NCBI RefSeq assembly: GCF_029603165.1
Contig: NZ_JAQSVC010000003.1
Span: 558,001 to 622,000, forward strand
Direction of reading: 5' to 3'
DNA: 64,000 nucleotides
Origin: Galbibacter pacificus
GTDB lineage: Bacteria > Bacteroidota > Bacteroidia > Flavobacteriales > Flavobacteriaceae
Positions 1-64,000 of this stretch are shown here, one piece after another; positions within the stretch are counted from its first letter, which is position 1, and each line of letters starts with the position of its first letter. A program made the translations under genes and the position numbers. The notes beneath the pieces were generated by a model, which searched no databases, was not told the DNA's origin, and saw only the letters and a list, made by a program, of their open reading frames with translations.

Positions 1-1413
1 TGGTTAAACTGGAGCACGGACCTAGCTCCTGATAACGATGCGATAGAAGACATCTTTATGTGGCTCTACAGGGAGATCAATTCGGTGAACAAAATTATTG
101 CCAGGGCATCAAATCCCGAGGTTGACTGGCAGGGAAGCAACGCTTCGGAAAACGAGGCTAAAAAGAACGAAGTCATAGCGCATGCACGCCTGTTAAGAGC
201 TTGGGCATACAGGCACCTGACCTATCTCTATGGGGATGTGCCCTTGAGCTTGGACGAAATTGATGGTGCCAATTACAAAACGGATTGGGTAAGGGCCCCG
301 GTAGCGGAGGTAAGGGCCCAAATGATCGAAGACCTGAGCTTTGCCGGGGAATACCTGCCCTGGAAGTACCCGAACCCGGGCAGGGCCAATAAAGCGGTGG
401 CCCTGCACTATTTGGCGGAAACCTATTGCGCGGCCCAAGACTATGAAAAAGCAGTTGCCGCAGCGGAAAATGTAATAAAAAATTCCGGCTATGCCCTGGT
501 AAGAAATCGATTTGGAAGAAATGCTTCCAATCCTGGCAACCTATTTATCGATATGTTCCGAGAGCCTTTTTATGCCAATGGCAATACAGAAACCTTATGG
601 GGGTTTTTAAATATTGAACAGGATGTAAACCCCGAAGGCAATTTCAACAACCGTATAAGAGATCAATATTACTCCTATTACAGCAATGCTACCCCAGTAA
701 AGGATTACATGAAAGACAACAACGTCCCTACCGATGACCAGTTAATGGTATATGAATACAATGGAGGGAAAGGCGCCCAACGGGCCGCCATTACAGAATG
801 GGCGTATGGTTTGTATGAAGAGCAGGATATGCGGACAGATGCATATACCATGGCAAAATACATTGTCTTTCCCAATATGGAAAACCCTTCCCAAATAGAC
901 ACCCTGTTGTACACACATACCACTACTTTTGATGATGAGTTCTATCAAACCGAAAAGGAGGAAGGAACCGGGGGAGCCAGTGCGGAGTGGCCTTATACCC
1001 GAAAATGGGATTATGTAAATCCATCGGACCCCAAGGGGGTAAATTCCTATAATGATTTTATTTATATCCGATTGGCTGAAACCTATTTGATATATGCCGA
1101 AGCGCAATTGGGAAATGGACAACCCGAAGCCGCCAAGGAGACCTTAAATGTTTTACGCAGGCGCTCCAACGCCTCTGAATATACGGGCACGGTCGATATT
1201 GATTTTATACTGGATGAAAGAGCTCGGGAGCTATTCGGAGAGGTGGCCAGACGGCATGCACTGGTCAGAACGGGCAAATTCCTGGAAAGGGCCAGGAAAC
1301 ACAATAGATTTATGTATTTTCACTTAAAGGATTACCATAAGCTATGGCCGATCCCCCAATCGGTTATCGATTCGAACACCGGCTCGGTAATGGCGCAGAA
1401 CACCGGCTATTAA
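1..1413 (+). CDS. SusD/RagB-family nutrient-binding outer-membrane lipoprotein (5' end outside window)
   Basis: The frame is open from base 1 to the TAA at 1411-1413 and the first ATG (58) lies inside the fold, so the signal peptide and about the first 50-100 residues lie upstream of the window. SusD proteins bind oligosaccharides at the cell surface and cap a SusC TonB-dependent transporter, whose gene would be expected just upstream. Visible family marks are the TPR-like helices (LRAWAYRHLTYLYGDVP, KAVALHYLAETY), the TETLWG stretch and the C-terminal IRLAETYLIYAEAQ and ELFGEVARRHALVRTGKF segments that end nearly every SusD. It is followed after 31 bp by a hydrolase and a transporter, which fits the tail of a glycan-use locus. 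The substrate cannot be told from sequence. Confidence 0.95.
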   Translation, partial: WLNWSTDLAPDNDAIEDIFMWLYREINSVNKIIARASNPEVDWQGSNASENEAKKNEVIAHARLLRAWAYRHLTYLYGDVPLSLDEIDGANYKTDWVRAPVAEVRAQMIEDLSFAGEYLPWKYPNPGRANKAVALHYLAETYCAAQDYEKAVAAAENVIKNSGYALVRNRFGRNASNPGNLFIDMFREPFYANGNTETLWGFLNIEQDVNPEGNFNNRIRDQYYSYYSNATPVKDYMKDNNVPTDDQLMVYEYNGGKGAQRAAITEWAYGLYEEQDMRTDAYTMAKYIVFPNMENPSQIDTLLYTHTTTFDDEFYQTEKEEGTGGASAEWPYTRKWDYVNPSDPKGVNSYNDFIYIRLAETYLIYAEAQLGNGQPEAAKETLNVLRRRSNASEYTGTVDIDFILDERARELFGEVARRHALVRTGKFLERARKHNRFMYFHLKDYHKLWPIPQSVIDSNTGSVMAQNTGY

Positions 1414-1444
1414 AAAAACAATCGTAAACAATAACACATAAAAA

Positions 1445-2203
1445 ATGAAACATCTAAAAATATTCCTTCTACTGTTCATAACGGCTCCCCTATGGCTCAC
1501 TGCTCAAAAAGCCATGCCGAAAAAGGTCCTCATGGTAGGAAACAGTTTTACGTACTTTTGGAACATGCCGCAAATGGTAAATGCCATGGCCGCGGAAGAC
1601 GGCTACCCTATGGAAGTTCACCAATCTACCATAGGAGGGGCAACCTGGGAAGAACATTACAATGAAAAAAGAGGCTCGCAGACACGCCTTTTGTTAAAAA
1701 GCAAACCATGGGATTACGTCATCTTACAGGACCATAGCTTGAGTACTATCGAAGCCCCCGGTCGATTTGACGAATATGGAAAAAAGTTGGCCGGGGCCGT
1801 GGTCAAAGCAGGGGCCAAACCCTATTTAATGATGACATGGGCTTATTTATCGAACCCGTTAATGCAGGACGTTATTTCAAATAAATACAATGCATTGGCC
1901 CATGAATTAAATACGGAGGCCATTCCGGTGGGGGACATTTTTATGAAAGCCCGAAAATTACGTCCGGACCTCAATTTTTATTTTGATGACAAACACCCCT
2001 CGTCCATCGGTTCCTATCTAATAGGCTTAATCATGTATAAAGCTTTGACGGGCAATTCGGTAAAAGACGTTCCGGACCGATTGTTGTCAAAAGACCAGCG
2101 CGGAGAACAGGTCATTTTATCTTTTATTCACCATGAAACAGGAGAGTTTTTACGACAACTTGTCGAGGAAACCGAGTTTACAACCAAGCTTATTCAAGAA
2201 TGA
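1445..2203 (+). CDS. secreted SGNH-type hydrolase (DUF4886-like)
   Basis: 252 aa with an N-terminal signal peptide (cleavage near LTAQKA) and therefore periplasmic or exported. The block-I motif VLMVGNSFTYFWN carries the putative catalytic Ser, and the C-terminal DDKHPSSIGSY supplies the Asp and His of the SGNH triad. Proteins of this kind are esterases, often acting on carbohydrate or carboxylate esters; the substrate is not predictable here. It follows the SusD gene and its TGA overlaps the ATG of the transporter at 2200 (ATGA), so the two are probably translationally coupled. The hydrolase may therefore release the small organic acid or sugar part that the transporter takes up; this link is inference. 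Confidence 0.8.
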   Translation: MKHLKIFLLLFITAPLWLTAQKAMPKKVLMVGNSFTYFWNMPQMVNAMAAEDGYPMEVHQSTIGGATWEEHYNEKRGSQTRLLLKSKPWDYVILQDHSLSTIEAPGRFDEYGKKLAGAVVKAGAKPYLMMTWAYLSNPLMQDVISNKYNALAHELNTEAIPVGDIFMKARKLRPDLNFYFDDKHPSSIGSYLIGLIMYKALTGNSVKDVPDRLLSKDQRGEQVILSFIHHETGEFLRQLVEETEFTTKLIQE

Positions 2204-3681
2204 TCTCCCAAAGACGTATCGTTTTTTTGATTTTAGGCCCGCTGATATTCTTTTCGCTTCAGTGTATGCGTACCCCTGAAGGGATGTCGGAAAGTGCCTT
2301 TGATATGCTGGCCATCACTTTATGGATGGCCGTTTGGTGGATAACGGAAGTCATCCCGATCGGAGTGACGGCCCTACTGCCCATTATCTTATTTCCGATA
2401 ACCGGAGCGGTGGATATTTCAACAACGACCGCTTCCTTCGGACACAAATATATTTTTCTGTATATGGGAGGGTTTATGTTGGCAATTGCCATTGAAAAGT
2501 GGAATTTACATAAACGCATTGCGCTCCACATTATAAAACTCATAGGGGTAAATGTCACGCGAATCATATTGGGTTTTATGGTAGCCACAGCTTTTTTATC
2601 CATGTGGATTTCAAATACGGCTACTTCAGTGATGATGCTGCCCATTGGAATGTCCATCGTATCCCAGTTGAAAGACAATCCCCTGACCGAAGAAAATGAG
2701 AATCTAATTTTCGGCAAGGCCTTGATGCTTTCAATTGCCTACAGTGCTTCCATAGGCGGCGTGGCTACATTAATCGGAACCCCGCCAAATCTTGTATTTG
2801 CTGGCTTTATAGAGGAGACTTATCATATTGAAATTTCGTTTATGACATGGATGAAAATAGGCTTCCCGATTTCCGTGGTGCTTTTAATAATCGGATGGTA
2901 TTACCTCACACATCATGCCTTTACCTTCAAACAGAAAAAATTTCCCGGTGGTAAAGAAGAGATTCAACGATTGCTCCATGAGCTGGGACCGATGAAACCG
3001 GAAGAGAAGACCGTCCTGGGCCTTTTTATTCTTACTGCTTTTTGTTGGATCACCCGGTCTTTTCTGTTACAGCATATCATCTCAAACATCGATGATACAA
3101 TAATAGCAATCACCGCTGGCCTCCTGCTGTTTATATTGCCTACCACCAGGAAAGGGCATCCCATCATTACATGGAAAGAAGCCGTTAAAATGCCCTGGGG
3201 GATTATTTTACTCTTTGGCGGTGGCATGGCATTGGCTTCCGGTTTTGAAATTACCGGCTTGGCGACATGGTTCGGAAGCCAGGTAAAGCTTTTAAACGGT
3301 TTACCCTTGTTGGCGCTCATTCTTGTAATAATCACAGCTGTTAATTTTATTACGGAGGTAACTTCCAATTTAGCAACTACCGCCATGCTATTACCCATAC
3401 TGGCACCTGTAGCCCTGTCTCTGGAGATTAATCCTTACGTTTTAATGGTTGCCACTACCCTCGCTGCTTCTTGTGCATTTATGCTCCCGGTAGCGACTCC
3501 TCCAAATGCCGTTGTGTTCGGTTCGGGATATTTAAAAATCCCCGATATGATAAAAACGGGCCTATGGATGAACGTAATTTCTATTTTAATCTTAACCCTG
3601 ACGGTTTATTTTCTTTTGCCACTGATCTGGGGGTTCGACCCCAAAGACGTCCAGCATTTTATGAGGTTAATAGCTCCATAA
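2200..3681 (+). CDS. DASS/SLC13 family sodium:dicarboxylate (or sulfate) symporter
   Basis: 493 aa, hydrophobic, with about 11-12 membrane spans. The two inverted-repeat signatures of the DASS family are present: SNTATSVMMLPIG near residues 130-142 and TEVTSNLATTAMLLP near 386-400; the Asn-Thr pairs at helix-hairpin tips bind carboxylate and sodium. The start ATG overlaps the stop of the SGNH hydrolase by four bases, which fixes the start. Characterised members carry succinate, malate, citrate, tartrate or sulfate. In a SusD-linked operon this is likely the inner-membrane importer for an acid released outside; the substrate is not resolved. A dyad at 3706-3736 follows the stop. Confidence 0.9.
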   Translation: MISQRRIVFLILGPLIFFSLQCMRTPEGMSESAFDMLAITLWMAVWWITEVIPIGVTALLPIILFPITGAVDISTTTASFGHKYIFLYMGGFMLAIAIEKWNLHKRIALHIIKLIGVNVTRIILGFMVATAFLSMWISNTATSVMMLPIGMSIVSQLKDNPLTEENENLIFGKALMLSIAYSASIGGVATLIGTPPNLVFAGFIEETYHIEISFMTWMKIGFPISVVLLIIGWYYLTHHAFTFKQKKFPGGKEEIQRLLHELGPMKPEEKTVLGLFILTAFCWITRSFLLQHIISNIDDTIIAITAGLLLFILPTTRKGHPIITWKEAVKMPWGIILLFGGGMALASGFEITGLATWFGSQVKLLNGLPLLALILVIITAVNFITEVTSNLATTAMLLPILAPVALSLEINPYVLMVATTLAASCAFMLPVATPPNAVVFGSGYLKIPDMIKTGLWMNVISILILTLTVYFLLPLIWGFDPKDVQHFMRLIAP

Positions 3682-3705
3682 TCATACAATCCGGTTAGCT
3701 TCCTT

Positions 3706-3736
3706 TAAGAGACTGTTCTATAAGGGCGGTCTCTTA
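3706..3736. terminator. inverted repeat after the DASS gene, possible terminator
   Basis: TAAGAGAC (3706-3713) pairs with GTCTCTTA (3729-3736) around a 15-nt loop, 24 bp after the transporter stop. No clear T-run follows, so it may be a weak terminator or mRNA-stabilising hairpin. The AT-rich stretch 3737-3979 that follows has an open frame on the minus strand but nothing I could identify. Confidence 0.4.
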
Positions 3737-3979
3737 TACTTGTCATATTTATTAGAAAATAATTAATTAATAACGAATTTATTGAGATAATTGTTATACT
3801 TTTTTAACTTCTTACAGTAGCTAATAAATCGTGAGGATAGCCTAATGATACATTACTTATATTATCTAAACTAGGAATTTGTTCTTCTGTTAATTGAATG
3901 GTTGTCGCCAGATAGCCTATCCATATTTTTGAGGGGGTGGACCTGTGCGACTTGGCAATGTTTATAGTTTTAACTTGGG

Positions 3980-4364
3980 TTAAGGTTTTATGTTCCGTTT
4001 GATTGGTTTTAATCTGTCCGCTACTGTTTTCAAGGTTTTCAGTATGTCGGTTTCGGATGGAAGTTCGCCAAAGACCAATTCGCTGAAACTGCTTGTGTAA
4101 ACATCTTTGATTTTATCCCAAGTGTCTGCTGTGTCTGAAAATATGATTGCTGTCGTTGGGCTTGAGTTCACCAAAAACGGTTTTCTTGGGTTTGTAAAAG
4201 ACACCTGTTGAAACCCGCTTGATAATACCTTTGGCAATCAGCCGTTCAATGGCTTTGGCTGCTGCAACAAATTCCTGTGGTTCAACCGACAACCGTTCGT
4301 ATTTGAATGTTGTGCCTTCGGCTAACTTGCTAATTTGCTTCTGTATTTTTTGTGAAATCCCCAT
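3980..4364 (-). pseudogene. remnant of an AbiE-type toxin-antitoxin pair (DUF6088-like antitoxin fused out of frame to a putative toxin tail)
   Basis: Reading leftwards from 4364, the first 70 or so codons (MGISQKIQKQISKLAEGTTF to VFGELKPN) match the winged-helix N-terminus of DUF6088/AbiEi-like antitoxins, which are normally about 200 aa. After VFGELKPN the sequence runs into a different open frame (4237-3980) whose end (WDKIKDVYTSSFSELVFGELP to LKTLKTVADRLK) has the look of the C-terminus of an AbiEii nucleotidyltransferase-type toxin. The antitoxin gene normally precedes the toxin, so one deletion removing the antitoxin C-terminus and most of the toxin would give this arrangement. The antitoxin half is a firm resemblance; the toxin half is inference. 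No functional product is expected. Confidence 0.6.
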
Positions 4365-4492
4365 TGTTCTGCACAGGTAAGGAACAATGTTTAAATGTCA
4401 AGTAAACGAAACAAAATATTAGAATCTAACACACATGTTATCAGTCGATTAAGCATTAGTAAAAATCACCTCGGACAAGTCAGGAGGAGTCC

Positions 4493-5290
4493 TTAAAGGG
4501 GTAACCTTTGAAGGTAGTTTTGCAAAATTCGTTGAATATCCCTATTGTCATCATAAGCCTTTATGTAAGACAATCGGGCGTCTATAGGGGTGCCTTTAGG
4601 GCAAAATCCAAACCCTTTGTAGGCTCCATTTTCAATGTAAACCAGTCCGGTTTCATTATCATTTCTCCCTTGGAGTTCAACCAGTTTGGTCAGTTTTTCT
4701 AAATTGGCATTCTTTAAAAAGTCCTCAACCCGGCTGTTGTAGGAATTTACCGGCTCAACGGATATACAGGCACCGTAACATTCCTTTATCTGGTATTGAA
4801 AGCAATAATTTTTGGTTTTATACAACCCATTTATTTTTTGGCAGAGCTTGTGTTTCCCTGTAATTCGAAAGAGGGTGTTTTTTGCTTCTGTCAATGAAGA
4901 AAATACAGTAATGGCATTAGTTTCCGGCTTTATTTTGTCAATCATAAGCGCCTTATAGCCAGAACGTTCATGGAGAAAAAGACCATATTGATTTATTTTA
5001 CGGCGTTGCGAACGGTTATAGATCGGATGGTATTCTTTGATGAGATGGGATTCGTAAAGTAAAGAAATAAGTTCACTGCCCATACCTTCATAGCAAATTC
5101 TTTTGGTAAAGAACTGTAGCTTTTGTGATTTTCTGTCTTTGCCGGAGAAATGCTGCTGTACCCGTTTCTGTATATTGATACTCTTACCGATATAGATAAG
5201 TTGACCGCTCCGGTCATAAAAGAAATAAACGCCGGGCAGTGTCGGTAATTCCGATATTTGTGATACTTGTTTGATAAAAATATAGCCTTT
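4493..5290 (-). pseudogene. GIY-YIG/UvrC-like half of an exonuclease fusion protein, 5' truncated
   Basis: The frame begins after a TAA at 5291-5293 and runs 265 codons without an ATG, GTG or TTG until 5083. The part upstream of 5083 still codes for a good GIY-YIG core (PTLPGVYFFYDRSG, LIYIGKSINIQKR), so it was once translated. The rest (LFRITGKHKLCQKINGLY, CFQYQIKECYGACI, YKGFGFCPKG) matches the C-terminal half of flavobacterial proteins of about 460 aa that carry an N-terminal DnaQ-type exonuclease domain followed by GIY-YIG. The exonuclease half is absent here. A non-standard ATT start cannot be excluded, but a decapitated remnant is more likely. It sits next to the AbiE remnant, in a decayed patch. 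Confidence 0.7.
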
Positions 5291-5505
5291 TTAAATCAAT
5301 CTAAATGATGATGCAATAATAAGCGTCCCATAAAGCCAAATGGCTTAAATATGTAAAAATAATATTAACTTTAAACATTTCTGTGGTGGAAAGCGTAAAT
5401 TCAATCCATAAACTGATGATGGAACACTAAAAATAAGACTGTTTTGTTAATTTTACGGACAGACGACGCCCAGGTTAATAGCATATTACAAACTTTCAAT
5501 CAATA

Positions 5506-7575
5506 ATGGATACATCAGATCGTAAAGAGTTCTTAGCCAAGAAGAGGAACTGTCTACAAATTTTTAGGAAAAAACCCTTCTTTATATGGTTGATTTTATG
5601 TGTTTCATGTTATGCCCACAAAAGTGTCGTGCCGAGTCAAATACCTATAGAACAATTTCGGTTAAGCGTTGAAGAAATTAAATCCGGAAAAGTTATAGAT
5701 AATGAAGGCGATGCCCGAAGCTTTGAAGAATATCTGTCAATCGCCAAGAAAAATGAAGATTGGGAAGCTGCGATTGTTATACAAAATGCTCTGGCTAATT
5801 ATGATATCTATTACAGAATGAATCATAAAGCTGTCTATGATTCATTAAAAAATTTCAAGCAACATCTTCCAAAAATCCATAATATTCAACAAGTTGCCAA
5901 GTATTACATCGCCTATGCAGAGGCAGCAACATACCTCCAAAAATACCATGCCTCGTTGGAAATCCTTGAACAGGCCATGTCCCATTTGGAGCCAAAAAGA
6001 GATTCGGTCATCAGTGCGTATGCTTATATATATTTAAAGGCCGGTGAAAATAGCTCTAAAATAAATAGCTTGATAGCGAGTGTTACCTATTTTAAAAAAG
6101 CTTCTGAGATTTTTCTACAACAAAAGGACACCATTTCTTTTCTATGGTCTCAAAATGGCTTAAGCAGATTGTTGGGGAATAATGGATTGTTTAATGAAGC
6201 TGATGAGGCACGAACCCCTATTTTTTTATGGAGCGATAAAATTGATGAAGTAGAGGTGGTTGTAATGGCACATATAACGGCCGCTATTGAAGCAACCACG
6301 CAACATCAATCCGATAAAGAACTTTACCATGTCAGGCAAGCACTTTTACTGAAGGATCAAATGACTTCGAATGCAAAAAATATTATAGCAATCCTAACGA
6401 GTGCTTGTGCCACCTATGTATTTGCCCGTCAAAACTTATTGGATGAATCTGACCACCATTTAAAAAAGATGATCGCTTTGATGGAAGGGGAACAGGGAAG
6501 TACTTTTTTAAAAACCTATTATTCGCTTGCCCGGGCCCAAAATGCTTTTGCGCATAAAGATTATAAAAATTCAAATGGCTATCTGTTGGCCGTGCTTGAA
6601 AATGTGAAACAATCCAAGGAACCTGAAAACATTTTGGCTTTTGAATATTTATTGGCACAAAACTATCAAGAAACAGGGGACTTGGGAAGTTCGTTGATGC
6701 ATTATAAAAATTATATAAAATTAAAGGACTCCATAGAAAAAAGCACCTCCAGAAAGCGTTTTGCATATGTTCAAAGCCAATTTGAAATGCAAAAAAAGGA
6801 TTTAGAAATTTCGGAACAAAAACAATACATCTCGCTGTTAGGAGCTAAAAACAAACTCAAATCACAATGGATACTTATAGGCGGTATTTGCTTGGTGAGC
6901 ATATTTTCAGTGATTTATTTATTGCGGTCGCGAGCATTTCAAAAGCACAATCAAAGACTTCAAAAGGCGTTTTACGAAAACATGCTCCTGTCAATCGAAA
7001 AAGAGCGTGAGAGTATCGCTGGTGATTTGCATGACAGTATAGGACAGAACCTGCTGATCATTAAAAATAAGTTCTTAAGTAAAGATGAAAATGAAGATGT
7101 ATCTATTGTAGACAATACCATAAAGGGCATTAGGGATATCTCCCAAGACCTTCATCCGTATAAGTTTGAAAAAATCGGGTTAATACAATCACTGAAAGAC
7201 ACCATTAAAGTATTGCAGGAGAACACCGTAATCTTTTTCTCCGAACAAATTGATCAAAAAGAAAACATAGGACGTAACTTATGTAAAGAAAAGCACTTAC
7301 ATGTTTTTAGGATTATTCAAGAAGCACTTAATAACGTCATAAAGCACTCTGAAGCAAAAGCTTGTTCCCTGGTAGTGAATTCCGAGGTTGACGCTATTAA
7401 TTTTATTGTAAAAGACAACGGGAAGGGGTTTGTGTCCCCTAAAAGGACGGATGTAAATAATTCGTTAGGAATGAGAACCATGCGAGGGAGGGCTATGGCC
7501 ATTGGGGCATCTTTTAAGATAACCAGTATTGTCAATGAAGGTACGATAGTGCATTTAAAAATTCCAAAAAAATGA
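5506..7575 (+). CDS. TPR-containing sensor histidine kinase (HisKA_3/NarX type)
   Basis: 689 aa. N-terminal signal or lipoprotein-like segment (WLILCVSC), then a TPR-rich sensor region (about residues 60-420), one membrane span (about 455-475, GGICLVSIFSVIYLL), a DHp with ERESIAGDLHDSIGQ (phospho-acceptor His509) and an HATPase domain (N-box RIIQEALNNVIKHSEA, G1 DNGKGF, G2-like SLGMRTMRGRA). The layout is the common Bacteroidota design with a periplasmic TPR sensor and a cytoplasmic kinase. Its TGA overlaps the ATG of the response regulator by four bases, so the two form a coupled pair. The signal sensed is unknown. The next gene downstream is a secreted adhesin-like protein, a possible but unproven target. 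Confidence 0.92.
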   Translation: MDTSDRKEFLAKKRNCLQIFRKKPFFIWLILCVSCYAHKSVVPSQIPIEQFRLSVEEIKSGKVIDNEGDARSFEEYLSIAKKNEDWEAAIVIQNALANYDIYYRMNHKAVYDSLKNFKQHLPKIHNIQQVAKYYIAYAEAATYLQKYHASLEILEQAMSHLEPKRDSVISAYAYIYLKAGENSSKINSLIASVTYFKKASEIFLQQKDTISFLWSQNGLSRLLGNNGLFNEADEARTPIFLWSDKIDEVEVVVMAHITAAIEATTQHQSDKELYHVRQALLLKDQMTSNAKNIIAILTSACATYVFARQNLLDESDHHLKKMIALMEGEQGSTFLKTYYSLARAQNAFAHKDYKNSNGYLLAVLENVKQSKEPENILAFEYLLAQNYQETGDLGSSLMHYKNYIKLKDSIEKSTSRKRFAYVQSQFEMQKKDLEISEQKQYISLLGAKNKLKSQWILIGGICLVSIFSVIYLLRSRAFQKHNQRLQKAFYENMLLSIEKERESIAGDLHDSIGQNLLIIKNKFLSKDENEDVSIVDNTIKGIRDISQDLHPYKFEKIGLIQSLKDTIKVLQENTVIFFSEQIDQKENIGRNLCKEKHLHVFRIIQEALNNVIKHSEAKACSLVVNSEVDAINFIVKDNGKGFVSPKRTDVNNSLGMRTMRGRAMAIGASFKITSIVNEGTIVHLKIPKK

Positions 7576-8201
7576 GTAACGGTTTATCCTTTATTTTAGC
7601 AGATGACCATCCACTTATATTAGAAGGGAATGCTGCTTTTTTGAGTAAAAACGGATTTTTAATAAAAGGAGTTGCCACCAATGGGAATGATGCATTTAAT
7701 CAAATCCTGAAGGAGCAGCCGGATTTTGCGATCCTGGACATGGATATGCCTGTTCTAAATGGTATTGAAGTTGCCCGCGCGTTAAAGGGGAAACAGTTCC
7801 ACATAAAAATAATAATACTATCCCTGCACAAGAATGAAGATATTTTAAGGAACATTGGTCTTTGCATCGATGGCTACATCCTTAAAGAAGATGCATTATC
7901 TGAATTGTTGACATGTATCGATGTGCTTTTATCACATAAGAATTATGTTAGTTCTACGATCAAAAATGCCAACTTGTATGACCCTAAAAACGAGGAAATA
8001 AAGAATCTAACAGTGTCAGAAGTAAAAATACTCAGACTGATTGCAAAAAACATGACTTCACAAGAAATCGCAGACAGTTTATTCCTTTCCAAACGAACGG
8101 TGGAAAAACACCGCAGCAATGTAGTTAAAAAATTAAATTTGGATAGCAGTCCTCACGCTTTAGTCTTATGGGTACAAAAAAACATTGACAGCTTGTTATA
8201 A
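7572..8201 (+). CDS. NarL/FixJ-type response regulator
   Basis: 209 aa. N-terminal receiver domain with acidic pocket (ADDHP) and phospho-acceptor Asp56 in AILDMDMP, and a C-terminal LuxR-type HTH (VSEVKILRLIAKNMTSQEIA, LSKRTVEKHRSNV). It is the partner of the histidine kinase just upstream, by ATGA overlap and by family pairing (HisKA_3 kinases with NarL regulators). It should bind DNA as a phosphorylated dimer; no binding site could be assigned. Confidence 0.94.
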   Translation: MSNGLSFILADDHPLILEGNAAFLSKNGFLIKGVATNGNDAFNQILKEQPDFAILDMDMPVLNGIEVARALKGKQFHIKIIILSLHKNEDILRNIGLCIDGYILKEDALSELLTCIDVLLSHKNYVSSTIKNANLYDPKNEEIKNLTVSEVKILRLIAKNMTSQEIADSLFLSKRTVEKHRSNVVKKLNLDSSPHALVLWVQKNIDSLL

Positions 8202-8236
8202 TTTTAAAATGAATAATACGTAGTGGTACTTATTTC

Positions 8237-8263
8237 TTGCTCATGGATCTTGTCGTAGTTTTG
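8237..8263 (+). promoter_or_regulatory. Bacteroidota-type promoter before the large secreted protein
   Basis: TTG at 8237-8239 is followed after 16 bp by TAGTTTTG (8256-8263), matching the TTG / TAnnTTTG -33/-7 elements of Bacteroidota sigma factors. Transcription would start near 8270, about 70 bp before the ATG at 8339. This suggests the adhesin-like gene has its own promoter and is not simply read through from the two-component pair. Confidence 0.55.
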
Positions 8264-8338
8264 TGATTGTTATCTGAAGAAACTATTCGCAGAACGTTTT
8301 TTCTTAATTATTAACGGAACTAACCTAAACTACTGATT

Positions 8339-11300
8339 ATGACAATTTTTGTCTACTCGATAACCTTGATTACAGGAAATCGAAAGTTCTTATCCGTCAT
8401 GTTATTTGCCTTCTTTACATGGAATGCAATAGCACAAACCACTTATGATTTTTCTACCCCACCTATATTATCAAGTGAAGGAGGTACGTGGGATGATAAA
8501 GCTGTTTTTACTGTAAATGGCGTTGAATATTCTATTAGCAATGGTATTAATGGAGATCTGACTGCTCCAACTACCGGAGGGAAAAACAATTCAGCATGTT
8601 TAAGAAAACAAGGAGCAAGTACAGAAACCTTACTATTCAAACGGGTAGATAACCAACCATTCTATTTTTATGGCTTTTGGTTGAAGGGGGAGGGAATAAA
8701 TTCATACGATGGATCGGGAGGAATATCCCTTCCGCCATTTTATATAATCAACTATCATAAAGCCGGAGGTGGGACAGAAACCTATACCGACAATACCCCG
8801 ATGAGTTCTGGGACATATACTGTTTATCAGAATGAAATAACTCAGCATATTGAAGTAACCAGTATAAGCATCAACCTGCAGGCTAATAGTGATTTTTGGA
8901 TCGATGATATAAGCGTATCCTCCGACGATGATCTGCCACCGCTAATAGCTTCTACCTCTAAAGGCAATGTAGGGTGCAATGGAGATAATTCAGGGAGTGC
9001 TTCCGTAGTGGTAGTAAGCGGAGATCCACCCTATACTTATGCTTGGAGTCCTTCCGGGGGGACCGGAAGTCTTGCTACAGGGCTTTCTGCAGGAACATAC
9101 ACATGTACAATTACAGATAATAGTGATAGGTCCATAGTGAAAAACTTCACAATAACAGAACCTACGGCACTGAACAGTAGTATTACAAAAACCGATCCTA
9201 CTACGGAATTTGTCAATGACGGAACGGCAAGCGTTACAGCAACCGGAGGCGTATCCCCTTATAGCTATTATTGGTCTCCTTCCGGAGGAACTGCTCCTAC
9301 GGCTACCGGTCTTGCAGGGGGGACATATACCTGTACCATAACAGATAGTAACGATTGTACTACCATGGAGAATATAACGTTGATTACTCCCGATAACACC
9401 CCACCTTCCGGCTATTCGGTAACGCTGGACTTATTGGGCGAATTAGTCATTAATAGTTCCAATCAGTCCATGATCGAGTTTTCGGGCTCGGGGCTGGAGG
9501 TGGGCGCCACCTTGCACTATTCCTTTGAAAGTGACGCAGGGGGCAGTGTGGTATCAGGTACCCGTACGGTCACTTCCGCTAACCAGCAGTTTGATAACGG
9601 TGGTGCCGGGTTTGACCTCTCCGGCCTGGCCGATGGCCATATTACCTTGACGGCATACCTGAGCGATCCGGCAGGAAACCACGGGGCGGATGCCGTTGCT
9701 ACGGGCACCAAAGACGCTGGGGCCCCTTCCGGATATTCTGCGGCCTGGGACGATGCCCTGATAAACGCCACGGAAGCGGCAGCTACTTCGTTCACCATTT
9801 CCGGTGCGGAAGTGGGCTCGACGCTAAATTATGTCATTTCCTCCAGCGGGGACGGGAATACGGCGACTATCACGAGTAACAAATTGGTTGGTAGCTCAGA
9901 AGAAACCCTTACAGTGGACCTGAGCAGTTTGATGGACGGCCACTTGACGGTCACCGCTTCCCTTACCGATGACAGCGGGAATACGGGAAATGTTGTCACC
10001 GACAATTCGGCCGTCCTGGACCAGACCGCGCCAAATGGCTATAGTGTATCGATAGACCAGGACCCAATCGATAGATCCAATCAACCTGCCATAGGCTATA
10101 CCTTTGCAGGGGCCGAAGCGGGGGCCACCTATAATTATACGTTCTCCAGTGGCGGGGGCGGCACGGCCGTTACCGGAACCGGAGCCATCAGCACGGCTAC
10201 CGCCCAAATTACGGGGATTGACCTTTCCGGACTGGAAGATGGGACGGTCACCCTTTCCGTAACCTTGGAGGATCCTGCCGGGAATGTGGGCTCTCCGGTG
10301 ACGGATACCAGTACAAAGGACACCAATGAAGCCCCTTCGGCGAACAACCTTTCTATAGTTGGGCCGCTTACGGTAGGAGAGGCCTTGACGGCCGGCTACA
10401 CCTTCAGTGACCCCGACGGGGATACGGAAAGCGGGACGGCATATAAGTGGTACCGTGCCGATGATAGTTCTGGAAGCGGGAAAACGGCAATTGCAGGGGC
10501 GGTTTCCGGCCAATATGCGCTGCAAAACGAAGACAGGGGAAAATACATCAGCTTTGGGGTAACCCCCAATGACGGGATTGACCTGGGTACGACCGCAGAG
10601 AGCGCGCCGGAGGGCCCGGTAAAGGTGGACCAGGCCATTGCCTTCGGGGCCATTGCCCCCAAGACGTATGGAGCTGTACCGTTCGCCTTGGGCGAACTAC
10701 AGACAGACGAAGGTTTGACCGTCACGTATGTGGCAGACGACCCGTCGATAGTCGGCATCAGCGGCAATCAGGCCACCGTCCTCAAAGCGGGAACCACAGT
10801 AATTACCGCGGCCCAGAACGGAGACGAAACGACCAATGTTGCAGTATCGGTACACCGAACATTAACGGTGAACCCGGCAACCCTGACGGTAGCAGCAGAA
10901 GGCAAGTCCAAGGTTTACGGGGAAGCCGACCCAACGTTGACGGTAAGCTATTCGGGCTTTGTGAGCGATGATGATGAGGCGGACCTTGGCGGCAGCCTGA
11001 CGGTAGCCCGTGCCACAGGCGAAGATGCGGGGACTTATGCAATCACGGCCAGTGGTAAGACTTCAGTAAATTATACGATCAATTACACTACAGGTGAACT
11101 TGAGATCACGCCGGCCACTTTGACGGTCTCGGCCAATGCCGGTCAGATGAAGGTCTATGGGGCGCCCGACCCTGAGCTGGCCTATACAGTTGACGGCCTT
11201 GTAAACAACGATACCGAAAACGTCTTAACGGGGGCCCTGTCGAGGGCCCCGGGAGAAGGAGCGGGAAGCTATCCGATCGATCTGGGGGATTTAAGCGCAG

Positions 11301-12079
11301 GGGACAATTACGACATTGCCTTTGAAACTTCTGAATTCGTAATAGCCAAAGCCGCTCAGGAGATAACCTGGGACCAGGAATTGAACTTCAGCTGTGACAG
11401 CGGTCCTGAAATCGCCCTGACCGCAACGGCCAGTAGCGGACTGCCCGTTTCCTATACGGTACGGGACCCGTCCATTGCAGGGGTCATGGCGGGCGTTTTA
11501 CATAAAAAGCTGTCGGGGGGCACCTTGGCCATGGCACATCAACCGGGCGATGAGAACCATCTTCCGGCCACTTCTGTGGAAAAACAGGTGCTTGTAAGCC
11601 AGGCCGGCCTTATTCGCCAACATTGGGGGGATGTCCTGGTATTTGATAACAGCAGCGGGGACTTTGTGGGTTACCAGTGGTATAAGGACGGTGTGGCCGT
11701 CCCGGGTGCCACCGGGCAGTATTATCATGAGAACGGCCCTTTGGACGGCAGCTATCGCGTAACGGCAACCACGGAAGGCGGAGCGGTCATCACCTCTTGT
11801 TCGCTGGAACTGTCGGGAGAAGAATTCACTAAAAAAGTCAGCATCCTACCCAATCCCGTAGCGGCGAACGCAGCATTTGTCCTGGAGAGCGATTTTGAAG
11901 GGTCGCTACTAAACGGGGCCACCGTCAGTATCATCGACCTCAACGGAAGGGCCCTGCAAACGCTCCCGGCGACCGGTAACCGGACAAGGCTTGGCGCGCC
12001 CTCGCAATCGGGAATATATGTGGTATCGCTAAGCCTGCCCAATGGCGAGAGAAGGACAGTAAACCTTTTGGTAAGATAA
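8339..12079 (+). CDS. large secreted repeat protein with SprB-like, Ig-like and MBG repeats and a type IX secretion C-terminal domain
   Basis: 1246 aa. Signal peptide (cleavage near AIAQ), a unique domain to about residue 200, two SprB-like repeats (about 205-350, each with WSPSGGT and GTYTCTITD), three Ig-like repeats of about 100 aa (355-665, each opening with SGYS or NGYS and ending with a DPAGN- or DDSGN-like turn), a further beta domain (665-765), MBG-type repeats (about 770-1010, with SKVYGEADPTL and MKVYGAPDPEL), a variable region, and a C-terminal sorting domain (VSILPNPVAANA to NGERRTVNLLVR) typical of T9SS cargo. It is expected on the cell surface or in the medium, likely an adhesin. 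Base composition changes sharply near 9400: the 5' third is AT-richer than the rest. Confidence 0.88.
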   Translation: MTIFVYSITLITGNRKFLSVMLFAFFTWNAIAQTTYDFSTPPILSSEGGTWDDKAVFTVNGVEYSISNGINGDLTAPTTGGKNNSACLRKQGASTETLLFKRVDNQPFYFYGFWLKGEGINSYDGSGGISLPPFYIINYHKAGGGTETYTDNTPMSSGTYTVYQNEITQHIEVTSISINLQANSDFWIDDISVSSDDDLPPLIASTSKGNVGCNGDNSGSASVVVVSGDPPYTYAWSPSGGTGSLATGLSAGTYTCTITDNSDRSIVKNFTITEPTALNSSITKTDPTTEFVNDGTASVTATGGVSPYSYYWSPSGGTAPTATGLAGGTYTCTITDSNDCTTMENITLITPDNTPPSGYSVTLDLLGELVINSSNQSMIEFSGSGLEVGATLHYSFESDAGGSVVSGTRTVTSANQQFDNGGAGFDLSGLADGHITLTAYLSDPAGNHGADAVATGTKDAGAPSGYSAAWDDALINATEAAATSFTISGAEVGSTLNYVISSSGDGNTATITSNKLVGSSEETLTVDLSSLMDGHLTVTASLTDDSGNTGNVVTDNSAVLDQTAPNGYSVSIDQDPIDRSNQPAIGYTFAGAEAGATYNYTFSSGGGGTAVTGTGAISTATAQITGIDLSGLEDGTVTLSVTLEDPAGNVGSPVTDTSTKDTNEAPSANNLSIVGPLTVGEALTAGYTFSDPDGDTESGTAYKWYRADDSSGSGKTAIAGAVSGQYALQNEDRGKYISFGVTPNDGIDLGTTAESAPEGPVKVDQAIAFGAIAPKTYGAVPFALGELQTDEGLTVTYVADDPSIVGISGNQATVLKAGTTVITAAQNGDETTNVAVSVHRTLTVNPATLTVAAEGKSKVYGEADPTLTVSYSGFVSDDDEADLGGSLTVARATGEDAGTYAITASGKTSVNYTINYTTGELEITPATLTVSANAGQMKVYGAPDPELAYTVDGLVNNDTENVLTGALSRAPGEGAGSYPIDLGDLSAGDNYDIAFETSEFVIAKAAQEITWDQELNFSCDSGPEIALTATASSGLPVSYTVRDPSIAGVMAGVLHKKLSGGTLAMAHQPGDENHLPATSVEKQVLVSQAGLIRQHWGDVLVFDNSSGDFVGYQWYKDGVAVPGATGQYYHENGPLDGSYRVTATTEGGAVITSCSLELSGEEFTKKVSILPNPVAANAAFVLESDFEGSLLNGATVSIIDLNGRALQTLPATGNRTRLGAPSQSGIYVVSLSLPNGERRTVNLLVR

Positions 12080-12102
12080 AACAGCAAATCAATCAGCAAC
12101 CG

Positions 12103-13416
12103 ATGAAAATAAAAATATTAACAGGCCTGTCACTGATAGGGGTACTATTTGGACGGGCCCAGGAAATAACGTTCAAATTAAACGGGGGACTATCAGGGAT
12201 CTCTTATGAGAGCCCCGTGGGAAATGGATCTTTGGGTCTTGGAGGGGGTACCGGTCTTGGATATACCTATTTTTTAAACGGTCGTTGGGGCATCCAGACC
12301 GGGATCGAGGCACAATATAACGGTAACACCTTTGAGCTGGACGATGGCCGGCAGGTCACCTCCGATGAGATAGACGATCAGGGGTCCGCGTTTGAGTACA
12401 GGGCAAGCGCCGTAAGTTATAAAGAAGAACAGCACTTTTATTCCTTTGCCGTTCCGTTGCTGTTGCAGTACCGGGGGAGCGTCTCGTCAAAAACGGGATT
12501 TTATATAGGTCTTGGGGGAAAGGTATTGTTCCCGACCGGACAGAAAATAAAGGCCGGTGCGCAGACATTGTCCCTGAGCGGTTATTATCCCGATCTGGAC
12601 CTGGAGATAAACGACCTTCCGGTGCATGGGTTCGGTACTGTCAATGACTGGGAGGACGATACCAGTGTATCGCTAAGAACATCGGTGTTATTGAGCATGG
12701 AGGGCGGGCTTAGTTTCCGGTTAAGGAAGAACCTAAGGCTGTATACGGGAGTATATGCCGATTACGGCCTTACGGACCTACAAGGGAAAGGCCCATCGTC
12801 AAACTTGGTGAGTTATAGCGCCGGGGGCATTGAGGCAACCGCTGCCAATGGCGTGATGAGTACCGAAGGGACCGTAAAGAACAGCAATTACCTCTCCGCG
12901 GGGATCCAGGTGAAGTTGGGCTTTCAGCCCGGGAAGAGGGATGTTCCAGAACAAGGGGAAGAACGAATAGTCGTAAAAGAAACTGTGGAGGTGAAGGAGC
13001 AGGCACCGGTAGTTGTAAAGGAGCCTAAGGGAGGGGCAGCAAAGCGGCCCGTCTTTACCGGTACGGAAATCGCTTATATAGAGGGGCCATTGGTCTTCGG
13101 CAATATCGACCGGACGGACATACCCGAACCATTGACAGGACGGTTGGACACCATTGCCGATATGTTGAATAAAGAGGAGACCGCACAGCTCCGGATCACG
13201 GGCCATACGTGCAATGTGGGGAATGAATCTTTAAACAAAAGGATCGGGATGGAAAGGGCGGTGGCGGTGGCAACTTATCTAGAGGCACAAGGGGTGTCCA
13301 GGGACCGGATGGAACTGCTGTCGAAAGGGGAATCGGAACCTTTGCTGCCCAACACCTCTGCTGAAAACAGGGAAAAGAACAGGAGGGTTTCCATCGATGT
13401 GATTTCGGAAGAATAA
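12103..13416 (+). CDS. outer-membrane beta-barrel protein with C-terminal OmpA domain
   Basis: 437 aa with a signal peptide (VLFGRAQEI). Residues about 20-275 alternate like a beta-barrel and end with a porin-like strand (YLSAGIQVKLGFQPG); a charged linker rich in V, K, E and P follows; the last 110 or so residues are an OmpA-like peptidoglycan-binding domain (LRITGHTCNVGNESLNKRI, NREKNRRVSIDVI). It starts 23 bp after the big secreted protein and has the same GC-rich composition, so both are probably one transcript. The barrel may hold or display the neighbour, much as PorP/SprF-type proteins partner SprB-like adhesins; that role is inference. Confidence 0.88.
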   Translation: MKIKILTGLSLIGVLFGRAQEITFKLNGGLSGISYESPVGNGSLGLGGGTGLGYTYFLNGRWGIQTGIEAQYNGNTFELDDGRQVTSDEIDDQGSAFEYRASAVSYKEEQHFYSFAVPLLLQYRGSVSSKTGFYIGLGGKVLFPTGQKIKAGAQTLSLSGYYPDLDLEINDLPVHGFGTVNDWEDDTSVSLRTSVLLSMEGGLSFRLRKNLRLYTGVYADYGLTDLQGKGPSSNLVSYSAGGIEATAANGVMSTEGTVKNSNYLSAGIQVKLGFQPGKRDVPEQGEERIVVKETVEVKEQAPVVVKEPKGGAAKRPVFTGTEIAYIEGPLVFGNIDRTDIPEPLTGRLDTIADMLNKEETAQLRITGHTCNVGNESLNKRIGMERAVAVATYLEAQGVSRDRMELLSKGESEPLLPNTSAENREKNRRVSIDVISEE

Positions 13417-14018
13417 AAGGGACAGTGTCTTTTAAAAAGGCAATTAATGAAGCACCACAGTTCCCTCAGATGGTTTGCTATTAAAAATGGTTCCGGTGAT
13501 GGTAGATACAGTGTAGAACCGGTCATATATAACCCTCTTCTAATAGCCATAAGATCTTTGCTTTTGAGCAACTCACTAATCTTATCATTTTGGGCTCTTA
13601 TAATTGCTAAGCAACTGTAAAATTAAATGTCTGGATATAGGGGGCTTCCGCATACAATTCTATCATTATTCTAAAGTTCATTATGTAATTATTTTATAAG
13701 ATAATCGGAAATTGCCAGATTATGTGCTTTATTTATTACATCTTAATCCATGCATAAAGGGCCTGCATATATAGTTTTAATTCCCTCCCGTCCTATAAAC
13801 TTGACGTTTTTTTCCTCCGCCACCATTTTGAGTTCTTCACTTATCAACACTCCCTTATTGGTTTCTCATATGATTTGCAACGAATACCCCTTAAAAGGAC
13901 ATAAACTGCAGCAACGCATATGTTATCCTCAAATTACTGAACATCAGTAATTTGAATCGATATATACAGTAGCTTTCACATATCAAAAAACAGACGTAGA
14001 ATTTAAACAAGTTTTGTT
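13417..14018. other. 602-bp intergenic region before the Tra operon
   Basis: Only short, uncoded-looking frames are present. The composition drops back to AT-rich compared with the genes on either side. It must hold the promoter of the Tra operon starting at 14019, but I find no good TAnnTTTG element; the closest sequence near the operon is an A/T-rich stretch around 13990-14010. Confidence 0.4.
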
Positions 14019-14306
14019 ATGCGAAAATTACAATTATCTATAAGTGCATTTTTGGGAGCTTCAAAAATCCTCTTTGCACAGATTGGCGGCATCGAAGATT
14101 CGGTAGCCAATATCTCCGATACCATCCGGACAATTTTTCCCATGACTTTAGGGGTCATCTTTTTAGTGGGCTTCTTGTTCAATGCCGGACATTTCTTCGG
14201 GGAGAACGCCGACCTGAAGAGAGGGATTACCCGGGTATTGGTCTTTGTACTGATAGCCGGGGCCGTGGTCGGGATCTTTACCTATCTCATCGGAATCGTG
14301 GTCTGA
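14019..14306 (+). CDS. TraE-like (VirB2-type, DUF4134-like) small membrane protein
   Basis: 95 aa. Signal peptide, then two membrane spans (PMTLGVIFLVGFLFNAGHFF and VLVFVLIAGAVVGIFTYLIG) separated by a short charged loop (ENADLKRGITR). Size, topology and position first in a Tra operon match TraE, the pilin-like subunit of Bacteroidota conjugation systems. Sequence identity to the classic DUF4134 family looks weak, so the call rests mainly on context. The stop overlaps the next start by one base (TGATG). Confidence 0.65.
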   Translation: MRKLQLSISAFLGASKILFAQIGGIEDSVANISDTIRTIFPMTLGVIFLVGFLFNAGHFFGENADLKRGITRVLVFVLIAGAVVGIFTYLIGIVV

Positions 14307-14587
14307 TGAAACAGTTCGCCGTCTATAGAAATATCCGAAAGGGTGCTGTCATCATGGGGCTGTCCATCTCCCTGTTCGCCCTTATGATGGCTTCGGTCAT
14401 CGGGTCGCTCTTGGTCATTATATTTTCCTTTAAGCTTTGGATTATCATAAGCCTTTTTCTCTTTAATGGAGCGCTGTATGCAGGGCTGTTAAACAGTGCA
14501 TGCTTTTCATTCACGCTTCGGTCACGACTGCCCCGGACCATTTCCAATAAAAAATCAAACTTTTTAAACAATGAAGATCAATTTTAA
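14306..14587 (+). CDS. TraF-like (VirB3-type, DUF4133-like) membrane protein
   Basis: 93 aa, with an N-terminal YRNIRKGAVIMGLSISLFAL segment and two adjoining membrane spans, like VirB3/TraF proteins that dock the T4SS ATPase to the inner membrane. It sits between the VirB2-like and VirB4-like genes, the normal order, and its 3' end overlaps the ATPase start by 17 bp. Direct sequence similarity is limited; the position makes the call. Confidence 0.65.
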   Translation: MKQFAVYRNIRKGAVIMGLSISLFALMMASVIGSLLVIIFSFKLWIIISLFLFNGALYAGLLNSACFSFTLRSRLPRTISNKKSNFLNNEDQF

Positions 14588-16967
14588 CACATACCATCCC
14601 ATTCTGGACATACAGGGCCATACCGTCTTTGCCGCTAACGGCAATCTGGTACTGTGCTATAAAGCGTCACTTCCCGAGGTATATTCCCTATCGGAATCCG
14701 ATTTTGAAAAACTCCATGGGACCTGGTTCCAGGGATTAAAGGCCCTGCCTGTGGGAACGGTAATCCATAAACAGGAATGGTACCGAAAAAAGAACTACCA
14801 GGGAGCAGAACTCCCCCGAAAACATTTTTTACAAAAAGCCACCTTTCGTCATTTTAAAGACCGGGAATACCTATCCCATGAGAGTTATCTGTTTTTTACC
14901 TGTCCGATGCCCCTTAAAGCCGTCTCGGCCAATCCCTTTCGAAAACTTGGAAAGGGGTCCTACAGAAAAACCGATGAAAAAATCCGGGAGTTCACCCGGG
15001 CGGTTTCCGATGCCGTGGCCTATATCAATAACAGCCGACAGCTATACTTATCGCCCATGTCTTGTGAGCTTGTAAAAGAACTTACAAAGGGTTATTTCAA
15101 CGGGTTTCAAAGGGAGGTGGATACCGATGTGCTGTTGGGAGGGCAGGCAATTCAGGCCGGCGATCAGTATGTGGACGTACTGGCGGTCACCCATGAGGGC
15201 TGTTTTGGGGAAGGAGTACAGAGCAGTAAGGCAAACCCCAAGTATACCTCGGATACCTTTGAGTTTCATCAGGGTTTTATCGACGGGCTCGGACTGGATA
15301 TAAAAGCGGATCATATCATCAACCATATCCTGTATATCGATGACAGGCACCAATGGCGCAGGTTATTGGACAAGCGGGTGGAAGAACTGCGCAAAAGTGT
15401 TCGTTTCGGTTCCCGGAACAAAGTGACCCTTGACAAGGTCGGGCAGGTTCTGGAAAGGCTCAATACCGATGAAAGTGCCCGGATTGTTCGCGGGCACCTG
15501 AACGTTCTTTTTTGGAGCCCGGAAGCCGGGTGGCTCAATAACATTTCTTCAAAAGTAAAGGCCGTTTTTAAGGAACTGGATATCATGCCCTATGCCCCTA
15601 AGGGCGAAGACCGGAAAAGCTATTTTCTGAATTCATTTTTTACCCACAGTTCCAATTTCTCAAATGCCGACCTGTATGTGACGGACTTAAAGCACGCCCT
15701 TTGCCTATGGGTCAATACCACCAATTACCGGTCCGATAAGAAAGGGATTGTTTTTAATGACCGGCAGTTTAACATCCCGGTAAAAAAAGATGTCTGGGAC
15801 AGGGATAAAAAACGTATCAAGGCACGCAACTTTGCCATCTTTGCCCCCACCGGGGAAGGAAAATCCTTTTTGGCCAATCACATCCTCCGGCAATATTTTG
15901 AGGACGGTGTCCGATTGGTCATCATTGACTTGGGCGGTTCCTATACGAAGTTTGCCAAACTCTATCCCGATGACCACCTCCTGTTGCGCTACCAAGAAGG
16001 GAAAAGCCTCGGCATCAATCCTTTTTACCTGGCCTCGGAGAGCGACCTGACCCCGGAGCGCCTGGAGAACCTAATGGTCTTTCTTTCCGAGCTGATGGCC
16101 GGTGACGCACCTTTTTCCAAGGGTAAAGAAGTCGCTTTAAAAAAAGTGCTGCTGTATTACTACAGAAAGGTGCGTAAGGGGCATTCCCTGAATTCCCTGT
16201 ACGGATTTGTGAGGGCAAGAAAAGAAAGCATTTTAAAAGCGCTGGCTATCAGGGAAACCGACTTTAGCCCCTATGCCTTTTTGCACATCCTCTCGGAATA
16301 TGTAAAGGGAGGGCTGTACGGTTTTCTCTTTGGTATGGAAGAAGACCGGAGTTTCCGGCTGGAGGACAAACGGCTCATCGTTTTTGAACTGGACGAGATC
16401 CGGGACAACAAGGAGGTGCTCTCGGTGATGCTCAAACTCATAAAGACCGCGGTGCAGCGTACCATTTGGCGGAACCGGTCCGAACGGGGCATCATCCTCT
16501 TCGATGAATTTGCCAAGCAATTGAAGTTCAAAAACGTATTGGAGAGCGTGGAGTTTTATTACCAGGCCATCCGGAAGCAGAACGGTGCCATCGGGATCAT
16601 CCTGCAATCCATCAACCAACTGCCACAGAACAGTGCCTCGGCCAGTATTTTGGAGAATACGCAGGTAATCTACAGCCTGCGCAATGAAAAGGGGTATGAC
16701 GCACTGGTACAACGGCTCCAGCTCTCCGGTCATGACCATGATCAACTCGCCTCGCTCCGGAACAACTTTACGGGAGCACGGACATACACCGAGGTCTTTA
16801 TCAAAATTGGCAAACAGGGCAATGTATTCCGATTGGAAGTACCCCCGGAGGTCTACGCCGCCTATCTGACCGACGGGAAAGAAAACGAGCACATCCTGCA
16901 ATTGTATAAGCGGTCGGGTTGTATGGAAAAGGCCATCCGGGTATTTGTAAAACAACAACAAACATGA
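14571..16967 (+). CDS. traG: TraG-type conjugation ATPase (VirB4 family)
   Basis: 798 aa, the usual length for Bacteroidota TraG. The N-terminal half is the VirB4 domain (FAANGNLVLCYKASLPEVYS at the start); the C-terminal half is a P-loop motor with Walker A APTGEGKS (residues 425-432), Walker B IILFDEFAK (Asp645, Glu646) and a downstream QSINQLPQN segment typical of the family. It powers assembly and transport at the inner membrane. It is the best-conserved member of the cluster and anchors the identification of its small neighbours. Note that this TraG is a VirB4; no VirD4 coupling ATPase occurs in the window. Confidence 0.92.
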   Translation: MKINFNTYHPILDIQGHTVFAANGNLVLCYKASLPEVYSLSESDFEKLHGTWFQGLKALPVGTVIHKQEWYRKKNYQGAELPRKHFLQKATFRHFKDREYLSHESYLFFTCPMPLKAVSANPFRKLGKGSYRKTDEKIREFTRAVSDAVAYINNSRQLYLSPMSCELVKELTKGYFNGFQREVDTDVLLGGQAIQAGDQYVDVLAVTHEGCFGEGVQSSKANPKYTSDTFEFHQGFIDGLGLDIKADHIINHILYIDDRHQWRRLLDKRVEELRKSVRFGSRNKVTLDKVGQVLERLNTDESARIVRGHLNVLFWSPEAGWLNNISSKVKAVFKELDIMPYAPKGEDRKSYFLNSFFTHSSNFSNADLYVTDLKHALCLWVNTTNYRSDKKGIVFNDRQFNIPVKKDVWDRDKKRIKARNFAIFAPTGEGKSFLANHILRQYFEDGVRLVIIDLGGSYTKFAKLYPDDHLLLRYQEGKSLGINPFYLASESDLTPERLENLMVFLSELMAGDAPFSKGKEVALKKVLLYYYRKVRKGHSLNSLYGFVRARKESILKALAIRETDFSPYAFLHILSEYVKGGLYGFLFGMEEDRSFRLEDKRLIVFELDEIRDNKEVLSVMLKLIKTAVQRTIWRNRSERGIILFDEFAKQLKFKNVLESVEFYYQAIRKQNGAIGIILQSINQLPQNSASASILENTQVIYSLRNEKGYDALVQRLQLSGHDHDQLASLRNNFTGARTYTEVFIKIGKQGNVFRLEVPPEVYAAYLTDGKENEHILQLYKRSGCMEKAIRVFVKQQQT

Positions 16968-16971
16968 GACT

Positions 16972-17568
16972 ATGAAAAGAATTATAAAGAAAGAAAGTCG
17001 TCTAAATTTAATGTTATTATGCATAACTGTTCTATGCCTGTCCGGCGGCGCTACCGCCCAGGGGATGCCGGTGTATGACAACACCAACTTTATCAGCCTG
17101 GCCAAACAGCTTATCGAATCCGGAAAGCAGACCTCCCAGATGATCCGGACCGTGGAATTTTTAAAACAGCAAAAGGAAAACCTGGTAAAGGTCAATTCGG
17201 TGATACGGCAACTCCGGGCGCTCAAGGAACTGACGGCAAACAACCAGCGCCTTTTTGAAATGGTACGGTCCGACCTGCAAGAGGTCTTGCGCTCCCCTTA
17301 TATCAAAGCGGATGAAACAGGGCGGATATCGGATTCCTTTGATGCCATCATGGTAAACGCCGTGGAAAGCCTGGAATATGTAGAGCAGCTCTTATCCAAT
17401 AATCTGTTGAAGATGACCGATGCGGACCGGGTACGGCTCTTGACGGAAAAAGAACAACGGTCCAAGGAGATGGTGGCCGAGATTGAAAACAAGCTGCGCA
17501 GGTATCATGAGATTATTTCATTTCGGAAGATGCAGGCCATTATCAACGGCAGGAAAACAGATTACTAA
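16972..17568 (+). CDS. TraI-like periplasmic coiled-coil protein (DUF4141/VirB5-type)
   Basis: 198 aa with a signal peptide (LSGGATAQG) followed by long amphipathic helices (QLIESGKQTSQMIRTVEFLK, RVRLLTEKEQRSKEMVAEIE). This matches the helical TrbJ/VirB5-like proteins called TraI in Bacteroides conjugative elements, found directly after traG. It starts 5 bp after the ATPase stop and lies 4 bp before the next gene. It likely sits in the periplasm and contributes to the tip or the stalk. Confidence 0.7.
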   Translation: MKRIIKKESRLNLMLLCITVLCLSGGATAQGMPVYDNTNFISLAKQLIESGKQTSQMIRTVEFLKQQKENLVKVNSVIRQLRALKELTANNQRLFEMVRSDLQEVLRSPYIKADETGRISDSFDAIMVNAVESLEYVEQLLSNNLLKMTDADRVRLLTEKEQRSKEMVAEIENKLRRYHEIISFRKMQAIINGRKTDY

Positions 17569-17571
17569 AAC

Positions 17572-18414
17572 ATGCAGGGGATGCTTTTATATATCGGACT
17601 GGAATATGTGGACGCTGTTTTCCAGGCAATCAAAAATAGCGACTTCTCCCGCTATACCATTACCGGGGTCAAATCCCTGGCAGTGCTTTTGTTCTTGGTC
17701 AATATCCTAAAGAAATACCATGAAGGCGCGGTAGCACGCGACGGATATACCTGGGGACTGTCCCCGGGGGAACTGGTCAAAAACTTTGCCGTGGTGCTAC
17801 TGGTTATCTTCTCGACCCGGATACTCGGCTTTTTTGATGCAGTTCTAGTAGCGGTAGAAAGCAGTTACAGGGATACGGCCCCAGCGCTCCTTCCCTTGCA
17901 GTTACAGGATGTGGAGATCGAGCGGGAAGTGGGCGCCGTGGAAGCCGCCAAAAAGGCATTGGCCCTGCTGTATGAATCCCTGGTGACCCCGCTCTATGGC
18001 ATGAAGCTCCTGGCCTTTATCCTAGCCGTTTTCTTGTGGTTGATGGACCTGTTTATCTATCCGCTGTTTTTGACAGAGCGCTATTTTCTTTTGGGGATCA
18101 TGCAGGCTTTCTTTCCACTGGTCATCAGTTTGGCGGTTTTTGAAAAATTCCGGGGGCTCGCCTATAATTATTTTAAGCTCTATACCGGCGTGTACATGCT
18201 GGTACCGGCCTTTTTCCTAGTCAATGTCTTTGTCAACAACCTCTATCGGGAAATCAGCGGGAATTTCTGGAATGATCTTTTTGGAACTGACTGGGGGTCT
18301 GAATTTTTTGCGCCGCTGATCGAACTGGCCACTGTGGGCTTTATCGTGCTCATCAAATTTAAACTGTACAAGAGGGCGACCTCCTTTGTCTTTAGACTGT
18401 TTACAGGAAACTAA
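17572..18414 (+). CDS. TraJ-like polytopic membrane protein (VirB6-type)
   Basis: 280 aa with at least five hydrophobic segments, including AVLLFLVNIL, LAFILAVFLWLMDLFIYPLF and MLVPAFFLVNVFV. Size is a little below the usual TraJ (about 300-380 aa). Position after the TraI-like gene and before the VirB8-like gene is the standard order. It would form part of the inner-membrane channel. Confidence 0.7.
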   Translation: MQGMLLYIGLEYVDAVFQAIKNSDFSRYTITGVKSLAVLLFLVNILKKYHEGAVARDGYTWGLSPGELVKNFAVVLLVIFSTRILGFFDAVLVAVESSYRDTAPALLPLQLQDVEIEREVGAVEAAKKALALLYESLVTPLYGMKLLAFILAVFLWLMDLFIYPLFLTERYFLLGIMQAFFPLVISLAVFEKFRGLAYNYFKLYTGVYMLVPAFFLVNVFVNNLYREISGNFWNDLFGTDWGSEFFAPLIELATVGFIVLIKFKLYKRATSFVFRLFTGN

Positions 18415-18447
18415 GTAACAAACCATACAAATTACAAGACTTCTCAG

Positions 18448-19062
18448 ATGAAACTAAAAACACCTTATAAGAACATTTACCGGGTACTGGGGCAAAACCG
18501 GCTCCTTGTGCTTGCTTCTATAATTGGGAGTGTGATTACCTCGGTAGTCTCCCTGCTACTGGTCATCAGACTCCATAAAGAAACCCTTCGAAATGCCTTT
18601 GTGATTGGCCGTCATGGGGATGTGATCCCCTTAAAGGTAGCCACGGAACGGGAGAGCCTAAAGGTAGAGGCACTGGCGCACCTGGATCGTTTTCACCGCT
18701 GTTTTTATGGGCTGGATACGGGAAATTACAGATCACAACTTGAAAAGGCCCTCTGGTTGGGGGACAGCTCGGTGGATGAAGTCTACCGCCAAAAAAAAGT
18801 TGAAGGGGTCTATAACCGGTTGCTGCAATATGCCCTTTTGCAAAAAGTAACCGATGTACAGCCCAAAGTCCATCTTGACAAGAAGCCCTTTGTATTTGAA
18901 ACGCAAGTGTACTTTGAAATCAAAAGAGGCGGGGTGACCGACCGGTACAAGCTGGTGACCAGCGGGAAACTTATCCGTATTGCACGGAATTTTCCGCACA
19001 ACCCGCATGGGCTTTTGATAACGGATTTCTATGAAAACAGCCTGCAAAAATTAAACCCTTAA
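18448..19062 (+). CDS. TraK-like inner-membrane protein (VirB8-type)
   Basis: 204 aa: short cytoplasmic tail, one membrane span (LLVLASIIGSVITSVVSLLLV, about residues 19-39), then a periplasmic domain of alpha/beta type (AHLDRFHRCFYGLDTG, LLQYALLQKVTDVQPKVHL, YKLVTSGKLIRI). This is the size and plan of TraK, the VirB8 equivalent that nucleates the channel. The gap to the preceding gene is 33 bp and to the next 13 bp. Confidence 0.78.
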   Translation: MKLKTPYKNIYRVLGQNRLLVLASIIGSVITSVVSLLLVIRLHKETLRNAFVIGRHGDVIPLKVATERESLKVEALAHLDRFHRCFYGLDTGNYRSQLEKALWLGDSSVDEVYRQKKVEGVYNRLLQYALLQKVTDVQPKVHLDKKPFVFETQVYFEIKRGGVTDRYKLVTSGKLIRIARNFPHNPHGLLITDFYENSLQKLNP

Positions 19063-19075
19063 ACTTTTTAAGATT

Positions 19076-20026
19076 ATGGAATGGACAAAAGACAAAAAGA
19101 AACTGATCTTTATGGGAATGGTGCTCTTTGCCCTCCTATTTATCGGGGCCTATGGAATCCTGACTTTTGGAGGGGGCAAAGAGCCCTTTTTAGAGAAGGG
19201 AACGGTAACGGTTCCCGAACTGGAAAAAGATACAGAAGCATATAAGTCGCGCCTGGAAGCCGTAGATGCCCTGGAAGATGAGCGGGAGACCACGGTGCCG
19301 AGTGTATACCCGGAAAAGTATCTCGACAGCTCGGGATATTACAACAAAAACCTGTCGGACATGGAAAAGAAACGGATCATGGACAGTGTGTACGAGTTGG
19401 GAAAACAGCGGTATCAAAAACTGCATTCATACCGGAGTCCAACTTCAAAAGCAGCGACTAACAGCGCTGTTAAAAAGCGAGCGCAATCCAAAAAGGAGCA
19501 AATAAAAGAAAAAAAGACCCACATTAAGGAACTGGCACTGGCGCATCAACTGTTTTTTGCCTCCAACCCCCAAACAATCCCGGCCTTATCGGTAGCCGGA
19601 AAACAAATGGCCGCTATTCCCGTAACCGTTAAGGGGACACAACGCGTTAAGGCACACGAGCGTTTGGCGTTAAAACTTGAAAAAGCGGTTACCATAGGCA
19701 GAAGACACTTTAAACGGCACACCCCGGTGTACGGGATAGTATCCTTTAAGCCCAACCGGACCTTATTGCGTATTGATAATATCACGGGCATTCCAATAGC
19801 AATGACGGCCTATGACCTGCAGGACGGCGGGGAAGGCATCTATATCAAGAACAGTTTTCGGGAACAGGCCCGAAAGGAAGTCTTGGGCGATGTGGTGGAA
19901 GATATAAACATAGCCGGGTTGCCCCAGGTAAACGGGATCAAACGGATTTTTCAAAGAAACAACCGAAAGGTAAAGGTCACAGTCCATGACAACTACCATT
20001 TACTGTTAAAACCAACTGATCATTAA
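19076..20026 (+). CDS. TraM-like protein (VirB10-type)
   Basis: 316 aa: a membrane span near residues 9-31, a Lys/Glu-rich linker (about 100-150), and a C-terminal domain closely following Bacteroides TraM (VKAHERLALKLEKAVTIG, HTPVYGIVSFKPNRTLLRI, AYDLQDGGEGIYIKNSF, VTVHDNYHLLLK). VirB10-type proteins span from inner to outer membrane and gate the pore. The usual small gene traL, expected between traK and traM, is absent: only 13 bp separate the two. Confidence 0.85.
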   Translation: MEWTKDKKKLIFMGMVLFALLFIGAYGILTFGGGKEPFLEKGTVTVPELEKDTEAYKSRLEAVDALEDERETTVPSVYPEKYLDSSGYYNKNLSDMEKKRIMDSVYELGKQRYQKLHSYRSPTSKAATNSAVKKRAQSKKEQIKEKKTHIKELALAHQLFFASNPQTIPALSVAGKQMAAIPVTVKGTQRVKAHERLALKLEKAVTIGRRHFKRHTPVYGIVSFKPNRTLLRIDNITGIPIAMTAYDLQDGGEGIYIKNSFREQARKEVLGDVVEDINIAGLPQVNGIKRIFQRNNRKVKVTVHDNYHLLLKPTDH

Positions 20027-20037
20027 AAAAAGAAACG

Positions 20038-20865
20038 ATGAAAACACCCATATGTACAGGAATACTGATGCTCACTTTTTTGGCCCATGCACAAACTCAG
20101 ACGGAGGTATTGGATACCTTATACGGAAATGACAAAAAGGTGGTGGCGGTATTTTTCCCCGCCCCCATAAGACAGGCCATTGTAGGCGGCGAACATTTTA
20201 CGTTTAACTACAACAGGGAGTCCGGGCAGTATTTTGGACTGTTGCAAGCGCTACCGGGACCCCCCGGAAACCTTTTGGCCATTACCACCAAGGGAAACGT
20301 ATATACCTATATTATAAAATATACGGAAAGCCTTCCCCGGTTGAATTATTTCTTGGATAAAAAAGAGCGTATCGGCCGGGAAAAACCGGAAGTTAAAAAG
20401 CCTGTTTCAGCATCCAGACCCGATTCTTTAACAAAGGTGTACTACACTAAATTTTCAAGGTTTTTAGTAAAGCAAAAGTCGGAGAGACTGGCCATGAAAA
20501 GGAAAAATAAACTTGCATTAAAAATCCACAAGCTGGTTTATGAAAGCGATGAAATGTTTCTGGTGATGGCCCTTATCAATAAATCCAAGATAGATTATGA
20601 GGTAGATGCGGTAAGGATAGCAAGCGTGGTCGGTAATAAAAAACGGAAATCTTCCTATCAAGAGGTGCCCATACAACCTATTTTTTCATGGCAGGCACCT
20701 ACCATTATACAAAAAGGAGCTATCAAAAAATTTGTGTTCGTACTTCCCAAGTATGTTTTTACGGGGAATGAACGCTTAAGGATTTCTGTAGAGGAACGAA
20801 ACGGGAGCAGATCGATGCAGGTAACATTAAGACACCCCCATATAAGCCTATTAACTATTCCATAA
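20038..20865 (+). CDS. TraN-like outer-membrane complex protein (DUF4138/VirB9-type)
   Basis: 275 aa with a signal peptide (FLAHAQTQT). The N-terminal half has the VirB9-like run of beta strands (VVAVFFPAPIRQAIVG, HFTFNYNRESGQYFGLLQA, NVYTYIIKYTES); the C-terminal half (EMFLVMALINKSKIDYEVD) resembles the DUF4138 tail that joins TraM. It is the last gene of the tight Tra run; 245 bp with no gene follow. TraO, TraP, TraQ and any relaxase, all usual downstream partners, are missing. Confidence 0.82.
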   Translation: MKTPICTGILMLTFLAHAQTQTEVLDTLYGNDKKVVAVFFPAPIRQAIVGGEHFTFNYNRESGQYFGLLQALPGPPGNLLAITTKGNVYTYIIKYTESLPRLNYFLDKKERIGREKPEVKKPVSASRPDSLTKVYYTKFSRFLVKQKSERLAMKRKNKLALKIHKLVYESDEMFLVMALINKSKIDYEVDAVRIASVVGNKKRKSSYQEVPIQPIFSWQAPTIIQKGAIKKFVFVLPKYVFTGNERLRISVEERNGSRSMQVTLRHPHISLLTIP

Positions 20866-21110
20866 ATAAGTTGAGCTTGTATTTTATATAGGCTTTATCA
20901 GACCGATTTAATTGTATTGCCTTTCTCTAAAAGGGTAAATCCTGGTACATGCTGTTCAATTCACTTGGGAATTATAGCGGCTAAGTATAGAGGGGGAATA
21001 TTTAAGGAGTTAATCATCAATATTGCTGCTTATTTATCGAGTTATTTTAATTAGTATATTTGAGACATTATTTTTTCTTATTAAATATATGGCTAAATTT
21101 TTATGGATCA

Positions 21111-21629
21111 ATGAAGAAAAAATCAAAATCGTTAGCAAAAATACTATATGCAATAGCAAGAGTTTTGGCGCTTGTTTATTTCATTATCATCGGTTATTCC
21201 TTGTTCTGCCTTCTTACAGGAATAAATATGAAAATAACAAGAGATACGGATATTGCAAGTATCCTTTATCCTTTTTCAGAAAATCCATTTTTGAATCTGG
21301 AGAATCATAAACCATATCTCCTCTTTGGTTTTATATTGCCTTTACTACTCTATGCTTTTTTCTTTTTGGTGGCCTCCAATGTGTTTAAAGTTTTCACTTT
21401 AGATAGGTTGTTCACCAAAGAGAACATAAAATACCTTCAGCTATTTTATGGTATCAATTTGTTCTTACCATTTCCAATTGCCATTTTATGTAGCTTTTTT
21501 ATCAAAATCCCCAATGGTATCTGGATGTTGTCACTGGTACACTTTATTCTTGGGGTTTTTATTTACTTTCTTGCCGAAATTTTCACCCAGGGAATTGGTC
21601 TGCAAGACGAACATGATTTGTATATATAG
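21111..21629 (+). CDS. DUF2975-like four-helix membrane protein
   Basis: The start chosen is the ATG at 21111 (MKKKSKSLAKILY); a longer in-frame start at 21060 would add 17 unlikely residues. About 172 aa with four membrane spans (ALVYFIIIGYSLFCL, LLFGFILPLLLYAFFFLVA, INLFLPFPIAILCSFFI, LVHFILGVFIYFLAEIF) and an acidic, exposed C-terminus. DUF2975 proteins are commonly encoded beside a YozG-type Xre regulator, as here (2 bp gap). The role of the pair is not established; it may link a membrane signal to the regulator. Confidence 0.8.
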   Translation: MKKKSKSLAKILYAIARVLALVYFIIIGYSLFCLLTGINMKITRDTDIASILYPFSENPFLNLENHKPYLLFGFILPLLLYAFFFLVASNVFKVFTLDRLFTKENIKYLQLFYGINLFLPFPIAILCSFFIKIPNGIWMLSLVHFILGVFIYFLAEIFTQGIGLQDEHDLYI

Positions 21630-21631
21630 TT

Positions 21632-21844
21632 ATGGCAATAGTCGTTAATTTAGATGTGATGCTCGCAAAGCGAAAAATGCAAAGTAAGGAATTAGCTGAG
21701 CGGATAGGAATAACCACGGTCAATCTTTCCATATTAAAAACAGGAAAGGCAAAAGGGGTCCGGTTTGAAACACTTGATGCCATTTGCGAGGTTTTGGATT
21801 GCCAGCCTGGAGATATTCTTGAACGTAAGGTCAATACGACTTAA
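21632..21844 (+). CDS. YozG-like Xre-family DNA-binding protein
   Basis: 70 aa, essentially one helix-turn-helix domain (VNLDVMLAKRKMQSKELAER, TTVNLSILKTGKAKGVRFET, AICEVLDCQPGDILE). This is the typical partner of DUF2975 genes. It probably regulates its own operon. Translation is likely coupled to the upstream membrane protein. Confidence 0.88.
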   Translation: MAIVVNLDVMLAKRKMQSKELAERIGITTVNLSILKTGKAKGVRFETLDAICEVLDCQPGDILERKVNTT

Positions 21845-22374
21845 GAACCGTTAATTTATGATTATCGATAGGAAATGACACCTAGTAATTGGAATCATAA
21901 TCAGTCCCTTATAATCGCTTTTTTGAAGAAAGGCCTATAGATGATTTACGGATCTTTATTTTCTTCTTTTTCACTCTAATCCCTTATTCATCAACGTTTG
22001 ACCCCGATTTATGACAATCGTGTATTTTAACTTTAATCGATCGTATGTTATTAGTTTCTTTGTATTGCACCAGAAAAAACAAGTAACCCGGCCATTATTG
22101 AATTCAAAGGGCGCTATTGTATTCCATTGTATCTATAAGGGGTTTGAAAATTTTTTGGAAAGATAGCAAAAATGTAAGGGTAAAAACTCTCGGTTATCTC
22201 AAAAGCAAATAGGCTATCTCCTGCGAAACATGTTTCCATAGAGCTGTCAATTACAGTATGGAAAAAGACAGTAGTCATATTTAATTTTGGCAAGGAACGC
22301 ATACAGGATTCCTCCCGAACTCTCTTTTAATCGAATATAGAAATAAATAATAATTGTTTATAGTTAATTAATTA
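21845..22374. other. intergenic region
   Basis: About 530 bp with no convincing gene on either strand; a 62-codon frame on the minus strand (22114-22302) has no family resemblance. The 3' part becomes very AT-rich just before the promoter of the envelope-protein run. Confidence 0.4.
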
Positions 22375-22400
22375 TTGTTTTATTTTAATTTATATATTTG
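22375..22400 (+). promoter_or_regulatory. Bacteroidota-type promoter of the envelope-protein run
   Basis: TATATTTG at 22393-22400 fits TAnnTTTG, with TTG at 22375-22377 at a slightly short spacing of 15 bp. It lies in a strongly A/T-rich tract 35 bp before the ATG at 22435. The -7 element is convincing; the -33 element is less so. Confidence 0.5.
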
Positions 22401-22434
22401 TAACATTAATTTTTAATTTAAACAATCTTTATTT

Positions 22435-22842
22435 ATGAAACACACAAGATCAATTTTGCTTTTAGCCAGTATCCTGGCTTTATTATTCACTTTTACAAGT
22501 TGTTCAGAAGATGATGATTCCACTCCACAGCCAAGAAATATTAAATATGAAATAACCGGAAATTATGGCGGAAGATTAACCGTTTCCTTTGCGGATAAAA
22601 GTGGAAATATTCAAACCATCAATGTCAATTCGCTGCCTTGGTCAGAATCGTTGTCTATCGATAGCGACATCTCGGCTATTGCACTGTCAGCAGGCAATAG
22701 CGGTGTTGACAATCCTGGAGAATCAGGAGAAACCATTACATTGAAAATTTACCGAAATGAAGAAGCGGTCGAAGAATCAACCGCGACGGCAACAAATAAT
22801 GGGTTCATAGAATTAGGTATATCATATTCATTTGATTTATAA
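22435..22842 (+). CDS. small lipoprotein with MmpS-like beta-sandwich domain
   Basis: 135 aa. Signal peptide II with lipobox FTSC (Cys23), then an acidic tether (SEDDDSTPQPRN) and a small all-beta domain (KYEITGNYGGRLTVSFADKSG, ITLKIYRNEEAVEESTATATNNG) that resembles MmpS-like lipoproteins of Bacteroidota. The acidic residues after the Cys fit surface-exported flavobacterial lipoproteins. The function is unknown. It opens a run of six same-strand genes. Confidence 0.7.
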   Translation: MKHTRSILLLASILALLFTFTSCSEDDDSTPQPRNIKYEITGNYGGRLTVSFADKSGNIQTINVNSLPWSESLSIDSDISAIALSAGNSGVDNPGESGETITLKIYRNEEAVEESTATATNNGFIELGISYSFDL

Positions 22843-22891
22843 AGAAAAACTATTGTCTTGTACTCTAATAGGAAAAATAAAACCCATTAAA

Positions 22892-23878
22892 ATGAACATC
22901 CAATCAATATTCGCACTATCGGCCGTTCTTAGCTGTTCAATCCTTGCAATGGCTTTTAGCAACAGCAAGCAAAAAGAGTGCTCCTTTTCAAAAAAAAACC
23001 AATCGACAAGCCACACTTATAATGCTTCCCAAGATACCATTCCCCTCTCAACGGCAGATTTAGGGGATTTTCCTTTTTTTGGTTTGCCCAAAAACACGCA
23101 ATATGTAAACAAGCCGATGCAACGGGACTTTGATGAAATCTATTTCCCTGTAAGCGGAACAGGTAAGTTGGAGAAAATTAGCGGACGTTCCTTTAAGGCA
23201 TATGTCACGGGTTCAGGAAATAGTGAATGGAACCAGGCGTATTTTAAAAGAAGCTATGATGAGGCCATCAAAGAAGTCGGTGGCGTAAAGCTTTTTGAGG
23301 GTAAATTCTCACTCGAGCACGTGAAATTTATGAAAGAGAATGCTGAATATCTGGGCGAAGAGGGCTCGTTGGATTTTTACAACAACCCCATCCATTCGTA
23401 TATCATCCGCAGACCGGACGGCGAGGATGTTTACATCCAGTTTGATGCAAAATATGGAGCCATTCAGATTCTTCAAAAAGAAGCCTTTAGGCAAACCATA
23501 GGGTTGATAAAAGCAGACCAAATTGAAAAAGATTTGAATGAAAAAGGAAAATCCATTTTGTATATCAACTTCGATACGGACAAAGCGACTCTAAAACCAG
23601 AAGGGAAAACGGCCATATGGGAAATCGGCCATGTCCTTAAAAACAATACCAATTTAAAAATGGCCGTTCATGGTTATACCGATAACATAGGAAACCAGGC
23701 TCATAATATCACCTTATCCGAGCAACGGGCACAAGCCGTAGTTACGGAATTGGCGTCCTTGGGCATAAGTAAATCCCGCTTGACAGCGGAAGGATTTGGC
23801 TCGCAAAGCCCCATTGCCGATAACACAACACCCGAAGGAAGGGCAAAAAATCGACGGGTGGAACTCATCAAAAAATGA
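22892..23878 (+). CDS. OmpA-domain envelope protein
   Basis: About 328 aa from the ATG at 22892 (MNIQSIFALSAVL, signal peptide); a longer frame from 22832 would overlap the previous gene and lacks a sensible start. Residues about 55-210 form a domain I cannot name (YFPVSGTGKLEKISGRSF, DEAIKEVGGVKLFEGKF). The C-terminal OmpA domain is clear (ILYINFDTDKATLKPEGK, VHGYTDNIGNQAHNITLSEQ, AKNRRVEL). It should bind peptidoglycan. The middle part is shared in many Bacteroidota OmpA-like proteins of unknown role. Its stop overlaps the next possible start (ATGA). Confidence 0.85.
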   Translation: MNIQSIFALSAVLSCSILAMAFSNSKQKECSFSKKNQSTSHTYNASQDTIPLSTADLGDFPFFGLPKNTQYVNKPMQRDFDEIYFPVSGTGKLEKISGRSFKAYVTGSGNSEWNQAYFKRSYDEAIKEVGGVKLFEGKFSLEHVKFMKENAEYLGEEGSLDFYNNPIHSYIIRRPDGEDVYIQFDAKYGAIQILQKEAFRQTIGLIKADQIEKDLNEKGKSILYINFDTDKATLKPEGKTAIWEIGHVLKNNTNLKMAVHGYTDNIGNQAHNITLSEQRAQAVVTELASLGISKSRLTAEGFGSQSPIADNTTPEGRAKNRRVELIKK

Positions 23879-24393
23879 CCGTAAAATTTAATTTCCTTGA
23901 AATGACGAACATCCATACAGTTCACAAGCGCTTTAAATTCTTTTTTCCTATCTTTTTTTTTGCATTTGGAATGCCGGTTTTCGCGCAAGTAAAGAAAAAA
24001 GCAGCAGCAAAAGAGCTGCGTTTCGCCTTAGAAGAACGGTACAAAAGTGATAAAGCCTATGCCGAAAGCAGGAGGGCCGCATTTAACAGGGGCACCTGGA
24101 TCGGTTTGGAATTATCGGATTTGATTGCCACTTGGGGACCCCCTTCAAGAATGGTTTCCGATGGTGCAGATGGTAAGATAGCGGTATATGAGAAGGCTTC
24201 TTTTAACTCCGGCGGCACCTATACACCAGGGTATGTGATTACAAACGGATTTGGAAATGTGGTCGAGGAAAAAAAATCAGAAGATACCCGTTGGTCCAGT
24301 TCCTATTTTGAGACCATTGGTGTGTATGCCGATAATAGCGGCATTATCAGAGAGATAAAATACGACAATTCTTATACAGAAAACAAGAGATGA
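23875..24393 (+). CDS. periplasmic protein with BamE/SmpA-like fold (putative)
   Basis: 172 aa from the ATG overlapping the OmpA stop; an internal ATG at 23902 is an equally good start. Signal peptide with cleavage near MPVFAQ. The mature part has GLELSDLIATWGPPSRMVSDG and IAVYEKASF, the pattern of small SmpA/BamE-like domains (helix, G-P turn, strand), but without a lipobox. The function is unknown. Overlapping ATGA junctions on both sides mark it as part of a tightly coupled operon. Confidence 0.55.
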   Translation: MTVKFNFLEMTNIHTVHKRFKFFFPIFFFAFGMPVFAQVKKKAAAKELRFALEERYKSDKAYAESRRAAFNRGTWIGLELSDLIATWGPPSRMVSDGADGKIAVYEKASFNSGGTYTPGYVITNGFGNVVEEKKSEDTRWSSSYFETIGVYADNSGIIREIKYDNSYTENKR

Positions 24394-25121
24394 GAAAACA
24401 AGAATATATTGCAATACTGATTTTCTTTCTTTCAATAACCGCAACCTATTCACAGGGCAAGTATTTTGAAATAGTAGCTGAAAAAAACACCCACCCATAC
24501 GATGATCGGGGATACATCTATTATGGCCGTATAAAACCCCTTGATGACCAACCCTATGCAACATTGCACTTTAAAGACATAAGCAAGGGAACGCTTCACA
24601 AAGCCATTATGGATTACTTAAAGAAGCGGCCCACTTTGATTTTAAAGCCAAAGTTTACGAATGAGCACCTTATTATATACAGGGATTTTGCAACCATTGG
24701 GAATAAGGAACAATGCTTTGCAGGTCTAACGGGGCTGGTGTATATGTATATTATTCCTGAAGAAGACGGAACGGTAAAACTTGATGTAAGCACCAGTGAA
24801 ATATTCGCCTCGTTAAATGATGCCGTACTTCGGATTACCATGGACGACAATGTGGCTTCAGATTCGGATGCCCCATTCAACAAATATAAATACGTACAAC
24901 CTGCCGATAAAATATATTTGTCATCAGGTTCCACCGCTTCAAAAATTTTCTTGGGGTCAAGAGCAAAACGAAAAAAACATTCGCTTAAACAGGCATATCC
25001 TGACAGCATATTTGACCCCGAGGGAAATGTGGTAAATCCAGTTAATAAAGCCCTGATTGAGGACTTTTTTAATAAATATGCAGAAGATTTAAATACATAC
25101 CTAAGCCATCGATTTAAATAA
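24390..25121 (+). CDS. secreted protein of unknown function
   Basis: 243 aa with a signal peptide (LSITATYSQG). No family recognised. The body mixes strands and short helices with a basic patch (SRAKRKKHSLKQAYPDS) and a helical end (NKALIEDFFNKYAEDLNTYL). The ATG overlaps the stop of the preceding gene by four bases, so it is translated with it. Probably periplasmic. Confidence 0.6.
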   Translation: MRKQEYIAILIFFLSITATYSQGKYFEIVAEKNTHPYDDRGYIYYGRIKPLDDQPYATLHFKDISKGTLHKAIMDYLKKRPTLILKPKFTNEHLIIYRDFATIGNKEQCFAGLTGLVYMYIIPEEDGTVKLDVSTSEIFASLNDAVLRITMDDNVASDSDAPFNKYKYVQPADKIYLSSGSTASKIFLGSRAKRKKHSLKQAYPDSIFDPEGNVVNPVNKALIEDFFNKYAEDLNTYLSHRFK

Positions 25122-25160
25122 AAAACTGTCAACATACAGACAGTCCCAAACCCTGGAAAT

Positions 25161-26078
25161 ATGAAAAACATTCTTATTTTACTCATTTTAAATACCGTTA
25201 TAATTTCCTGTAAACAGGGAGAGAATAAAAACGTTGAGGAAAAAGCTACCCTTTCGGTTTCACAAACGCTTCCCGTTACTTTAAAAGAAGACTTTAGGGA
25301 AGGAATCATAGATGTGGACATCCATTTTCCAGGAAGTCAATTAAGCAACATATTGAATAAGATTGAGCCAGGAAAAGGAAGTATCGAACAGCAGTTAAAG
25401 TCATTAATCGAAGTACTTTCTTCTGAAGAACAACAAAAAATAAATACCGTTACTGCAAGCAACCCATTTGTGGCCATGCAAGTTCTGATGGCACCATTGC
25501 ATAGTATCATATATGTTAAAGAAAACATAGCAACTGCCAAATGCGATGGATTAAGTTATCATATTGAAAACACGGTAGATACCCATTCAAATACCGGAAC
25601 CGTGTACGTTGTTTCACGAGCCGATACTTCCAATGCCATTACTATTGATTACGATAAAGACTTTTTTGGAAAGAGCCAATTTCAAACAAAAATTGACACG
25701 GAAACTTATACCAGGCAGACAACCCGTGAAACCAAGGTCATCGCTGGCTACATATGCAAAAAAAGCATTTATATCTCAAAAACAAATGCTCCCATGAGTG
25801 TAGCAAAATTAGAGGTCTGGACTTCAGAACAAATGCCCAAATCGCTTAACTTTATTCATCCTTACTACATAGAGGAGCCCAATGGCATCATGAAAATAGA
25901 CTTATTTGCAAATGGTATAGATGGTACCGCTATGGTGTATGAATTTAAAACCGTTTCCAAAAAAAAGCTGAGTGCTTCAGATTTAAGTATTGTTGAAAAA
26001 AAACCGGTTTACAAGGCTAAAACCGATTTCCAGAAAATATCCGGCAAGCTTATGGGAATCATGTTCGGAGCAAATTAA
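25161..26078 (+). CDS. lipoprotein with DUF4412-like domain
   Basis: 305 aa. Lipobox NTVIISC near residue 18. The C-terminal two thirds has the DUF4412-type pattern: a short strand, TRETKVIAGYICKKSIYIS, then KLEVWTSEQMPKSLNFIHP. Proteins of this type are periplasmic or outer-membrane-attached beta proteins without known activity. It follows after 39 bp and continues the envelope run. Confidence 0.65.
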   Translation: MKNILILLILNTVIISCKQGENKNVEEKATLSVSQTLPVTLKEDFREGIIDVDIHFPGSQLSNILNKIEPGKGSIEQQLKSLIEVLSSEEQQKINTVTASNPFVAMQVLMAPLHSIIYVKENIATAKCDGLSYHIENTVDTHSNTGTVYVVSRADTSNAITIDYDKDFFGKSQFQTKIDTETYTRQTTRETKVIAGYICKKSIYISKTNAPMSVAKLEVWTSEQMPKSLNFIHPYYIEEPNGIMKIDLFANGIDGTAMVYEFKTVSKKKLSASDLSIVEKKPVYKAKTDFQKISGKLMGIMFGAN

Positions 26079-26097
26079 ACACTAAACATGCAAAAAA

Positions 26098-26889
26098 ATG
26101 AATACACAAGAAGATATTACGAAATTAAAAAAGCAAGTTTCTTTTTTAACCCGATATGCAGTTGGCATCACACTCATTTTAGGAGCAATTGGTTTAACCG
26201 CTCTGGTACGAAGTTTTAATACTTTTTCTACTTTACCGGTAACAGATTTTGATGAAATCAATGTAAAAAAAATCAATGTAATCGAAGAAGATGGAAAACT
26301 ACGTTTGTCCATTTCAAATAAAGAGCGGTCCATAGCAAACCTGTACAAAGGAAAACCTATGGGTATCCCTGGTGGCAACAGGCCCGGGTTTATATTTTTA
26401 GATGATGAAGAATCTGAAATTGGAGGCTTGGTATTTTCGGGAGTCAAGGACCCTAAAAGTGGTGACTATTTTCAAAGCGGACATCTTTCATTTGACCAAT
26501 ACAACCAAAACCAAACCCTTTATTTACAATACCTGGATGATAATGGTTCCAGAAAAGTTGGCCTATATGTAGATGACTGGCAGGAGGAACCCCCTTTTCA
26601 CGAATTCAGAAAAACGTACAAAGAAGCGGAAAAACTTCCCGATAGCCCTGAAAAAGACAAGTTACTCAGGGAGTTAATGGAGCCTAAAAAGGGTCAGAAA
26701 GCCTTCGCCAACAGGGTTTTTATTGGGAAGGACAAACAAAAATCTGCTGTACTAAACCTTTCCGATCGAATGGGAACAGTGAGACTCCAGTTGAAGGTAG
26801 ATTCATTAGGAGTGGGAAAAATCAATTTTTTTGATGCCCATGGCGCTTTAACTTCAAGTTTTTCTTCAATGAAAACGGATGCGTTATAA
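26098..26889 (+). CDS. membrane-anchored protein of unknown function
   Basis: 263 aa. A short coiled N-terminus (EDITKLKKQVSFLTRY), one membrane span (AVGITLILGAIGLTALV), then an extracytoplasmic domain with repeated short beta units built around VIEEDGKLRLSISNKE and FANRVFIGKDKQKSAVLNLSD. This layout occurs in other Bacteroidota proteins of unknown function. It ends the operon; the next kilobase holds only gene debris. Confidence 0.6.
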   Translation: MNTQEDITKLKKQVSFLTRYAVGITLILGAIGLTALVRSFNTFSTLPVTDFDEINVKKINVIEEDGKLRLSISNKERSIANLYKGKPMGIPGGNRPGFIFLDDEESEIGGLVFSGVKDPKSGDYFQSGHLSFDQYNQNQTLYLQYLDDNGSRKVGLYVDDWQEEPPFHEFRKTYKEAEKLPDSPEKDKLLRELMEPKKGQKAFANRVFIGKDKQKSAVLNLSDRMGTVRLQLKVDSLGVGKINFFDAHGALTSSFSSMKTDAL

Positions 26890-27057
26890 ATAAATCAGGG
26901 AATAATATGAGGTATGAGAAAGTATCTCCTTAGTCGAACAACCTCGCTGTGGACGTGCAATAAAAAGGCTTCTATATTTTTAGATACGTGAAATGTACAT
27001 TGGATATGATGATTGTGCATTTGTTGTTATGGAGGCCATAAATTTACCAGAGAACAA

Positions 27058-27283
27058 TTGGAAAAATACATTCTTGATACTGCCTAAGGTTCTGTTATAA
27101 ACAAAATCAAGAAGGTTACATCCGCAAGGAGCAAAAGATGGACATTGTGGCCTATATGGCCAAAGGAGAGCCATTGAATGTGGCTCAATATAAGGCAGAG
27201 ATACAAAAGGAGCTGGATGATATTGAAGCTGGTCGGGTTGCTTCTGATAATAATTTGGCTGAATCGCTTGAAATTGGTAAATG
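27058..27283 (+). pseudogene. antitoxin remnant of a RelBE/ParDE-type module
   Basis: Short open pieces interrupted by a stop: LEKYILDTA(stop)GSVINKIKK, then in another frame MDIVAYMAKGEPLNVAQYKAEI and DDIEAGRVASDNN. The string 'DIVAY..KGEPL...QY...I...DI..G' is the pattern of antitoxins that precede RelE/ParE toxins in Bacteroidota. It runs into the toxin remnant starting at 27281. Not expected to be functional. Confidence 0.5.
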
Positions 27284-27583
27284 GCCGCTACTATTTATAA
27301 AGGAAATTGCCCATACTACGAAAAACCGATTTAAGGGATTTCTATAATTTTATTAGGCAAAAATCCGTACAGGGAGCAAAGAGCGTTGTATTGGATATAA
27401 AGGAGCGCTGTAAAATCATTGCACTTCTCAGAGCAAATACAAATAAAGGAATACTTCCCTGCTTATAGAAGAATCGTAGCCAGGAACCAAAAAATACGCT
27501 ATATAGTGGATAAAACCAAAAAAACATTCCATATCGTTAAGATATTTGATGCCAGACAAAATCTTTCTTCCATGAAGAAATAA
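27281..27583 (+). pseudogene. frameshifted RelE/ParE-type toxin
   Basis: Two frames together spell a RelE/ParE toxin: LRDFYNFIRQKSVQGAKSVVLDI (positions about 27331-27399) and, after a shift near 27400, KSLHFSEQIQIKEYFPAYRR followed by IVARNQKIRYIVDK and FHIVKIFDARQNL to the TAA at 27581-27583. The conserved YRRI, K-I-R-Y and IFDARQNP-like tail are visible. Additional stops lie before 27330. Together with the antitoxin remnant this is a dead toxin-antitoxin locus. Confidence 0.65.
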
Positions 27584-27680
27584 GCCGTTAAATTTCTACG
27601 GTCAACACTCCAATGGTTTAAATGTCTGTCGGGTAAGATGTGCGAAGTTATTACCTTTATTTGCCATCATATACATCCTC

Positions 27681-29492
27681 TTACTTTTTTACGGGAATCT
27701 TAATATGACTGCTACTATACCATGTAATCACAAGGGGGTTTTTGCCATCTGATATGGACTCTTCACTTACCGGCTTGCCCGAACCATAGTTGATCTCCGT
27801 AAAAGGTTCCTTGATCCCATTGATCACAACTACTAACCTGCTGCCTTTACTGATTTTTTTGCTGGTCATCCGGACAATGCCAAAAGGGATTGTTGTTTTG
27901 ACGTTCGGTTTCAATAATTGCCTTTGTTCCCGGTTCAATACATAACTGGCTCTACCCACATAGGGCAATGTCAATGCAAAGAACTTTCCATCAGGGGTCT
28001 GCTCATACAATGCTACACTGTAATCAAAATCCTTTTTATTGATGGATACCGACATTTCCCCTCCAAAAGAGCCGTTGAGCTCAAAATCGGAGGGAAAGGG
28101 CTCGGTAACAAAGGAAAAACCTTGGCCAATAGTTAGATGCTCTGCAATGATGCTTCCCCACCCGCTTGAATTCCAAGTGAAGTTCCTCCGATCTGAAAAG
28201 TCTATTGTCTGTTCCAAATACCCGTCAGGGTTACTGAGGCGTTCATCCAAAGTGAAGTGGATATTCTCCCCATTGTTTCCAGAATCATAAGTGGACCTGA
28301 AGCCCACTCCCGATCGTCGATTGCTCAGGTAATAGGTGAGTGTATCATTCGCCATCTGTTCCAATGAAGGGACATGTTCCCATTTATTGGCCCCCATAAC
28401 CTCGTAATTGATTTTGTCCTTCAACAAAGGCGGTTTCTCCATCCCCTTCAATACATAATCAAACCATTCAAAAATCAAATTGGTAATATCTATTTGGGCC
28501 ACAGGGTCTATATCATATCCTAAAATATGGGCCTTGGGCTTTCCCTGGGCACCAAAATGGGTATAGGGGCCAATGACCAAATAATGAGCCGCATCTTTGT
28601 TGTATGTCGTATGCTCGTTCAAATAATACCTTGTTCCTGTTTGACCTCCATCATAATATCCTGTTGTAGCCAAGATCGGAATGTCTATGTGCGAAAACTC
28701 TTCTTTATAGGGCATCATGCCTTGCCAGTAGCTATCATAGGTAGGATGTAATAACCGCTCCTTGAACTGTGGGTTGGGCAATCCGTCCAGACTGTCCATT
28801 TTGTTATAGGCAACCCCCTCCATGTACCATTTCATGTTCAGGCTTTGCCACCTTTTCGCATTGGAATATAGCATGGTATCCAAGTACCTGTCATTCGAGA
28901 CATAATGATGCCAGGGAAAATGAAAGTTTTGATAGACACCATTTTCCATGGGCTCGGCAATTCCCGGGGCCACAGATACTGATGGGACAATGGTCTTCAA
29001 TGCCGGGTGCACTTTGTGCTTGACCGAGGCCCATTGGGCAAAACCCAGATAACTCCCGCCATACATACCCACTTTTTGGTTGCTCCATTCCTGTTTGCTT
29101 ATCCATTCTATAACATCATAAGTGTCCGTCGCTTCTTTTTTAAAGGGGATTATGGAATCCTGACTTAATCCTTTCCCCCGGGTGTATGATATGACTCCAA
29201 CATAACCATGCTCTACAGCTATTTTTGCCTTTTGTAAATCACTTTTTCGAGAATATATCGTATGGAAAAGCAGTGCAGGACCCGGCATGGTCATTGTGGA
29301 ATCCCTGACCACCATGGCATGGATTTTAGCCCCTTCCCTCGTCTGGATCAAAATACTGTCTTGGATGAGATAGGTGGTGTTGTTTTCAATGACCGTATAT
29401 GGAGACTGTATAGAATCTTTTTGATTGTAATAAATTAAAAAACAAAAGATTGTGATTGGGACAATAAAAGATATCATGATTCTTTTTTTCAT
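27681..29492 (-). CDS. CocE/NonD-type hydrolase (X-Pro dipeptidyl-peptidase, S15 family)
   Basis: 603 aa. N-terminal hydrophobic anchor or signal (ISFIVPITIFCFLIYY), an alpha/beta-hydrolase core with the nucleophile motif MYGGSYLGFAQW (Ser about residue 147), the acid in TTGYYDGGQTG and the catalytic His in VIGPYTHFGAQG, then a C-terminal jelly-roll domain (SGWGSIIAEHL, IPFGIVRMTSKKISKGSRLVV). Relatives are alpha-amino-acid ester hydrolases, glutaryl-7-ACA acylases and X-Pro peptidases, so an extracytoplasmic peptidase or acylase is likely. The LytTR two-component pair lies directly upstream on the same strand and may regulate it. Confidence 0.9.
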   Translation of the reverse strand: MKKRIMISFIVPITIFCFLIYYNQKDSIQSPYTVIENNTTYLIQDSILIQTREGAKIHAMVVRDSTMTMPGPALLFHTIYSRKSDLQKAKIAVEHGYVGVISYTRGKGLSQDSIIPFKKEATDTYDVIEWISKQEWSNQKVGMYGGSYLGFAQWASVKHKVHPALKTIVPSVSVAPGIAEPMENGVYQNFHFPWHHYVSNDRYLDTMLYSNAKRWQSLNMKWYMEGVAYNKMDSLDGLPNPQFKERLLHPTYDSYWQGMMPYKEEFSHIDIPILATTGYYDGGQTGTRYYLNEHTTYNKDAAHYLVIGPYTHFGAQGKPKAHILGYDIDPVAQIDITNLIFEWFDYVLKGMEKPPLLKDKINYEVMGANKWEHVPSLEQMANDTLTYYLSNRRSGVGFRSTYDSGNNGENIHFTLDERLSNPDGYLEQTIDFSDRRNFTWNSSGWGSIIAEHLTIGQGFSFVTEPFPSDFELNGSFGGEMSVSINKKDFDYSVALYEQTPDGKFFALTLPYVGRASYVLNREQRQLLKPNVKTTIPFGIVRMTSKKISKGSRLVVVINGIKEPFTEINYGSGKPVSEESISDGKNPLVITWYSSSHIKIPVKK

Positions 29493-29574
29493 TCGGACCG
29501 GTGTTAAATATATTTCCCCATTCTCCTGGTGCTCTTGCCGTCGGCGATATGGATTTTCTTAATAGGCTTGTTGA

Positions 29575-30294
29575 CTACAGACTTTTCAATTTCTTGAACA
29601 ACACCGACTGCCTACTTGAAACTTCGATGGTTTTCCCTGTTGTCAGCACAATCCGTAGTCTGTTATTAAAATACGGCTGAATGTCCCTGATATATTCAGT
29701 ATTGATGATCTGGCCCCTGTTGGCCCTGAAAAACACATGAGGATCCAGTTTTTTTTCCAATAGGTTCAATGAACGTTTGATCATGGCCTTCTCGTTGCCG
29801 AAGTGCAGTTGTGCATAATTGTCCATGGATTCGATCAAGGAGATGTCCCCCAATGCAATAAAATGTACCTTTTCACCATCTTTGATAAAAATTTTTTGAT
29901 GGCTGGCAAAAGGCGCTTCCTTTTCCCCGGCTTTCTTTTTCAATTCTATTTTGACCTTTTTTATAGCCTTGGCAAAACGCTCTTCCCTCAAAGGTTTCAC
30001 CAAATAATCTAGGGCATTTACTTCAAAGGCCTTTACGGCATATTGATCATAGGCCGTGGTGAAGATTACTTCTGGTACGGTCCCCAACTCATCCAACAGG
30101 TCAAACCCTGATTTTTCGGGCATATAAATATCCAGAAACAGGATGTCGGGTTGTTCTGTCTCGATCAGGCCAATGGCCACTTCTACATTGTTCGCCTCTC
30201 CCACGATGCAAAATTCAGGATACCCTTTCAGGGCCCTTCGTACTTCTTCGCGGGCCAAGCGTTCATCATCAACGATCAATGTCTTATAAATCAT
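29575..30294 (-). CDS. LytTR-family response regulator
   Basis: 239 aa. Receiver domain (TLIVDDERLAREE, phospho-acceptor Asp in DILFLDIYMPEKSGF, Lys in LDYLVKPLREER) followed by a LytTR DNA-binding domain (KIFIKDGEKVHFIALGDISL, FFRANRGQIINTEYI). Its start overlaps the stop of the sensor kinase at 30291 by four bases. LytTR regulators bind short direct repeats near promoters; none was identified. Confidence 0.93.
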   Translation of the reverse strand: MIYKTLIVDDERLAREEVRRALKGYPEFCIVGEANNVEVAIGLIETEQPDILFLDIYMPEKSGFDLLDELGTVPEVIFTTAYDQYAVKAFEVNALDYLVKPLREERFAKAIKKVKIELKKKAGEKEAPFASHQKIFIKDGEKVHFIALGDISLIESMDNYAQLHFGNEKAMIKRSLNLLEKKLDPHVFFRANRGQIINTEYIRDIQPYFNNRLRIVLTTGKTIEVSSRQSVLFKKLKSL

Positions 30295-31355
30295 GTTTTA
30301 TCGATTGGAATCTTTAGTGTTGTCGAGATCAAATGCTCCGTGGGGGCCCCAATCTCCAATTGTGCCTTTCCCTCATACTGTAATAAAAGACGTTCCCTTA
30401 GGTTTTTCAGTCCAAGTCCCTTATGCTCCTTCTTTGAAAGGCCCCCCGGGTTTTTGACATTGATAATTATAAAACAAGTGTCCGTCTGGACTGAAATCTT
30501 CACCGTTCCACCATCCAATTGTTGGTCTATTCCATGTTTGATGGCATTTTCAACCAGAAGTTGGATGCACAGCGGGGGAACGGCAAAGCCCTTTATGGTT
30601 TCATCAACATTCATGATCACCCTCAACCGCTCCTCAAATCGTAATTGCTCCAATTCCACATAGTCTTTGACCAAGGACAACTCTTCTGCAATAGTTATGG
30701 TGGCATGCTCCTTTTCATAAAGTGACGAACGCAAAAGGTCAGATAACAAATCGATAGCTCTACGCGCAGTTTTTGGGCTTTCAAGGGTTAAAGCTTTGAT
30801 GGAATTGAGCGAGTTGAATAAAAAATGTGGGTTTAATTGCATGGACAGCTTGTCCAATTGGGTCTGCTTGGCAATAACCGAAAGCTGGGCATTCTTTTTT
30901 GCGGTATTGATCTCTCTGACATAAAATTTATAGGCATGATAAGCAAGTACCCATATGGACATGTGCCTTACCCCTGTAATCAGTACCGGATTCCATAAAA
31001 GCAAGTTTTCCGAAAAGGTATTGTTTCCATTGAGCATATAAATATAAGCGGCCATTTTAATGTTCATTAAAAGCATAAACATAACGGAGAGTATCAAAAT
31101 AGAAGGAATCACCCTCTTTATCAACTCTTTGATGCCCAATCGACCCCATCCCTTTTTTAAAGAAATGGTCCGATAGGAATGAGTTAGGCCAATGCAAATG
31201 GCAATATCAAGTACATAGTTGGTCAGCGCATCCATAATACTAAATCGATCCCTTACCAAGGCAATATATAGCCATAATAGGGAAACAATTCCCCAACCGA
31301 TGATCTGGCATTTCCAATAAAGGGGCAATAGTTGTGCTCTTTTGGTTTCTGGCAT
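30291..31355 (-). CDS. LytS-type sensor histidine kinase
   Basis: About 354 aa from the ATG at 31355 (MPETKRAQLL); an earlier in-frame ATG at 31370 would leave almost no leader behind the -7 element at 31387-31394. Four membrane spans lie in the first 150 residues, then a coiled linker and the His_kinase domain (QLNPHFLFNSLNSIKALT with the phospho-acceptor His, LELEQ-type VKDYVELEQLRFEERL) and a GHKL ATPase (LLVENAIKHGI, GLGLKNLRERL). It pairs with the LytTR regulator. The stimulus is unknown. Confidence 0.9.
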   Translation of the reverse strand: MPETKRAQLLPLYWKCQIIGWGIVSLLWLYIALVRDRFSIMDALTNYVLDIAICIGLTHSYRTISLKKGWGRLGIKELIKRVIPSILILSVMFMLLMNIKMAAYIYMLNGNNTFSENLLLWNPVLITGVRHMSIWVLAYHAYKFYVREINTAKKNAQLSVIAKQTQLDKLSMQLNPHFLFNSLNSIKALTLESPKTARRAIDLLSDLLRSSLYEKEHATITIAEELSLVKDYVELEQLRFEERLRVIMNVDETIKGFAVPPLCIQLLVENAIKHGIDQQLDGGTVKISVQTDTCFIIINVKNPGGLSKKEHKGLGLKNLRERLLLQYEGKAQLEIGAPTEHLISTTLKIPIDKT

Positions 31356-31386
31356 ACCACAAAGAAACAAATAACATACTATCGAA

Positions 31387-31394
31387 CAAAGCTA
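31387..31394 (-). promoter_or_regulatory. -7 element of the LytS/LytTR operon
   Basis: Read on the minus strand this is TAGCTTTG, a match to TAnnTTTG. Transcription would start near 31380, 25 nt before the ATG at 31355. No good -33 TTG was seen at the usual distance. Confidence 0.4.
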
Positions 31395-31696
31395 AAATAT
31401 ACCAATGCCTATTATCGGGGCTAAACGTTGAATATTGTCCCAAATCAGACAGGGGTTGCCGTTATAACTTACCCCATTTGAACCATGCTTTCTTATCTTT
31501 TCCGCCCACATTCCTCGCTTTAACCTAAAAGGGCCAGAGCAATAAAGAGAACCGATAGGGAAAATCCTGGTTGAAAAAGGTCAAACCATCAATATATGAA
31601 GTTGAAACGAAAGGCGTTGGCAACAAGCTAAAAAATCGACAATTATAAAAACAACCGAATTTATAATTTTGTGTCTTTGATAAAAAAGCTAATAAA

Positions 31697-31861
31697 ATGA
31701 ATTTGCAAACGAGAAAATTAGAACTTATTCAAGAGTTTTTAAAAATTCAAAGTGAAGATGTAATTTCACGTCTCGAAAAAATCGTGAAGAAAGAAAACAA
31801 AAAATCTGAGTTTAATCCTTTTTACAGTCACAAACCTGAAATAGTTCGCTATCATTTCTGA
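31697..31861 (+). CDS. 54-aa antitoxin-like protein, probably orphan
   Basis: MNLQTRKLELIQEFLKIQSE continues to a stop at 31859-31861. The helical start (RKLELIQEFLKIQSEDVISRLEKIV) is the common form of small Bacteroidota antitoxins that precede RelE-type toxins, but no toxin gene follows; the next open frame is a truncated gene on the other strand. A TAnnTTTG-type -7 element (TAATTTTG, 31664-31671) lies 25 bp upstream of the ATG, so it may still be expressed. It overlaps the end of the DUF6364-like remnant. Confidence 0.5.
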   Translation: MNLQTRKLELIQEFLKIQSEDVISRLEKIVKKENKKSEFNPFYSHKPEIVRYHF

Positions 31862-31944
31862 AAGGCTTTGCCTTTTTCTTTTGCATATTCCTTTGCGATT
31901 TCGATAACCTCTTTTTCTATTGCCAAAGTTAATTTGGTATTCAT
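31852..31944 (-). pseudogene. truncated DUF6364-like ribbon-helix-helix antitoxin
   Basis: Thirty codons, MNTKLTLAIEKEVIEIAKEY then AKEKGKAFQK and a stop. The first 25 residues match the N-terminus of DUF6364 antitoxins, which usually continue with a serine-leucine turn and a second helix. Here the sequence breaks off at the point where it meets the oppositely oriented antitoxin gene. This is a junction of two broken toxin-antitoxin modules. Confidence 0.5.
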
Positions 31945-32075
31945 ACTATTCCCTTTTATGACAAATACGCGTGTTTTCTTGAAATGAGAGCTAACGGTTC
32001 CTAACGACCCACTGGGGTAGGGAAATCATTTATAGCCTGTGCTTTGGGGTTCCAGACGTATGCCCAGGAACTTAA

Positions 32076-32252
32076 AACTATATATTTACGGCCAATAAAC
32101 TCCTGGATCAAATGACCCCGGCCAAGTCAGACGGTAGCTATTTTAAGTTTATGGATAAAATAACTAAGACAAAACTGCTTATTACCGACGATTTTGGTCT
32201 TAAACAAATTGATCATAAACAGTGTAATATACTATTGGTAATAATCCGCTGA
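32076..32252 (+). mobile_element. fragment of IS21-family istB
   Basis: An open stretch of about 58 codons reads NYIFTANKLLDQMTPAKSDG, then SYFKFMDKITKTKLLITDDF and GLKQID before a TGA at 32250-32252. This is the segment around Walker B of the IS21 helper ATPase IstB (typical K-A-D-G-S-Y and LLILDDFGL). The N-terminal P-loop, the IstA transposase and the IS ends are not found. It is an old insertion remnant. Confidence 0.65.
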
Positions 32253-32285
32253 ATTTTAGTGCCAGTATCACGGTTTTTTAATCGC

Positions 32286-32696
32286 TCAAAAAGAGTTGAA
32301 TGTGCTGTTTTCTGTCATCCTCTTTTGTTCAATATGCGTTATCGTCAGGTGCTGCTTTTCCATGGACAGCACACGACCTACGCTACTGCCCAATAAGGTA
32401 ATCCCCAAGGGGGATAATACCGAGACTTCATCTTTGTGACAGACACCGGGGCTTGGCATCACTAATAGGAATCGCCTTTGAGCTCCTCCCCTTAGCGATA
32501 CCGTTACCATGGTATTAAGCCGAACAACATCCAGCGGCATATATTCATCATCCATAATCTTTGCCCTTTGAAGTTTTTCCTTCAAGTTTACAACTGGTTT
32601 GTTTTCAGTTAAAGGGGTATGGTGACTGGACAAGCTCACGGCCTGTTTCAAAAGCACATATTCCTTTTTTTCAATAAGAAACCTCTCCTCTGACAT
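32286..32696 (-). CDS. Rnk/GreA-C-like protein (module 1)
   Basis: 136 aa. The C-terminal 80 residues (VVRLNTMVTVSLRGGAQRRF, DEVSVLSPLGITLLGSSVGRV) match the FKBP-like C-terminal domain shared by Rnk and GreA/GreB; the N-terminal helices are short, so transcript cleavage as in GreA is unlikely. Such proteins bind RNA polymerase near the secondary channel. It follows glutamate dehydrogenase by 14 bp and ends the operon that starts with the four-cysteine protein at 34152. A relative is encoded at 37311. Confidence 0.8.
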   Translation of the reverse strand: MSEERFLIEKKEYVLLKQAVSLSSHHTPLTENKPVVNLKEKLQRAKIMDDEYMPLDVVRLNTMVTVSLRGGAQRRFLLVMPSPGVCHKDEVSVLSPLGITLLGSSVGRVLSMEKQHLTITHIEQKRMTENSTFNSF

Positions 32697-32710
32697 GCTC
32701 CTCTTTTATT

Positions 32711-34003
32711 TTATGGAAATATCCCCCTTTGTAAATAGGCTTGTTCCAAACGTTCTATTGCTATGATAAAAGCAGCCGTTCGGGCATCTACCTTACGCTC
32801 CCCTACCACTTTATTGATTTTCTCGAAAGAGGTTCGGAGTTTCTTTTCCAGCTTTTCCATCACCTCTTCCAGGGTCCATATTTCTCCGTTTCTGTTTTGG
32901 AGCCATTCATAATAACTCCCTATAACACCACCGGAATTGCATAAAATGTCCGGAATTATGGTTATGCCCCTTTCCAAGAGCATTGCTTCCGCCGGTACAT
33001 CGGTGGGCCCATTGGCCCCTTCGGCTATTACCTTTGCCTTTATATCCCCGGCATTGTGTTCGGTTATTTGATTTCCCAAAGCGGCCGGAATACAAATGTC
33101 ACAATCCAGGCCAAAAAAATCATTGCCTGGAATGGCCTCGGCATTCGTGTATCCGGACAAAGCCCCCGTCGCATTTTGATACGCTGCTAAGCTCCCTACC
33201 GAAATCCCGTTGTTGTTATACAAAGTTCCGGAAGCATCCTGCACCCCGATCATTTTGGCCCCTTCCGATTCCAAAAAATAAGCGGCCCAATATCCTACGT
33301 TTCCAAACCCTTGAACAATAAATTTTTTATCCCTTAACGAAACTTCGTTTTGTTCTGCCCAAAATTTTATGCACAAGAAAACACCGTATCCCGTAGCCCT
33401 GTCCCTGCCCTCAGAACCTCCTGCACCAATAGGCTTACCGGTTACCACATGTAAATTAGTAGAACGTTCGTTAGGAGATTTAGTCGACATATAGGTGTCT
33501 AAAATCCAAGCCATTGTCTGTGGATTGGTATTTACGTCAGGAGCGGGAATGTCCAGCTCCGGACCGATATTATCTCCCAAGGCATATGTAAACCTGCGCG
33601 TAATCCGTTCTAATTCGGCGGTTGAATATTTCTTGGGGTCAATTTGAATCCCGCCCTTGGCACCTCCATAGGGCAATCCTGCCAATGCCGTTTTCCAGGT
33701 CATCCACATTGCCAGGGCACGTGCTGCATCTATATCGACTGTCGGATGGTAACGCAGTCCGCCTTTGTAGGGCCCTAATGCATTGTTATGCTGTACCCTA
33801 TAGCCCGTAAAAACGGCTACTTCACCATTGTCCATTTTAACGGGAAAATGAACTACCAATTCATTATTAGTGATTTCCAATATCTTTCTGATATTGCTGT
33901 TTAATTGAATTTTATCGGATGCATTGTTAAATTGTCGCATTACGTTCGATAACATTCCCTGTTTTGTCGCTTTCTTTTCTTTTAATTTTTCCGTGATCAT
34001 CAA
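32711..34003 (-). CDS. gdhA: glutamate dehydrogenase (Glu/Leu/Phe/Val family)
   Basis: 430 aa, the small hexameric class. The substrate domain carries PYKGGLRYHPTVD, MTWKTALAGLPYGGAKGGI (catalytic Lys) and the NAD(P) domain has IVQGFGNVGYWAAYFL. It interconverts glutamate with 2-oxoglutarate plus ammonia; the sequence does not show me whether NAD or NADP is used. It lies between a four-cysteine mini-protein (12 bp upstream) and an Rnk-like protein, downstream of a sigma54-type promoter and next to an NtrC-type regulator, so it is probably controlled by that system. Confidence 0.95.
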   Translation of the reverse strand: MMITEKLKEKKATKQGMLSNVMRQFNNASDKIQLNSNIRKILEITNNELVVHFPVKMDNGEVAVFTGYRVQHNNALGPYKGGLRYHPTVDIDAARALAMWMTWKTALAGLPYGGAKGGIQIDPKKYSTAELERITRRFTYALGDNIGPELDIPAPDVNTNPQTMAWILDTYMSTKSPNERSTNLHVVTGKPIGAGGSEGRDRATGYGVFLCIKFWAEQNEVSLRDKKFIVQGFGNVGYWAAYFLESEGAKMIGVQDASGTLYNNNGISVGSLAAYQNATGALSGYTNAEAIPGNDFFGLDCDICIPAALGNQITEHNAGDIKAKVIAEGANGPTDVPAEAMLLERGITIIPDILCNSGGVIGSYYEWLQNRNGEIWTLEEVMEKLEKKLRTSFEKINKVVGERKVDARTAAFIIAIERLEQAYLQRGIFP

Positions 34004-34014
34004 TAACTAATTAA

Positions 34015-34152
34015 TTAAACCAATAAAAGGGTATTTTGTTGAATGTCCTGACTGTCAAATTCATTACAAAATACAATATCACTTTTGTTGCTTGTATAGG
34101 TGCAATTCTGAAAATACACACACGTGATGCAGATACTTACGCCTTTATTCAT
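34015..34152 (-). CDS. 45-aa four-cysteine protein (module 1)
   Basis: MNKGVSICITCVYFQNCTYT then SNKSDIVFCNEFDS. The cysteines are spaced C-x2-C-x5-C-x11-C, exactly as in the 42-aa product encoded at 37186, and the flanking residues agree too (I-C-x2-C-V, C-[NS]-E-[FY]-D). A longer frame starts at 34200 but overlaps the sigma54 promoter, so 34152 is the likely start. Four cysteines suggest a Zn or Fe-S site. I know no named family for it. It is translated 12 bp before gdhA. Confidence 0.7.
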   Translation of the reverse strand: MNKGVSICITCVYFQNCTYTSNKSDIVFCNEFDSQDIQQNTLLLV

Positions 34153-34188
34153 CTTTTCATGTTGTTTTTTATCATACGAAACACCTAT

Positions 34189-34204
34189 GGCAATAGCCAT
34201 ACCA
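34189..34204 (-). promoter_or_regulatory. sigma54 (-24/-12) promoter of the Cys-protein/gdhA/Rnk operon
   Basis: On the minus strand the sequence is TGGTATGGCTATTGCC, against the consensus TGGCACGnnnnTTGCw: GG and GC have the exact 10-bp spacing and TTGC is perfect. The start site would be near 34179, giving a 27-nt leader before the ATG at 34152. The NtrC-type activator gene lies immediately upstream on the same strand. Confidence 0.65.
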
Positions 34205-34291
34205 TAAAAAAACCGGCTACATAAAAAACATATAAAAATATGATTAACAGCTTGTTGTAGCCAATTACGGCGTTTACGAAAAGATTAAAGT

Positions 34292-34320
34292 CGGGGAAAA
34301 ATTCCTCATCCGGGGAAAAA
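34292..34320 (-). promoter_or_regulatory. putative enhancer sites upstream of the sigma54 promoter
   Basis: CGGGGAAAAA occurs twice (34292-34301 and 34311-34320). The stretch 34293-34308 (GGGGAAAAATTCCTCA) matches one half of the 36-bp palindrome at 37016-37051 at 13 of 16 positions. It is centred about 103 bp upstream of the -24 element, a normal distance for an NtrC-type enhancer. Binding by the neighbouring regulator is inference. Confidence 0.45.
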
Positions 34321-34360
34321 CGACCCGGTTCAGACAAATGCTCCTGAAGCTGTTTACCGT

Positions 34361-35674
34361 TCAATTGAGTTTGGCGCGCAGTGTTTTGCGATCAATCCCT
34401 AAAATCTCTGCGGCCTTGGTTTTATTATTGTTGACAAGGGCCAGCACCTTGGTTATATATTCTTTTTCCATTTCGGACAGGCTTTTGAGCTGGGTTTCAG
34501 GAAAATCAATCTGGAACTTATATAAATCCGGTAGGTGTTGCGGCATAATTTTACGGTCGCTCATAATTACGGCACGCTGAATGCAATTTTCCAGCTCCCG
34601 TATGTTCCCGGGCCAACTATAGCGCTGTAAAATCTGAATGGCCTCGGGAGCGATTCCCATCACCTGATCTTTGTACTCTAGGGCATATTTTTGCACAAAC
34701 CTGGCGACAAGTAAAGGAATATCTTCACTGCGGCGGCGCAATGGAGGCGCTTCTATTTCCACCACGGAGAGCCGGTAATATAAATCTTCTCTGAATTTAC
34801 CTTGCCCAACGGCCTCCAGTAAATTGATGTTGGTCGCTGCAATGACCCTGATATCGATCTTACTGGCTTTTTGGGCCCCCACTTTTGACACTTCTTTTTC
34901 CTGTAAAACACGAAGCAGGCTGTTTTGGGCTTTAGGGGAAGCATTCCCTATCTCGTCTAAAAAAATAGTGCCCCCCTCTGCTGCCTGAAAGAAACCGTTA
35001 CGTGTATCGTTGGCCCCGGTAAATGCTCCTTTTTCATACCCAAATAATTCAGCTTCCAATAAATCTTCGGGAATGGCTCCGCAATTAACTGCTACAAAAG
35101 GTTTCCTGGAGTATTTCCCATGGTAGTGAATAGCCCTGGCAATTAACTCCTTTCCGGTACCGCTTTCGCCTTGAATAAGCACGGTTGCCTTAATATCTTT
35201 TATACGGTGAATAATTTCTTTTACATTATTAAATGCTTTAGAATTCCCGATAAGCTCTTTAAATTGATAAGCCGGCTGTTCTTTTACTTTTTTTGTAGAA
35301 ACATTTGACTGGATTGAATGTGCTACAGCGCCTTTTAATTCTTCCTTGGTAAAGGGCTTTACCAAGTAATCGACCACCCCGGATTTTCCCATTTCCAAGG
35401 CGCCTTTTGCAGAAATATAACCGCTTATAACCAATACCGGCAGCAATGGGTAATGTTCCGAAACATATTTGATCAGTTCAAATCCATCTACCTCTGGCAT
35501 CTTAATATCGGTAATCAACAAATCGATGCGCTTACTTTTCAATATGGCCAATGCTTCTTTTACCGATACTGCTTTAAAGGTATAATAATGCAAGGATTGT
35601 AAATGACGCTTTAGCAGCTCAAGTATGTGAATGTCATCATCAACAATCAGTATGTTCTCCTTATGATAATTCAT
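34361..35674 (-). CDS. sigma54-dependent response regulator (NtrC family)
   Basis: About 437 aa from the ATG at 35674 (MNYHKENILIVDDD); an ATG at 35698 would add eight residues and overlap the kinase gene. Receiver domain with phospho-acceptor Asp in LLITDIKMPEVDGF, AAA+ domain with Walker A GESGTGKELI, the sigma54 contact loop GYEKGAFTGA, Walker B GGTIFLDEIG, and a C-terminal Fis-type helix-turn-helix (NNNKTKAAEILGIDRKTLRA). It activates sigma54 promoters by ATP hydrolysis. The kinase at 35682 lies 7 bp upstream. A matching -24/-12 promoter follows downstream at 34189. Confidence 0.95.
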   Translation of the reverse strand: MNYHKENILIVDDDIHILELLKRHLQSLHYYTFKAVSVKEALAILKSKRIDLLITDIKMPEVDGFELIKYVSEHYPLLPVLVISGYISAKGALEMGKSGVVDYLVKPFTKEELKGAVAHSIQSNVSTKKVKEQPAYQFKELIGNSKAFNNVKEIIHRIKDIKATVLIQGESGTGKELIARAIHYHGKYSRKPFVAVNCGAIPEDLLEAELFGYEKGAFTGANDTRNGFFQAAEGGTIFLDEIGNASPKAQNSLLRVLQEKEVSKVGAQKASKIDIRVIAATNINLLEAVGQGKFREDLYYRLSVVEIEAPPLRRRSEDIPLLVARFVQKYALEYKDQVMGIAPEAIQILQRYSWPGNIRELENCIQRAVIMSDRKIMPQHLPDLYKFQIDFPETQLKSLSEMEKEYITKVLALVNNNKTKAAEILGIDRKTLRAKLN

Positions 35675-35681
35675 GTTTGTC

Positions 35682-36767
35682 TTATTTAGGAAAAGCAAGC
35701 TTAAATATCGTTCCTGTGGGTTTATTTTTCTTAAAGGAAATGCTTCCTTTATGACTGTTCATGATTCCATGAACGACACTTAATCCCAATCCCGAGCCGT
35801 CCCCTACCGGTTTGGTGGTGAAAAAGGGTTCAAAAATTTTATCAGAAATTTTCGGTGAGATTCCCTTCCCTTGATCCCCAATGCATATTTCGACATCCTT
35901 ATGGGTGCTTTGTACGGTTACCGTTATGGTAGATCGTTTGGGGGCATAATAGAGTGCATTCATAATTACGTTAAATAAAACCTGTGTAAGCTGTATTTCA
36001 TCAGCCTTGATACCGATACTTTTGTCGGGGCACAGCAAATCAAACGAGACTTCCTTTTCCTTAAACGTGGGACCCAATAAATTCAGTACATTTTCAAGTA
36101 CCGGGAACAGGGCGGTCTCCTGTATTTGTTGCGGTATCTCACATGCAAAAAACATAAGCTTTTTTACGATTTCCCGGCAAAAAAGGGCATTTTCTTTAAT
36201 CTTATTTAAATCGTTATGTACCGGTCCCTTTTTAATTTCTTCATCCAAAAGCTCCGTAAAACCAATGATATTGGTAAGGGGCGTATTAAGCTCATGCGCA
36301 ATCCCGGCAGTAATTTCTCCCAAAATGGTAAGCCGGTCGCTGTGCTCCATTTGTTTACGGATACGGGCCTCTTTTTCTTTTATCTGCTTCCGCTCCAATA
36401 GGTTCCCCACCTCCAAACAGACATTGGTCAAGAGCTTGCTTTCCTCTTCCAAAAAATCACTTGACCGATAGGTATTTGAAGGATAATTAACCGAAATAAA
36501 CCCGTTTTCTTCATTAAATATCTTGATCGGCGCCCTTAAAAAAACCGTGTCGTCACAATAGGTGCCCACGCTCACCAAATGGTCGGGGCACGCTATGTGC
36601 ACATAGGTGTCTTTTGGATATTGGAAAGCTTTTTTTAAGCAATAAGCAATCGACTCCAGGCTCATTTCAAGCTTTTCAAAATCACTGTTCACAATAATAG
36701 AAGTGACCTCGTACATACAGGTAAGTTCTTTAATGCGTTCTCTTAACTTATATTCTGTTGAGTCCAT
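35682..36767 (-). CDS. soluble GAF-type sensor histidine kinase
   Basis: About 361 aa from the ATG at 36767 (MDSTEYKLRERIKELT). No membrane span: residues about 10-130 form a GAF-like sensor domain, followed by a short coil, HisKA (GEITAGIAHELNTPLTNIIG, with the phospho-acceptor His) and HATPase (DQGKGISPKISDKIFEPFF, GDGSGLGLSVVHG). It partners the NtrC-type regulator encoded 7 bp downstream. A cytoplasmic sensor suggests a metabolic, redox or gas signal; the location beside an Fnr/haemoglobin locus makes oxygen or NO worth testing. Confidence 0.92.
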   Translation of the reverse strand: MDSTEYKLRERIKELTCMYEVTSIIVNSDFEKLEMSLESIAYCLKKAFQYPKDTYVHIACPDHLVSVGTYCDDTVFLRAPIKIFNEENGFISVNYPSNTYRSSDFLEEESKLLTNVCLEVGNLLERKQIKEKEARIRKQMEHSDRLTILGEITAGIAHELNTPLTNIIGFTELLDEEIKKGPVHNDLNKIKENALFCREIVKKLMFFACEIPQQIQETALFPVLENVLNLLGPTFKEKEVSFDLLCPDKSIGIKADEIQLTQVLFNVIMNALYYAPKRSTITVTVQSTHKDVEICIGDQGKGISPKISDKIFEPFFTTKPVGDGSGLGLSVVHGIMNSHKGSISFKKNKPTGTIFKLAFPK

Positions 36768-37015
36768 ATCGTATCGTCCAAAATTAAGCAAATAAATGTT
36801 TGTTTGTTACATGTGCGGCATTCAGTTTGTAGCCCAACGGCCGGTTACATAAAAATACTTGTTTCATTTTTACCCCGTACCAAATCCCTGGTAATCGCTA
36901 TGGCAAAGGAAAGGTCCCTTTTACTCACTCAAAGCCACAAGGCCCTATACTGAACTGCGAAAAATGGGTTCAATTACCCCGGGGGCGGTTAAATGCCTTC
37001 GCTGTTGTAAAGCAC
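36768..37015. other. divergent intergenic region, left part
   Basis: On the minus strand a TAATTTTG -7-like element (36779-36786) sits very close to the kinase ATG, so it is doubtful. CCGGTTACATAAAAA (36841-36855) recurs with one change at 34213-34227. No gene is evident. The palindrome at 37016-37051 begins where this entry ends. Confidence 0.35.
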
Positions 37016-37051
37016 TGAGGAATATTGTCCCGCATGGGTAAATATTCCTCA
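37016..37051. promoter_or_regulatory. 36-bp near-perfect palindrome, putative enhancer of module 2
   Basis: TGAGGAATATT (37016-37026) and AATATTCCTCA (37041-37051) are perfect 11-bp arms, and the centre has symmetric CCC and GGG. One half-site recurs at 34293-34308. The palindrome ends 134 bp before the ATG of the four-cysteine protein and about 108 bp upstream (centre) of a candidate -24 element. It has no following T-run and no upstream gene on the plus strand, so an operator is more likely than a terminator. Confidence 0.55.
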
Positions 37052-37139
37052 TTTAAAAGGCGTTAAAAGCAGCTTTTTTTTATTGTAATTAACTAATAGT
37101 TAGTTTCTTACATTTATTTTTAGGAGGGCCATAACAATC

Positions 37140-37155
37140 GGGCATAGGAATTGGT
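37140..37155 (+). promoter_or_regulatory. weak sigma54-like promoter candidate for module 2
   Basis: GGGCATAGGAATTGGT keeps GGCA and TTG at the correct distance but has GG in place of the near-invariant GC at -12. The start would fall near 37166, 20 nt before the ATG at 37186, the same geometry as module 1. Confidence 0.3.
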
Positions 37156-37185
37156 ATAGCCATCATTTAAATATAAACAAACGTT

Positions 37186-37314
37186 ATGGTTAAAGAAGGC
37201 AACAGCATATGTAATGCATGCGTGCATGTTGAATATTGCGTAATCACACATGATAAAGGGGCTGTTTATAGTTGTAGTGAATATGATTTTTCCATCCAAA
37301 AAAGTAAAAAATGA
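37186..37314 (+). CDS. 42-aa four-cysteine protein (module 2)
   Basis: MVKEGNSICNACVHVEYCVI then THDKGAVYSCSEYDFSIQKS. Cys9, Cys12, Cys18 and Cys30 repeat the C-x2-C-x5-C-x11-C spacing of the 45-aa protein at 34015-34152. The stop overlaps the ATG of the Rnk-like gene by four bases (ATGA), which strongly supports translation. It probably binds Zn or an Fe-S centre. I recognise no named family. Confidence 0.72.
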   Translation: MVKEGNSICNACVHVEYCVITHDKGAVYSCSEYDFSIQKSKK

Positions 37315-37727
37315 AAAAAGCAATACTCATTGTAGAGCGAATAGAATTAGCCTTTTTAAAAAAATTGGCCTTTGAATCAAATTATTATAACGATGTGCTG
37401 TTAAAGGAGTCCGTCAGACATTTGATGGAAGAATTTAAAGATGCCGTCGTCGTAGAAGAAGACAGCATCCCCGAGGATGTAATCCGGTTGTATTCGAAGG
37501 TGTCCGTAAGGTTAAATAACGGGTGGGAGAAACAATTTAAGATCGTGCTTCCCAAAGAAGGCAATTTGAAAGAGGACTTGATCTCTGTATTATCGCCTAT
37601 GGGTATTGCCTTATACGGTCATCGAAAAGGGGATGTCTTTAGCTGGAAATTTCCGTTGGGCAAGCAACAGATCACAATTCTCCATGTGGAGAACATCGTT
37701 CGAAATCAAAAAACGTTGGAATTATGA
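37311..37727 (+). CDS. Rnk/GreA-C-like protein (module 2)
   Basis: 138 aa. The C-terminal GreA/GreB-like domain is clear (VIRLYSKVSVRLNNGWEKQF, DLISVLSPMGIALYGHRKGD) and resembles the product at 32286 in size and motif order. The N-terminal region is helical (IELAFLKKLAFESNYYNDVL). Likely an RNA-polymerase-binding regulator rather than a cleavage factor. Coupled by ATGA overlaps to genes on both sides. Confidence 0.8.
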   Translation: MKKAILIVERIELAFLKKLAFESNYYNDVLLKESVRHLMEEFKDAVVVEEDSIPEDVIRLYSKVSVRLNNGWEKQFKIVLPKEGNLKEDLISVLSPMGIALYGHRKGDVFSWKFPLGKQQITILHVENIVRNQKTLEL

Positions 37728-38104
37728 GCGACATCAAAATTTACCCAAATGATTCGGAAAAATCAATAATCATTAAAAAGGACCGTCAAGAGGTAGCGGA
37801 TTGGGGCCTTCATTTGGAATCTATAAATGAAACGCTTGCTGCACTGATGTCATTCCTGAAAAAACAACCTAATTCAGCGTCATTAAAGGAGCAAATAGTG
37901 TCCATAAGAAGGGACAATACTTTATTGCTGACAAAGATATATACCTATTCAAACGCGTTGCAAAAAAGTATGGAATGCGATACTGTTTCCTGTGATAATT
38001 TTTATCATTATTTGCATGAAAAAAACAGAAAAATATATCGGGGTCATGTTCAACAAGTTAGAAGTATCAAAAATGAACTATACAATCGGTATATTCGTAA
38101 ATGA
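37724..38104 (+). CDS. hypothetical protein with helical body
   Basis: 126 aa, no signal peptide, mostly helical (ESINETLAALMSFLKKQPNS, LKEQIVSIRRDNTLLLTKIY), two nearby cysteines (ECDTVSC) and a basic end (RSIKNELYNRYIRK). No family recognised. The ATG overlaps the Rnk-like stop, so it belongs to the module 2 operon. Module 1 has no counterpart. Confidence 0.6.
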   Translation: MSDIKIYPNDSEKSIIIKKDRQEVADWGLHLESINETLAALMSFLKKQPNSASLKEQIVSIRRDNTLLLTKIYTYSNALQKSMECDTVSCDNFYHYLHEKNRKIYRGHVQQVRSIKNELYNRYIRK

Positions 38105-38277
38105 ACGTTGACGAGATTTCCACATGCATCAAAAGGCATATCCCCGGTCATGGACAGCTCATTCTTATGGGTACAACTGCTTTCTTCCATAGAGAAAAAG
38201 GCACCCTGTTTTTATCATTTCAAATCCGACATACAGATAATGAAGCAATGATCCCGGAGGATCTTTTCCAGCTATGA
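38101..38277 (+). CDS. possible 58-aa protein, antisense to the following gene's 3' end
   Basis: The ATG overlaps the previous stop (ATGA) and the frame runs MNVDEISTCIKRHIPGHGQL to a TGA at 38275-38277. It overlaps the 3' end of the membrane-protein gene on the other strand by 113 bp. The chain of ATGA overlaps argues for translation; the antisense overlap and absence of any recognised family argue that it is a truncated or chance frame. Confidence 0.3.
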   Translation: MNVDEISTCIKRHIPGHGQLILMGTTAFFHREKGTLFLSFQIRHTDNEAMIPEDLFQL

Positions 38278-38605
38278 TTATTTGTGCGTTGGAATCCAGG
38301 GCGGGGAGCAACCAAAAAGTCTGTAGAAGCAGTAAGAAGGCAATTATAATGATAAAGCAATTGCTTTTATACAAAAGGCCTTCCTTTGTGTATACAATAT
38401 GTAATAGCACAATAAGTAAAAGAACGCATTCCATATAATTAAGTGCATGAAAGACAAGCTTCCCAATGCCAAGACCAAGCGCTAATGTAATTCCCGGGGC
38501 TTGAAACTTTAGCCAGGCCTCCATAAAACTAATGGCTATTATAAGGCCGATCCATATATAAACGGCCCCTATTCGATACGCATACGAAGCTTTTAAATTC
38601 ATCAT
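38165..38605 (-). CDS. four-span membrane protein of unknown function
   Basis: 146 aa with four hydrophobic segments (YRIGAVYIWIGLIIAISF, NYMECVLLLIVLLHIVY, CFIIIIAFLLLLQTFWLL, LLHYLYVGFEMIKTGCLFLY). The start overlaps the haemoglobin stop by four bases, so it is the third gene of the operon begun at 39318. Small membrane proteins of this kind accompany truncated haemoglobins and Fnr-type regulators in flavobacteria; the function is unknown. Confidence 0.75.
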   Translation of the reverse strand: MMNLKASYAYRIGAVYIWIGLIIAISFMEAWLKFQAPGITLALGLGIGKLVFHALNYMECVLLLIVLLHIVYTKEGLLYKSNCFIIIIAFLLLLQTFWLLPALDSNAQIIIAGKDPPGSLLHYLYVGFEMIKTGCLFLYGRKQLYP

Positions 38606-38994
38606 AGCGGTTTGGTTTGATCGGATCGATGGTACTGCAGTTTAAGTTGGAACATTTCAGCCATTTTTCGGGCCCTCCATTTAGCCTCCCTTGCCTTCTC
38701 TCCGGTAAAAAGGGAGTCAACGGTATTTTCAAATAAGTCAAGCCATGTATCAAAATGTATTTGATGTATGGGTAAGGAACCATGGGCCATAAACGGTGTA
38801 CCATTATAGGTATGCTCTTCCAATAGGACCGTTTGCCAGAAACGGTACATTTTTTCCAGGTGTGAAGCCCATTGATTGCCGATTTTTTCATTGAAAACAG
38901 GGCCGAGAAGATTGTCACGCCTTACCTTATCGTAAAAGCTATCAATCAAATGTTTTATATCTGCCAGGGTTTCGATACGCTTTTTAGTTGCCAT
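38602..38994 (-). CDS. group III truncated haemoglobin
   Basis: 130 aa, the normal length. Recognisable are the helix B/C region (LIDSFYDKVRRDNLLGPVF), the helix E segment (MYRFWQTVLLEEHTYNGTPF) and the proximal-His region (HGSLPIHQIHFDTWLDLF). Truncated haemoglobins bind O2 or NO and are linked to NO detoxification and micro-oxic growth. It sits in the middle of an operon preceded by an Fnr-type palindrome at 39366-39383. Confidence 0.92.
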   Translation of the reverse strand: MATKKRIETLADIKHLIDSFYDKVRRDNLLGPVFNEKIGNQWASHLEKMYRFWQTVLLEEHTYNGTPFMAHGSLPIHQIHFDTWLDLFENTVDSLFTGEKAREAKWRARKMAEMFQLKLQYHRSDQTKPL

Positions 38995-39024
38995 TGTAAA
39001 TTTCTTTGAACAAGCTTACAGAAC

Positions 39025-39318
39025 TTAAACTATTGTACATAAATTAAAGGTAATTACCAATATGCTCAACAGAACACTTATCAGAAGGATCGTGTAGGTG
39101 GTCTTGGGCTTTAGGTTTGCCAAAACGGCCGTGTTGTACCCCATGCAAATACAGGTAATAATAAAGAGTTGAAACATTTCCACAAACCCAAAACCTTTCA
39201 TTAATACGACCATGGCTGCAGCACCTCCCATGCAACTGGAAAGTAAAATCCCAAAAGAAATGTACAGGTAGAACGATTTCTCAAAAACGGATAAATATTT
39301 ATGATAGAGTGTCATCAT
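39025..39318 (-). CDS. three-span membrane protein of unknown function
   Basis: 97 aa: YLYISFGILLSSCMGGAAAMV, FQLFIITCICMGYNTAVLA and YTILLISVLLSILVITFNL are membrane spans; the middle part carries several cysteines. First gene of the operon with the truncated haemoglobin. It starts 47 bp downstream of the Fnr-type palindrome. No family name can be given. Confidence 0.75.
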   Translation of the reverse strand: MMTLYHKYLSVFEKSFYLYISFGILLSSCMGGAAAMVVLMKGFGFVEMFQLFIITCICMGYNTAVLANLKPKTTYTILLISVLLSILVITFNLCTIV

Positions 39319-39337
39319 ACGTGTTTTTAATTTATGG

Positions 39338-39383
39338 TAAAATTAGTGGGGTTATTTGTTGAATTTTATGATTTGAATCATAA
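39338..39383 (-). promoter_or_regulatory. Fnr/Crp-type operator and promoter of the haemoglobin operon
   Basis: TTATGAT-n4-ATCATAA (39366-39383) is a perfect 7+7 inverted repeat containing the Fnr core TGAT-n4-ATCA. A TAATTTTA element on the minus strand (39338-39345) resembles the -7 box; the start site would be near 39331, putting the palindrome centre near -43, the class II activator position. The Crp/Fnr-family gene at 39695-40303 lies just upstream and is the obvious candidate ligand. Confidence 0.7.
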
Positions 39384-39694
39384 GGCATTCATTCATGTGA
39401 ATGTCCCGCTGTTCTTGTTTTTTGTATTTAAATTCAAAATGCCTAAGGGGGTTATGAGTTGGTGGTGGCTGTATTGATTGTAGGCTTCATTAGCCGCCAT
39501 CCCGGAACTAACGTTCAAAGAATTAACGGCGGTTTTGGAGCATGATATTTTTAATGTGACCACAACGGTATACGCGGCTCTTTATCCCACCCCCCCATCG
39601 GTGGGAATTACCATGAATTATTTTACCAGGAAATAAATTGTAACGGGAAAAAGAATACGTTTCTGTCAAACGCTAAGAACTATTTGCACTTAAG
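39384..39694. other. intergenic region with possible coding remnant
   Basis: About 310 bp. On the plus strand an open stretch of about 50 codons ends at the TAA at 39634-39636 and has amino-acid composition like a real protein tail, but it has no start codon and I cannot place it in a family. Nothing else is evident. Confidence 0.3.
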
Positions 39695-40303
39695 CTATCG
39701 GTATAATTTTCTGTTTTTTATGAGCAATTCATTTTTCTTTTCCAGGCTTTTAGTAGCCCTGATAACAGTCTCTACCCGTAGCCCGGTCAGGTGGGCTATT
39801 TGTTGACGCGTTAAGTTCACCTTAAATGAAAAAGGCCCGGATAGCCCATATACATCTTTCTTTAAATAATCTAAAACTCTCAAGATACAGTGTTCGGGCT
39901 CTTGAGAAGATATTTCGGTTGCCATAATGGCCTTATAATACAACCGCAAGGCTATGGCCTGGGTAACTTTAAGGTGGATGTCCGGGTTTTCCCTTAGCAG
40001 GTTTAAAAAAGTGGTCTTTTCCAATTGGAGGATTTCCGAATCCTTGGTAGCAACAGCATTTGCAGGGTATAGAATGTCTGAAAACAGGGGTGGCTCTCCA
40101 AAGCTTCGGGGTGCATTAAAGAAACTTTGAACAAATTCTTTTCCGTTTTCAAGAAAATTGTTCATCTTCACTTCTCCCGAAGAAACTTGATAATAATACC
40201 GTGCTTTCTGACCTTCTTTGAAAACGTACTCGTTTTTTTTATATTTCTTAATTTTTGCTCCGTATGTTATTAATAGCGATTCTTCAATCATACTTGCAAC
40301 CAT
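39695..40303 (-). CDS. Crp/Fnr-family transcription regulator
   Basis: About 202 aa from the ATG at 40303 (MVASMIEESLLITYG), 8 bp after the preceding gene; an upstream in-frame ATG at 40360 would overlap that gene. Cyclic-nucleotide-binding-type jelly roll (YVFKEGQKARYYYQVSSGEV, SFGEPPLFSDILYPANAVAT) and a C-terminal winged helix (LTRQQIAHLTGLRVETVIRA). It lacks an N-terminal Cys cluster, so it does not hold the Fe-S centre of classical Fnr; haem or another ligand is possible. The recognition helix fits TGAT-type half-sites such as that at 39366. Confidence 0.9.
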   Translation of the reverse strand: MVASMIEESLLITYGAKIKKYKKNEYVFKEGQKARYYYQVSSGEVKMNNFLENGKEFVQSFFNAPRSFGEPPLFSDILYPANAVATKDSEILQLEKTTFLNLLRENPDIHLKVTQAIALRLYYKAIMATEISSQEPEHCILRVLDYLKKDVYGLSGPFSFKVNLTRQQIAHLTGLRVETVIRATKSLEKKNELLIKNRKLYR

Positions 40304-40311
40304 GTATTGAA

Positions 40312-41247
40312 TTAACTTTTCAAACCGGCCCTGGCTCTGCGTTCCATGGGAAGCAAACATGCCAGGATGAGTTCGTTGACAGGGGCTTGAATCCCGTGTT
40401 TTTTAGCCTGCTCGACAATATATCCATTGAAATTTTCCAATTCGGAAGGCTTCCCATGCATTAGGTCCCGTTGGGTTGATGCCGTGGATTGTGGGTCTTG
40501 TTTAGCTATAATCTCAAAAACTTTGTCTACATCATCACGAGCAATATTGATGTGTTTGGCCTGTGCTACTTTAAGGATTTCAAAGGCAGTATCTCTCATC
40601 ATTTGATAAAGGTAGGGACTGCTGCGCATCTCCCCAATGGTCGATCGGGTAAGTCCTCCTATGGCGCTGATGGTAGTAATGAACATAAATTTCTTCCATT
40701 GTTCGCGATGGATATCTTCCGGAATCTTGCTTTCAACCCCGGCCTCTAAAAAAACAGCATGGATCCTTTCGATCCTATCTGTTCTTCGGTTGTCCAATTC
40801 CCCCATGCTCAAAGTAGGGCGAAACGCTTGATGGCATATGATCCCGGGGGCTTCAATAAAACTGATCAAATTACAAAAACCGTTTAAAATCTGATCTTCC
40901 GAAATGGATGTCATCAATTTTTCAGGATTGTTGACCCCGTTTTGCAGTGGCAGGACTAAGGTACCATTGGAAATATGGGGCGCCAATTCTTTAGCCGCCT
41001 GTTCCAGTTGCCAACTTTTTACCCCCATTAAAATCAGATCGGGAGTAGGGATGTTGGTCAGGCGGTCCGTTGCCAGATCAGGTGTTGCCTTAAAATCTCC
41101 AAGAAAACTTTTAACGAAAAGGCCTTTTTCTTGAATCGCTTTCAGGTGTCCCCCCCGGGCTATAAAAGAAACATGGTGTTTTGTATTGGCAAGTTTTCCT
41201 CCAAAATATCCCCCAACACCACCGATACCGTATATTAGAATGTTCAT
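40312..41247 (-). CDS. 2-dehydropantoate 2-reductase family protein (PanE/ApbA)
   Basis: About 311 aa from the ATG at 41247 (MNILIYGIGGVGGYFGGKLA), which places the Rossmann GxGxxG at the very start as usual; a longer frame from 41295 is unlikely. The catalytic domain follows (REQWKKFMFITTISAIGGLT, KPSELENFNGYIVEQAKKHG). It probably reduces ketopantoate or a related 2-keto acid with NADPH. Bacteria often carry paralogues not used for pantothenate, so the exact substrate is open. Confidence 0.88.
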   Translation of the reverse strand: MNILIYGIGGVGGYFGGKLANTKHHVSFIARGGHLKAIQEKGLFVKSFLGDFKATPDLATDRLTNIPTPDLILMGVKSWQLEQAAKELAPHISNGTLVLPLQNGVNNPEKLMTSISEDQILNGFCNLISFIEAPGIICHQAFRPTLSMGELDNRRTDRIERIHAVFLEAGVESKIPEDIHREQWKKFMFITTISAIGGLTRSTIGEMRSSPYLYQMMRDTAFEILKVAQAKHINIARDDVDKVFEIIAKQDPQSTASTQRDLMHGKPSELENFNGYIVEQAKKHGIQAPVNELILACLLPMERRARAGLKS

Positions 41248-41377
41248 AGGATTATTGTGTTTTGTAAAGTTATGAATTATGGCAGTCATATGCACTTAAA
41301 AAACATACGGAAACGTTAAATACAGTATATACCAAGAAGGAGATTTCCTTCTTGGTATATGGACTGCACCTTTAAGG

Positions 41378-42655
41378 CTATTTCAAATGTTGGAATGCCT
41401 GGATCAAGTCATTCTTAAGGTCCTCAATGTCTTCCAGCCCAACGGAAAGCCTGATTAAATCTTCCGTAACGCCTGTGGTCTTTTGTTGCTCCGGATTTAA
41501 TTGCTGATGGGTCGTACTTGCAGGGTGAATAATCAGGGATTTGGTATCCCCTATGTTTGCCAATAAGGAGAATAATCGGGTATTGTCCGCAATTTGCTTT
41601 GCGGCTTTATAACCGCCTTTAACGCCAAAGGTAACAATCCCGCTTTGTCCTTCAGGAAGGTATTCCATTGCCTGTTGATGGTAAGGACTGCTTTGAAGTC
41701 CGGGGTAATTGACCCATACTACTTCTTCCCTGGTTTCAAGCCATTTTGCAATGGCCAGTGCATTCTGACTGTGCTTTTTTATTCGCACCTCCAGTGTTTC
41801 CAAACCTTGGATTATTTGAAAGGCGTTGTAGGGACTAATAGAAGCCCCCAAATCCCTGAGCCCTTCTATTCTGGCCTTAGCAATAAAGGCGGCAGGCCCA
41901 AGTTGTTCATGGTATATCAATCCGTGATAACCGGGAGAAGGGTCCGTGAATTCCGGAAACTTACCACTGCTCCAATCAAAATTCCCTGCATCAATAATGG
42001 CTCCCCCAATAGAAGTACCGTTGCCGCTTATGTATTTGGTCAGGGAATGGACCACAATATCGGCGCCGTACCGAATCGGTTTTAAAAGATAAGGGGTAGC
42101 CACCGTATTGTCCACGATCAATGGAACGGAAGCTGTATGCGCAATTTCCGCTATCCCGGAAATATTAGGGATGTCAAGTTTGGGATTTCCTAAAGATTCA
42201 AGAAACAATGCTTTGGTATTGTCTTGAATCGCTTCTTTAAAATTTCCTGGTTTTGAAGGGTCGATAAAAGTCGTTGTGATCCCCAGTCTAGGAAGGGTAA
42301 CATTGAATAAATTGTAGGTTCCTCCATAGAGACTGTTGGATGCCACAATATGATCTCCTGTTTTTAAAAGGGTCAGTAGCGTAGTTGCTATGGCAGCCAT
42401 TCCTGAGGCGGTGGTTACCGCACCGATCCCTCCCTCCAACGCTGTTAGCCGCTGTTCCAGAATGTCGTTTGTAGGGTTGTTAAGCCTTGTGTAAATAAAC
42501 CCGGGTTCTGATAAATTAAATAAATTGGCCGCATGGTCTGAATCTTTAAAAACATAGGAGGAAGATTGGTATATGGGTACCGCTCTTGTGCCTCCGTGAG
42601 CAGTTACATCATGACCTGCATGTAACGCTAAAGTTGAAAATTTTTCTGAACTCAT
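41378..42655 (-). CDS. metY: O-acetylhomoserine aminocarboxypropyltransferase (homocysteine synthase)
   Basis: 425 aa PLP enzyme of the Cys/Met metabolism family. Clear motifs are YTRLNNPTNDILEQRLTALE, the PLP-binding region SNSLYGGTYNLF and VVHSLTKYISGNGTSIGGAI with the Schiff-base Lys. The length and the QSSSYVFKDSDHAANLFNL insert favour MetY over MetB or MetZ. It makes homocysteine from O-acetylhomoserine and sulfide. Its leader of about 165 nt ends in an intrinsic terminator, which suggests control by attenuation. Confidence 0.92.
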   Translation of the reverse strand: MSSEKFSTLALHAGHDVTAHGGTRAVPIYQSSSYVFKDSDHAANLFNLSEPGFIYTRLNNPTNDILEQRLTALEGGIGAVTTASGMAAIATTLLTLLKTGDHIVASNSLYGGTYNLFNVTLPRLGITTTFIDPSKPGNFKEAIQDNTKALFLESLGNPKLDIPNISGIAEIAHTASVPLIVDNTVATPYLLKPIRYGADIVVHSLTKYISGNGTSIGGAIIDAGNFDWSSGKFPEFTDPSPGYHGLIYHEQLGPAAFIAKARIEGLRDLGASISPYNAFQIIQGLETLEVRIKKHSQNALAIAKWLETREEVVWVNYPGLQSSPYHQQAMEYLPEGQSGIVTFGVKGGYKAAKQIADNTRLFSLLANIGDTKSLIIHPASTTHQQLNPEQQKTTGVTEDLIRLSVGLEDIEDLKNDLIQAFQHLK

Positions 42656-42678
42656 AATTATTTGAATGGATTAATGTT

Positions 42679-42706
42679 AAAAAAAAATCCTCAATTTCTT
42701 GAGGAT
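42679..42706 (-). terminator. intrinsic terminator in the metY leader (attenuator)
   Basis: On the minus strand ATCCTCAA, a 4-nt loop and TTGAGGAT are followed by eight T residues, 23 nt before the ATG of metY. A full rho-independent hairpin between promoter and gene implies conditional read-through. No SAM-I core (such as the GGCCC/GCAAC boxes) or other known riboswitch could be recognised upstream. Confidence 0.7.
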
Positions 42707-42827
42707 ATAACTTTAAATATTGTTCGGTATATATAAAAGTGCATTCGCCTCAATGAATCATTGAATAATACATGCATCTGTTATTTACAAACTTTTTGAC
42801 CATACTATCTTTGCTAGGATACTGTTG

Positions 42828-42858
42828 CAAAAGTATGTGAAATTTTAAAAACTACAAA
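42828..42858 (-). promoter_or_regulatory. metY promoter
   Basis: On the minus strand TTTG (42855-42858), 19 bp and TACTTTTG (42828-42835) form an exact Bacteroidota -33/-7 pair. The start site would be near 42820, giving a leader of about 165 nt. Between promoter and terminator lies a short palindrome (TCAATGA-T-TCATTGA) and a 28-codon open frame starting with ATG near 42778 that could be a leader peptide. Confidence 0.65.
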
Positions 42859-42987
42859 ATCTATCATGATAATAGGGTAAAAGCAAATTACAGTAGAGCC
42901 GTTTCTCTTTAAAAGTATGCTTTAACTGCAAATTCAAATTGGCCAATAAAAAGGTCTTTAAAATTAGAAATATTGCTTTTTAATAAT

Positions 42988-43185
42988 CTATAAAGCAACG
43001 GTTCTGAATGACAAAGGACAATAACCATGGTTTATCAAAATAGCATTGCTTACAATTTTTGCTGTTCTTTTATTTCCACCCATAAATGACAGGATGGAGG
43101 AAATCAAAACCAAAGCAAGTAATGCCTTTTCATATATATTTTCTTTGTTGTTACATATATCACAAGTACTGCTAACAGCTTCCAA
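42988..43185 (-). pseudogene. Fic-domain remnant
   Basis: 65 codons include KALLALVLISSILSFMGGNK followed by RTAKIVSNAILINHGY and PLSFRTV, the heart of a Fic/Doc AMP-transferase. The catalytic HPFxDGNKR is degraded to LSFMGGNKR: the essential His is lost. N- and C-terminal parts are missing. Non-functional leftover; a winged-helix fragment of the kind fused to some Fic proteins lies at 45028. Confidence 0.7.
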
Positions 43186-43362
43186 TGTCTGAAACTCATT
43201 GTCAAGAGGCTTGTAATTCGTTCCTGAAACACCAACACGTCTCTTTCTTAGATTTTGTTCAATTCAAAGCTCCTTGGTCAGAATATTATGAATCTCCTCT
43301 ATTTTTGATACGGTTAATAGATACCAACAACAGAAAAAAAACTTTTTGCAAAATCTGTTTAT

Positions 43363-44553
43363 TTAATACATAAAGCCAAAAAGCCAAACAGGAACGATGT
43401 TTCCAAAACCTATTTCTATGCCGTCTTTTGCAACATAGGCATTTTGTGTACCTGCTATTTGCTTTTTGGCTTTGTTTTTTCCACCTATTTCAAAGGTGTA
43501 GGTTTTATCAATTAAAAAATCGGCTATTTCTGAGCGGTTTATTTCGTGTAATCCTTTAAATTGATTTAAGAAAAATGTTTCCCGAACATTCCCTATATTG
43601 CTATTTTCTTTTGCTAAGGCATACATCAAGTTACTGTTGTTTAAATACAGCTTTTCCGGTTTGGTCAATACACCAATGCCCGAAGTATCTTTATACAACT
43701 CGTTAACCAAGCCCGCACGTTCCAAAATTTTTATGCTTTGCACCAACATATTGCGGGAAACACCTACTTTTTCGCTCAGTTTTGTAATGTTGGGGGTAAA
43801 CGGGGCACTCGAAGCCACGCTTATCAATAGCTTTTTAAGCTTTATCAAGGTATCATATTGCAAATATTCTACCGCATTAATATCTATTTCTATAATGAGG
43901 TTGATAGTGTTTTGCAGTTTTTGGAGATAGAGTGTTTCATTTTCCTTGTAATAAGGGTAAACGCCTATTTTTAAATATTTTTCAAATAACGGTAAGGGTT
44001 TTATTTCTTCTAAAAGTTGGCTGGCAATTTGGTTGTGGTTCTCTAAAATTTCCTGGAAAGTATAATTTTGAAATGATTTTTGGATTTCAAATGTAATAAA
44101 CTCTCTAAAAGACAGCTCTTTAAGGTAATACGTAACCGCTCTTCGGCTCAAATCCGATTCAGATCTATAGATTTCAAGCATTGAAGATGAAGTAAAAATT
44201 ACCTTGAGTTCCGGAAAATTATCGTAGATCAGCTTTATTTCTCTTGACCAATTGGGGTATTTATGAACCTCATCGAGCAATAAATGCGTTCCTCCAAATT
44301 GGGTAAACTGTTTCGCCAAATCGTACAGTTTGTTCTCAAAGAAATAGATGTGGTCTAAACTCACATAAAGGCTTGATGACAGTGGCAAATGCAATTTTGT
44401 AAGCTGTAACAGCAAAGTGGTTTTTCCCGCACCTCTTGCACCTTTTACGGCAATCAGCCTGTTGCTTAAATCTATTTGGTCAACAAGATACCGTTGTATA
44501 TCTAACGGTATTTGTGCAATTTTTGACTGAAATTCTAATAATAAACTCTCCAT
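43363..44553 (-). CDS. AAA-type ATP-binding protein (DUF4143-like)
   Basis: 396 aa, complete. Walker A AVKGARGAGKTTLLL (about residues 34-48), Walker B THLLLDEVHKYPNW, then a winged helix (NITKLSEKVGVSRNMLVQSI) and a C-terminal DUF4143-like nuclease-fold region (EIADFLIDKTYTFEIGGKNK). Family members are common, poorly understood stand-alone genes, sometimes seen next to toxin-antitoxin debris as here. A -7 element (TATATTTG on the minus strand, 44573-44580) precedes it by 20 bp. Confidence 0.88.
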   Translation of the reverse strand: MESLLLEFQSKIAQIPLDIQRYLVDQIDLSNRLIAVKGARGAGKTTLLLQLTKLHLPLSSSLYVSLDHIYFFENKLYDLAKQFTQFGGTHLLLDEVHKYPNWSREIKLIYDNFPELKVIFTSSSMLEIYRSESDLSRRAVTYYLKELSFREFITFEIQKSFQNYTFQEILENHNQIASQLLEEIKPLPLFEKYLKIGVYPYYKENETLYLQKLQNTINLIIEIDINAVEYLQYDTLIKLKKLLISVASSAPFTPNITKLSEKVGVSRNMLVQSIKILERAGLVNELYKDTSGIGVLTKPEKLYLNNSNLMYALAKENSNIGNVRETFFLNQFKGLHEINRSEIADFLIDKTYTFEIGGKNKAKKQIAGTQNAYVAKDGIEIGFGNIVPVWLFGFMY

Positions 44554-44572
44554 ACTTGCTCTTTATAGAAAG

Positions 44573-44580
44573 CAAATATA
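44573..44580 (-). promoter_or_regulatory. -7 element of the AAA ATPase gene
   Basis: TATATTTG on the minus strand, matching TAnnTTTG, 20 bp before the ATG at 44553; this gives a very short leader. No -33 TTG was found. Confidence 0.35.
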
Positions 44581-44711
44581 TTTATTTTTGTTGTTTCTAT
44601 ATAGCATTTTTATCATTTTTTGCTTTACATAAAAAGCAGTTTAAATGAATAGGTTTTGTAAAAAGTATTGCTTTTGAGTCTTAAATTGTTCTAGTAGCTT
44701 AGTCTCAAGCT

Positions 44712-45026
44712 CTATTTTGCAATTTTAGAATTAACTCTACAGCCTACAGATATAATCATATCCAAATTATAGTGGAGTCTATTTCTGGTAACGCTTCGAT
44801 TTCCTTCTTGTTGAACTGTTCGAAAATTCCGAACAGTTGCCTCTTCATCTAATTCACCTGAACTTAATATATGCTTAATATGCTCGCTAATATTAGCTTT
44901 ACTGGAATCGAACAGCTCTATCATTTGCGCCTGAGTTAACCAAACTGTCTCTTTTTCAAGCCTAACATCTATCTACGTTTGCCCATTCTCGGCCTCATAT
45001 ATAAGTATTTGTTTCTGCTTTTCCAT
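44712..45026 (-). pseudogene. RhuM-family remnant with premature stop
   Basis: From the ATG at 45026 the frame reads MEKQKQILIYEAENGQT, then a TAG, then IDVRLEKETVWLTQAQMIEL and on to ATVRNFRTVQQEGNRSVTRN and YNLDMIISVGCRVNSKIAK before a stop. This is the N-terminal quarter of RhuM virulence-associated proteins, which normally continue with about 200 more residues. The in-frame stop and early end show it is broken. An internal ATG at 44924 leaves only 70 codons. Confidence 0.75.
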
Positions 45027-45027
45027 A

Positions 45028-45330
45028 ATGGTATACAATATTATAAAATTAAAACCAGATGTGAATTTAATTCTTGTCCTCTCTAAAATGACTTTTCCTG
45101 TCTCAGAAGAGATTACCCCGCAAGTTGAGCGCTTATTGAATGTCATAACTCAGGAGCATGACAGACAGGAGTTACAAGAGCTACTTGGCTTAGCAGACAG
45201 AGAAAACTTCAGAAAAAATTATTTACAACCGGCAATTGATGCAGAATTGATAGAAATGACAATCCCGGACAAACCAAAAAGTAGTAAGCAACTATATAGG
45301 CTAACGGAAAAAGGAAAACAGATTAAGTGA
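45028..45330 (+). pseudogene. C-terminal winged-helix fragment of a Fic- or RecG-like protein
   Basis: 100 codons; from EITPQVERLLNVIT onward it matches the C-terminal module found in many Fic-family and AlbA/RecG-like proteins (DRQELQELLGLADRENFRKN, PDKPKSSKQLYRLTEKGKQI). The first 30 residues do not fit and the rest of the protein is missing. It may be expressed as a small DNA-binding protein but is more likely a leftover, possibly from the same gene as the Fic remnant at 42988. Confidence 0.6.
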
Positions 45331-45702
45331 CTTTAATGGTGATTTTATTAATTTCAACTTAAATATCACCTATCAGCCAAAAAATGAAAAAGATATTACC
45401 AGCTTAAAAAAACAGCACTAATTTTTTGTTTCTCATTTGCATCTCACACCCTATTAGCCCTTATGAAATAAGGAAAGTTACATATTGTATCGAGCAAATA
45501 GACTGAGATTTTATTTGATTCCATTCATCAATAAAACATTGTAAATCAAATGATTGTTGATGACTTATTGATCTTATTTTCTCTTAATATGGCCATTTTT
45601 ATACTTTTATTGTGTCTCAAAAATGGAGAGACACAACATTAAGGAAAACCGTAATTTATACTTGATACTTGTTCGTAACTTTATAAAAAATAATTTAAAA
45701 TT
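45331..45702. other. intergenic region with perfect hairpin 45610-45636
   Basis: TTGTGTCTC (45610-45618) and GAGACACAA (45628-45636) form a 9-bp stem with a 9-nt loop, 67 bp before the small gene at 45703. There is no T-run, so it is more likely an operator or a leader hairpin than a terminator. The first 90 bp after 45330 look like decayed coding sequence. Confidence 0.4.
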
Positions 45703-45972
45703 ATGGGAACAACAATTGGAAATATATTGATTTCATATGATGTTGATAAATTACACACTCAAGTTAAAACAACTTTAGAAAATTTAGGTTATATGGATAA
45801 ATTTAAAAACAGTAATGACCCTAAAACCTATCATCTACCAAATACAACGTTATGGCATCAAAAAAAATCATCTAATCAAGCTATTAATGATTTAAAAATT
45901 ATTTGTGCCAATTTAAACGTGAAATTGGAAAAAGCTGTAGCTGTAAAAGCAACTGAGTTCGTTGGTGTATAA
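45703..45972 (+). CDS. small hypothetical protein, possibly ferredoxin-like (VapD/Cas2-type fold)
   Basis: 89 aa. It opens with a strand and acidic turn (NILISYDVDKLHTQVKTTLE), continues with LGYMDKFKNSNDPKTYHLPN, a strand TTLWHQK, and a helix (AINDLKIICANLNV) ending in ATEFVGV. The order strand, D, helix, strand resembles the start of VapD/Cas2-like ferredoxin folds, but similarity is only general. No cas gene or CRISPR repeat is near. Confidence 0.55.
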   Translation: MGTTIGNILISYDVDKLHTQVKTTLENLGYMDKFKNSNDPKTYHLPNTTLWHQKKSSNQAINDLKIICANLNVKLEKAVAVKATEFVGV

Positions 45973-45991
45973 ACTACTAGACATATATTTA

Positions 45992-46147
45992 ATGGGAAAA
46001 TTCATCAAAGAATAACTTAAACGATTTACTCGACCACCAAGCAGCACAGAAGAATCCAAGCTTCAAAATTCTGAAAAAATGGTTCGAGATGCCATTAATT
46101 CTGACAAAAAATTGAAAAAAAAGCCAACGGAAACTTTTGGACAATAA
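45992..46147 (+). pseudogene. short frame interrupted by a stop
   Basis: MGKFIKE, a TAA, then LKRFTRPPSSTEESKLQNSE, KMVRDAINSDKK and LKKKPTETFGQ to the TAA at 46145-46147. The continuous reading across one stop and the Lys/Thr/Pro-rich but regular composition suggest a real small gene with one nonsense change; an ATG inside (46075 region) could still start a 22-aa peptide. No family known. Confidence 0.3.
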
Positions 46148-46261
46148 CGAAGGGTTCATAAAAATATCTTGAGATACACGCCAATGAATTTAACCTCATC
46201 ATCCTTAACTTTATTGTTAAAAACTGTTAAAATTTTAAGGAATTGCAAATGGCGTGCAAAT

Positions 46262-46296
46262 AAAAAGGCTTCAGAAGTGAATTTCTCCGAAGCCTT
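46262..46296 (-). terminator. intrinsic terminator at the left edge of the minus-strand element
   Basis: AAGGCTTC (46265-46272) and GAAGCCTT (46289-46296) form an 8-bp stem; on the minus strand the hairpin is followed by TTTTTATTT. It lies just past a sequence that looks like a tRNA 3' end and about 180 bp beyond the end of the last defence gene. Confidence 0.6.
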
Positions 46297-46304
46297 GAAT
46301 TTAC

Positions 46305-46316
46305 TGGTGGTCCCAC
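46305..46316 (-). other. candidate attachment-site remnant (tRNA 3'-end-like)
   Basis: On the minus strand GTGGGACCACCA has the form of a tRNA acceptor 3' strand (TGGGACC), discriminator A and CCA, directly followed by an intrinsic terminator, as at the end of a tRNA gene. The rest of a tRNA is not present. Integrated elements that target tRNA 3' ends leave just such a copy at the far end. With a tyrosine recombinase at 56944-58221 this could be the left junction. The match is short, so this is inference. Confidence 0.35.
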
Positions 46317-46479
46317 ATGTATTGTTGTTTATTATACTCACATACTGTAAATCACAGTATAATAGAGTGTTTGTACTTTCAATTCTGTATATCGAAGGGT
46401 TATATACACCCATATAGATGTATAAAGGTTTGAGCATCGATTGGAAATATTTAGTTATTTTAAACCTATAGCTTTAATT

Positions 46480-48318
46480 TTAAATTGTAAAATCATGGTT
46501 AAAAGCATTCCTTGATAAATAAGCCATAAAGTTTTGAAGTAAATCAGTAGAATATGGCGTTCTATAATTTTTAGTTCGCTTCATCTTGAAGTCAAATGTC
46601 CTATTTTGTTTATTATAAACATCATTGTTACCAATATTAAAATCTTTAATACAATAAGGCTTTTTAATATATGGTTTTAGTAGTCCCAATTTTTCTTTAT
46701 CTGCTACGGAATCACTTATTTCATTAAAAGCAATTATAGCTTTTTCGTGATTGGAATATATAGAATGAAGTTTTTCATATCTCCTTTTCCAATGCGATTG
46801 AATTAATTCATTTGCGGGTTCATCAACATTCAAGTCTATTTTACAAATGCCATTTGGATTAAATACTGCTAAGTCAAGAATATCAAGTTCAACAATAGTA
46901 AATTTTGGAAATTCAACACAATATTTTTCATTATCAGAGTTATCAGTTGTTTCTAATACTTGATGAGTTAATGGACTAACCTTTCCAGAACTTATTTTTC
47001 TAATGGGAACTAAATGCCCTTTGTTATAATTATAATTTCTCTTACCAAATTGACTGTTATTTGTCCTTAGAGAAACATTACAAGGTTGAATTAAAAGTAT
47101 AAATTCTTTATTACCAATCTTAAAAACATCCCCGTTAGATATTGGTATATTCAACTGGTTTATTATTTCATCAGAAAAATATATTTCCTTTGTTCTTAAT
47201 TCAATTGCTTTAGCATCCTTATTAGAATATTTATAGCCTGTATCTACATCAATATCTCTAATTCTTGAAACAGCATTGTTAAATTGTCTCCTCATTTCCA
47301 CATCAATTAAGCTTTGGTGGTTATTAGAATTAATCATCAAACTAAAAACTCTAAAAAGTTCTTTAACTTCCAAAGTCCCTTCTTCTCTTGCAGACTTCTG
47401 AATTATCTGATTGAATGTTTTAGGAGATATTGCTTTCAGTTCATCAAAGGAATCATCTATACTTTTTTGTAGTATTTTCTCAGAAATTTCTTTCAAATTT
47501 TCAATATACCTTAATGCTACAATATTTTTAACTCCATCTGCAAATGCAGATAATCTAGGGTCATAGGCATATCTTTTCTTTGAAACTGTATAAAAAGAAT
47601 TTTTTTCAATATCGTACTCCCTCGTATACTGAATTCGATATTCATCTTCTTGCTCTACACTAAAAGTATGTGAAAATATACCACAATAAACAGACTCTGA
47701 TTTATCGCTTTCCACAATTCTTTTGGCAAGGTCGACTCCATTTCTTTCCCCTCGCTTACCTTTCCAATCTTTAATAAACTCAAAATCAAACAGAAACAAT
47801 CCCTTTGTAGTTTCCTGTAATCCGTTTAAAATTTCATCCTCTTTTTCTTGCCATTCATCTGGGGTAAACACTTCAACTATATCTTCAAAATCCTTTTGAA
47901 TTTCCATAAGTGGCACTACATTTGAGCTTTCATCATCTCCAATAATAGAGCATATATTATGATAAAGTTCTATTTTATTCCCATTTTCCCATAAATCAGA
48001 GATATCACTCTCAAACTTCGGCATAGGAGCTGTCCATTCAATAGAGTTAAAACCCTCTATTGTGTCAATTTCTCTTTCAGATCTTTCTACCTCATTTTTT
48101 ATCCTTTTCATTTTAGAATTAAACGAGGTTTTAATTTCATCAGGTTTGAACCTATCATCAATGTAATAAATTTTAGATACACCTTCTTTTTCTAAAATTT
48201 CAAGTACGGAATCAATAGCTTTTTGCCTATTCTCTCTATTTTGATTTTGAATCCTAAGTTCAGCAATCTTTTTTTCTAAAACTACCCTTTGTTTTTCAAG
48301 TTGATTTAATTGTTCCAT
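46480..48318 (-). CDS. receiver-like domain protein, putative effector or regulator of a defence operon
   Basis: 612 aa. N-terminal coiled coil (1-30), then a receiver-like fold with a long insert: acidic pair in KIYYIDDRF (Asp54, Asp55), a strand with the equivalent of the phospho-acceptor Asp in LFLFDFEF (Asp178), and VYCGIFSHTFS where the conserved Thr/Ser should be. The C-terminal 300 residues contain GDVFKIGNKEFILLIQPCNV and RYEKLHSIYSNHEKAIIAFN and match no family I can name. The gene starts 1 bp after the stop of the double-GHKL protein, so the two are a coupled pair, apparently a modified two-component system. Confidence 0.65.
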   Translation of the reverse strand: MEQLNQLEKQRVVLEKKIAELRIQNQNRENRQKAIDSVLEILEKEGVSKIYYIDDRFKPDEIKTSFNSKMKRIKNEVERSEREIDTIEGFNSIEWTAPMPKFESDISDLWENGNKIELYHNICSIIGDDESSNVVPLMEIQKDFEDIVEVFTPDEWQEKEDEILNGLQETTKGLFLFDFEFIKDWKGKRGERNGVDLAKRIVESDKSESVYCGIFSHTFSVEQEDEYRIQYTREYDIEKNSFYTVSKKRYAYDPRLSAFADGVKNIVALRYIENLKEISEKILQKSIDDSFDELKAISPKTFNQIIQKSAREEGTLEVKELFRVFSLMINSNNHQSLIDVEMRRQFNNAVSRIRDIDVDTGYKYSNKDAKAIELRTKEIYFSDEIINQLNIPISNGDVFKIGNKEFILLIQPCNVSLRTNNSQFGKRNYNYNKGHLVPIRKISSGKVSPLTHQVLETTDNSDNEKYCVEFPKFTIVELDILDLAVFNPNGICKIDLNVDEPANELIQSHWKRRYEKLHSIYSNHEKAIIAFNEISDSVADKEKLGLLKPYIKKPYCIKDFNIGNNDVYNKQNRTFDFKMKRTKNYRTPYSTDLLQNFMAYLSRNAFNHDFTI

Positions 48319-48319
48319 G

Positions 48320-50815
48320 TTAGTCCTTAATTACATTAGCAAGGTTTATAGCAAAAATATACTTCCGCCCTTCAGCGTTTCTTTCCCCTTCTAATGCTAT
48401 ACTACAATTAATACTATCTAATAATTGATTTACAATAAATAACCCTAACCCTCTACCTTCTCCTTTTGGCTTAGTGGTTACAAAGGGTTCAAATAAATGG
48501 TTTTCTACAGAAGTAGGAATCCCATATCCATTGTCACTTATATATATCCAAGGAGAATCTATAGCAATGGTCATTTCTGGAGAAAAATTGATATTACTCC
48601 TTTTATGCTTAAGCCAATACTCTGAATTAATAACAATATTGTCAATTATTTGAGTAAGCCGCCCTTTATTAACCTTAACACTAAAATCTTCCACAGACTT
48701 AATATTAAATGAAATCTTAGAGTTTTTGAATCGATTTTCATAATATGCTTTTTCTTCTTTAAAAAAAGACTCAATAGAAAATGTGTCTCTTTTCTCTCTA
48801 CTATATTTAAGTGCAGGGTCTAAATGTTTTAGCTGCACTTTCAATCCGTTAACTGTATTATTTATATACTCCATTAGTACATAACTGTCATTATTAGAGA
48901 GAGTATTGGAGTGCAATTTATTTGAGTAAAAATTCGATTTTTCAGAAAGATTATCTGCTATATTAGCAAATTCATGACTTATTGTTTCAGCAGTAAGACC
49001 TAAAGCAGCCAACTCTGAAAAATCATCAATCTGTTCCTCTAAAACCTGTATTTTAGGTTCAAGAATATTGATTACTTCCTCAACTCTTTTTGATTTGTCA
49101 ACTATTGCTTGAAGTTTTATAAAATTATCTTGAACTTTTTTTAATCGGTCTAATAGTTCCTTTGCCTTTTCGTATTCCCTATGGTTTTCTTCAGAAGCGA
49201 ACAAAGCATTATTCTCTACTTCTTCAACAATTATTTTCTGTTCCTTAACTGTTTTATCTAATGATTTTGTAGCTTCTGCAATCTCCTTTTGATTTATCTG
49301 TAAAGAAGCCTCTTTAATTCCCTTAAGCTCTTCAAAAGACTCTGTTGTTGTCCTTATTCCATTATTTTCTACCTTGTAGTCTTTTAAAAATTTATCATAA
49401 CCCCTCCTGATTGTTCTTTGATAAATATTTAAGGTATCAATAATAAAATGAGCGATTTTAAAAAAATTTGAAGTATAGGGGTTAGAAACAAAACCTTGTC
49501 TATCAGTTTTCTCTTTTAAATGAAAGTTTTCTGCTTCGTCAATAGCAAAATAACCAATTGTATTTCCAGGACGCAAATCATAGAAAGTAGTTTTGGTTTG
49601 AGACTCTGACATTTTCAACCAGTCTTGATTTTCAATTCCGTATGGTAAAACGGCAAACCCATTTCGATAAATTTTAATACCTAATTGGTTTTTAGCAAAC
49701 GCTTTATAATCTGCCTTGCTTCCAAAAACCTCGGATGATATATCTTCTTTACTTGAAAAACTATACTCATCTATTTTACCTTCAAAGAACCCTGGATTTG
49801 CATGCCTCATTTTCTTTTCTCCATTAACAAAGGTTTCAACTTTTTCAATGTTCGGAATATCCTTGTCGAAAGAAAATGATTGCTCAAACTCTAAAAAGTA
49901 CCCAGCATTATTAGACAGACTTATATAATTATATTTTTTAGCAATAAGATCCCCGAATTTTTTACCATTATCAGGTTGTATATAAGTATTATAATCTTCC
50001 CAACTCTCTGTTTTATTACCCCGAAACTTTGTAAGCTTAGTTTTTCCTTTTACTATAAGCTCAAAATTACTATTTTTATTTAGTTGAAAATAGAACTCAA
50101 ATCTTGAAATAGCAAGGTCTCTTAAATGTTCATTTGATTCTTCAATATCAACTGGAATACCATTTATTGAAATATAAACTTTAAAGGGTCTGTTTTCTTT
50201 GTAGGGAGATATCAGTTGAGAAACTTGCCCTTTAAAGCGTTCAAGGTTTTTCCCTTTCCATACTTCGGGGTAGCTGATATCTCCAAGAACTAATATTGTC
50301 CCCGTTTTTTTATTTGTTTCAAAACTTGAAGATTTAATATCAACATCACTCAACTTTTCAACTTTATCAAAATCTTTCCAATCAAATGCTAAATGAACTC
50401 CTTTATCATCAATCTTTTTTGTAAGAATTTCACATTTATTAGCAAGCCTTTGAGTACTTAACCTTCCAAGTCCTTTATCTCCTAATGGGGTTCTTCCTTC
50501 AGGTGTTTTCTTTTTTTCTTCTTTAAACTTTCTTTTTTCGGAGTTTGATATTATTAACCATGATTTAAGTATGGTTTCTTCATTCATACCAAATCCATCA
50601 TCTTCTATCGCAATAAATCCATTATGATTAGGGTATATAAGTTTTTCTTTTTTATACTGACCTGCTGTACTTATATCTATTGAAACATATGAGGCATCAG
50701 CATCATAAGAGTTTTTAATCAACTCCAACAAAGCAGTTACCTCATCAGGAACAAGCTGCTCTCCAAGCTGTTTTACAATATGAGGTGTTATATCAAACTT
50801 ATACTTTTCAGACAT
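48320..50815 (-). CDS. MORC/Hsp90-like protein with two GHKL ATPase domains
   Basis: 831 aa. N-terminal Hsp90/MORC-type ATPase: ELIKNSYDADAS (residues 31-42), DDGFGMN (72-78), GDKGLGRLS (112-120). A long central region with coiled coils (about 480-600) follows. The C-terminal third is laid out like a histidine kinase: ETISHEFANIADN with His614 at the DHp position, N-box DNIVINSEYW (725-734), DNGYGIP (about 761-767) and GRGLGLFI (about 788-795). Prokaryotic MORC-like ATPases are known from restriction-modification neighbourhoods. The gene lies 4 bp after the methyltransferase stop, so joint action is likely. Cytoplasmic. Confidence 0.85.
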   Translation of the reverse strand: MSEKYKFDITPHIVKQLGEQLVPDEVTALLELIKNSYDADASYVSIDISTAGQYKKEKLIYPNHNGFIAIEDDGFGMNEETILKSWLIISNSEKRKFKEEKKKTPEGRTPLGDKGLGRLSTQRLANKCEILTKKIDDKGVHLAFDWKDFDKVEKLSDVDIKSSSFETNKKTGTILVLGDISYPEVWKGKNLERFKGQVSQLISPYKENRPFKVYISINGIPVDIEESNEHLRDLAISRFEFYFQLNKNSNFELIVKGKTKLTKFRGNKTESWEDYNTYIQPDNGKKFGDLIAKKYNYISLSNNAGYFLEFEQSFSFDKDIPNIEKVETFVNGEKKMRHANPGFFEGKIDEYSFSSKEDISSEVFGSKADYKAFAKNQLGIKIYRNGFAVLPYGIENQDWLKMSESQTKTTFYDLRPGNTIGYFAIDEAENFHLKEKTDRQGFVSNPYTSNFFKIAHFIIDTLNIYQRTIRRGYDKFLKDYKVENNGIRTTTESFEELKGIKEASLQINQKEIAEATKSLDKTVKEQKIIVEEVENNALFASEENHREYEKAKELLDRLKKVQDNFIKLQAIVDKSKRVEEVINILEPKIQVLEEQIDDFSELAALGLTAETISHEFANIADNLSEKSNFYSNKLHSNTLSNNDSYVLMEYINNTVNGLKVQLKHLDPALKYSREKRDTFSIESFFKEEKAYYENRFKNSKISFNIKSVEDFSVKVNKGRLTQIIDNIVINSEYWLKHKRSNINFSPEMTIAIDSPWIYISDNGYGIPTSVENHLFEPFVTTKPKGEGRGLGLFIVNQLLDSINCSIALEGERNAEGRKYIFAINLANVIKD

Positions 50816-50819
50816 AATA

Positions 50820-52130
50820 CTATACCTTAAAAATTAAAATTTTCTCCTTATTCATAGTTTTAGAAAAGTTATTTTTACCAGGCATTCGTTTACTAAGAAT
50901 ATCCCTGTCTAAATCGGTTAATAGCTGTACTCCTTTGTGCTCCATCAACTCGATTAAAATTGAATCGTTCTGAACCTCTTTTGTGTTAACATTTCTATTA
51001 CCTACTGTCCATGCCATATAAGAATTAGGCATCATCTTTTTTAGAGCATTATCAATTGTAATGCTTAAATCATTTATAAAAACAACTACTTTTCGTGCTT
51101 TCATTTTCTCTTCTTCGGTAAATCCTTGGAAAAAATCCTTTAGAGAATTAGAAATGTCAAAGTACTCTTCTTCTATTTTACGATAGTCAGATATTAATTT
51201 CCCACCTAAACTTCTTCTGTCAATTTCTTGTATCACGTCTAAATAGTTCATATCAATTGAGCTATCAATATCTGCTACTGGAATCCATTGTAAAGGTAAA
51301 TATGAGAACTGACCGTAGGTAACTGTAGTATGGTTGTCCCCATAAGGAGGTGAAGTTACGAGAAGATTGTATTCTTTATTAGTATTTAATTTCTTTTTAG
51401 AATCACCCCATGCAACTTGAACATCATAAATATATTTGTCATTTATTATAAGATCATTCTCAATCAACTTCTGTTTAACCATAAAAACATCATCAATACT
51501 TCTTTTACATACCTTTAGAAAATACTTAACAGGGGACACCTGTCTACTGTGAATTTCTTCTTGTTTTCTAATATGCATTTTAAATGTTGATGTTCTATCG
51601 TTATTCGTTAAACGAATAACTTCCGCTAAAGCAACCCAATAAAATTTTCTTATAAATAAATTTTCTTCTTGAATAATTAATCTTCTAATCTGTGATAATT
51701 CAATCTGAACCTCTTTTTTAAACCATTTATCAATATTTTTAAAACTAATGTCTATTTTTTCCGAACGAGCTCTATGTATACGCTTTTTTAATTTAGAAAA
51801 ACTTACTTTTAAATCTTCTGAATAAATATAAGTCTTTACTTGACTTATTAATAGCGACAATGGGTTTATATCCTGACCAAATGAATTTATACCATAACGC
51901 ATTGATGTAATGATAGTGTTTGAGGCTCCCATAAAAGGATCTATCATTGAAGAGTTTTCTGGTAAAGCGTCAATTAATGTTTTTATTATAGGCTCCTGAA
52001 CACTTGGAACCATCATAGCAGGATAATTCAATATTTTTCTTGCATAGTCATTTCTATCAAAACTATTACCATTTAATACTTCAGCACTAATGGAACTCAA
52101 CTCTTTTTTTAAATTTATGGTGGATATCAC
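50820..52130 (-). CDS. DNA methyltransferase (TSPPY type, likely N4-cytosine)
   Basis: 436 aa. Catalytic motif IV TSPPYGD at residues 259-265 and AdoMet-binding motif I SMIDPFMGAS at 61-70, with motif I before motif IV. TSPPY is typical of m4C enzymes; m6A cannot be excluded. The region between (about 100-220) carries helices that may be the target-recognition part. It is followed within 4 bp by the double-GHKL gene, with an HEPN-like gene 67 bp upstream. No restriction endonuclease is recognisable beside it, so the killing part of the system must be one of the other genes. Confidence 0.85.
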   Translation of the reverse strand: MISTINLKKELSSISAEVLNGNSFDRNDYARKILNYPAMMVPSVQEPIIKTLIDALPENSSMIDPFMGASNTIITSMRYGINSFGQDINPLSLLISQVKTYIYSEDLKVSFSKLKKRIHRARSEKIDISFKNIDKWFKKEVQIELSQIRRLIIQEENLFIRKFYWVALAEVIRLTNNDRTSTFKMHIRKQEEIHSRQVSPVKYFLKVCKRSIDDVFMVKQKLIENDLIINDKYIYDVQVAWGDSKKKLNTNKEYNLLVTSPPYGDNHTTVTYGQFSYLPLQWIPVADIDSSIDMNYLDVIQEIDRRSLGGKLISDYRKIEEEYFDISNSLKDFFQGFTEEEKMKARKVVVFINDLSITIDNALKKMMPNSYMAWTVGNRNVNTKEVQNDSILIELMEHKGVQLLTDLDRDILSKRMPGKNNFSKTMNKEKILIFKV

Positions 52131-52197
52131 AGCTTATAAATCATTTTAATCTGAAAAGATACGACTTTTATATATATCTTATATTGTTAAATACTCA

Positions 52198-53031
52198 TCA
52201 GTCTGTTTCGTACGTTTTTCTTGTCAAAAAATATGAATCTTTATTATTGAAAATTGCAAACACTTCAGTAAACCAAGGAATATCATTATATCCTAATTTT
52301 CTTGCTTTGGATTGTAAGCTTCTAATTACTTCAACCCAGTATCTCACAATTTGTAAGATATAAAGTTGCCTGTATTTAGCTATAGATTCCATCATTCCCG
52401 TTAAAAAACTCGCACTTTCCATATTATTAATTTCTTCTCGTGACTCGCTATAGTGTCGAACAGAGGATACTGGATCCAGTAACTTGCCAATGATTTTTGC
52501 ATTAAACTCAATCTTCTCTTTTTTCTGTTTAGAAACTCTCTTTTTATAAAGTTCCTTATCAATCTTTTCGTGCCAATTTCGTATAGGATCACTCTGATAT
52601 TTACTATTCACAAGAAAGTCGATATTCGAATACCTATCGCCTTTAGCAAATTTAGATAGAATCTTTAAAATTTCTATTTGAATGGGGTCTATAACTCCGT
52701 TCTGAAATGAAAATTCAATTTCGTTCCGATCAATTATCAATTTAGACTTCTCATAAATTTTAATTAAATCATGCCCAATTTCATTTTTAAGATATTTATC
52801 GTCGGGAAAAGTACCATTGTGTTGAATATAATAATCTAGTAATAAACATAGTTTACCAATTCTTTCTAATCCAGTTGATATCCCTGTGAAGGCTTGAAAA
52901 TACATACCTCGCTGCCCATAATTTGCTCTTCCAATTTGTGTTATTCCACTTCCGAGAATATCTCTTGTGAACTGTGCTTCATCGATTAAAATGTAGAATG
53001 TTTTATTCAATTCTTGATGCTTATTTGCCAA
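52198..53031 (-). CDS. HEPN-like protein, possible component of the defence operon
   Basis: 277 aa, all-helical, no signal peptide. TGISTGLERIGKLCLLLDYY, FPDDKYLKNEIGHDLIKIYE and a basic stretch (YKKRVSKQKKEKIEF) resemble HEPN/AbiV-like helical bundles, which bear an Arg-x4-6-His RNase motif; I could not pin that motif with certainty. It is on the same strand as and 67 bp upstream of the methyltransferase. It could be the toxic effector or a regulatory partner. The family call is tentative. Confidence 0.45.
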   Translation of the reverse strand: MANKHQELNKTFYILIDEAQFTRDILGSGITQIGRANYGQRGMYFQAFTGISTGLERIGKLCLLLDYYIQHNGTFPDDKYLKNEIGHDLIKIYEKSKLIIDRNEIEFSFQNGVIDPIQIEILKILSKFAKGDRYSNIDFLVNSKYQSDPIRNWHEKIDKELYKKRVSKQKKEKIEFNAKIIGKLLDPVSSVRHYSESREEINNMESASFLTGMMESIAKYRQLYILQIVRYWVEVIRSLQSKARKLGYNDIPWFTEVFAIFNNKDSYFLTRKTYETD

Positions 53032-53304
53032 TTATTAAAGTAACTTATGATAACAGTTTCATAACTAATCATTAGTTCTTAAAATTAATATATACTCTTT
53101 TAAACAAACGTAATCTTGTAATGTACAATATCCTACTTAATTATAAAAATAATTTCTTTTAACGATTCAAACAAACTAGCCAAAAGTTTAAGCATATCCT
53201 TGAGCTTTCAGTATTGTGAAAGTATTAACCCCTTTATTTAAAGGAGTAGATAATAGTTTAATGTGGTCCTAAGACAACCAAGAACACTGATTTTGCCTGT
53301 AAAA

Positions 53305-53790
53305 TCAATATTCAGACGAGAGCATTAACGTACAATAATTATCCTCTGTAGAATATTGGTTGCTTTCAATCATAGCTTTACTTAACTGATCAATAAAAAA
53401 CAGCTTACAATCGTGTTCAATTAAATAAAATACTTGCAGATAATCTATCCCTTTATGTTGCTCCACCAAATCTTGAGTGAAAATGTAAATTTCCAAAATC
53501 TCATTTGCAGTCAATGTGTTTCGAACTGTTTGAGTAACATAAAACACACCATTAAAGTAATAATCTCCTTCTTCTTCCTGTAATTTATATTCAAGATTAC
53601 TCCTAAAGGTATATGTACTTATTAAGTTGGCAAGTTCTTGTTTTGAATAATCAAGTTGTTCTGCTATTTGCGCATTAGTAAATTGGAGTTGTTTAAATTT
53701 TAGATATTTTTTATAATCTCCAATCAATTTACGGTCTTGATGTGCTGATTCCATAACGAAAAGTTTTTCTACAACTTTCCGCATTTTCAT
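53305..53790 (-). CDS. hypothetical protein with N-terminal helix-turn-helix
   Basis: 161 aa. Residues about 30-60 (KFKQLQFTNAQIAEQLDYSK then QELANLI) look like a helix-turn-helix; the rest is mixed (YYFNGVFYVTQTVRNTLTAN, LIEHDCKLFFIDQLSKAMIE). No family recognised. It lies at the border of the putative defence operon and the replication part of the element. It may be a regulator. Confidence 0.5.
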   Translation of the reverse strand: MKMRKVVEKLFVMESAHQDRKLIGDYKKYLKFKQLQFTNAQIAEQLDYSKQELANLISTYTFRSNLEYKLQEEEGDYYFNGVFYVTQTVRNTLTANEILEIYIFTQDLVEQHKGIDYLQVFYLIEHDCKLFFIDQLSKAMIESNQYSTEDNYCTLMLSSEY

Positions 53791-54078
53791 CTTTAATTAA
53801 CCTGTTGTATCCCTGTTTTTAAAAGATGGACTTTATGACCTCTATATAGAGTAGAGGTTATGTCGTATTTCTTTAGTACGTTATTGTTAAAACAACAACA
53901 GAAGTTTCTTTGAGTGCCTTCCTCTTCAATAAAAAGACACTGAAAGCAAACTATTATATTGGTCTCACAAACAATTGCTATTGTTTTGCTTTCGTAGAAC
54001 TTCCTTCAATCTATTTTTGAAGCAGTTACTTTAACTCTTTCTTTAAGTTGTTCTATCTTCTTTTATTTCTGTAGTAAC
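53791..54078. other. intergenic region with hairpin 53838-53858
   Basis: ACCTCTA (53838-53844) and TAGAGGT (53852-53858) form a short stem in otherwise AT-rich sequence. No gene found. Confidence 0.35.
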
Positions 54079-54288
54079 CTATGATTCCTGTATCAAAATT
54101 TGTTCTCCATATTTTTCTACTAATTCATTAACTGGATATAATATGTCTTCGAGGTAGTTAGAACCTATCGCAGAACCAGAAATTTTATCTAAATCAACGT
54201 TTGCGTATTGTTTGTAATACTGGTTCGCTGATAGGCGATGCCTTTGCTCGTATGTGCTGGGTTTATGTCCGTTTAATCTCTGTTTCAT
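54079..54288 (-). CDS. small hypothetical protein
   Basis: 69 aa, MKQRLNGHKPSTYEQRHRLS continuing to DILYPVNELVEKYGEQILIQ. Basic N-terminus, acidic C-terminus, no membrane span. No family recognised. Size and setting fit a mobile-element accessory gene. Confidence 0.4.
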   Translation of the reverse strand: MKQRLNGHKPSTYEQRHRLSANQYYKQYANVDLDKISGSAIGSNYLEDILYPVNELVEKYGEQILIQES

Positions 54289-54456
54289 CTTACCTCATTG
54301 ATATTTTACCTTTACTCAATCAGTTCCTATTTAGTCTATGTATAACCATCGAGTAAAAACGAATCGATTGTAATTCTGTTAGGTTGAGAAATTTTCTCCA
54401 AATCGATTCCCATCTCTCTATAATACTGTATTGCTCTCATTCCAATCTTAAATAGA

Positions 54457-54828
54457 TCACTTTAATTTTTCAAAAATGTATTTATTTTTTTGAGAGACCG
54501 TCATGTAAAGCAATTGTTTAGCTTCGTCAAATCGTACATCAATATTAGCATTTTCCCCTTTTAAATAAATATCACTTTTCGCAGAAAGTATTAAAAGGTT
54601 TCCTGAAAAGAGATGAAACTTAAATGTTCTATCAGTACTATTATATTGTTCCATTTCACAAATAATACCATCCATTGAATGGTCGTTTTCAGGTGTTTTC
54701 GGTATTGTTCCTATTAGTTTCCAAGCCCCAACATATCTTTCACTAATTCTATCTGATTTAACTTTACTATCGCAAGAATAAGTTATAAATATTATAACTA
54801 GAAATCCTAAGATTATCCCTTTTTTCAT
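54457..54828 (-). CDS. small lipoprotein
   Basis: 123 aa with a lipoprotein signal (LGFLVIIFITYSC, Cys19) and a beta-rich mature part (AWKLIGTIPKTPENDHSMDG, FKFHLFSGNLLILSAKSDIY). Resembles small lipocalin-like lipoproteins but too short to be certain. The secreted protein at 54850 lies 21 bp upstream, same strand. Confidence 0.6.
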   Translation of the reverse strand: MKKGIILGFLVIIFITYSCDSKVKSDRISERYVGAWKLIGTIPKTPENDHSMDGIICEMEQYNSTDRTFKFHLFSGNLLILSAKSDIYLKGENANIDVRFDEAKQLLYMTVSQKNKYIFEKLK

Positions 54829-54849
54829 CGTGTAATTTAATTTTAGATG

Positions 54850-55374
54850 TTATTTTACGTCGTCCAGAACGAAGAAATAAAAGTTATTTGACCCTGATGA
54901 AGTCGAATTAACATTCGCAACGTTTATATTCTCATATTTTCCACTAATAAACTTCACTTTTAGCTGGTTTGGAACACGGCTACCTCCAAGTACTCCAACC
55001 GAGCCACGAAAACCAAAAGGTTTCAAAGAAGGGTTATCATAAGTGATTTCTTCATCATTTATATGGGCAAAAATCCCCCCTCCCGCTTTATCAACATTAA
55101 CTTTTATCCTTTTTTCAGACTTATAATGTACCGCAGTAATTGTATATATATGTTGTTTTTTTGTTGGGTGAAATATTTTATATATCGTTGTATAAATGTT
55201 TCCTTCCTCTTTATATTCTCGCGTATACTTAAATTCATAATAATCATCATAATTCAAATCATATTCATACCCTGTATATCGATTTTGAGCGGCACATTTA
55301 GCTGAAATCATCATAAGAGTAAACAAGGCAAATAAAGGTAAGTGTGAGGTTTTACTTAAAATCATCATTTTCAT
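54850..55374 (-). CDS. secreted hypothetical protein
   Basis: 174 aa with a signal peptide (LFTLMMISAKCAAQNR). The mature part is beta-rich and Tyr/Lys-rich (YEYDLNYDDYYEFKYTREYK, GGIFAHINDEEITYDNPSLK). No family. Adjacent to a lipoprotein gene; both may be envelope cargo of the element. The long inverted repeat at 55428-55550 begins 53 bp upstream of its start. Confidence 0.55.
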   Translation of the reverse strand: MKMMILSKTSHLPLFALFTLMMISAKCAAQNRYTGYEYDLNYDDYYEFKYTREYKEEGNIYTTIYKIFHPTKKQHIYTITAVHYKSEKRIKVNVDKAGGGIFAHINDEEITYDNPSLKPFGFRGSVGVLGGSRVPNQLKVKFISGKYENINVANVNSTSSGSNNFYFFVLDDVK

Positions 55375-55427
55375 AATAATATGTATTAATTAATTAAAAA
55401 AACAGGCTTGGAAACGTTAGTCCTTAC

Positions 55428-55550
55428 CTGTCTTTGAGGGAGTCGAAGCCCTGTACAACAAAAGTAAAGCAACGCCCAAGCCCTTAGCCTGAGCATTTTG
55501 CTAAACTCTTTTCCTGTTGTACACATGAAATTTCGACTTTTCAAAGACAG
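55428..55550. repeat. 123-bp interrupted palindrome (nested inverted repeats)
   Basis: Outer arms CTGTCTTTGA..AGTCGAA (55428-55447) and TTCGACT..TCAAAGACAG (55532-55550) pair over 17 bp with a small bulge. Inside them TGTACAACA (55452-55460) pairs with TGTTGTACA (55515-55523), and a weaker GCAA/TTGC pairing continues inward. The core contains GCCCAAGCCCTTAGCC. It is non-coding and could extrude as a cruciform or be transcribed as a hairpin RNA. It has no transposase, reverse transcriptase or integron integrase beside it. Confidence 0.7.
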
Positions 55551-55756
55551 AAAATAAGTTTGCTAAAATGCAGTCTTATCAATATGTTATAGGATGTGTT
55601 TGTTTCCTCTTATACTGTTATATTGTTTTTATTTTGTACGAAAATACTAACTCTTTTTAAGATATTTCAATACTTTATTTGTTTTATGGGATCTAGTCGA
55701 CCAATCGCCCACTTCTTGGTCATAACTACTCCCACTCAATTTGTGAGCAAAACCTC

Positions 55757-56284
55757 CTACGACGATTCAAAACTTTTTGTTACAATCTTTCTCCCCCCAC
55801 TATGGGTTTCATACCGTGTTAAAAAACCTTCTTTAAATAATTGTTTCGTCCAAGCTGTAATACTTTGGACGGAAACCCCAAGTCTTAAGGCACTATACTC
55901 TCTACTAGCAAAATACACTTCTCTACCTTTGCTAAACGAATTATATTCCCCCCATAATAATTTTGCTCCTGGATTTAATTTATAGCTGTATACAGGATAA
56001 AAAATATAAATATTTCGTTCTTTTTGATATAGTTCATTTTTTACTATCACATAACCCGCCTCATTCTTTTCTATCAAGTGCGCTTCAATTAAATTCATTT
56101 GTGCTTGCCCCACTAAATTTGGATGAATCCCAAGCATTCGAGCGATACTTACATTTGTGTATCTGGTATACCCTTTCTTTTTAGAAAGGGCATAATGTAT
56201 CCCATATACTAATTTATCGTTAGGCTTTAACGTTTTTAGTGATAAAACTGTTTGTGGTATAATTAAACATATGGTTGATGTCAT
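55757..56284 (-). CDS. Rep-like protein with two winged-helix domains
   Basis: 175 aa made of two similar halves: KLVYGIHYALSKKKGYTRYT followed by NVSIARMLGIHPNLVGQAQM, and KLLWGEYNSFSKGREVYFAS followed by YSALRLGVSVQSITAWTKQL. Each ends in a short 'LIEKN' or 'FLTRY' strand. Tandem winged helices are the plan of iteron-binding replication initiators, and four 22-bp iterons lie 20 bp upstream of the start. It may start replication and repress its own transcription. A purely regulatory helix-turn-helix role is the alternative. Confidence 0.6.
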   Translation of the reverse strand: MTSTICLIIPQTVLSLKTLKPNDKLVYGIHYALSKKKGYTRYTNVSIARMLGIHPNLVGQAQMNLIEAHLIEKNEAGYVIVKNELYQKERNIYIFYPVYSYKLNPGAKLLWGEYNSFSKGREVYFASREYSALRLGVSVQSITAWTKQLFKEGFLTRYETHSGGRKIVTKSFESS

Positions 56285-56303
56285 TTTTTTATTTTTTATT
56301 CAA

Positions 56304-56385
56304 TCACCGATTTTGGATTTTATGCTCACCGTATTTGGACTGTCGGCTCACCGATTTTGGATTCGACTACCACCGATTTTAGCCC
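56304..56385. repeat. four 22-bp iterons (putative replication origin or Rep operator)
   Basis: TCACCGATTTTGGATT at 56304, TCACCGTATTTGGACT at 56326, TCACCGATTTTGGATT at 56348 and CCACCGATTTTAGCCC at 56370: exact 22-bp spacing, two helical turns, with the last copy diverging at its 3' side. The array lies directly upstream of the Rep-like gene, and an AT-rich stretch follows at 56386-56420. This is the architecture of an iteron origin. Confidence 0.75.
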
Positions 56386-56525
56386 TATATATAATAAGTT
56401 AATATAAACAATGAATTAACTAGTGAATTAAGAAATTGGGAACAAGTTCGAAGAAAACTACGTTTTCATCATTGTTCCTCTTTTTATTTCTAAAACCATT
56501 TTTCAAGGGAGAAGTGTTTCAAAAA

Positions 56526-56894
56526 TTAATTGTCGATACAATAACCGTTAGCCTTTAAATACATCCTCCCATTTTCATGTTTCGATAGCTTATTGATACA
56601 GTTCTGCAAAATTTCTTTTTTTGATAACCAACCCAATACTCCCAAATTTTCTAAAAGAACTGCTTCCAATGTTTTATGGCATAAGTCAACGGACATAAGT
56701 TTATCAAGCCCAATAGAAATTGTTTTCTTTGAAAGGTATTCCTCAAACATTACCAATTTGTCACTATCATCAATAAGTGATATCCATTTTGTTTTTAATC
56801 GTCTTGGATAATACACTCTTTTGGTTGCCATATTTTCAATGCATGTATCGATTAACTTAATTAATTGCTTCATTGTTATTTTTTTTCCTGTCAT
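56526..56894 (-). CDS. hypothetical protein
   Basis: 122 aa, mostly helical, lysine-rich (MKQLIKLIDTCIENMATKRV, KWISLIDDSDKLVMFEEYLS). No family recognised. It lies between the integrase and the iteron region, where excision or replication accessory genes are common. Confidence 0.45.
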   Translation of the reverse strand: MTGKKITMKQLIKLIDTCIENMATKRVYYPRRLKTKWISLIDDSDKLVMFEEYLSKKTISIGLDKLMSVDLCHKTLEAVLLENLGVLGWLSKKEILQNCINKLSKHENGRMYLKANGYCIDN

Positions 56895-56943
56895 TATATT
56901 ATATTTTTTTTGGTTTCTACGTATTTTAAACTGTTTCTACAAA

Positions 56944-58221
56944 TTATTCTGTTTCACTCGAGATTCTTTCCCGATTACTTTGGTTAAAGTATTTTAACAT
57001 CAGTTCTGCGTTTTCTTCCATCGATATTTTTATATAAGATCTAAACGCTACTTCTGTTCGATGTCCTGTAATCTGCATGACAACACGGGAAGGAATTCCT
57101 CTTTTAAACATATTGGTTGCGAAAGAGCGTCTTGCCGTATGCGTGGAAATTAACTCGTACTTTTTGTAAACTTCTTCAATTCGATTTTTTCCGCTATTTC
57201 GGATTTTCAACACTTCTTGATCAAACCCAGCAAGTGCTCCAATCTTTTTTAAATATTTGTTCATGGTTTGGTTGGTAACAGATTTGGGCAGGGAGTTCAC
57301 ACTTACACCTCTATATTTTTCCATAATTTTTTTCACAGGTTCAAGTACGGGAATCTGCACCCACTCATCCGTTTTTTGAGTTTTAATTTTAAGAATCTCT
57401 CCTGAAAAATGCTCTTTTCTAATTTTACTGAAATCACTAAAACGCAACCCTGTATAGCAGCCAACGATGAACAAATCGCGAACTTGATCAAGTTTGCAGT
57501 CATCTGATAAATCTAAACCTATTATTTGCCGTAACTCTGCTTCAGTAAGATAAATATTATTGGTTTCTTCCTTTAACGTTTTAAAATTTTTGTGCTTGTA
57601 TTGTGTAAAAGCATTATACCCTTTATCAAAAGCATCGTTTAGGATCACTTTTAATATTTTAATGCATCTGCCAAACCCATTGTTGGTATACCCTTGTACA
57701 CCAGTATAGAACTCCAAGAAATCGTAGTAAAAATCCATATCAAAACTGTTCCAATCAAGTTTTACCCGAGCATATTTTTCGTACTGCTTTAACTTGTTGA
57801 GTGTTGTTTGATATGTTTTAACCGTACCCTTGGTCTTATTTGATTTGCTGTCCTGTAAATACTTTTCTGCATACTGGAAAAAGGTATATTGCATTATTTT
57901 TAGCTTCTCTTCTTTTCCTTTTTGATACTGCTGTTTAACAAGGTGTGTCATCGGGTCAATGCCATCTATCATCATATCGTTGGCAATATCGTCAACCTTC
58001 TGGCGTAGTTTTTTTAAATAGATATTAAAACGATCACTTCCAGGGCAACTTTTCTTTACACACTCCCTTTTAGTATCCCAATAATTATCTTCTATGTTTT
58101 TACTCGTGGTAAAATAGGTTACCTTTTTTTTATGCGTATATCGCAACATCAACATTGATTTTCTGCTTTTAATCTTTTTTTGATGCTGTGATTTATTCAA
58201 AACGAACTTTAAACTAGCCAT
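56944..58221 (-). CDS. tyrosine recombinase (integrase)
   Basis: 425 aa. N-terminal Arm-type domain (SMLMLRYTHKKKVTYFTTSK), SAM-like core-binding domain (about 105-205, TFFQYAEKYLQDSKSNKTKG) and catalytic domain with the first Arg in GCYTGLRFSDFSKI, HTARRSFATNMF (His-x-x-Arg) and ITGHRTEVAFRSYIKI (His and nucleophile Tyr). This is the type that integrates Bacteroidota elements, often at tRNA 3' ends. All catalytic residues are present, so it is likely active. Confidence 0.93.
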   Translation of the reverse strand: MASLKFVLNKSQHQKKIKSRKSMLMLRYTHKKKVTYFTTSKNIEDNYWDTKRECVKKSCPGSDRFNIYLKKLRQKVDDIANDMMIDGIDPMTHLVKQQYQKGKEEKLKIMQYTFFQYAEKYLQDSKSNKTKGTVKTYQTTLNKLKQYEKYARVKLDWNSFDMDFYYDFLEFYTGVQGYTNNGFGRCIKILKVILNDAFDKGYNAFTQYKHKNFKTLKEETNNIYLTEAELRQIIGLDLSDDCKLDQVRDLFIVGCYTGLRFSDFSKIRKEHFSGEILKIKTQKTDEWVQIPVLEPVKKIMEKYRGVSVNSLPKSVTNQTMNKYLKKIGALAGFDQEVLKIRNSGKNRIEEVYKKYELISTHTARRSFATNMFKRGIPSRVVMQITGHRTEVAFRSYIKISMEENAELMLKYFNQSNRERISSETE

Positions 58222-58318
58222 GATTTTCTTTTTTTATTAAACCTTATTTTAATTTATCGGGTCAACCTTCAGGAAATATTACCATCTAACCTCCCTTGTT
58301 TTGTTGCTGTTTGTTTAT

Positions 58319-59194
58319 TCACGGTGCTTTTTCATTGTATATTGTTTCTAACTGTTGAAGTGATTTCCTACGCTTACTCTTTTGAGAAGGAGAGAGTTTC
58401 ATCGTGTCAATTAACTTAGAAACCAGTGTATATGTAGATTGACCATATTGTTGTTCCAGTTGCTTCAGTCCTGCGTACAAAACATCGGAGAACGTATTTC
58501 CGATAGGCTCGATGCAAAGCTGCTTTTCAAGGCAAAGCGAACTGTGATGTGTATGTAGCATTGTATCAAAATATTCTTTTGTCGATTGTTGACATAGCTG
58601 TTCCACTGAAGTCGGTTTTTTCATAACCTTCGAAACATCTGTGAGTTTGAGCTCATGCTTTATAAGGTTTTCTTTCGGGTAATTTCCCCTACGATATGTC
58701 TTCTTTGATTTTGCATTTTTAACCGCATCGTATATCTTATAATGTAATTTACCATTACCAAACATTTTCAAATGGTTACTGGATTTTTCAATTTGATAAT
58801 CGTAAACCCCAATTATCTTAGAAAGGTACTCTCTGGCTTCTTGATTTATGCGCTCATAGGCCCCATATTCTATCTGCGTAACATGTGACTTAATCAACTT
58901 TAAGCCAATAATATCCGACAACAATAATATGGTTTGTAGTAAATCACTTTCGTCAACACTTATATAATTATGGTTATGCAATAAATAAGGGATACTTGTT
59001 TTAATCTTTAAAAACCCGTTTCCGTTAACAAACATTCCAAAACGATCACCATGCAAAGAAGAGTTTGCTTTAAGTTGATAGTAGTTATGAAGTGTTGGAT
59101 GTGGCTTTAAATGTTGCCATTTTATTTGACTTCGATTTACATTTGGCAATGTAATCTCAATAAAGTCATACTGATAGTGATGTAATTGTTTCAT
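58319..59194 (-). CDS. putative phage-type replication initiator (gene II/Rep_trans-like)
   Basis: 291 aa. SHVTQIEYGAYERINQEARE, KMFGNGKLHYKIYDAVKNAK and NLIKHELKLTDVSKVMKKPT recall the gene II/CRI and Rep_trans proteins (a strand-rich core with a K-x-Y-D motif and an R/K-H-E-L segment) that nick DNA to start rolling-circle replication. The catalytic Tyr cannot be assigned. It follows the family A polymerase gene by 30 bp on the same strand. A second replication gene in the element would fit a plasmid-phage hybrid. Tentative. Confidence 0.45.
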   Translation of the reverse strand: MKQLHHYQYDFIEITLPNVNRSQIKWQHLKPHPTLHNYYQLKANSSLHGDRFGMFVNGNGFLKIKTSIPYLLHNHNYISVDESDLLQTILLLSDIIGLKLIKSHVTQIEYGAYERINQEAREYLSKIIGVYDYQIEKSSNHLKMFGNGKLHYKIYDAVKNAKSKKTYRRGNYPKENLIKHELKLTDVSKVMKKPTSVEQLCQQSTKEYFDTMLHTHHSSLCLEKQLCIEPIGNTFSDVLYAGLKQLEQQYGQSTYTLVSKLIDTMKLSPSQKSKRRKSLQQLETIYNEKAP

Positions 59195-59224
59195 TGCTTT
59201 CTTTAATTTAAAATTACTATTGCT

Positions 59225-60526
59225 TTAATGAGCCATTGCCCAATTACTTCCTTTTTCAAGTCCGACCTCTAAGGGCACTGTTAGTTTTACAACATTTTCC
59301 ATGGTTTCTTTAACTAACTTTTCAACTTGATGCGCTTCATCTTTAGGGCACTCTACAAGGATTTCATCATGAACCTGTAATACAATTTTTGCTTTCAATT
59401 GTTTTTGAATTATTTCATTATCCAGCTTGATCATCGCTTTTTTAATGATATCTGCCGCAGTTCCTTGGATAGGAGAGTTCATTGCTATTCGCTTACCGCT
59501 TTTGCGTTCGGATAATTTGTTAGAGCGTAACTGCGGTATAGGGCGTCTTCTACCAAATAGGGCGGTGGAGAACCCATTTTCTTCTGCTTGTTTGATAAGA
59601 TCATCCAAGCATTGTTTTACTTTGGAGAATCTATTAAAATAAGTTGTCATTAACTTTTCGGCTTCTTCTTTGCTGTGCACTTTACCTGTAACCTGTGTTA
59701 AAGATTCTGCCAGTCCCACTGATGTCATTCCATAGATTAACCCAAAGTTGATGCTCTTGGCAACCTTGCGCTGCTGATCTGTAATACTTTCCAATGAACT
59801 ATCATATACCTGAGAGGCGGTTAACGTATGGATATCCAATCCGTTATGGTAAGCATCGAGTAAAAAAGGATCTTGACTGTATACAGCTGTAATACGTAGC
59901 TCTATCTGTGAATAATCCGCACATATAAAAATCTTCCCCTTAGCAGGAATAACAACTTCCCTGAACTTTGATTCCAGTATTTTTAATGGGTTGGTTTCGT
60001 CCGCATCTAATTTTACATTAGGAATATTTTGCAAGTTTGGTCGACTACTGCTAAATCTTCCTGTGGCTGTACCAATCTGGTGAAACCCCGCATGTATGCG
60101 TTTTGTTTTAGGGTGTACATCACTCAACTGACCAACAAACTTTAACAGACTGTTTGACTTTCTATAGTCCAGTAAAAGCTGTATTATCTGATGCTGCTGT
60201 TTTATTTTGTTCAAGTGTTTTTTATCAACTGGGAATAAACCTTTTTTATTCTTGGTTGTTATCTGAGGTTTTAACTGTAATTGCTCGAACAAAGCAACAC
60301 TTAACTGCTCGTTGCTATTGATATTTACAGTCGTTCCTATAATTTGGTGAATTGCTTGTTCCAAATCTGATTTTATTTGCAAGAGCTCGTTTCCCATATT
60401 TTGTAGCATCGATACGTTTATTTTAATTCCCGATTGTTCCATCCGTGCAACAACGGGTGTCAACTGCTGTTCCATTTGGTAGGTATCAGCCCACCAAAAA
60501 GTTTTGTCTGTTTGTTGTTTATTCAT
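59225..60526 (-). CDS. family A DNA polymerase, polymerase domain only
   Basis: 433 aa, about half of PolA. Motif A DYSQIELRITA, motif B RKVAKSINFGLIYG and motif C LQVHDEILVE are intact, as is the thumb region (GRFSSSRPNLQNIPN). The 5'-3' nuclease and 3'-5' exonuclease domains are absent; the exonuclease is encoded at the 3' end of the neighbouring gene, which overlaps by 8 bp. The polymerase and proofreading parts are therefore two polypeptides. It probably replicates the element. Confidence 0.92.
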   Translation of the reverse strand: MNKQQTDKTFWWADTYQMEQQLTPVVARMEQSGIKINVSMLQNMGNELLQIKSDLEQAIHQIIGTTVNINSNEQLSVALFEQLQLKPQITTKNKKGLFPVDKKHLNKIKQQHQIIQLLLDYRKSNSLLKFVGQLSDVHPKTKRIHAGFHQIGTATGRFSSSRPNLQNIPNVKLDADETNPLKILESKFREVVIPAKGKIFICADYSQIELRITAVYSQDPFLLDAYHNGLDIHTLTASQVYDSSLESITDQQRKVAKSINFGLIYGMTSVGLAESLTQVTGKVHSKEEAEKLMTTYFNRFSKVKQCLDDLIKQAEENGFSTALFGRRRPIPQLRSNKLSERKSGKRIAMNSPIQGTAADIIKKAMIKLDNEIIQKQLKAKIVLQVHDEILVECPKDEAHQVEKLVKETMENVVKLTVPLEVGLEKGSNWAMAH

Positions 60527-62570
60527 CTTCTTGTAATTTTTGTGTTAAATAATGGTATAACTGTAGTGTTAGATCGGCATCTTCTACAGCATATTGGGTA
60601 AGTTCATCTACAGGGACTTCTGTAATATCTTTGCCGTCAAGCATCTTTTTAAAACTTATTTGCTTATACCCAAGATGTAACTCGGAGATTTCCTTGAGTC
60701 CATGAATTTTACGATTTGGGTCTAATAAATAATCCAACAACATAGTATCGTGGATTACTCCACCTAACTGTATGTTGTAATGGTGCAAAAATTTGCAATC
60801 GAATTTATAGTTATGGAACACTTTGCTGATGGTCCCATCTTCTAAAAACGTTAGCAACGGTGCTAGAAACGATGCTACTTGAGCACTCTGTTTTGGTAAA
60901 AAAACATTATACCCCTTATGCTTCTCAACTGAAATGGCAACGCTTATGATTTTCCCTTCTAATGGATCAAGACTGGTTGTTTCTAAATCTACCGCCATAA
61001 TCTTCTCCTTTACAGTCTCAAAATGTTTGGTAAGCGCTTTCACCATTTTGGTCATCTTGATAGGAGTATTTACAGTTTTATAAGAAACGTCAACATCTTT
61101 AAGCGTAAGGAATTGTTGCTCTTTATTATATGCTTCGCCTATAATCTGTATATAGGCTTTGGTATTCTGCGGAGTCTCTATATAATCAATCTCCTTGCAT
61201 GCTAAGTATTTCTTTAGCTTTATGGTAAAAGTACGTTGGGTAGGGCGGTTCTTAGCAAGTACATACCCTCCTGCTATGAAATCTTTGTACTGTTCCTTTT
61301 TGTGAAATCTTGAAGTGGTCGATGTAAGCAACTCATCAAAGAAATCCATATACTCGATACCTACTTCGGTAACAAGGCGACGTTGCTCTAAGTGAATACT
61401 TGGAGCTTTTATCAACCCTTTTTCAAGGTATAATTGAACGCAGCAAAGCATGAAAAATGTAAACTCATTCCATTGTTCCTGATTCCAATCATGGAAGAAA
61501 TAGTGCCCGAAATCATCGTATACTGTAAGGTGTTTTCCGTAATAATCGCCAAGTTCAAACAGATACAGGCGTCTATCGGTACTATTTCCTGAAGGGGCTT
61601 TAAGCATGTGATTTGAAGTGAACAACCGCTTTGGGCTTCTATTAAATGGAATTTTAACAACAGGCTTATACTTTTGATTAATTGTAATTCCTTCGGTCAG
61701 ACCAAAGTGATTTTCGAAATTTTCATTCGGTTTTAAATCGTTAATACAAAGGATATTTGTTGAAGCTGTTACACTACCGAATTTAAAGTCGTAACTACTA
61801 CTAAATTCTTTGCCATCGATATCTATTAGCGAGCGCATATAACCAAGAGAACTTGCTTTCAACGATTTCCCACGCCCACCCTCTATCTGTCCGTCCAACT
61901 CATTTATATGGGCATCCAACAATACAATTGCTTTCGTATTGGCGGGGTCTTGAAAACGGCTTAACAAGTAACCCGTCACGGTCATAAGCGGTTCAAAACG
62001 TGTTGGGTCTTGATTGCAGATATTATAGCAGAACAAAGCGTATGGCGTTGCTAAAATATCTTCAGCTTTAGGAGGGGTGTACACTCTATCTACTATTTGT
62101 TCTTTTAATACATAGCCTTGCAAATCCTTGTAAGCAATACAGCTAATCTCTTGTGCGGTTACCTTAACAACCGTATTTTTGAAGTAGAAATAACTCTCTG
62201 TTGCTGTATCGAAATGTAAATCAATATGTTTCAAAGGCAGAAACATCAGTGAAGGGTTCCCCAATAAAAACTGGGTTTTATTAAGAAGTTTTCCCTTTAT
62301 TGCATCTTTTAAAACATCTTCATCAACTTTAAAGTCAAAATTGGCATCCAACCAACGAAGTTCATAATCAATGATAAAAGTCTTATCGTCGAAAACCTCA
62401 ACAACATTATCTTCAATTCTGGCATACTGACGTGTTCCATAGATCATTGCATTACAGTAACCATGATCTTCAGCTAAGTGTTTCATGAACTTCAAGTTGT
62501 CTATACATAGCGTTCCTTTTTTATCCGAATACCAATAAGAGATAAAATCTCCGTTGTTATACTTCCCCAT
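60519..62570 (-). CDS. SF3-type helicase fused to a PolA-like 3'-5' exonuclease
   Basis: 683 aa. Residues about 210-400 form an SF3/D5-like helicase core: Walker A EGGRGKSLKA, Walker B-like NILCINDLK and a motif C-like RLFTSNHML. The C-terminal 160 residues are a DEDDy exonuclease as in PolA: AVDLETTSLD (Asp528, Glu530), HNYKFD (586-591) and YAVEDADLTLQLY (Tyr660, Asp664). It overlaps the polymerase gene by 8 bp, so helicase plus proofreading and polymerase are made together. The N-terminal 200 residues are unassigned and lack obvious primase motifs. Confidence 0.8.
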   Translation of the reverse strand: MGKYNNGDFISYWYSDKKGTLCIDNLKFMKHLAEDHGYCNAMIYGTRQYARIEDNVVEVFDDKTFIIDYELRWLDANFDFKVDEDVLKDAIKGKLLNKTQFLLGNPSLMFLPLKHIDLHFDTATESYFYFKNTVVKVTAQEISCIAYKDLQGYVLKEQIVDRVYTPPKAEDILATPYALFCYNICNQDPTRFEPLMTVTGYLLSRFQDPANTKAIVLLDAHINELDGQIEGGRGKSLKASSLGYMRSLIDIDGKEFSSSYDFKFGSVTASTNILCINDLKPNENFENHFGLTEGITINQKYKPVVKIPFNRSPKRLFTSNHMLKAPSGNSTDRRLYLFELGDYYGKHLTVYDDFGHYFFHDWNQEQWNEFTFFMLCCVQLYLEKGLIKAPSIHLEQRRLVTEVGIEYMDFFDELLTSTTSRFHKKEQYKDFIAGGYVLAKNRPTQRTFTIKLKKYLACKEIDYIETPQNTKAYIQIIGEAYNKEQQFLTLKDVDVSYKTVNTPIKMTKMVKALTKHFETVKEKIMAVDLETTSLDPLEGKIISVAISVEKHKGYNVFLPKQSAQVASFLAPLLTFLEDGTISKVFHNYKFDCKFLHHYNIQLGGVIHDTMLLDYLLDPNRKIHGLKEISELHLGYKQISFKKMLDGKDITEVPVDELTQYAVEDADLTLQLYHYLTQKLQEDE

Positions 62571-62865
62571 CTTTTTGCTGATTTAATTGTTTAAAGAAAT
62601 GTTCTACTTCTGATTGCTTATAGCGTTTGGCTTCCCCTATGCAGTGAGTTGGGAAGTTCTTGTGCTTTTTCTTAAGCTTGTAAAAATGACTGGTGGATAT
62701 TTGTAAGAGGTCGCATAGTTCCACATCCTTAAGTAGCTTTTCGTTATGAGTAGAAACAACGGAAGCTGGAAGATCGGGAAGAGAAACGATTACTCGCTCT
62801 GCTATCCGATGCTCCAGCTCCGTGATTATTTTTAAAAGATGATATGTTAACTCTTTATCCTCCAC
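62557..62865 (-). CDS. AlpA/excisionase-like DNA-binding protein
   Basis: 102 aa. The C-terminal half (LLKDVELCDLLQISTSHFYK, then KHKNFPTHCIGEAKRYKQSE and VEHFFKQL) is the MerR-like winged helix of AlpA/Xis proteins. It overlaps the helicase gene by 14 bp. It probably controls excision or the replication operon. Confidence 0.8.
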   Translation of the reverse strand: MEDKELTYHLLKIITELEHRIAERVIVSLPDLPASVVSTHNEKLLKDVELCDLLQISTSHFYKLKKKHKNFPTHCIGEAKRYKQSEVEHFFKQLNQQKDGEV

Positions 62866-62961
62866 AATGTGTTGTTTTGTGAAGGCTAAATTATGTTGAA
62901 AAGGAGGGGATTTTGAAAAGGCGTAAACTTGGGATGAAACCGTATAAATTTTTACGCCTTT

Positions 62962-63927
62962 TTAAATGTTTTTCATTCTTTCTTTAAGAAATTCTTCATG
63001 TGTTTTGGAAGGACTCTCCTCAACCGCTTTTTGGTAACCTTCCCTAATATATGGAAAAGCGTTATACAGAGCAATCATAAAATGGTAACGGGTTACTTTC
63101 TGATATTTATACTTCTTGGGCTGAAGTTTCTTTAGGAATGAACTGGAGGAAGATAATTTTTCATCAATTGTTTCATTTATCTCACCAAAGTAATCTTTTT
63201 TCTTCAAATGGTCTGAAACGTTTTCTCTGTATGATTTTATTACCCTTCTGATTGCTTGTTCAAGTAATGATTTGGATTCCACATGTAAGTACAATAATTT
63301 AAGTTCAACCAAATTATTGCTATATGTCTCAAACGTGTTATAAAATAGTTGTTCTATTGAAGGATAGTCCAAACAATCGTTGAGTTCATTAAAAAAATCA
63401 TTCCTAAATTTTTCTCTATGCTCTTTATCTACATGTAAAGGGATTCGATTATAAATTCTAAAATTTATTTCTTCTTTTTCTGTCTCTTCTGTCTCTTCTG
63501 TCTCATTTTTTTCATTTTTTCCAAAAAACCTCAAGGGTATCTCGGAGGTTATTCTATTTTCCTTCTCCTTTTCAGAAATTCCTAAAATAGCAGAAAACTC
63601 TTTAGAAAGTAATCTAATATTTTCAGAGTTTGTGGTTTTTAGTATTTTCTCCGCATTACGTGCAATTTTACTCAAATATTCAGAAGTGTCATCAGTGCTA
63701 TAATCATGGTAAATTTGTGTTAGCCACAGATCTAAAAAACTTTCTTTATCAAGACTAAAATATTTTGAAGCATAAAGAAATAAAAAATATTTCTCCCCAA
63801 CAGTAAACTTATGAAGGTTATTCTTAAAATAATCAGAGGCAAGATTTTCTTCTTCCAAAAGAACATCTAGAAATTTAAAAATCTTAATTACTGATTTAAT
63901 CGGTATATCTGATAAATCGTGATTCAC
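62962..63927 (-). CDS. hypothetical protein of the element
   Basis: 321 aa, helical, no signal peptide. It holds an acidic low-complexity stretch (KNETEETEETEKEE, about residues 138-151) and a basic helical end (KKYKYQKVTRYHFMIALYNA, SKTHEEFLKERMKN). No family recognised. It lies upstream of the AlpA-like gene on the same strand with a gap of 96 bp. The element probably continues beyond the window. Confidence 0.55.
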   Translation of the reverse strand: MNHDLSDIPIKSVIKIFKFLDVLLEEENLASDYFKNNLHKFTVGEKYFLFLYASKYFSLDKESFLDLWLTQIYHDYSTDDTSEYLSKIARNAEKILKTTNSENIRLLSKEFSAILGISEKEKENRITSEIPLRFFGKNEKNETEETEETEKEEINFRIYNRIPLHVDKEHREKFRNDFFNELNDCLDYPSIEQLFYNTFETYSNNLVELKLLYLHVESKSLLEQAIRRVIKSYRENVSDHLKKKDYFGEINETIDEKLSSSSSFLKKLQPKKYKYQKVTRYHFMIALYNAFPYIREGYQKAVEESPSKTHEEFLKERMKNI

Positions 63928-64000
63928 TGAAAAAGAGGACTATTTGTTGGACTAATTTAAAAATATTCCCTAATTAATCCTACTCATTCCCCAATTGACA

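Follow-up and report, generated by a model that had tools for sequence, protein, structure and literature searches.

A candidate iteron replication module with a double winged-helix protein in a tRNA-Met-associated integrative element of Galbibacter pacificus

Does an integrated element in Galbibacter pacificus carry a replication origin of its own? The question arose at a locus within a 64-kb stretch of DNA (the window: positions 558001–622000 of the source contig, in a genome of 4.04 Mb), where the earlier note had proposed an iteron origin with a double winged-helix Rep protein inside an integrated element. Window coordinates are used below, and the 175-aa double winged-helix protein encoded at 55757–56284 on the minus strand is labelled dWH. 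The stretch is probably the replication module of a ~17.9-kb integrative element at tRNA-Met, with a RepE-like iteron replicon, whose replicative role we infer. The array, a RepE54-like predicted fold, the integrase and a layout kept across genera supported the proposal in part; membership of Rep_3 was not borne out by sequence, and no plasmid form was found in the records searched. The core of the locus comprised:

55757–56284, minus strand: dWH, 175 aa, candidate replication initiator with two predicted winged helices (open reading frame, PHROG matches, model and fold searches)
56300–56321, minus strand: iteron unit 4, 15 bp from the ATG (repeat search, matrix and reading of arrays, as for units 1–3)
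56322–56343, minus strand: iteron unit 3
56344–56365, minus strand: iteron unit 2
56366–56387, minus strand: iteron unit 1, distal, adjoining the AT-rich stretch
56388–56423, minus strand: AT-rich stretch (86% A+T) abutting unit 1, candidate DNA unwinding element

The pattern CACCGNNTTTNG matched four times in the 64-kb window, at 56305, 56327, 56349 and 56371, all in a 22-bp register, and a fourfold match occurred anywhere in 0 of 100 shuffles of the window (mean 0.33 matches). TRF independently called an array of period 22 at 56304–56363. Read along the minus strand, the 22-bp units occupy 56387–56300, and the dWH ATG comes 15 bp further on. The four repeats with a shared core, their exact 22-bp period and their position just upstream of the gene were therefore as first described. 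The A+T level of 56388–56423 was equalled by 0.9% of the 36-nt windows in the 24-kb stretch tested.

In the GTDB genome collection, a scan by pattern found 13 dWH loci (L051–L063), in Flavobacterium, Winogradskyella, Aquimarina, Chryseobacterium, Mesonia and metagenome bins, which together with the window and genome G154 made 15. The array was found upstream of the dWH gene, immediately behind an AT-rich stretch, at 14 of the 15 loci including the window, with G154 as the exception. In the 400 bp upstream of the gene, 22 was the best of the periods 15–40 at 12 of 15 loci, and the period-22 score was above those of all remaining 400-bp windows in its locus at 12 of 15; these counts include the near-identical L052 and L053, and for L062, one of the 12, the 22-bp segment counted was not the array read by eye. 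The score was reached elsewhere in G154 (21 of 206 windows), L051 (6 of 192) and L063 (5 of 192, including one perfect repeat). The best period of L062 was 24, and the analysis of L056 was swamped by a GTA microsatellite. The first unit began with TAAG, TAGG or TACG in all 14 arrays read, and the 36 bases before it were 81–94% A+T in all 14, a level matched by 0.2–6.7% of the windows of the same locus; the first-unit anchors were set by eye for all 14 arrays, G154 being left out, and the position directly after the AT-rich stretch was thus not a blind observation. The kinds of unit among the loci included GAAATGCAAAATTGGTGA, AACAAAATTAGTGA and GAAGTTTAGTAATTTAG.

A repeat matrix was built only from 25 repeat copies of five other loci and species (L051, L052, L054, L055 and L057). 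It scored the four-copy array of the window at 36.6 (56300–56387, minus strand), and the best window site outside the array, overlapping registers aside, at −12.6 on the minus strand and −22.2 on the plus strand. The highest score was −6.2 among 40 first-order Markov sequences (both strands) and −5.6 among 30 mononucleotide shuffles (one strand). An earlier single-unit matrix ranked one window unit first and the other three outside the top ten. Iteron divergence tracked dWH divergence across 13 loci (Mantel r 0.60; 1 of 5000 permutations), with L053 omitted as near-identical to L052 and G154 as having no array. Such co-divergence would fit binding of the repeats by dWH, and shared ancestry alone could give the same result. 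The strict DnaA box TTWTNCACA was found at 0 of 15 loci in the 800 bp from −700 to +100 of the dWH gene start. An inverted iteron core, sought with a single consensus core and a tolerance of 2 mismatches in 11 positions, was likewise found at 0 of 15, in a search that a divergent operator would escape, as the core differs in some loci.

The genes beside dWH all lay on the same strand, and the following features of the surrounding element were recognized:

46307–46319, minus strand: 13-bp copy of the tRNA-Met 3′ end in direct orientation, between genes; candidate distal attachment site
46480–52130, minus strand: cargo region, with a 612-aa protein (46480–48318), a two-HATPase protein (48320–50815) and a methyltransferase (50820–52130)
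53305–53790, minus strand: 161-aa protein, found between integrase and array in four relatives, L051–L054 (cross-locus search)
56526–56894, minus strand: 122-aa conserved element protein with relatives in L052, L053 and L054 (cross-locus search)
56944–58221, minus strand: tyrosine integrase (domain matches Arm-DNA-bind_5, Phage_int_SAM_5 and Phage_integrase)
58319–59194, minus strand: 291-aa protein, with a predicted fold most like that of RepDE and other rolling-circle initiators (model and fold search)
59225–60526, minus strand: DNA polymerase family A, polymerase domain only (DNA_pol_A, E 1.4e-124)
60519–62570, minus strand: helicase-like N-terminal part fused to a PolA-type 3′–5′ exonuclease (exonuclease from domain matches)
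62557–62865, minus strand: HTH_17/excisionase-like protein, 102 aa (domain and PHROG matches)
62962–63927, minus strand: 321-aa conserved element protein, whose gene lies closest to tRNA-Met (cross-locus search)

The integrase stop was 660 bp from the dWH gene, the distance originally claimed. A tRNA-Met gene was located just past the window end, at window coordinate 64238–64312. With the 46307 side and this tRNA as its ends, the element would measure ~17.9 kb; the left end is provisional, because the 13-bp repeat is short and no empty site was readable. The chance of that 13-mer in 20 kb on both strands was ~1e-4 by arithmetic from base composition, for a copy chosen after screening 420 bp of flank in which other 12–14-bp matches also arose. 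In two other genomes the tRNA-Met and the left-flank relatives lay on different contigs (G030) or ~730 kb apart (G256), with no clean empty site readable in either, and the stretches fetched for G154, L053 and L057 contained no match of 11 bp or more to the tRNA end. An integrase together with an attachment-site duplication, by which integrative elements are recognized, was present in the window, where the duplication is the short 13-bp tRNA-Met copy, and in L059, where 19-bp direct repeats (489–507 and 11787–11805) flank an element of 11.3 kb, and one of the two copies is the 3′ end of mnmE. The mnmE-end sequence was present once in L062. The pair at 48320–52130 comprised a type II-like methyltransferase and the two-HATPase protein, whose N-terminus resembled a restriction-enzyme model (4e-11); the two are possible defence cargo.

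The 291-aa protein was modelled at high confidence (pLDDT 89.9). Its best fold matches were RepDE and a Geobacillus rolling-circle initiator (Z 9.8–10.4), followed by TATA-binding proteins (7.4), and the best Foldseek value was 2.6e-06. It was thereby alike in predicted fold to RepDE-type initiators (PDB 4cwe, 4cwc and 4cij; Z 10.4, 192 residues aligned), but unlike them it had no sequence match in PDB (E ≤ 10) or Pfam (E ≤ 0.1). On this model, the protein may act as a second initiator or as a relaxase. The helicase label was based on a Salinibacter plasmid relative annotated as primase-helicase and on a weak DUF5906 match in L055. The helicase-exonuclease stood beside a separate polymerase in the window (59225–62570), G154 and L052–L054; the helicase stood beside a fused exonuclease-polymerase in L051 (1804–5089); and all three were separate frames in L055 (2868–6232) and L057 (2569–5949). 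These three fusion and split layouts suggested that the helicase-like, exonuclease and polymerase parts work together. A wide helicase search hit 283 of 299 genomes, mostly through the PolA exonuclease domain, and only matches to the N-terminal part were taken further. No dWH match was found in six stretches with such N-terminal relatives (L042–L047), in two Salinibacter plasmid stretches or in a phage stretch. The Salinibacter ruber stretches belong to the circular plasmids pSR14 and pSR31 (L048 and L049), where the helicase-part relative lies beside terminase and ParA genes, as in phage-plasmids.

The 15 loci comprised two element types. Eight were of the window type (window, G154, L051–L055 and L057); the six of these from the scan carried the integrase, 291-aa-type protein, polymerase, helicase and HTH genes as in the window. 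The smaller type comprised seven loci (L056 and L058–L063), whose integrase matched the window-type profile weakly (E 2.4e-07 to 4.3e-12) and whose fetched stretches gave no polymerase or helicase match. A tRNA-Met gene was found beside four of the eight window-type elements (window, G154, L053 and L057), and the other stretches may end short of one. Eight proteins of the L059 element were scanned: dWH, integrase, an HTH_17 protein, a YobI-like ATPase, a lipocalin-like protein and three without match. None of these eight looked replicative except dWH.

G154, of the same family and another genus, encoded by tRNA-Met a 316-aa, an HTH, a helicase-exonuclease, a polymerase, a 320-aa and an integrase protein, in the gene order of the window. 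Its dWH gene (L040 8776–9315), with a product 36% identical to the window dWH, was located on the far side of cargo genes. There was no array upstream of it and no convincing periodic array within the element; the array may have been lost, have moved or never have been there. Family-wide, a dWH match was detected in 5 of 299 genomes, over most of the protein only in G000 and G154. The order and phylum samples, which overlap the family set, each gave matches in 4 of 395 genomes, again near full length in G000 and G154 only. Such a patchy spread is as expected of a mobile element. Three genomes (G138, G144 and G042) that each match only about half of dWH were set aside.

The dWH protein had also been described as consisting of two similar halves. 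By sequence the likeness was weak (one 19-aa match, E 0.006, two-sequence BLAST), and in the predicted structure it was clear: the model, from a 15-row alignment, contained two winged helices at a mean pLDDT of 82.5. The fold comparison with RepE/Pi-type initiators that the earlier note had suggested was run, and the predicted fold aligned over its full length with RepE54, the F-plasmid initiator, whereas Rep_3 membership was not borne out by sequence. VIA-align gave Z 8.4–9.2 over 169–173 residues (rmsd 4.1–4.3, ~10% identity), and the best alignment (Z 9.2, 172 residues) covered the whole length of dWH. RepE54 entries were the only structures aligned over more than 112 residues among the 50 matches listed; SSo2273 spans both domains at rmsd 8.0. 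Other Rep families did not appear among these 50 matches listed, which excludes nothing. Foldseek placed dWH against RepE54 at E 0.016 and TM 0.56. LexA, CRP and MntR matched one dWH domain at similar or higher Z, with LexA reaching 9.9 over ~68 residues.

In PHROG, the six best matches of dWH were replication proteins (best 2e-11) and the three weakest were regulators or HTH proteins (E ≥ 0.26). No Pfam family was above its cut-off for the window dWH. At E ≤ 0.01 the 15 dWH members matched 14 families, most commonly HTH_36 (10 members), together with MarR (4), HTH_Crp_2 (4), RepL (3), DnaD_N (2) and Phage_rep_O (1); neither Rep_3 nor RepA_N was among the 14. The profile searched against PDB by sequence came nearest to single-domain regulators, ScaR first (7.5e-06). 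The array layout and the predicted fold support the view that dWH would work like RepE; that it is a Rep_3 protein is not supported by sequence.

The chief rival explanation is that dWH is only a transcriptional regulator, whose binding to the repeats controls its own gene and possibly excision genes, and that replication, if any, is started by the RepDE-like 291-aa protein. We consider this unlikely, although several observations speak for it. The array ends 15 bp from the dWH ATG, and most of the matches listed, whether by structure or by PDB sequence, are regulators with a single winged helix. The window type also possesses a second initiator-like protein in the 291-aa product. TAnnTTTG, the Bacteroidota −7 motif, occurred in the 160 bp preceding the gene at 5 of the 7 smaller-type loci and at none of the 8 window-type loci (5 of 15, vs 2.25 expected). 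However, the smaller type yielded no match to a second initiator, and the best PHROG matches of dWH were to replication proteins. Ordinary operators are palindromic, whereas these repeats are direct and stand in a strict 22-bp register behind an AT-rich stretch, and no inverted copy of the consensus core turned up.

The array and dWH lay near an integrase gene in both element types, which could also mean that the repeats are arm-type or accessory integrase sites and that dWH is a directionality factor for excision. This is very unlikely: the window array is ~8 and ~10 kb from the candidate ends (64238 and 46307), the L059 array is ~1.9 kb from its nearer end, like arrays accompany the clearly different integrases of the seven smaller-type loci, and a separate HTH_17/excisionase-like protein exists.

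Plasmid and phage forms were also sought. In tblastn searches of 72,556 plasmid records, one of three dWH queries gave a single partial match (to an Enterococcus faecium record, over 39% of the query) and the other two gave none. Three partial phage matches (39–51% covered) were all annotated as replication initiation proteins or initiator. Pattern scans of viral contigs produced 44, 235 and 7 pattern matches, none confirmed as a dWH relative, and the iteron-pair pattern gave 0 matches in viral contigs. No circular record of the element appeared in the public plasmid collection searched. A decayed relic of a former plasmid, no longer working, would agree with the lack of a full-length relative among those plasmid records, but it is the least probable reading, with a very slight chance, since every core reading frame in the window is open and the array and protein recur together across genera.

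Against dWH as an initiator we counted the G154 element without an array, the failure of the strict pattern to find a DnaA box, the lack of a match to an inverted consensus core, the fact that no circle was found in the collections searched and the single-domain regulators at equal or higher Z. We also counted the Foldseek E of only 0.016, ScaR as the nearest protein by sequence, the lack of Rep_3, and the RepDE-like protein, which could be the true initiator.

In the favoured iteron-replicon reading, the integrase would excise the element as a circle. The dWH protein would fill the iterons on one face of the DNA, melt the adjacent AT-rich stretch and then recruit a helicase, and the excised circle would replicate by theta mode, like an iteron plasmid. 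Window-type elements would supply their own helicase, exonuclease and polymerase A, and the smaller type would need those of the host. By binding near the promoter of its own gene, dWH might limit its own synthesis. The recurrence of the array and dWH in elements of other species suggested that such elements may also live as free replicating circles.

Iteron replicons in integrated elements have a precedent in SGI1. Deletion of rep or of the iteron origin ended replication of SGI1 while excision was kept (PMC7433901), and its RepA bound the four repeats (PMC7826253); an integrated island can thus hold an iteron replicon. SGI1 is likewise an integrative element at a gene 3′ end, with an integrase, a rep gene and an iteron origin with four direct repeats and an AT-rich stretch, and it uses the mnmE/trmE site, as the L059 element does. 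It differs in its Rep, which is IncN2/N3-related, in being switched on by IncC plasmids, in an origin downstream of rep where the array here is upstream, and in iterons of 16–17 bp with at least one putative DnaA box, compared with 22 bp and no DnaA box found here.

According to a review (PMC4980987), F and pPS10 have four iterons, and R6K and pPS10 have 22-bp iterons; the window array has both properties, and the direct repeats near the dWH gene at 14 of 15 loci agree with the 17–22 bp expected of iterons. These RepE/Pi-type plasmids have tandem winged helices and an AT-rich stretch beside the iterons, as here, whereas the present system has no Rep_3 sequence match, possesses an integrase and showed no DnaA box or inverted operator in the regions scanned. 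A DnaA box in the origin is usual, not universal, for such replicons. The PLE satellites of Vibrio cholerae are also integrated elements with their own RepA and iterons, but their RepA is of the RepA_N family, whose iterons are mostly semi-palindromic, their recombinase is a serine recombinase, and their replication depends on phage ICP1 (PMC7145576).

Pipolins (PMC7385651) are integrative elements encoding their own DNA polymerase, which is a primer-independent family B enzyme; the window polymerase was a DNA_pol_A match, of family A, and was split from its exonuclease. We tentatively raise the possibility, which we hold to be somewhat doubtful, that the flavobacterial elements unite a new RepE-like initiator lineage, a small replisome of their own, variably fused, and a rolling-circle-type protein, which would make them the polymerase-A equivalent of pipolins, able to initiate in two ways. 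Among the literature matches listed, which left most subscription papers uncovered, no report of an iteron replicon in flavobacterial integrative elements or of this polymerase-A element was recognized by title or abstract. The kind of element is already known from SGI1 and PLE; the present one is set apart by its initiator lineage, its hosts and the polymerase module that goes with it.

The array and one small gene are a concrete, portable candidate origin in flavobacteria, and the pair lends itself to testing how elements inserted in a chromosome retain a plasmid-like existence. If functional, the array and dWH could serve as a replicon for genetics in flavobacteria, and the polymerase-bearing type, if the reading is true, would be an element carrying its own replisome.

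Two minor observations concern the surroundings. The L060 locus is on an 11.8-kb contig labelled Candidatus Sericytochromatia that carries a flavobacterial-type module, possibly a binning error. Far to the left in the window, at 14571–20026, there were conjugative-transposon genes (TraG P-loop and TraM matches), which apparently belong to another element.
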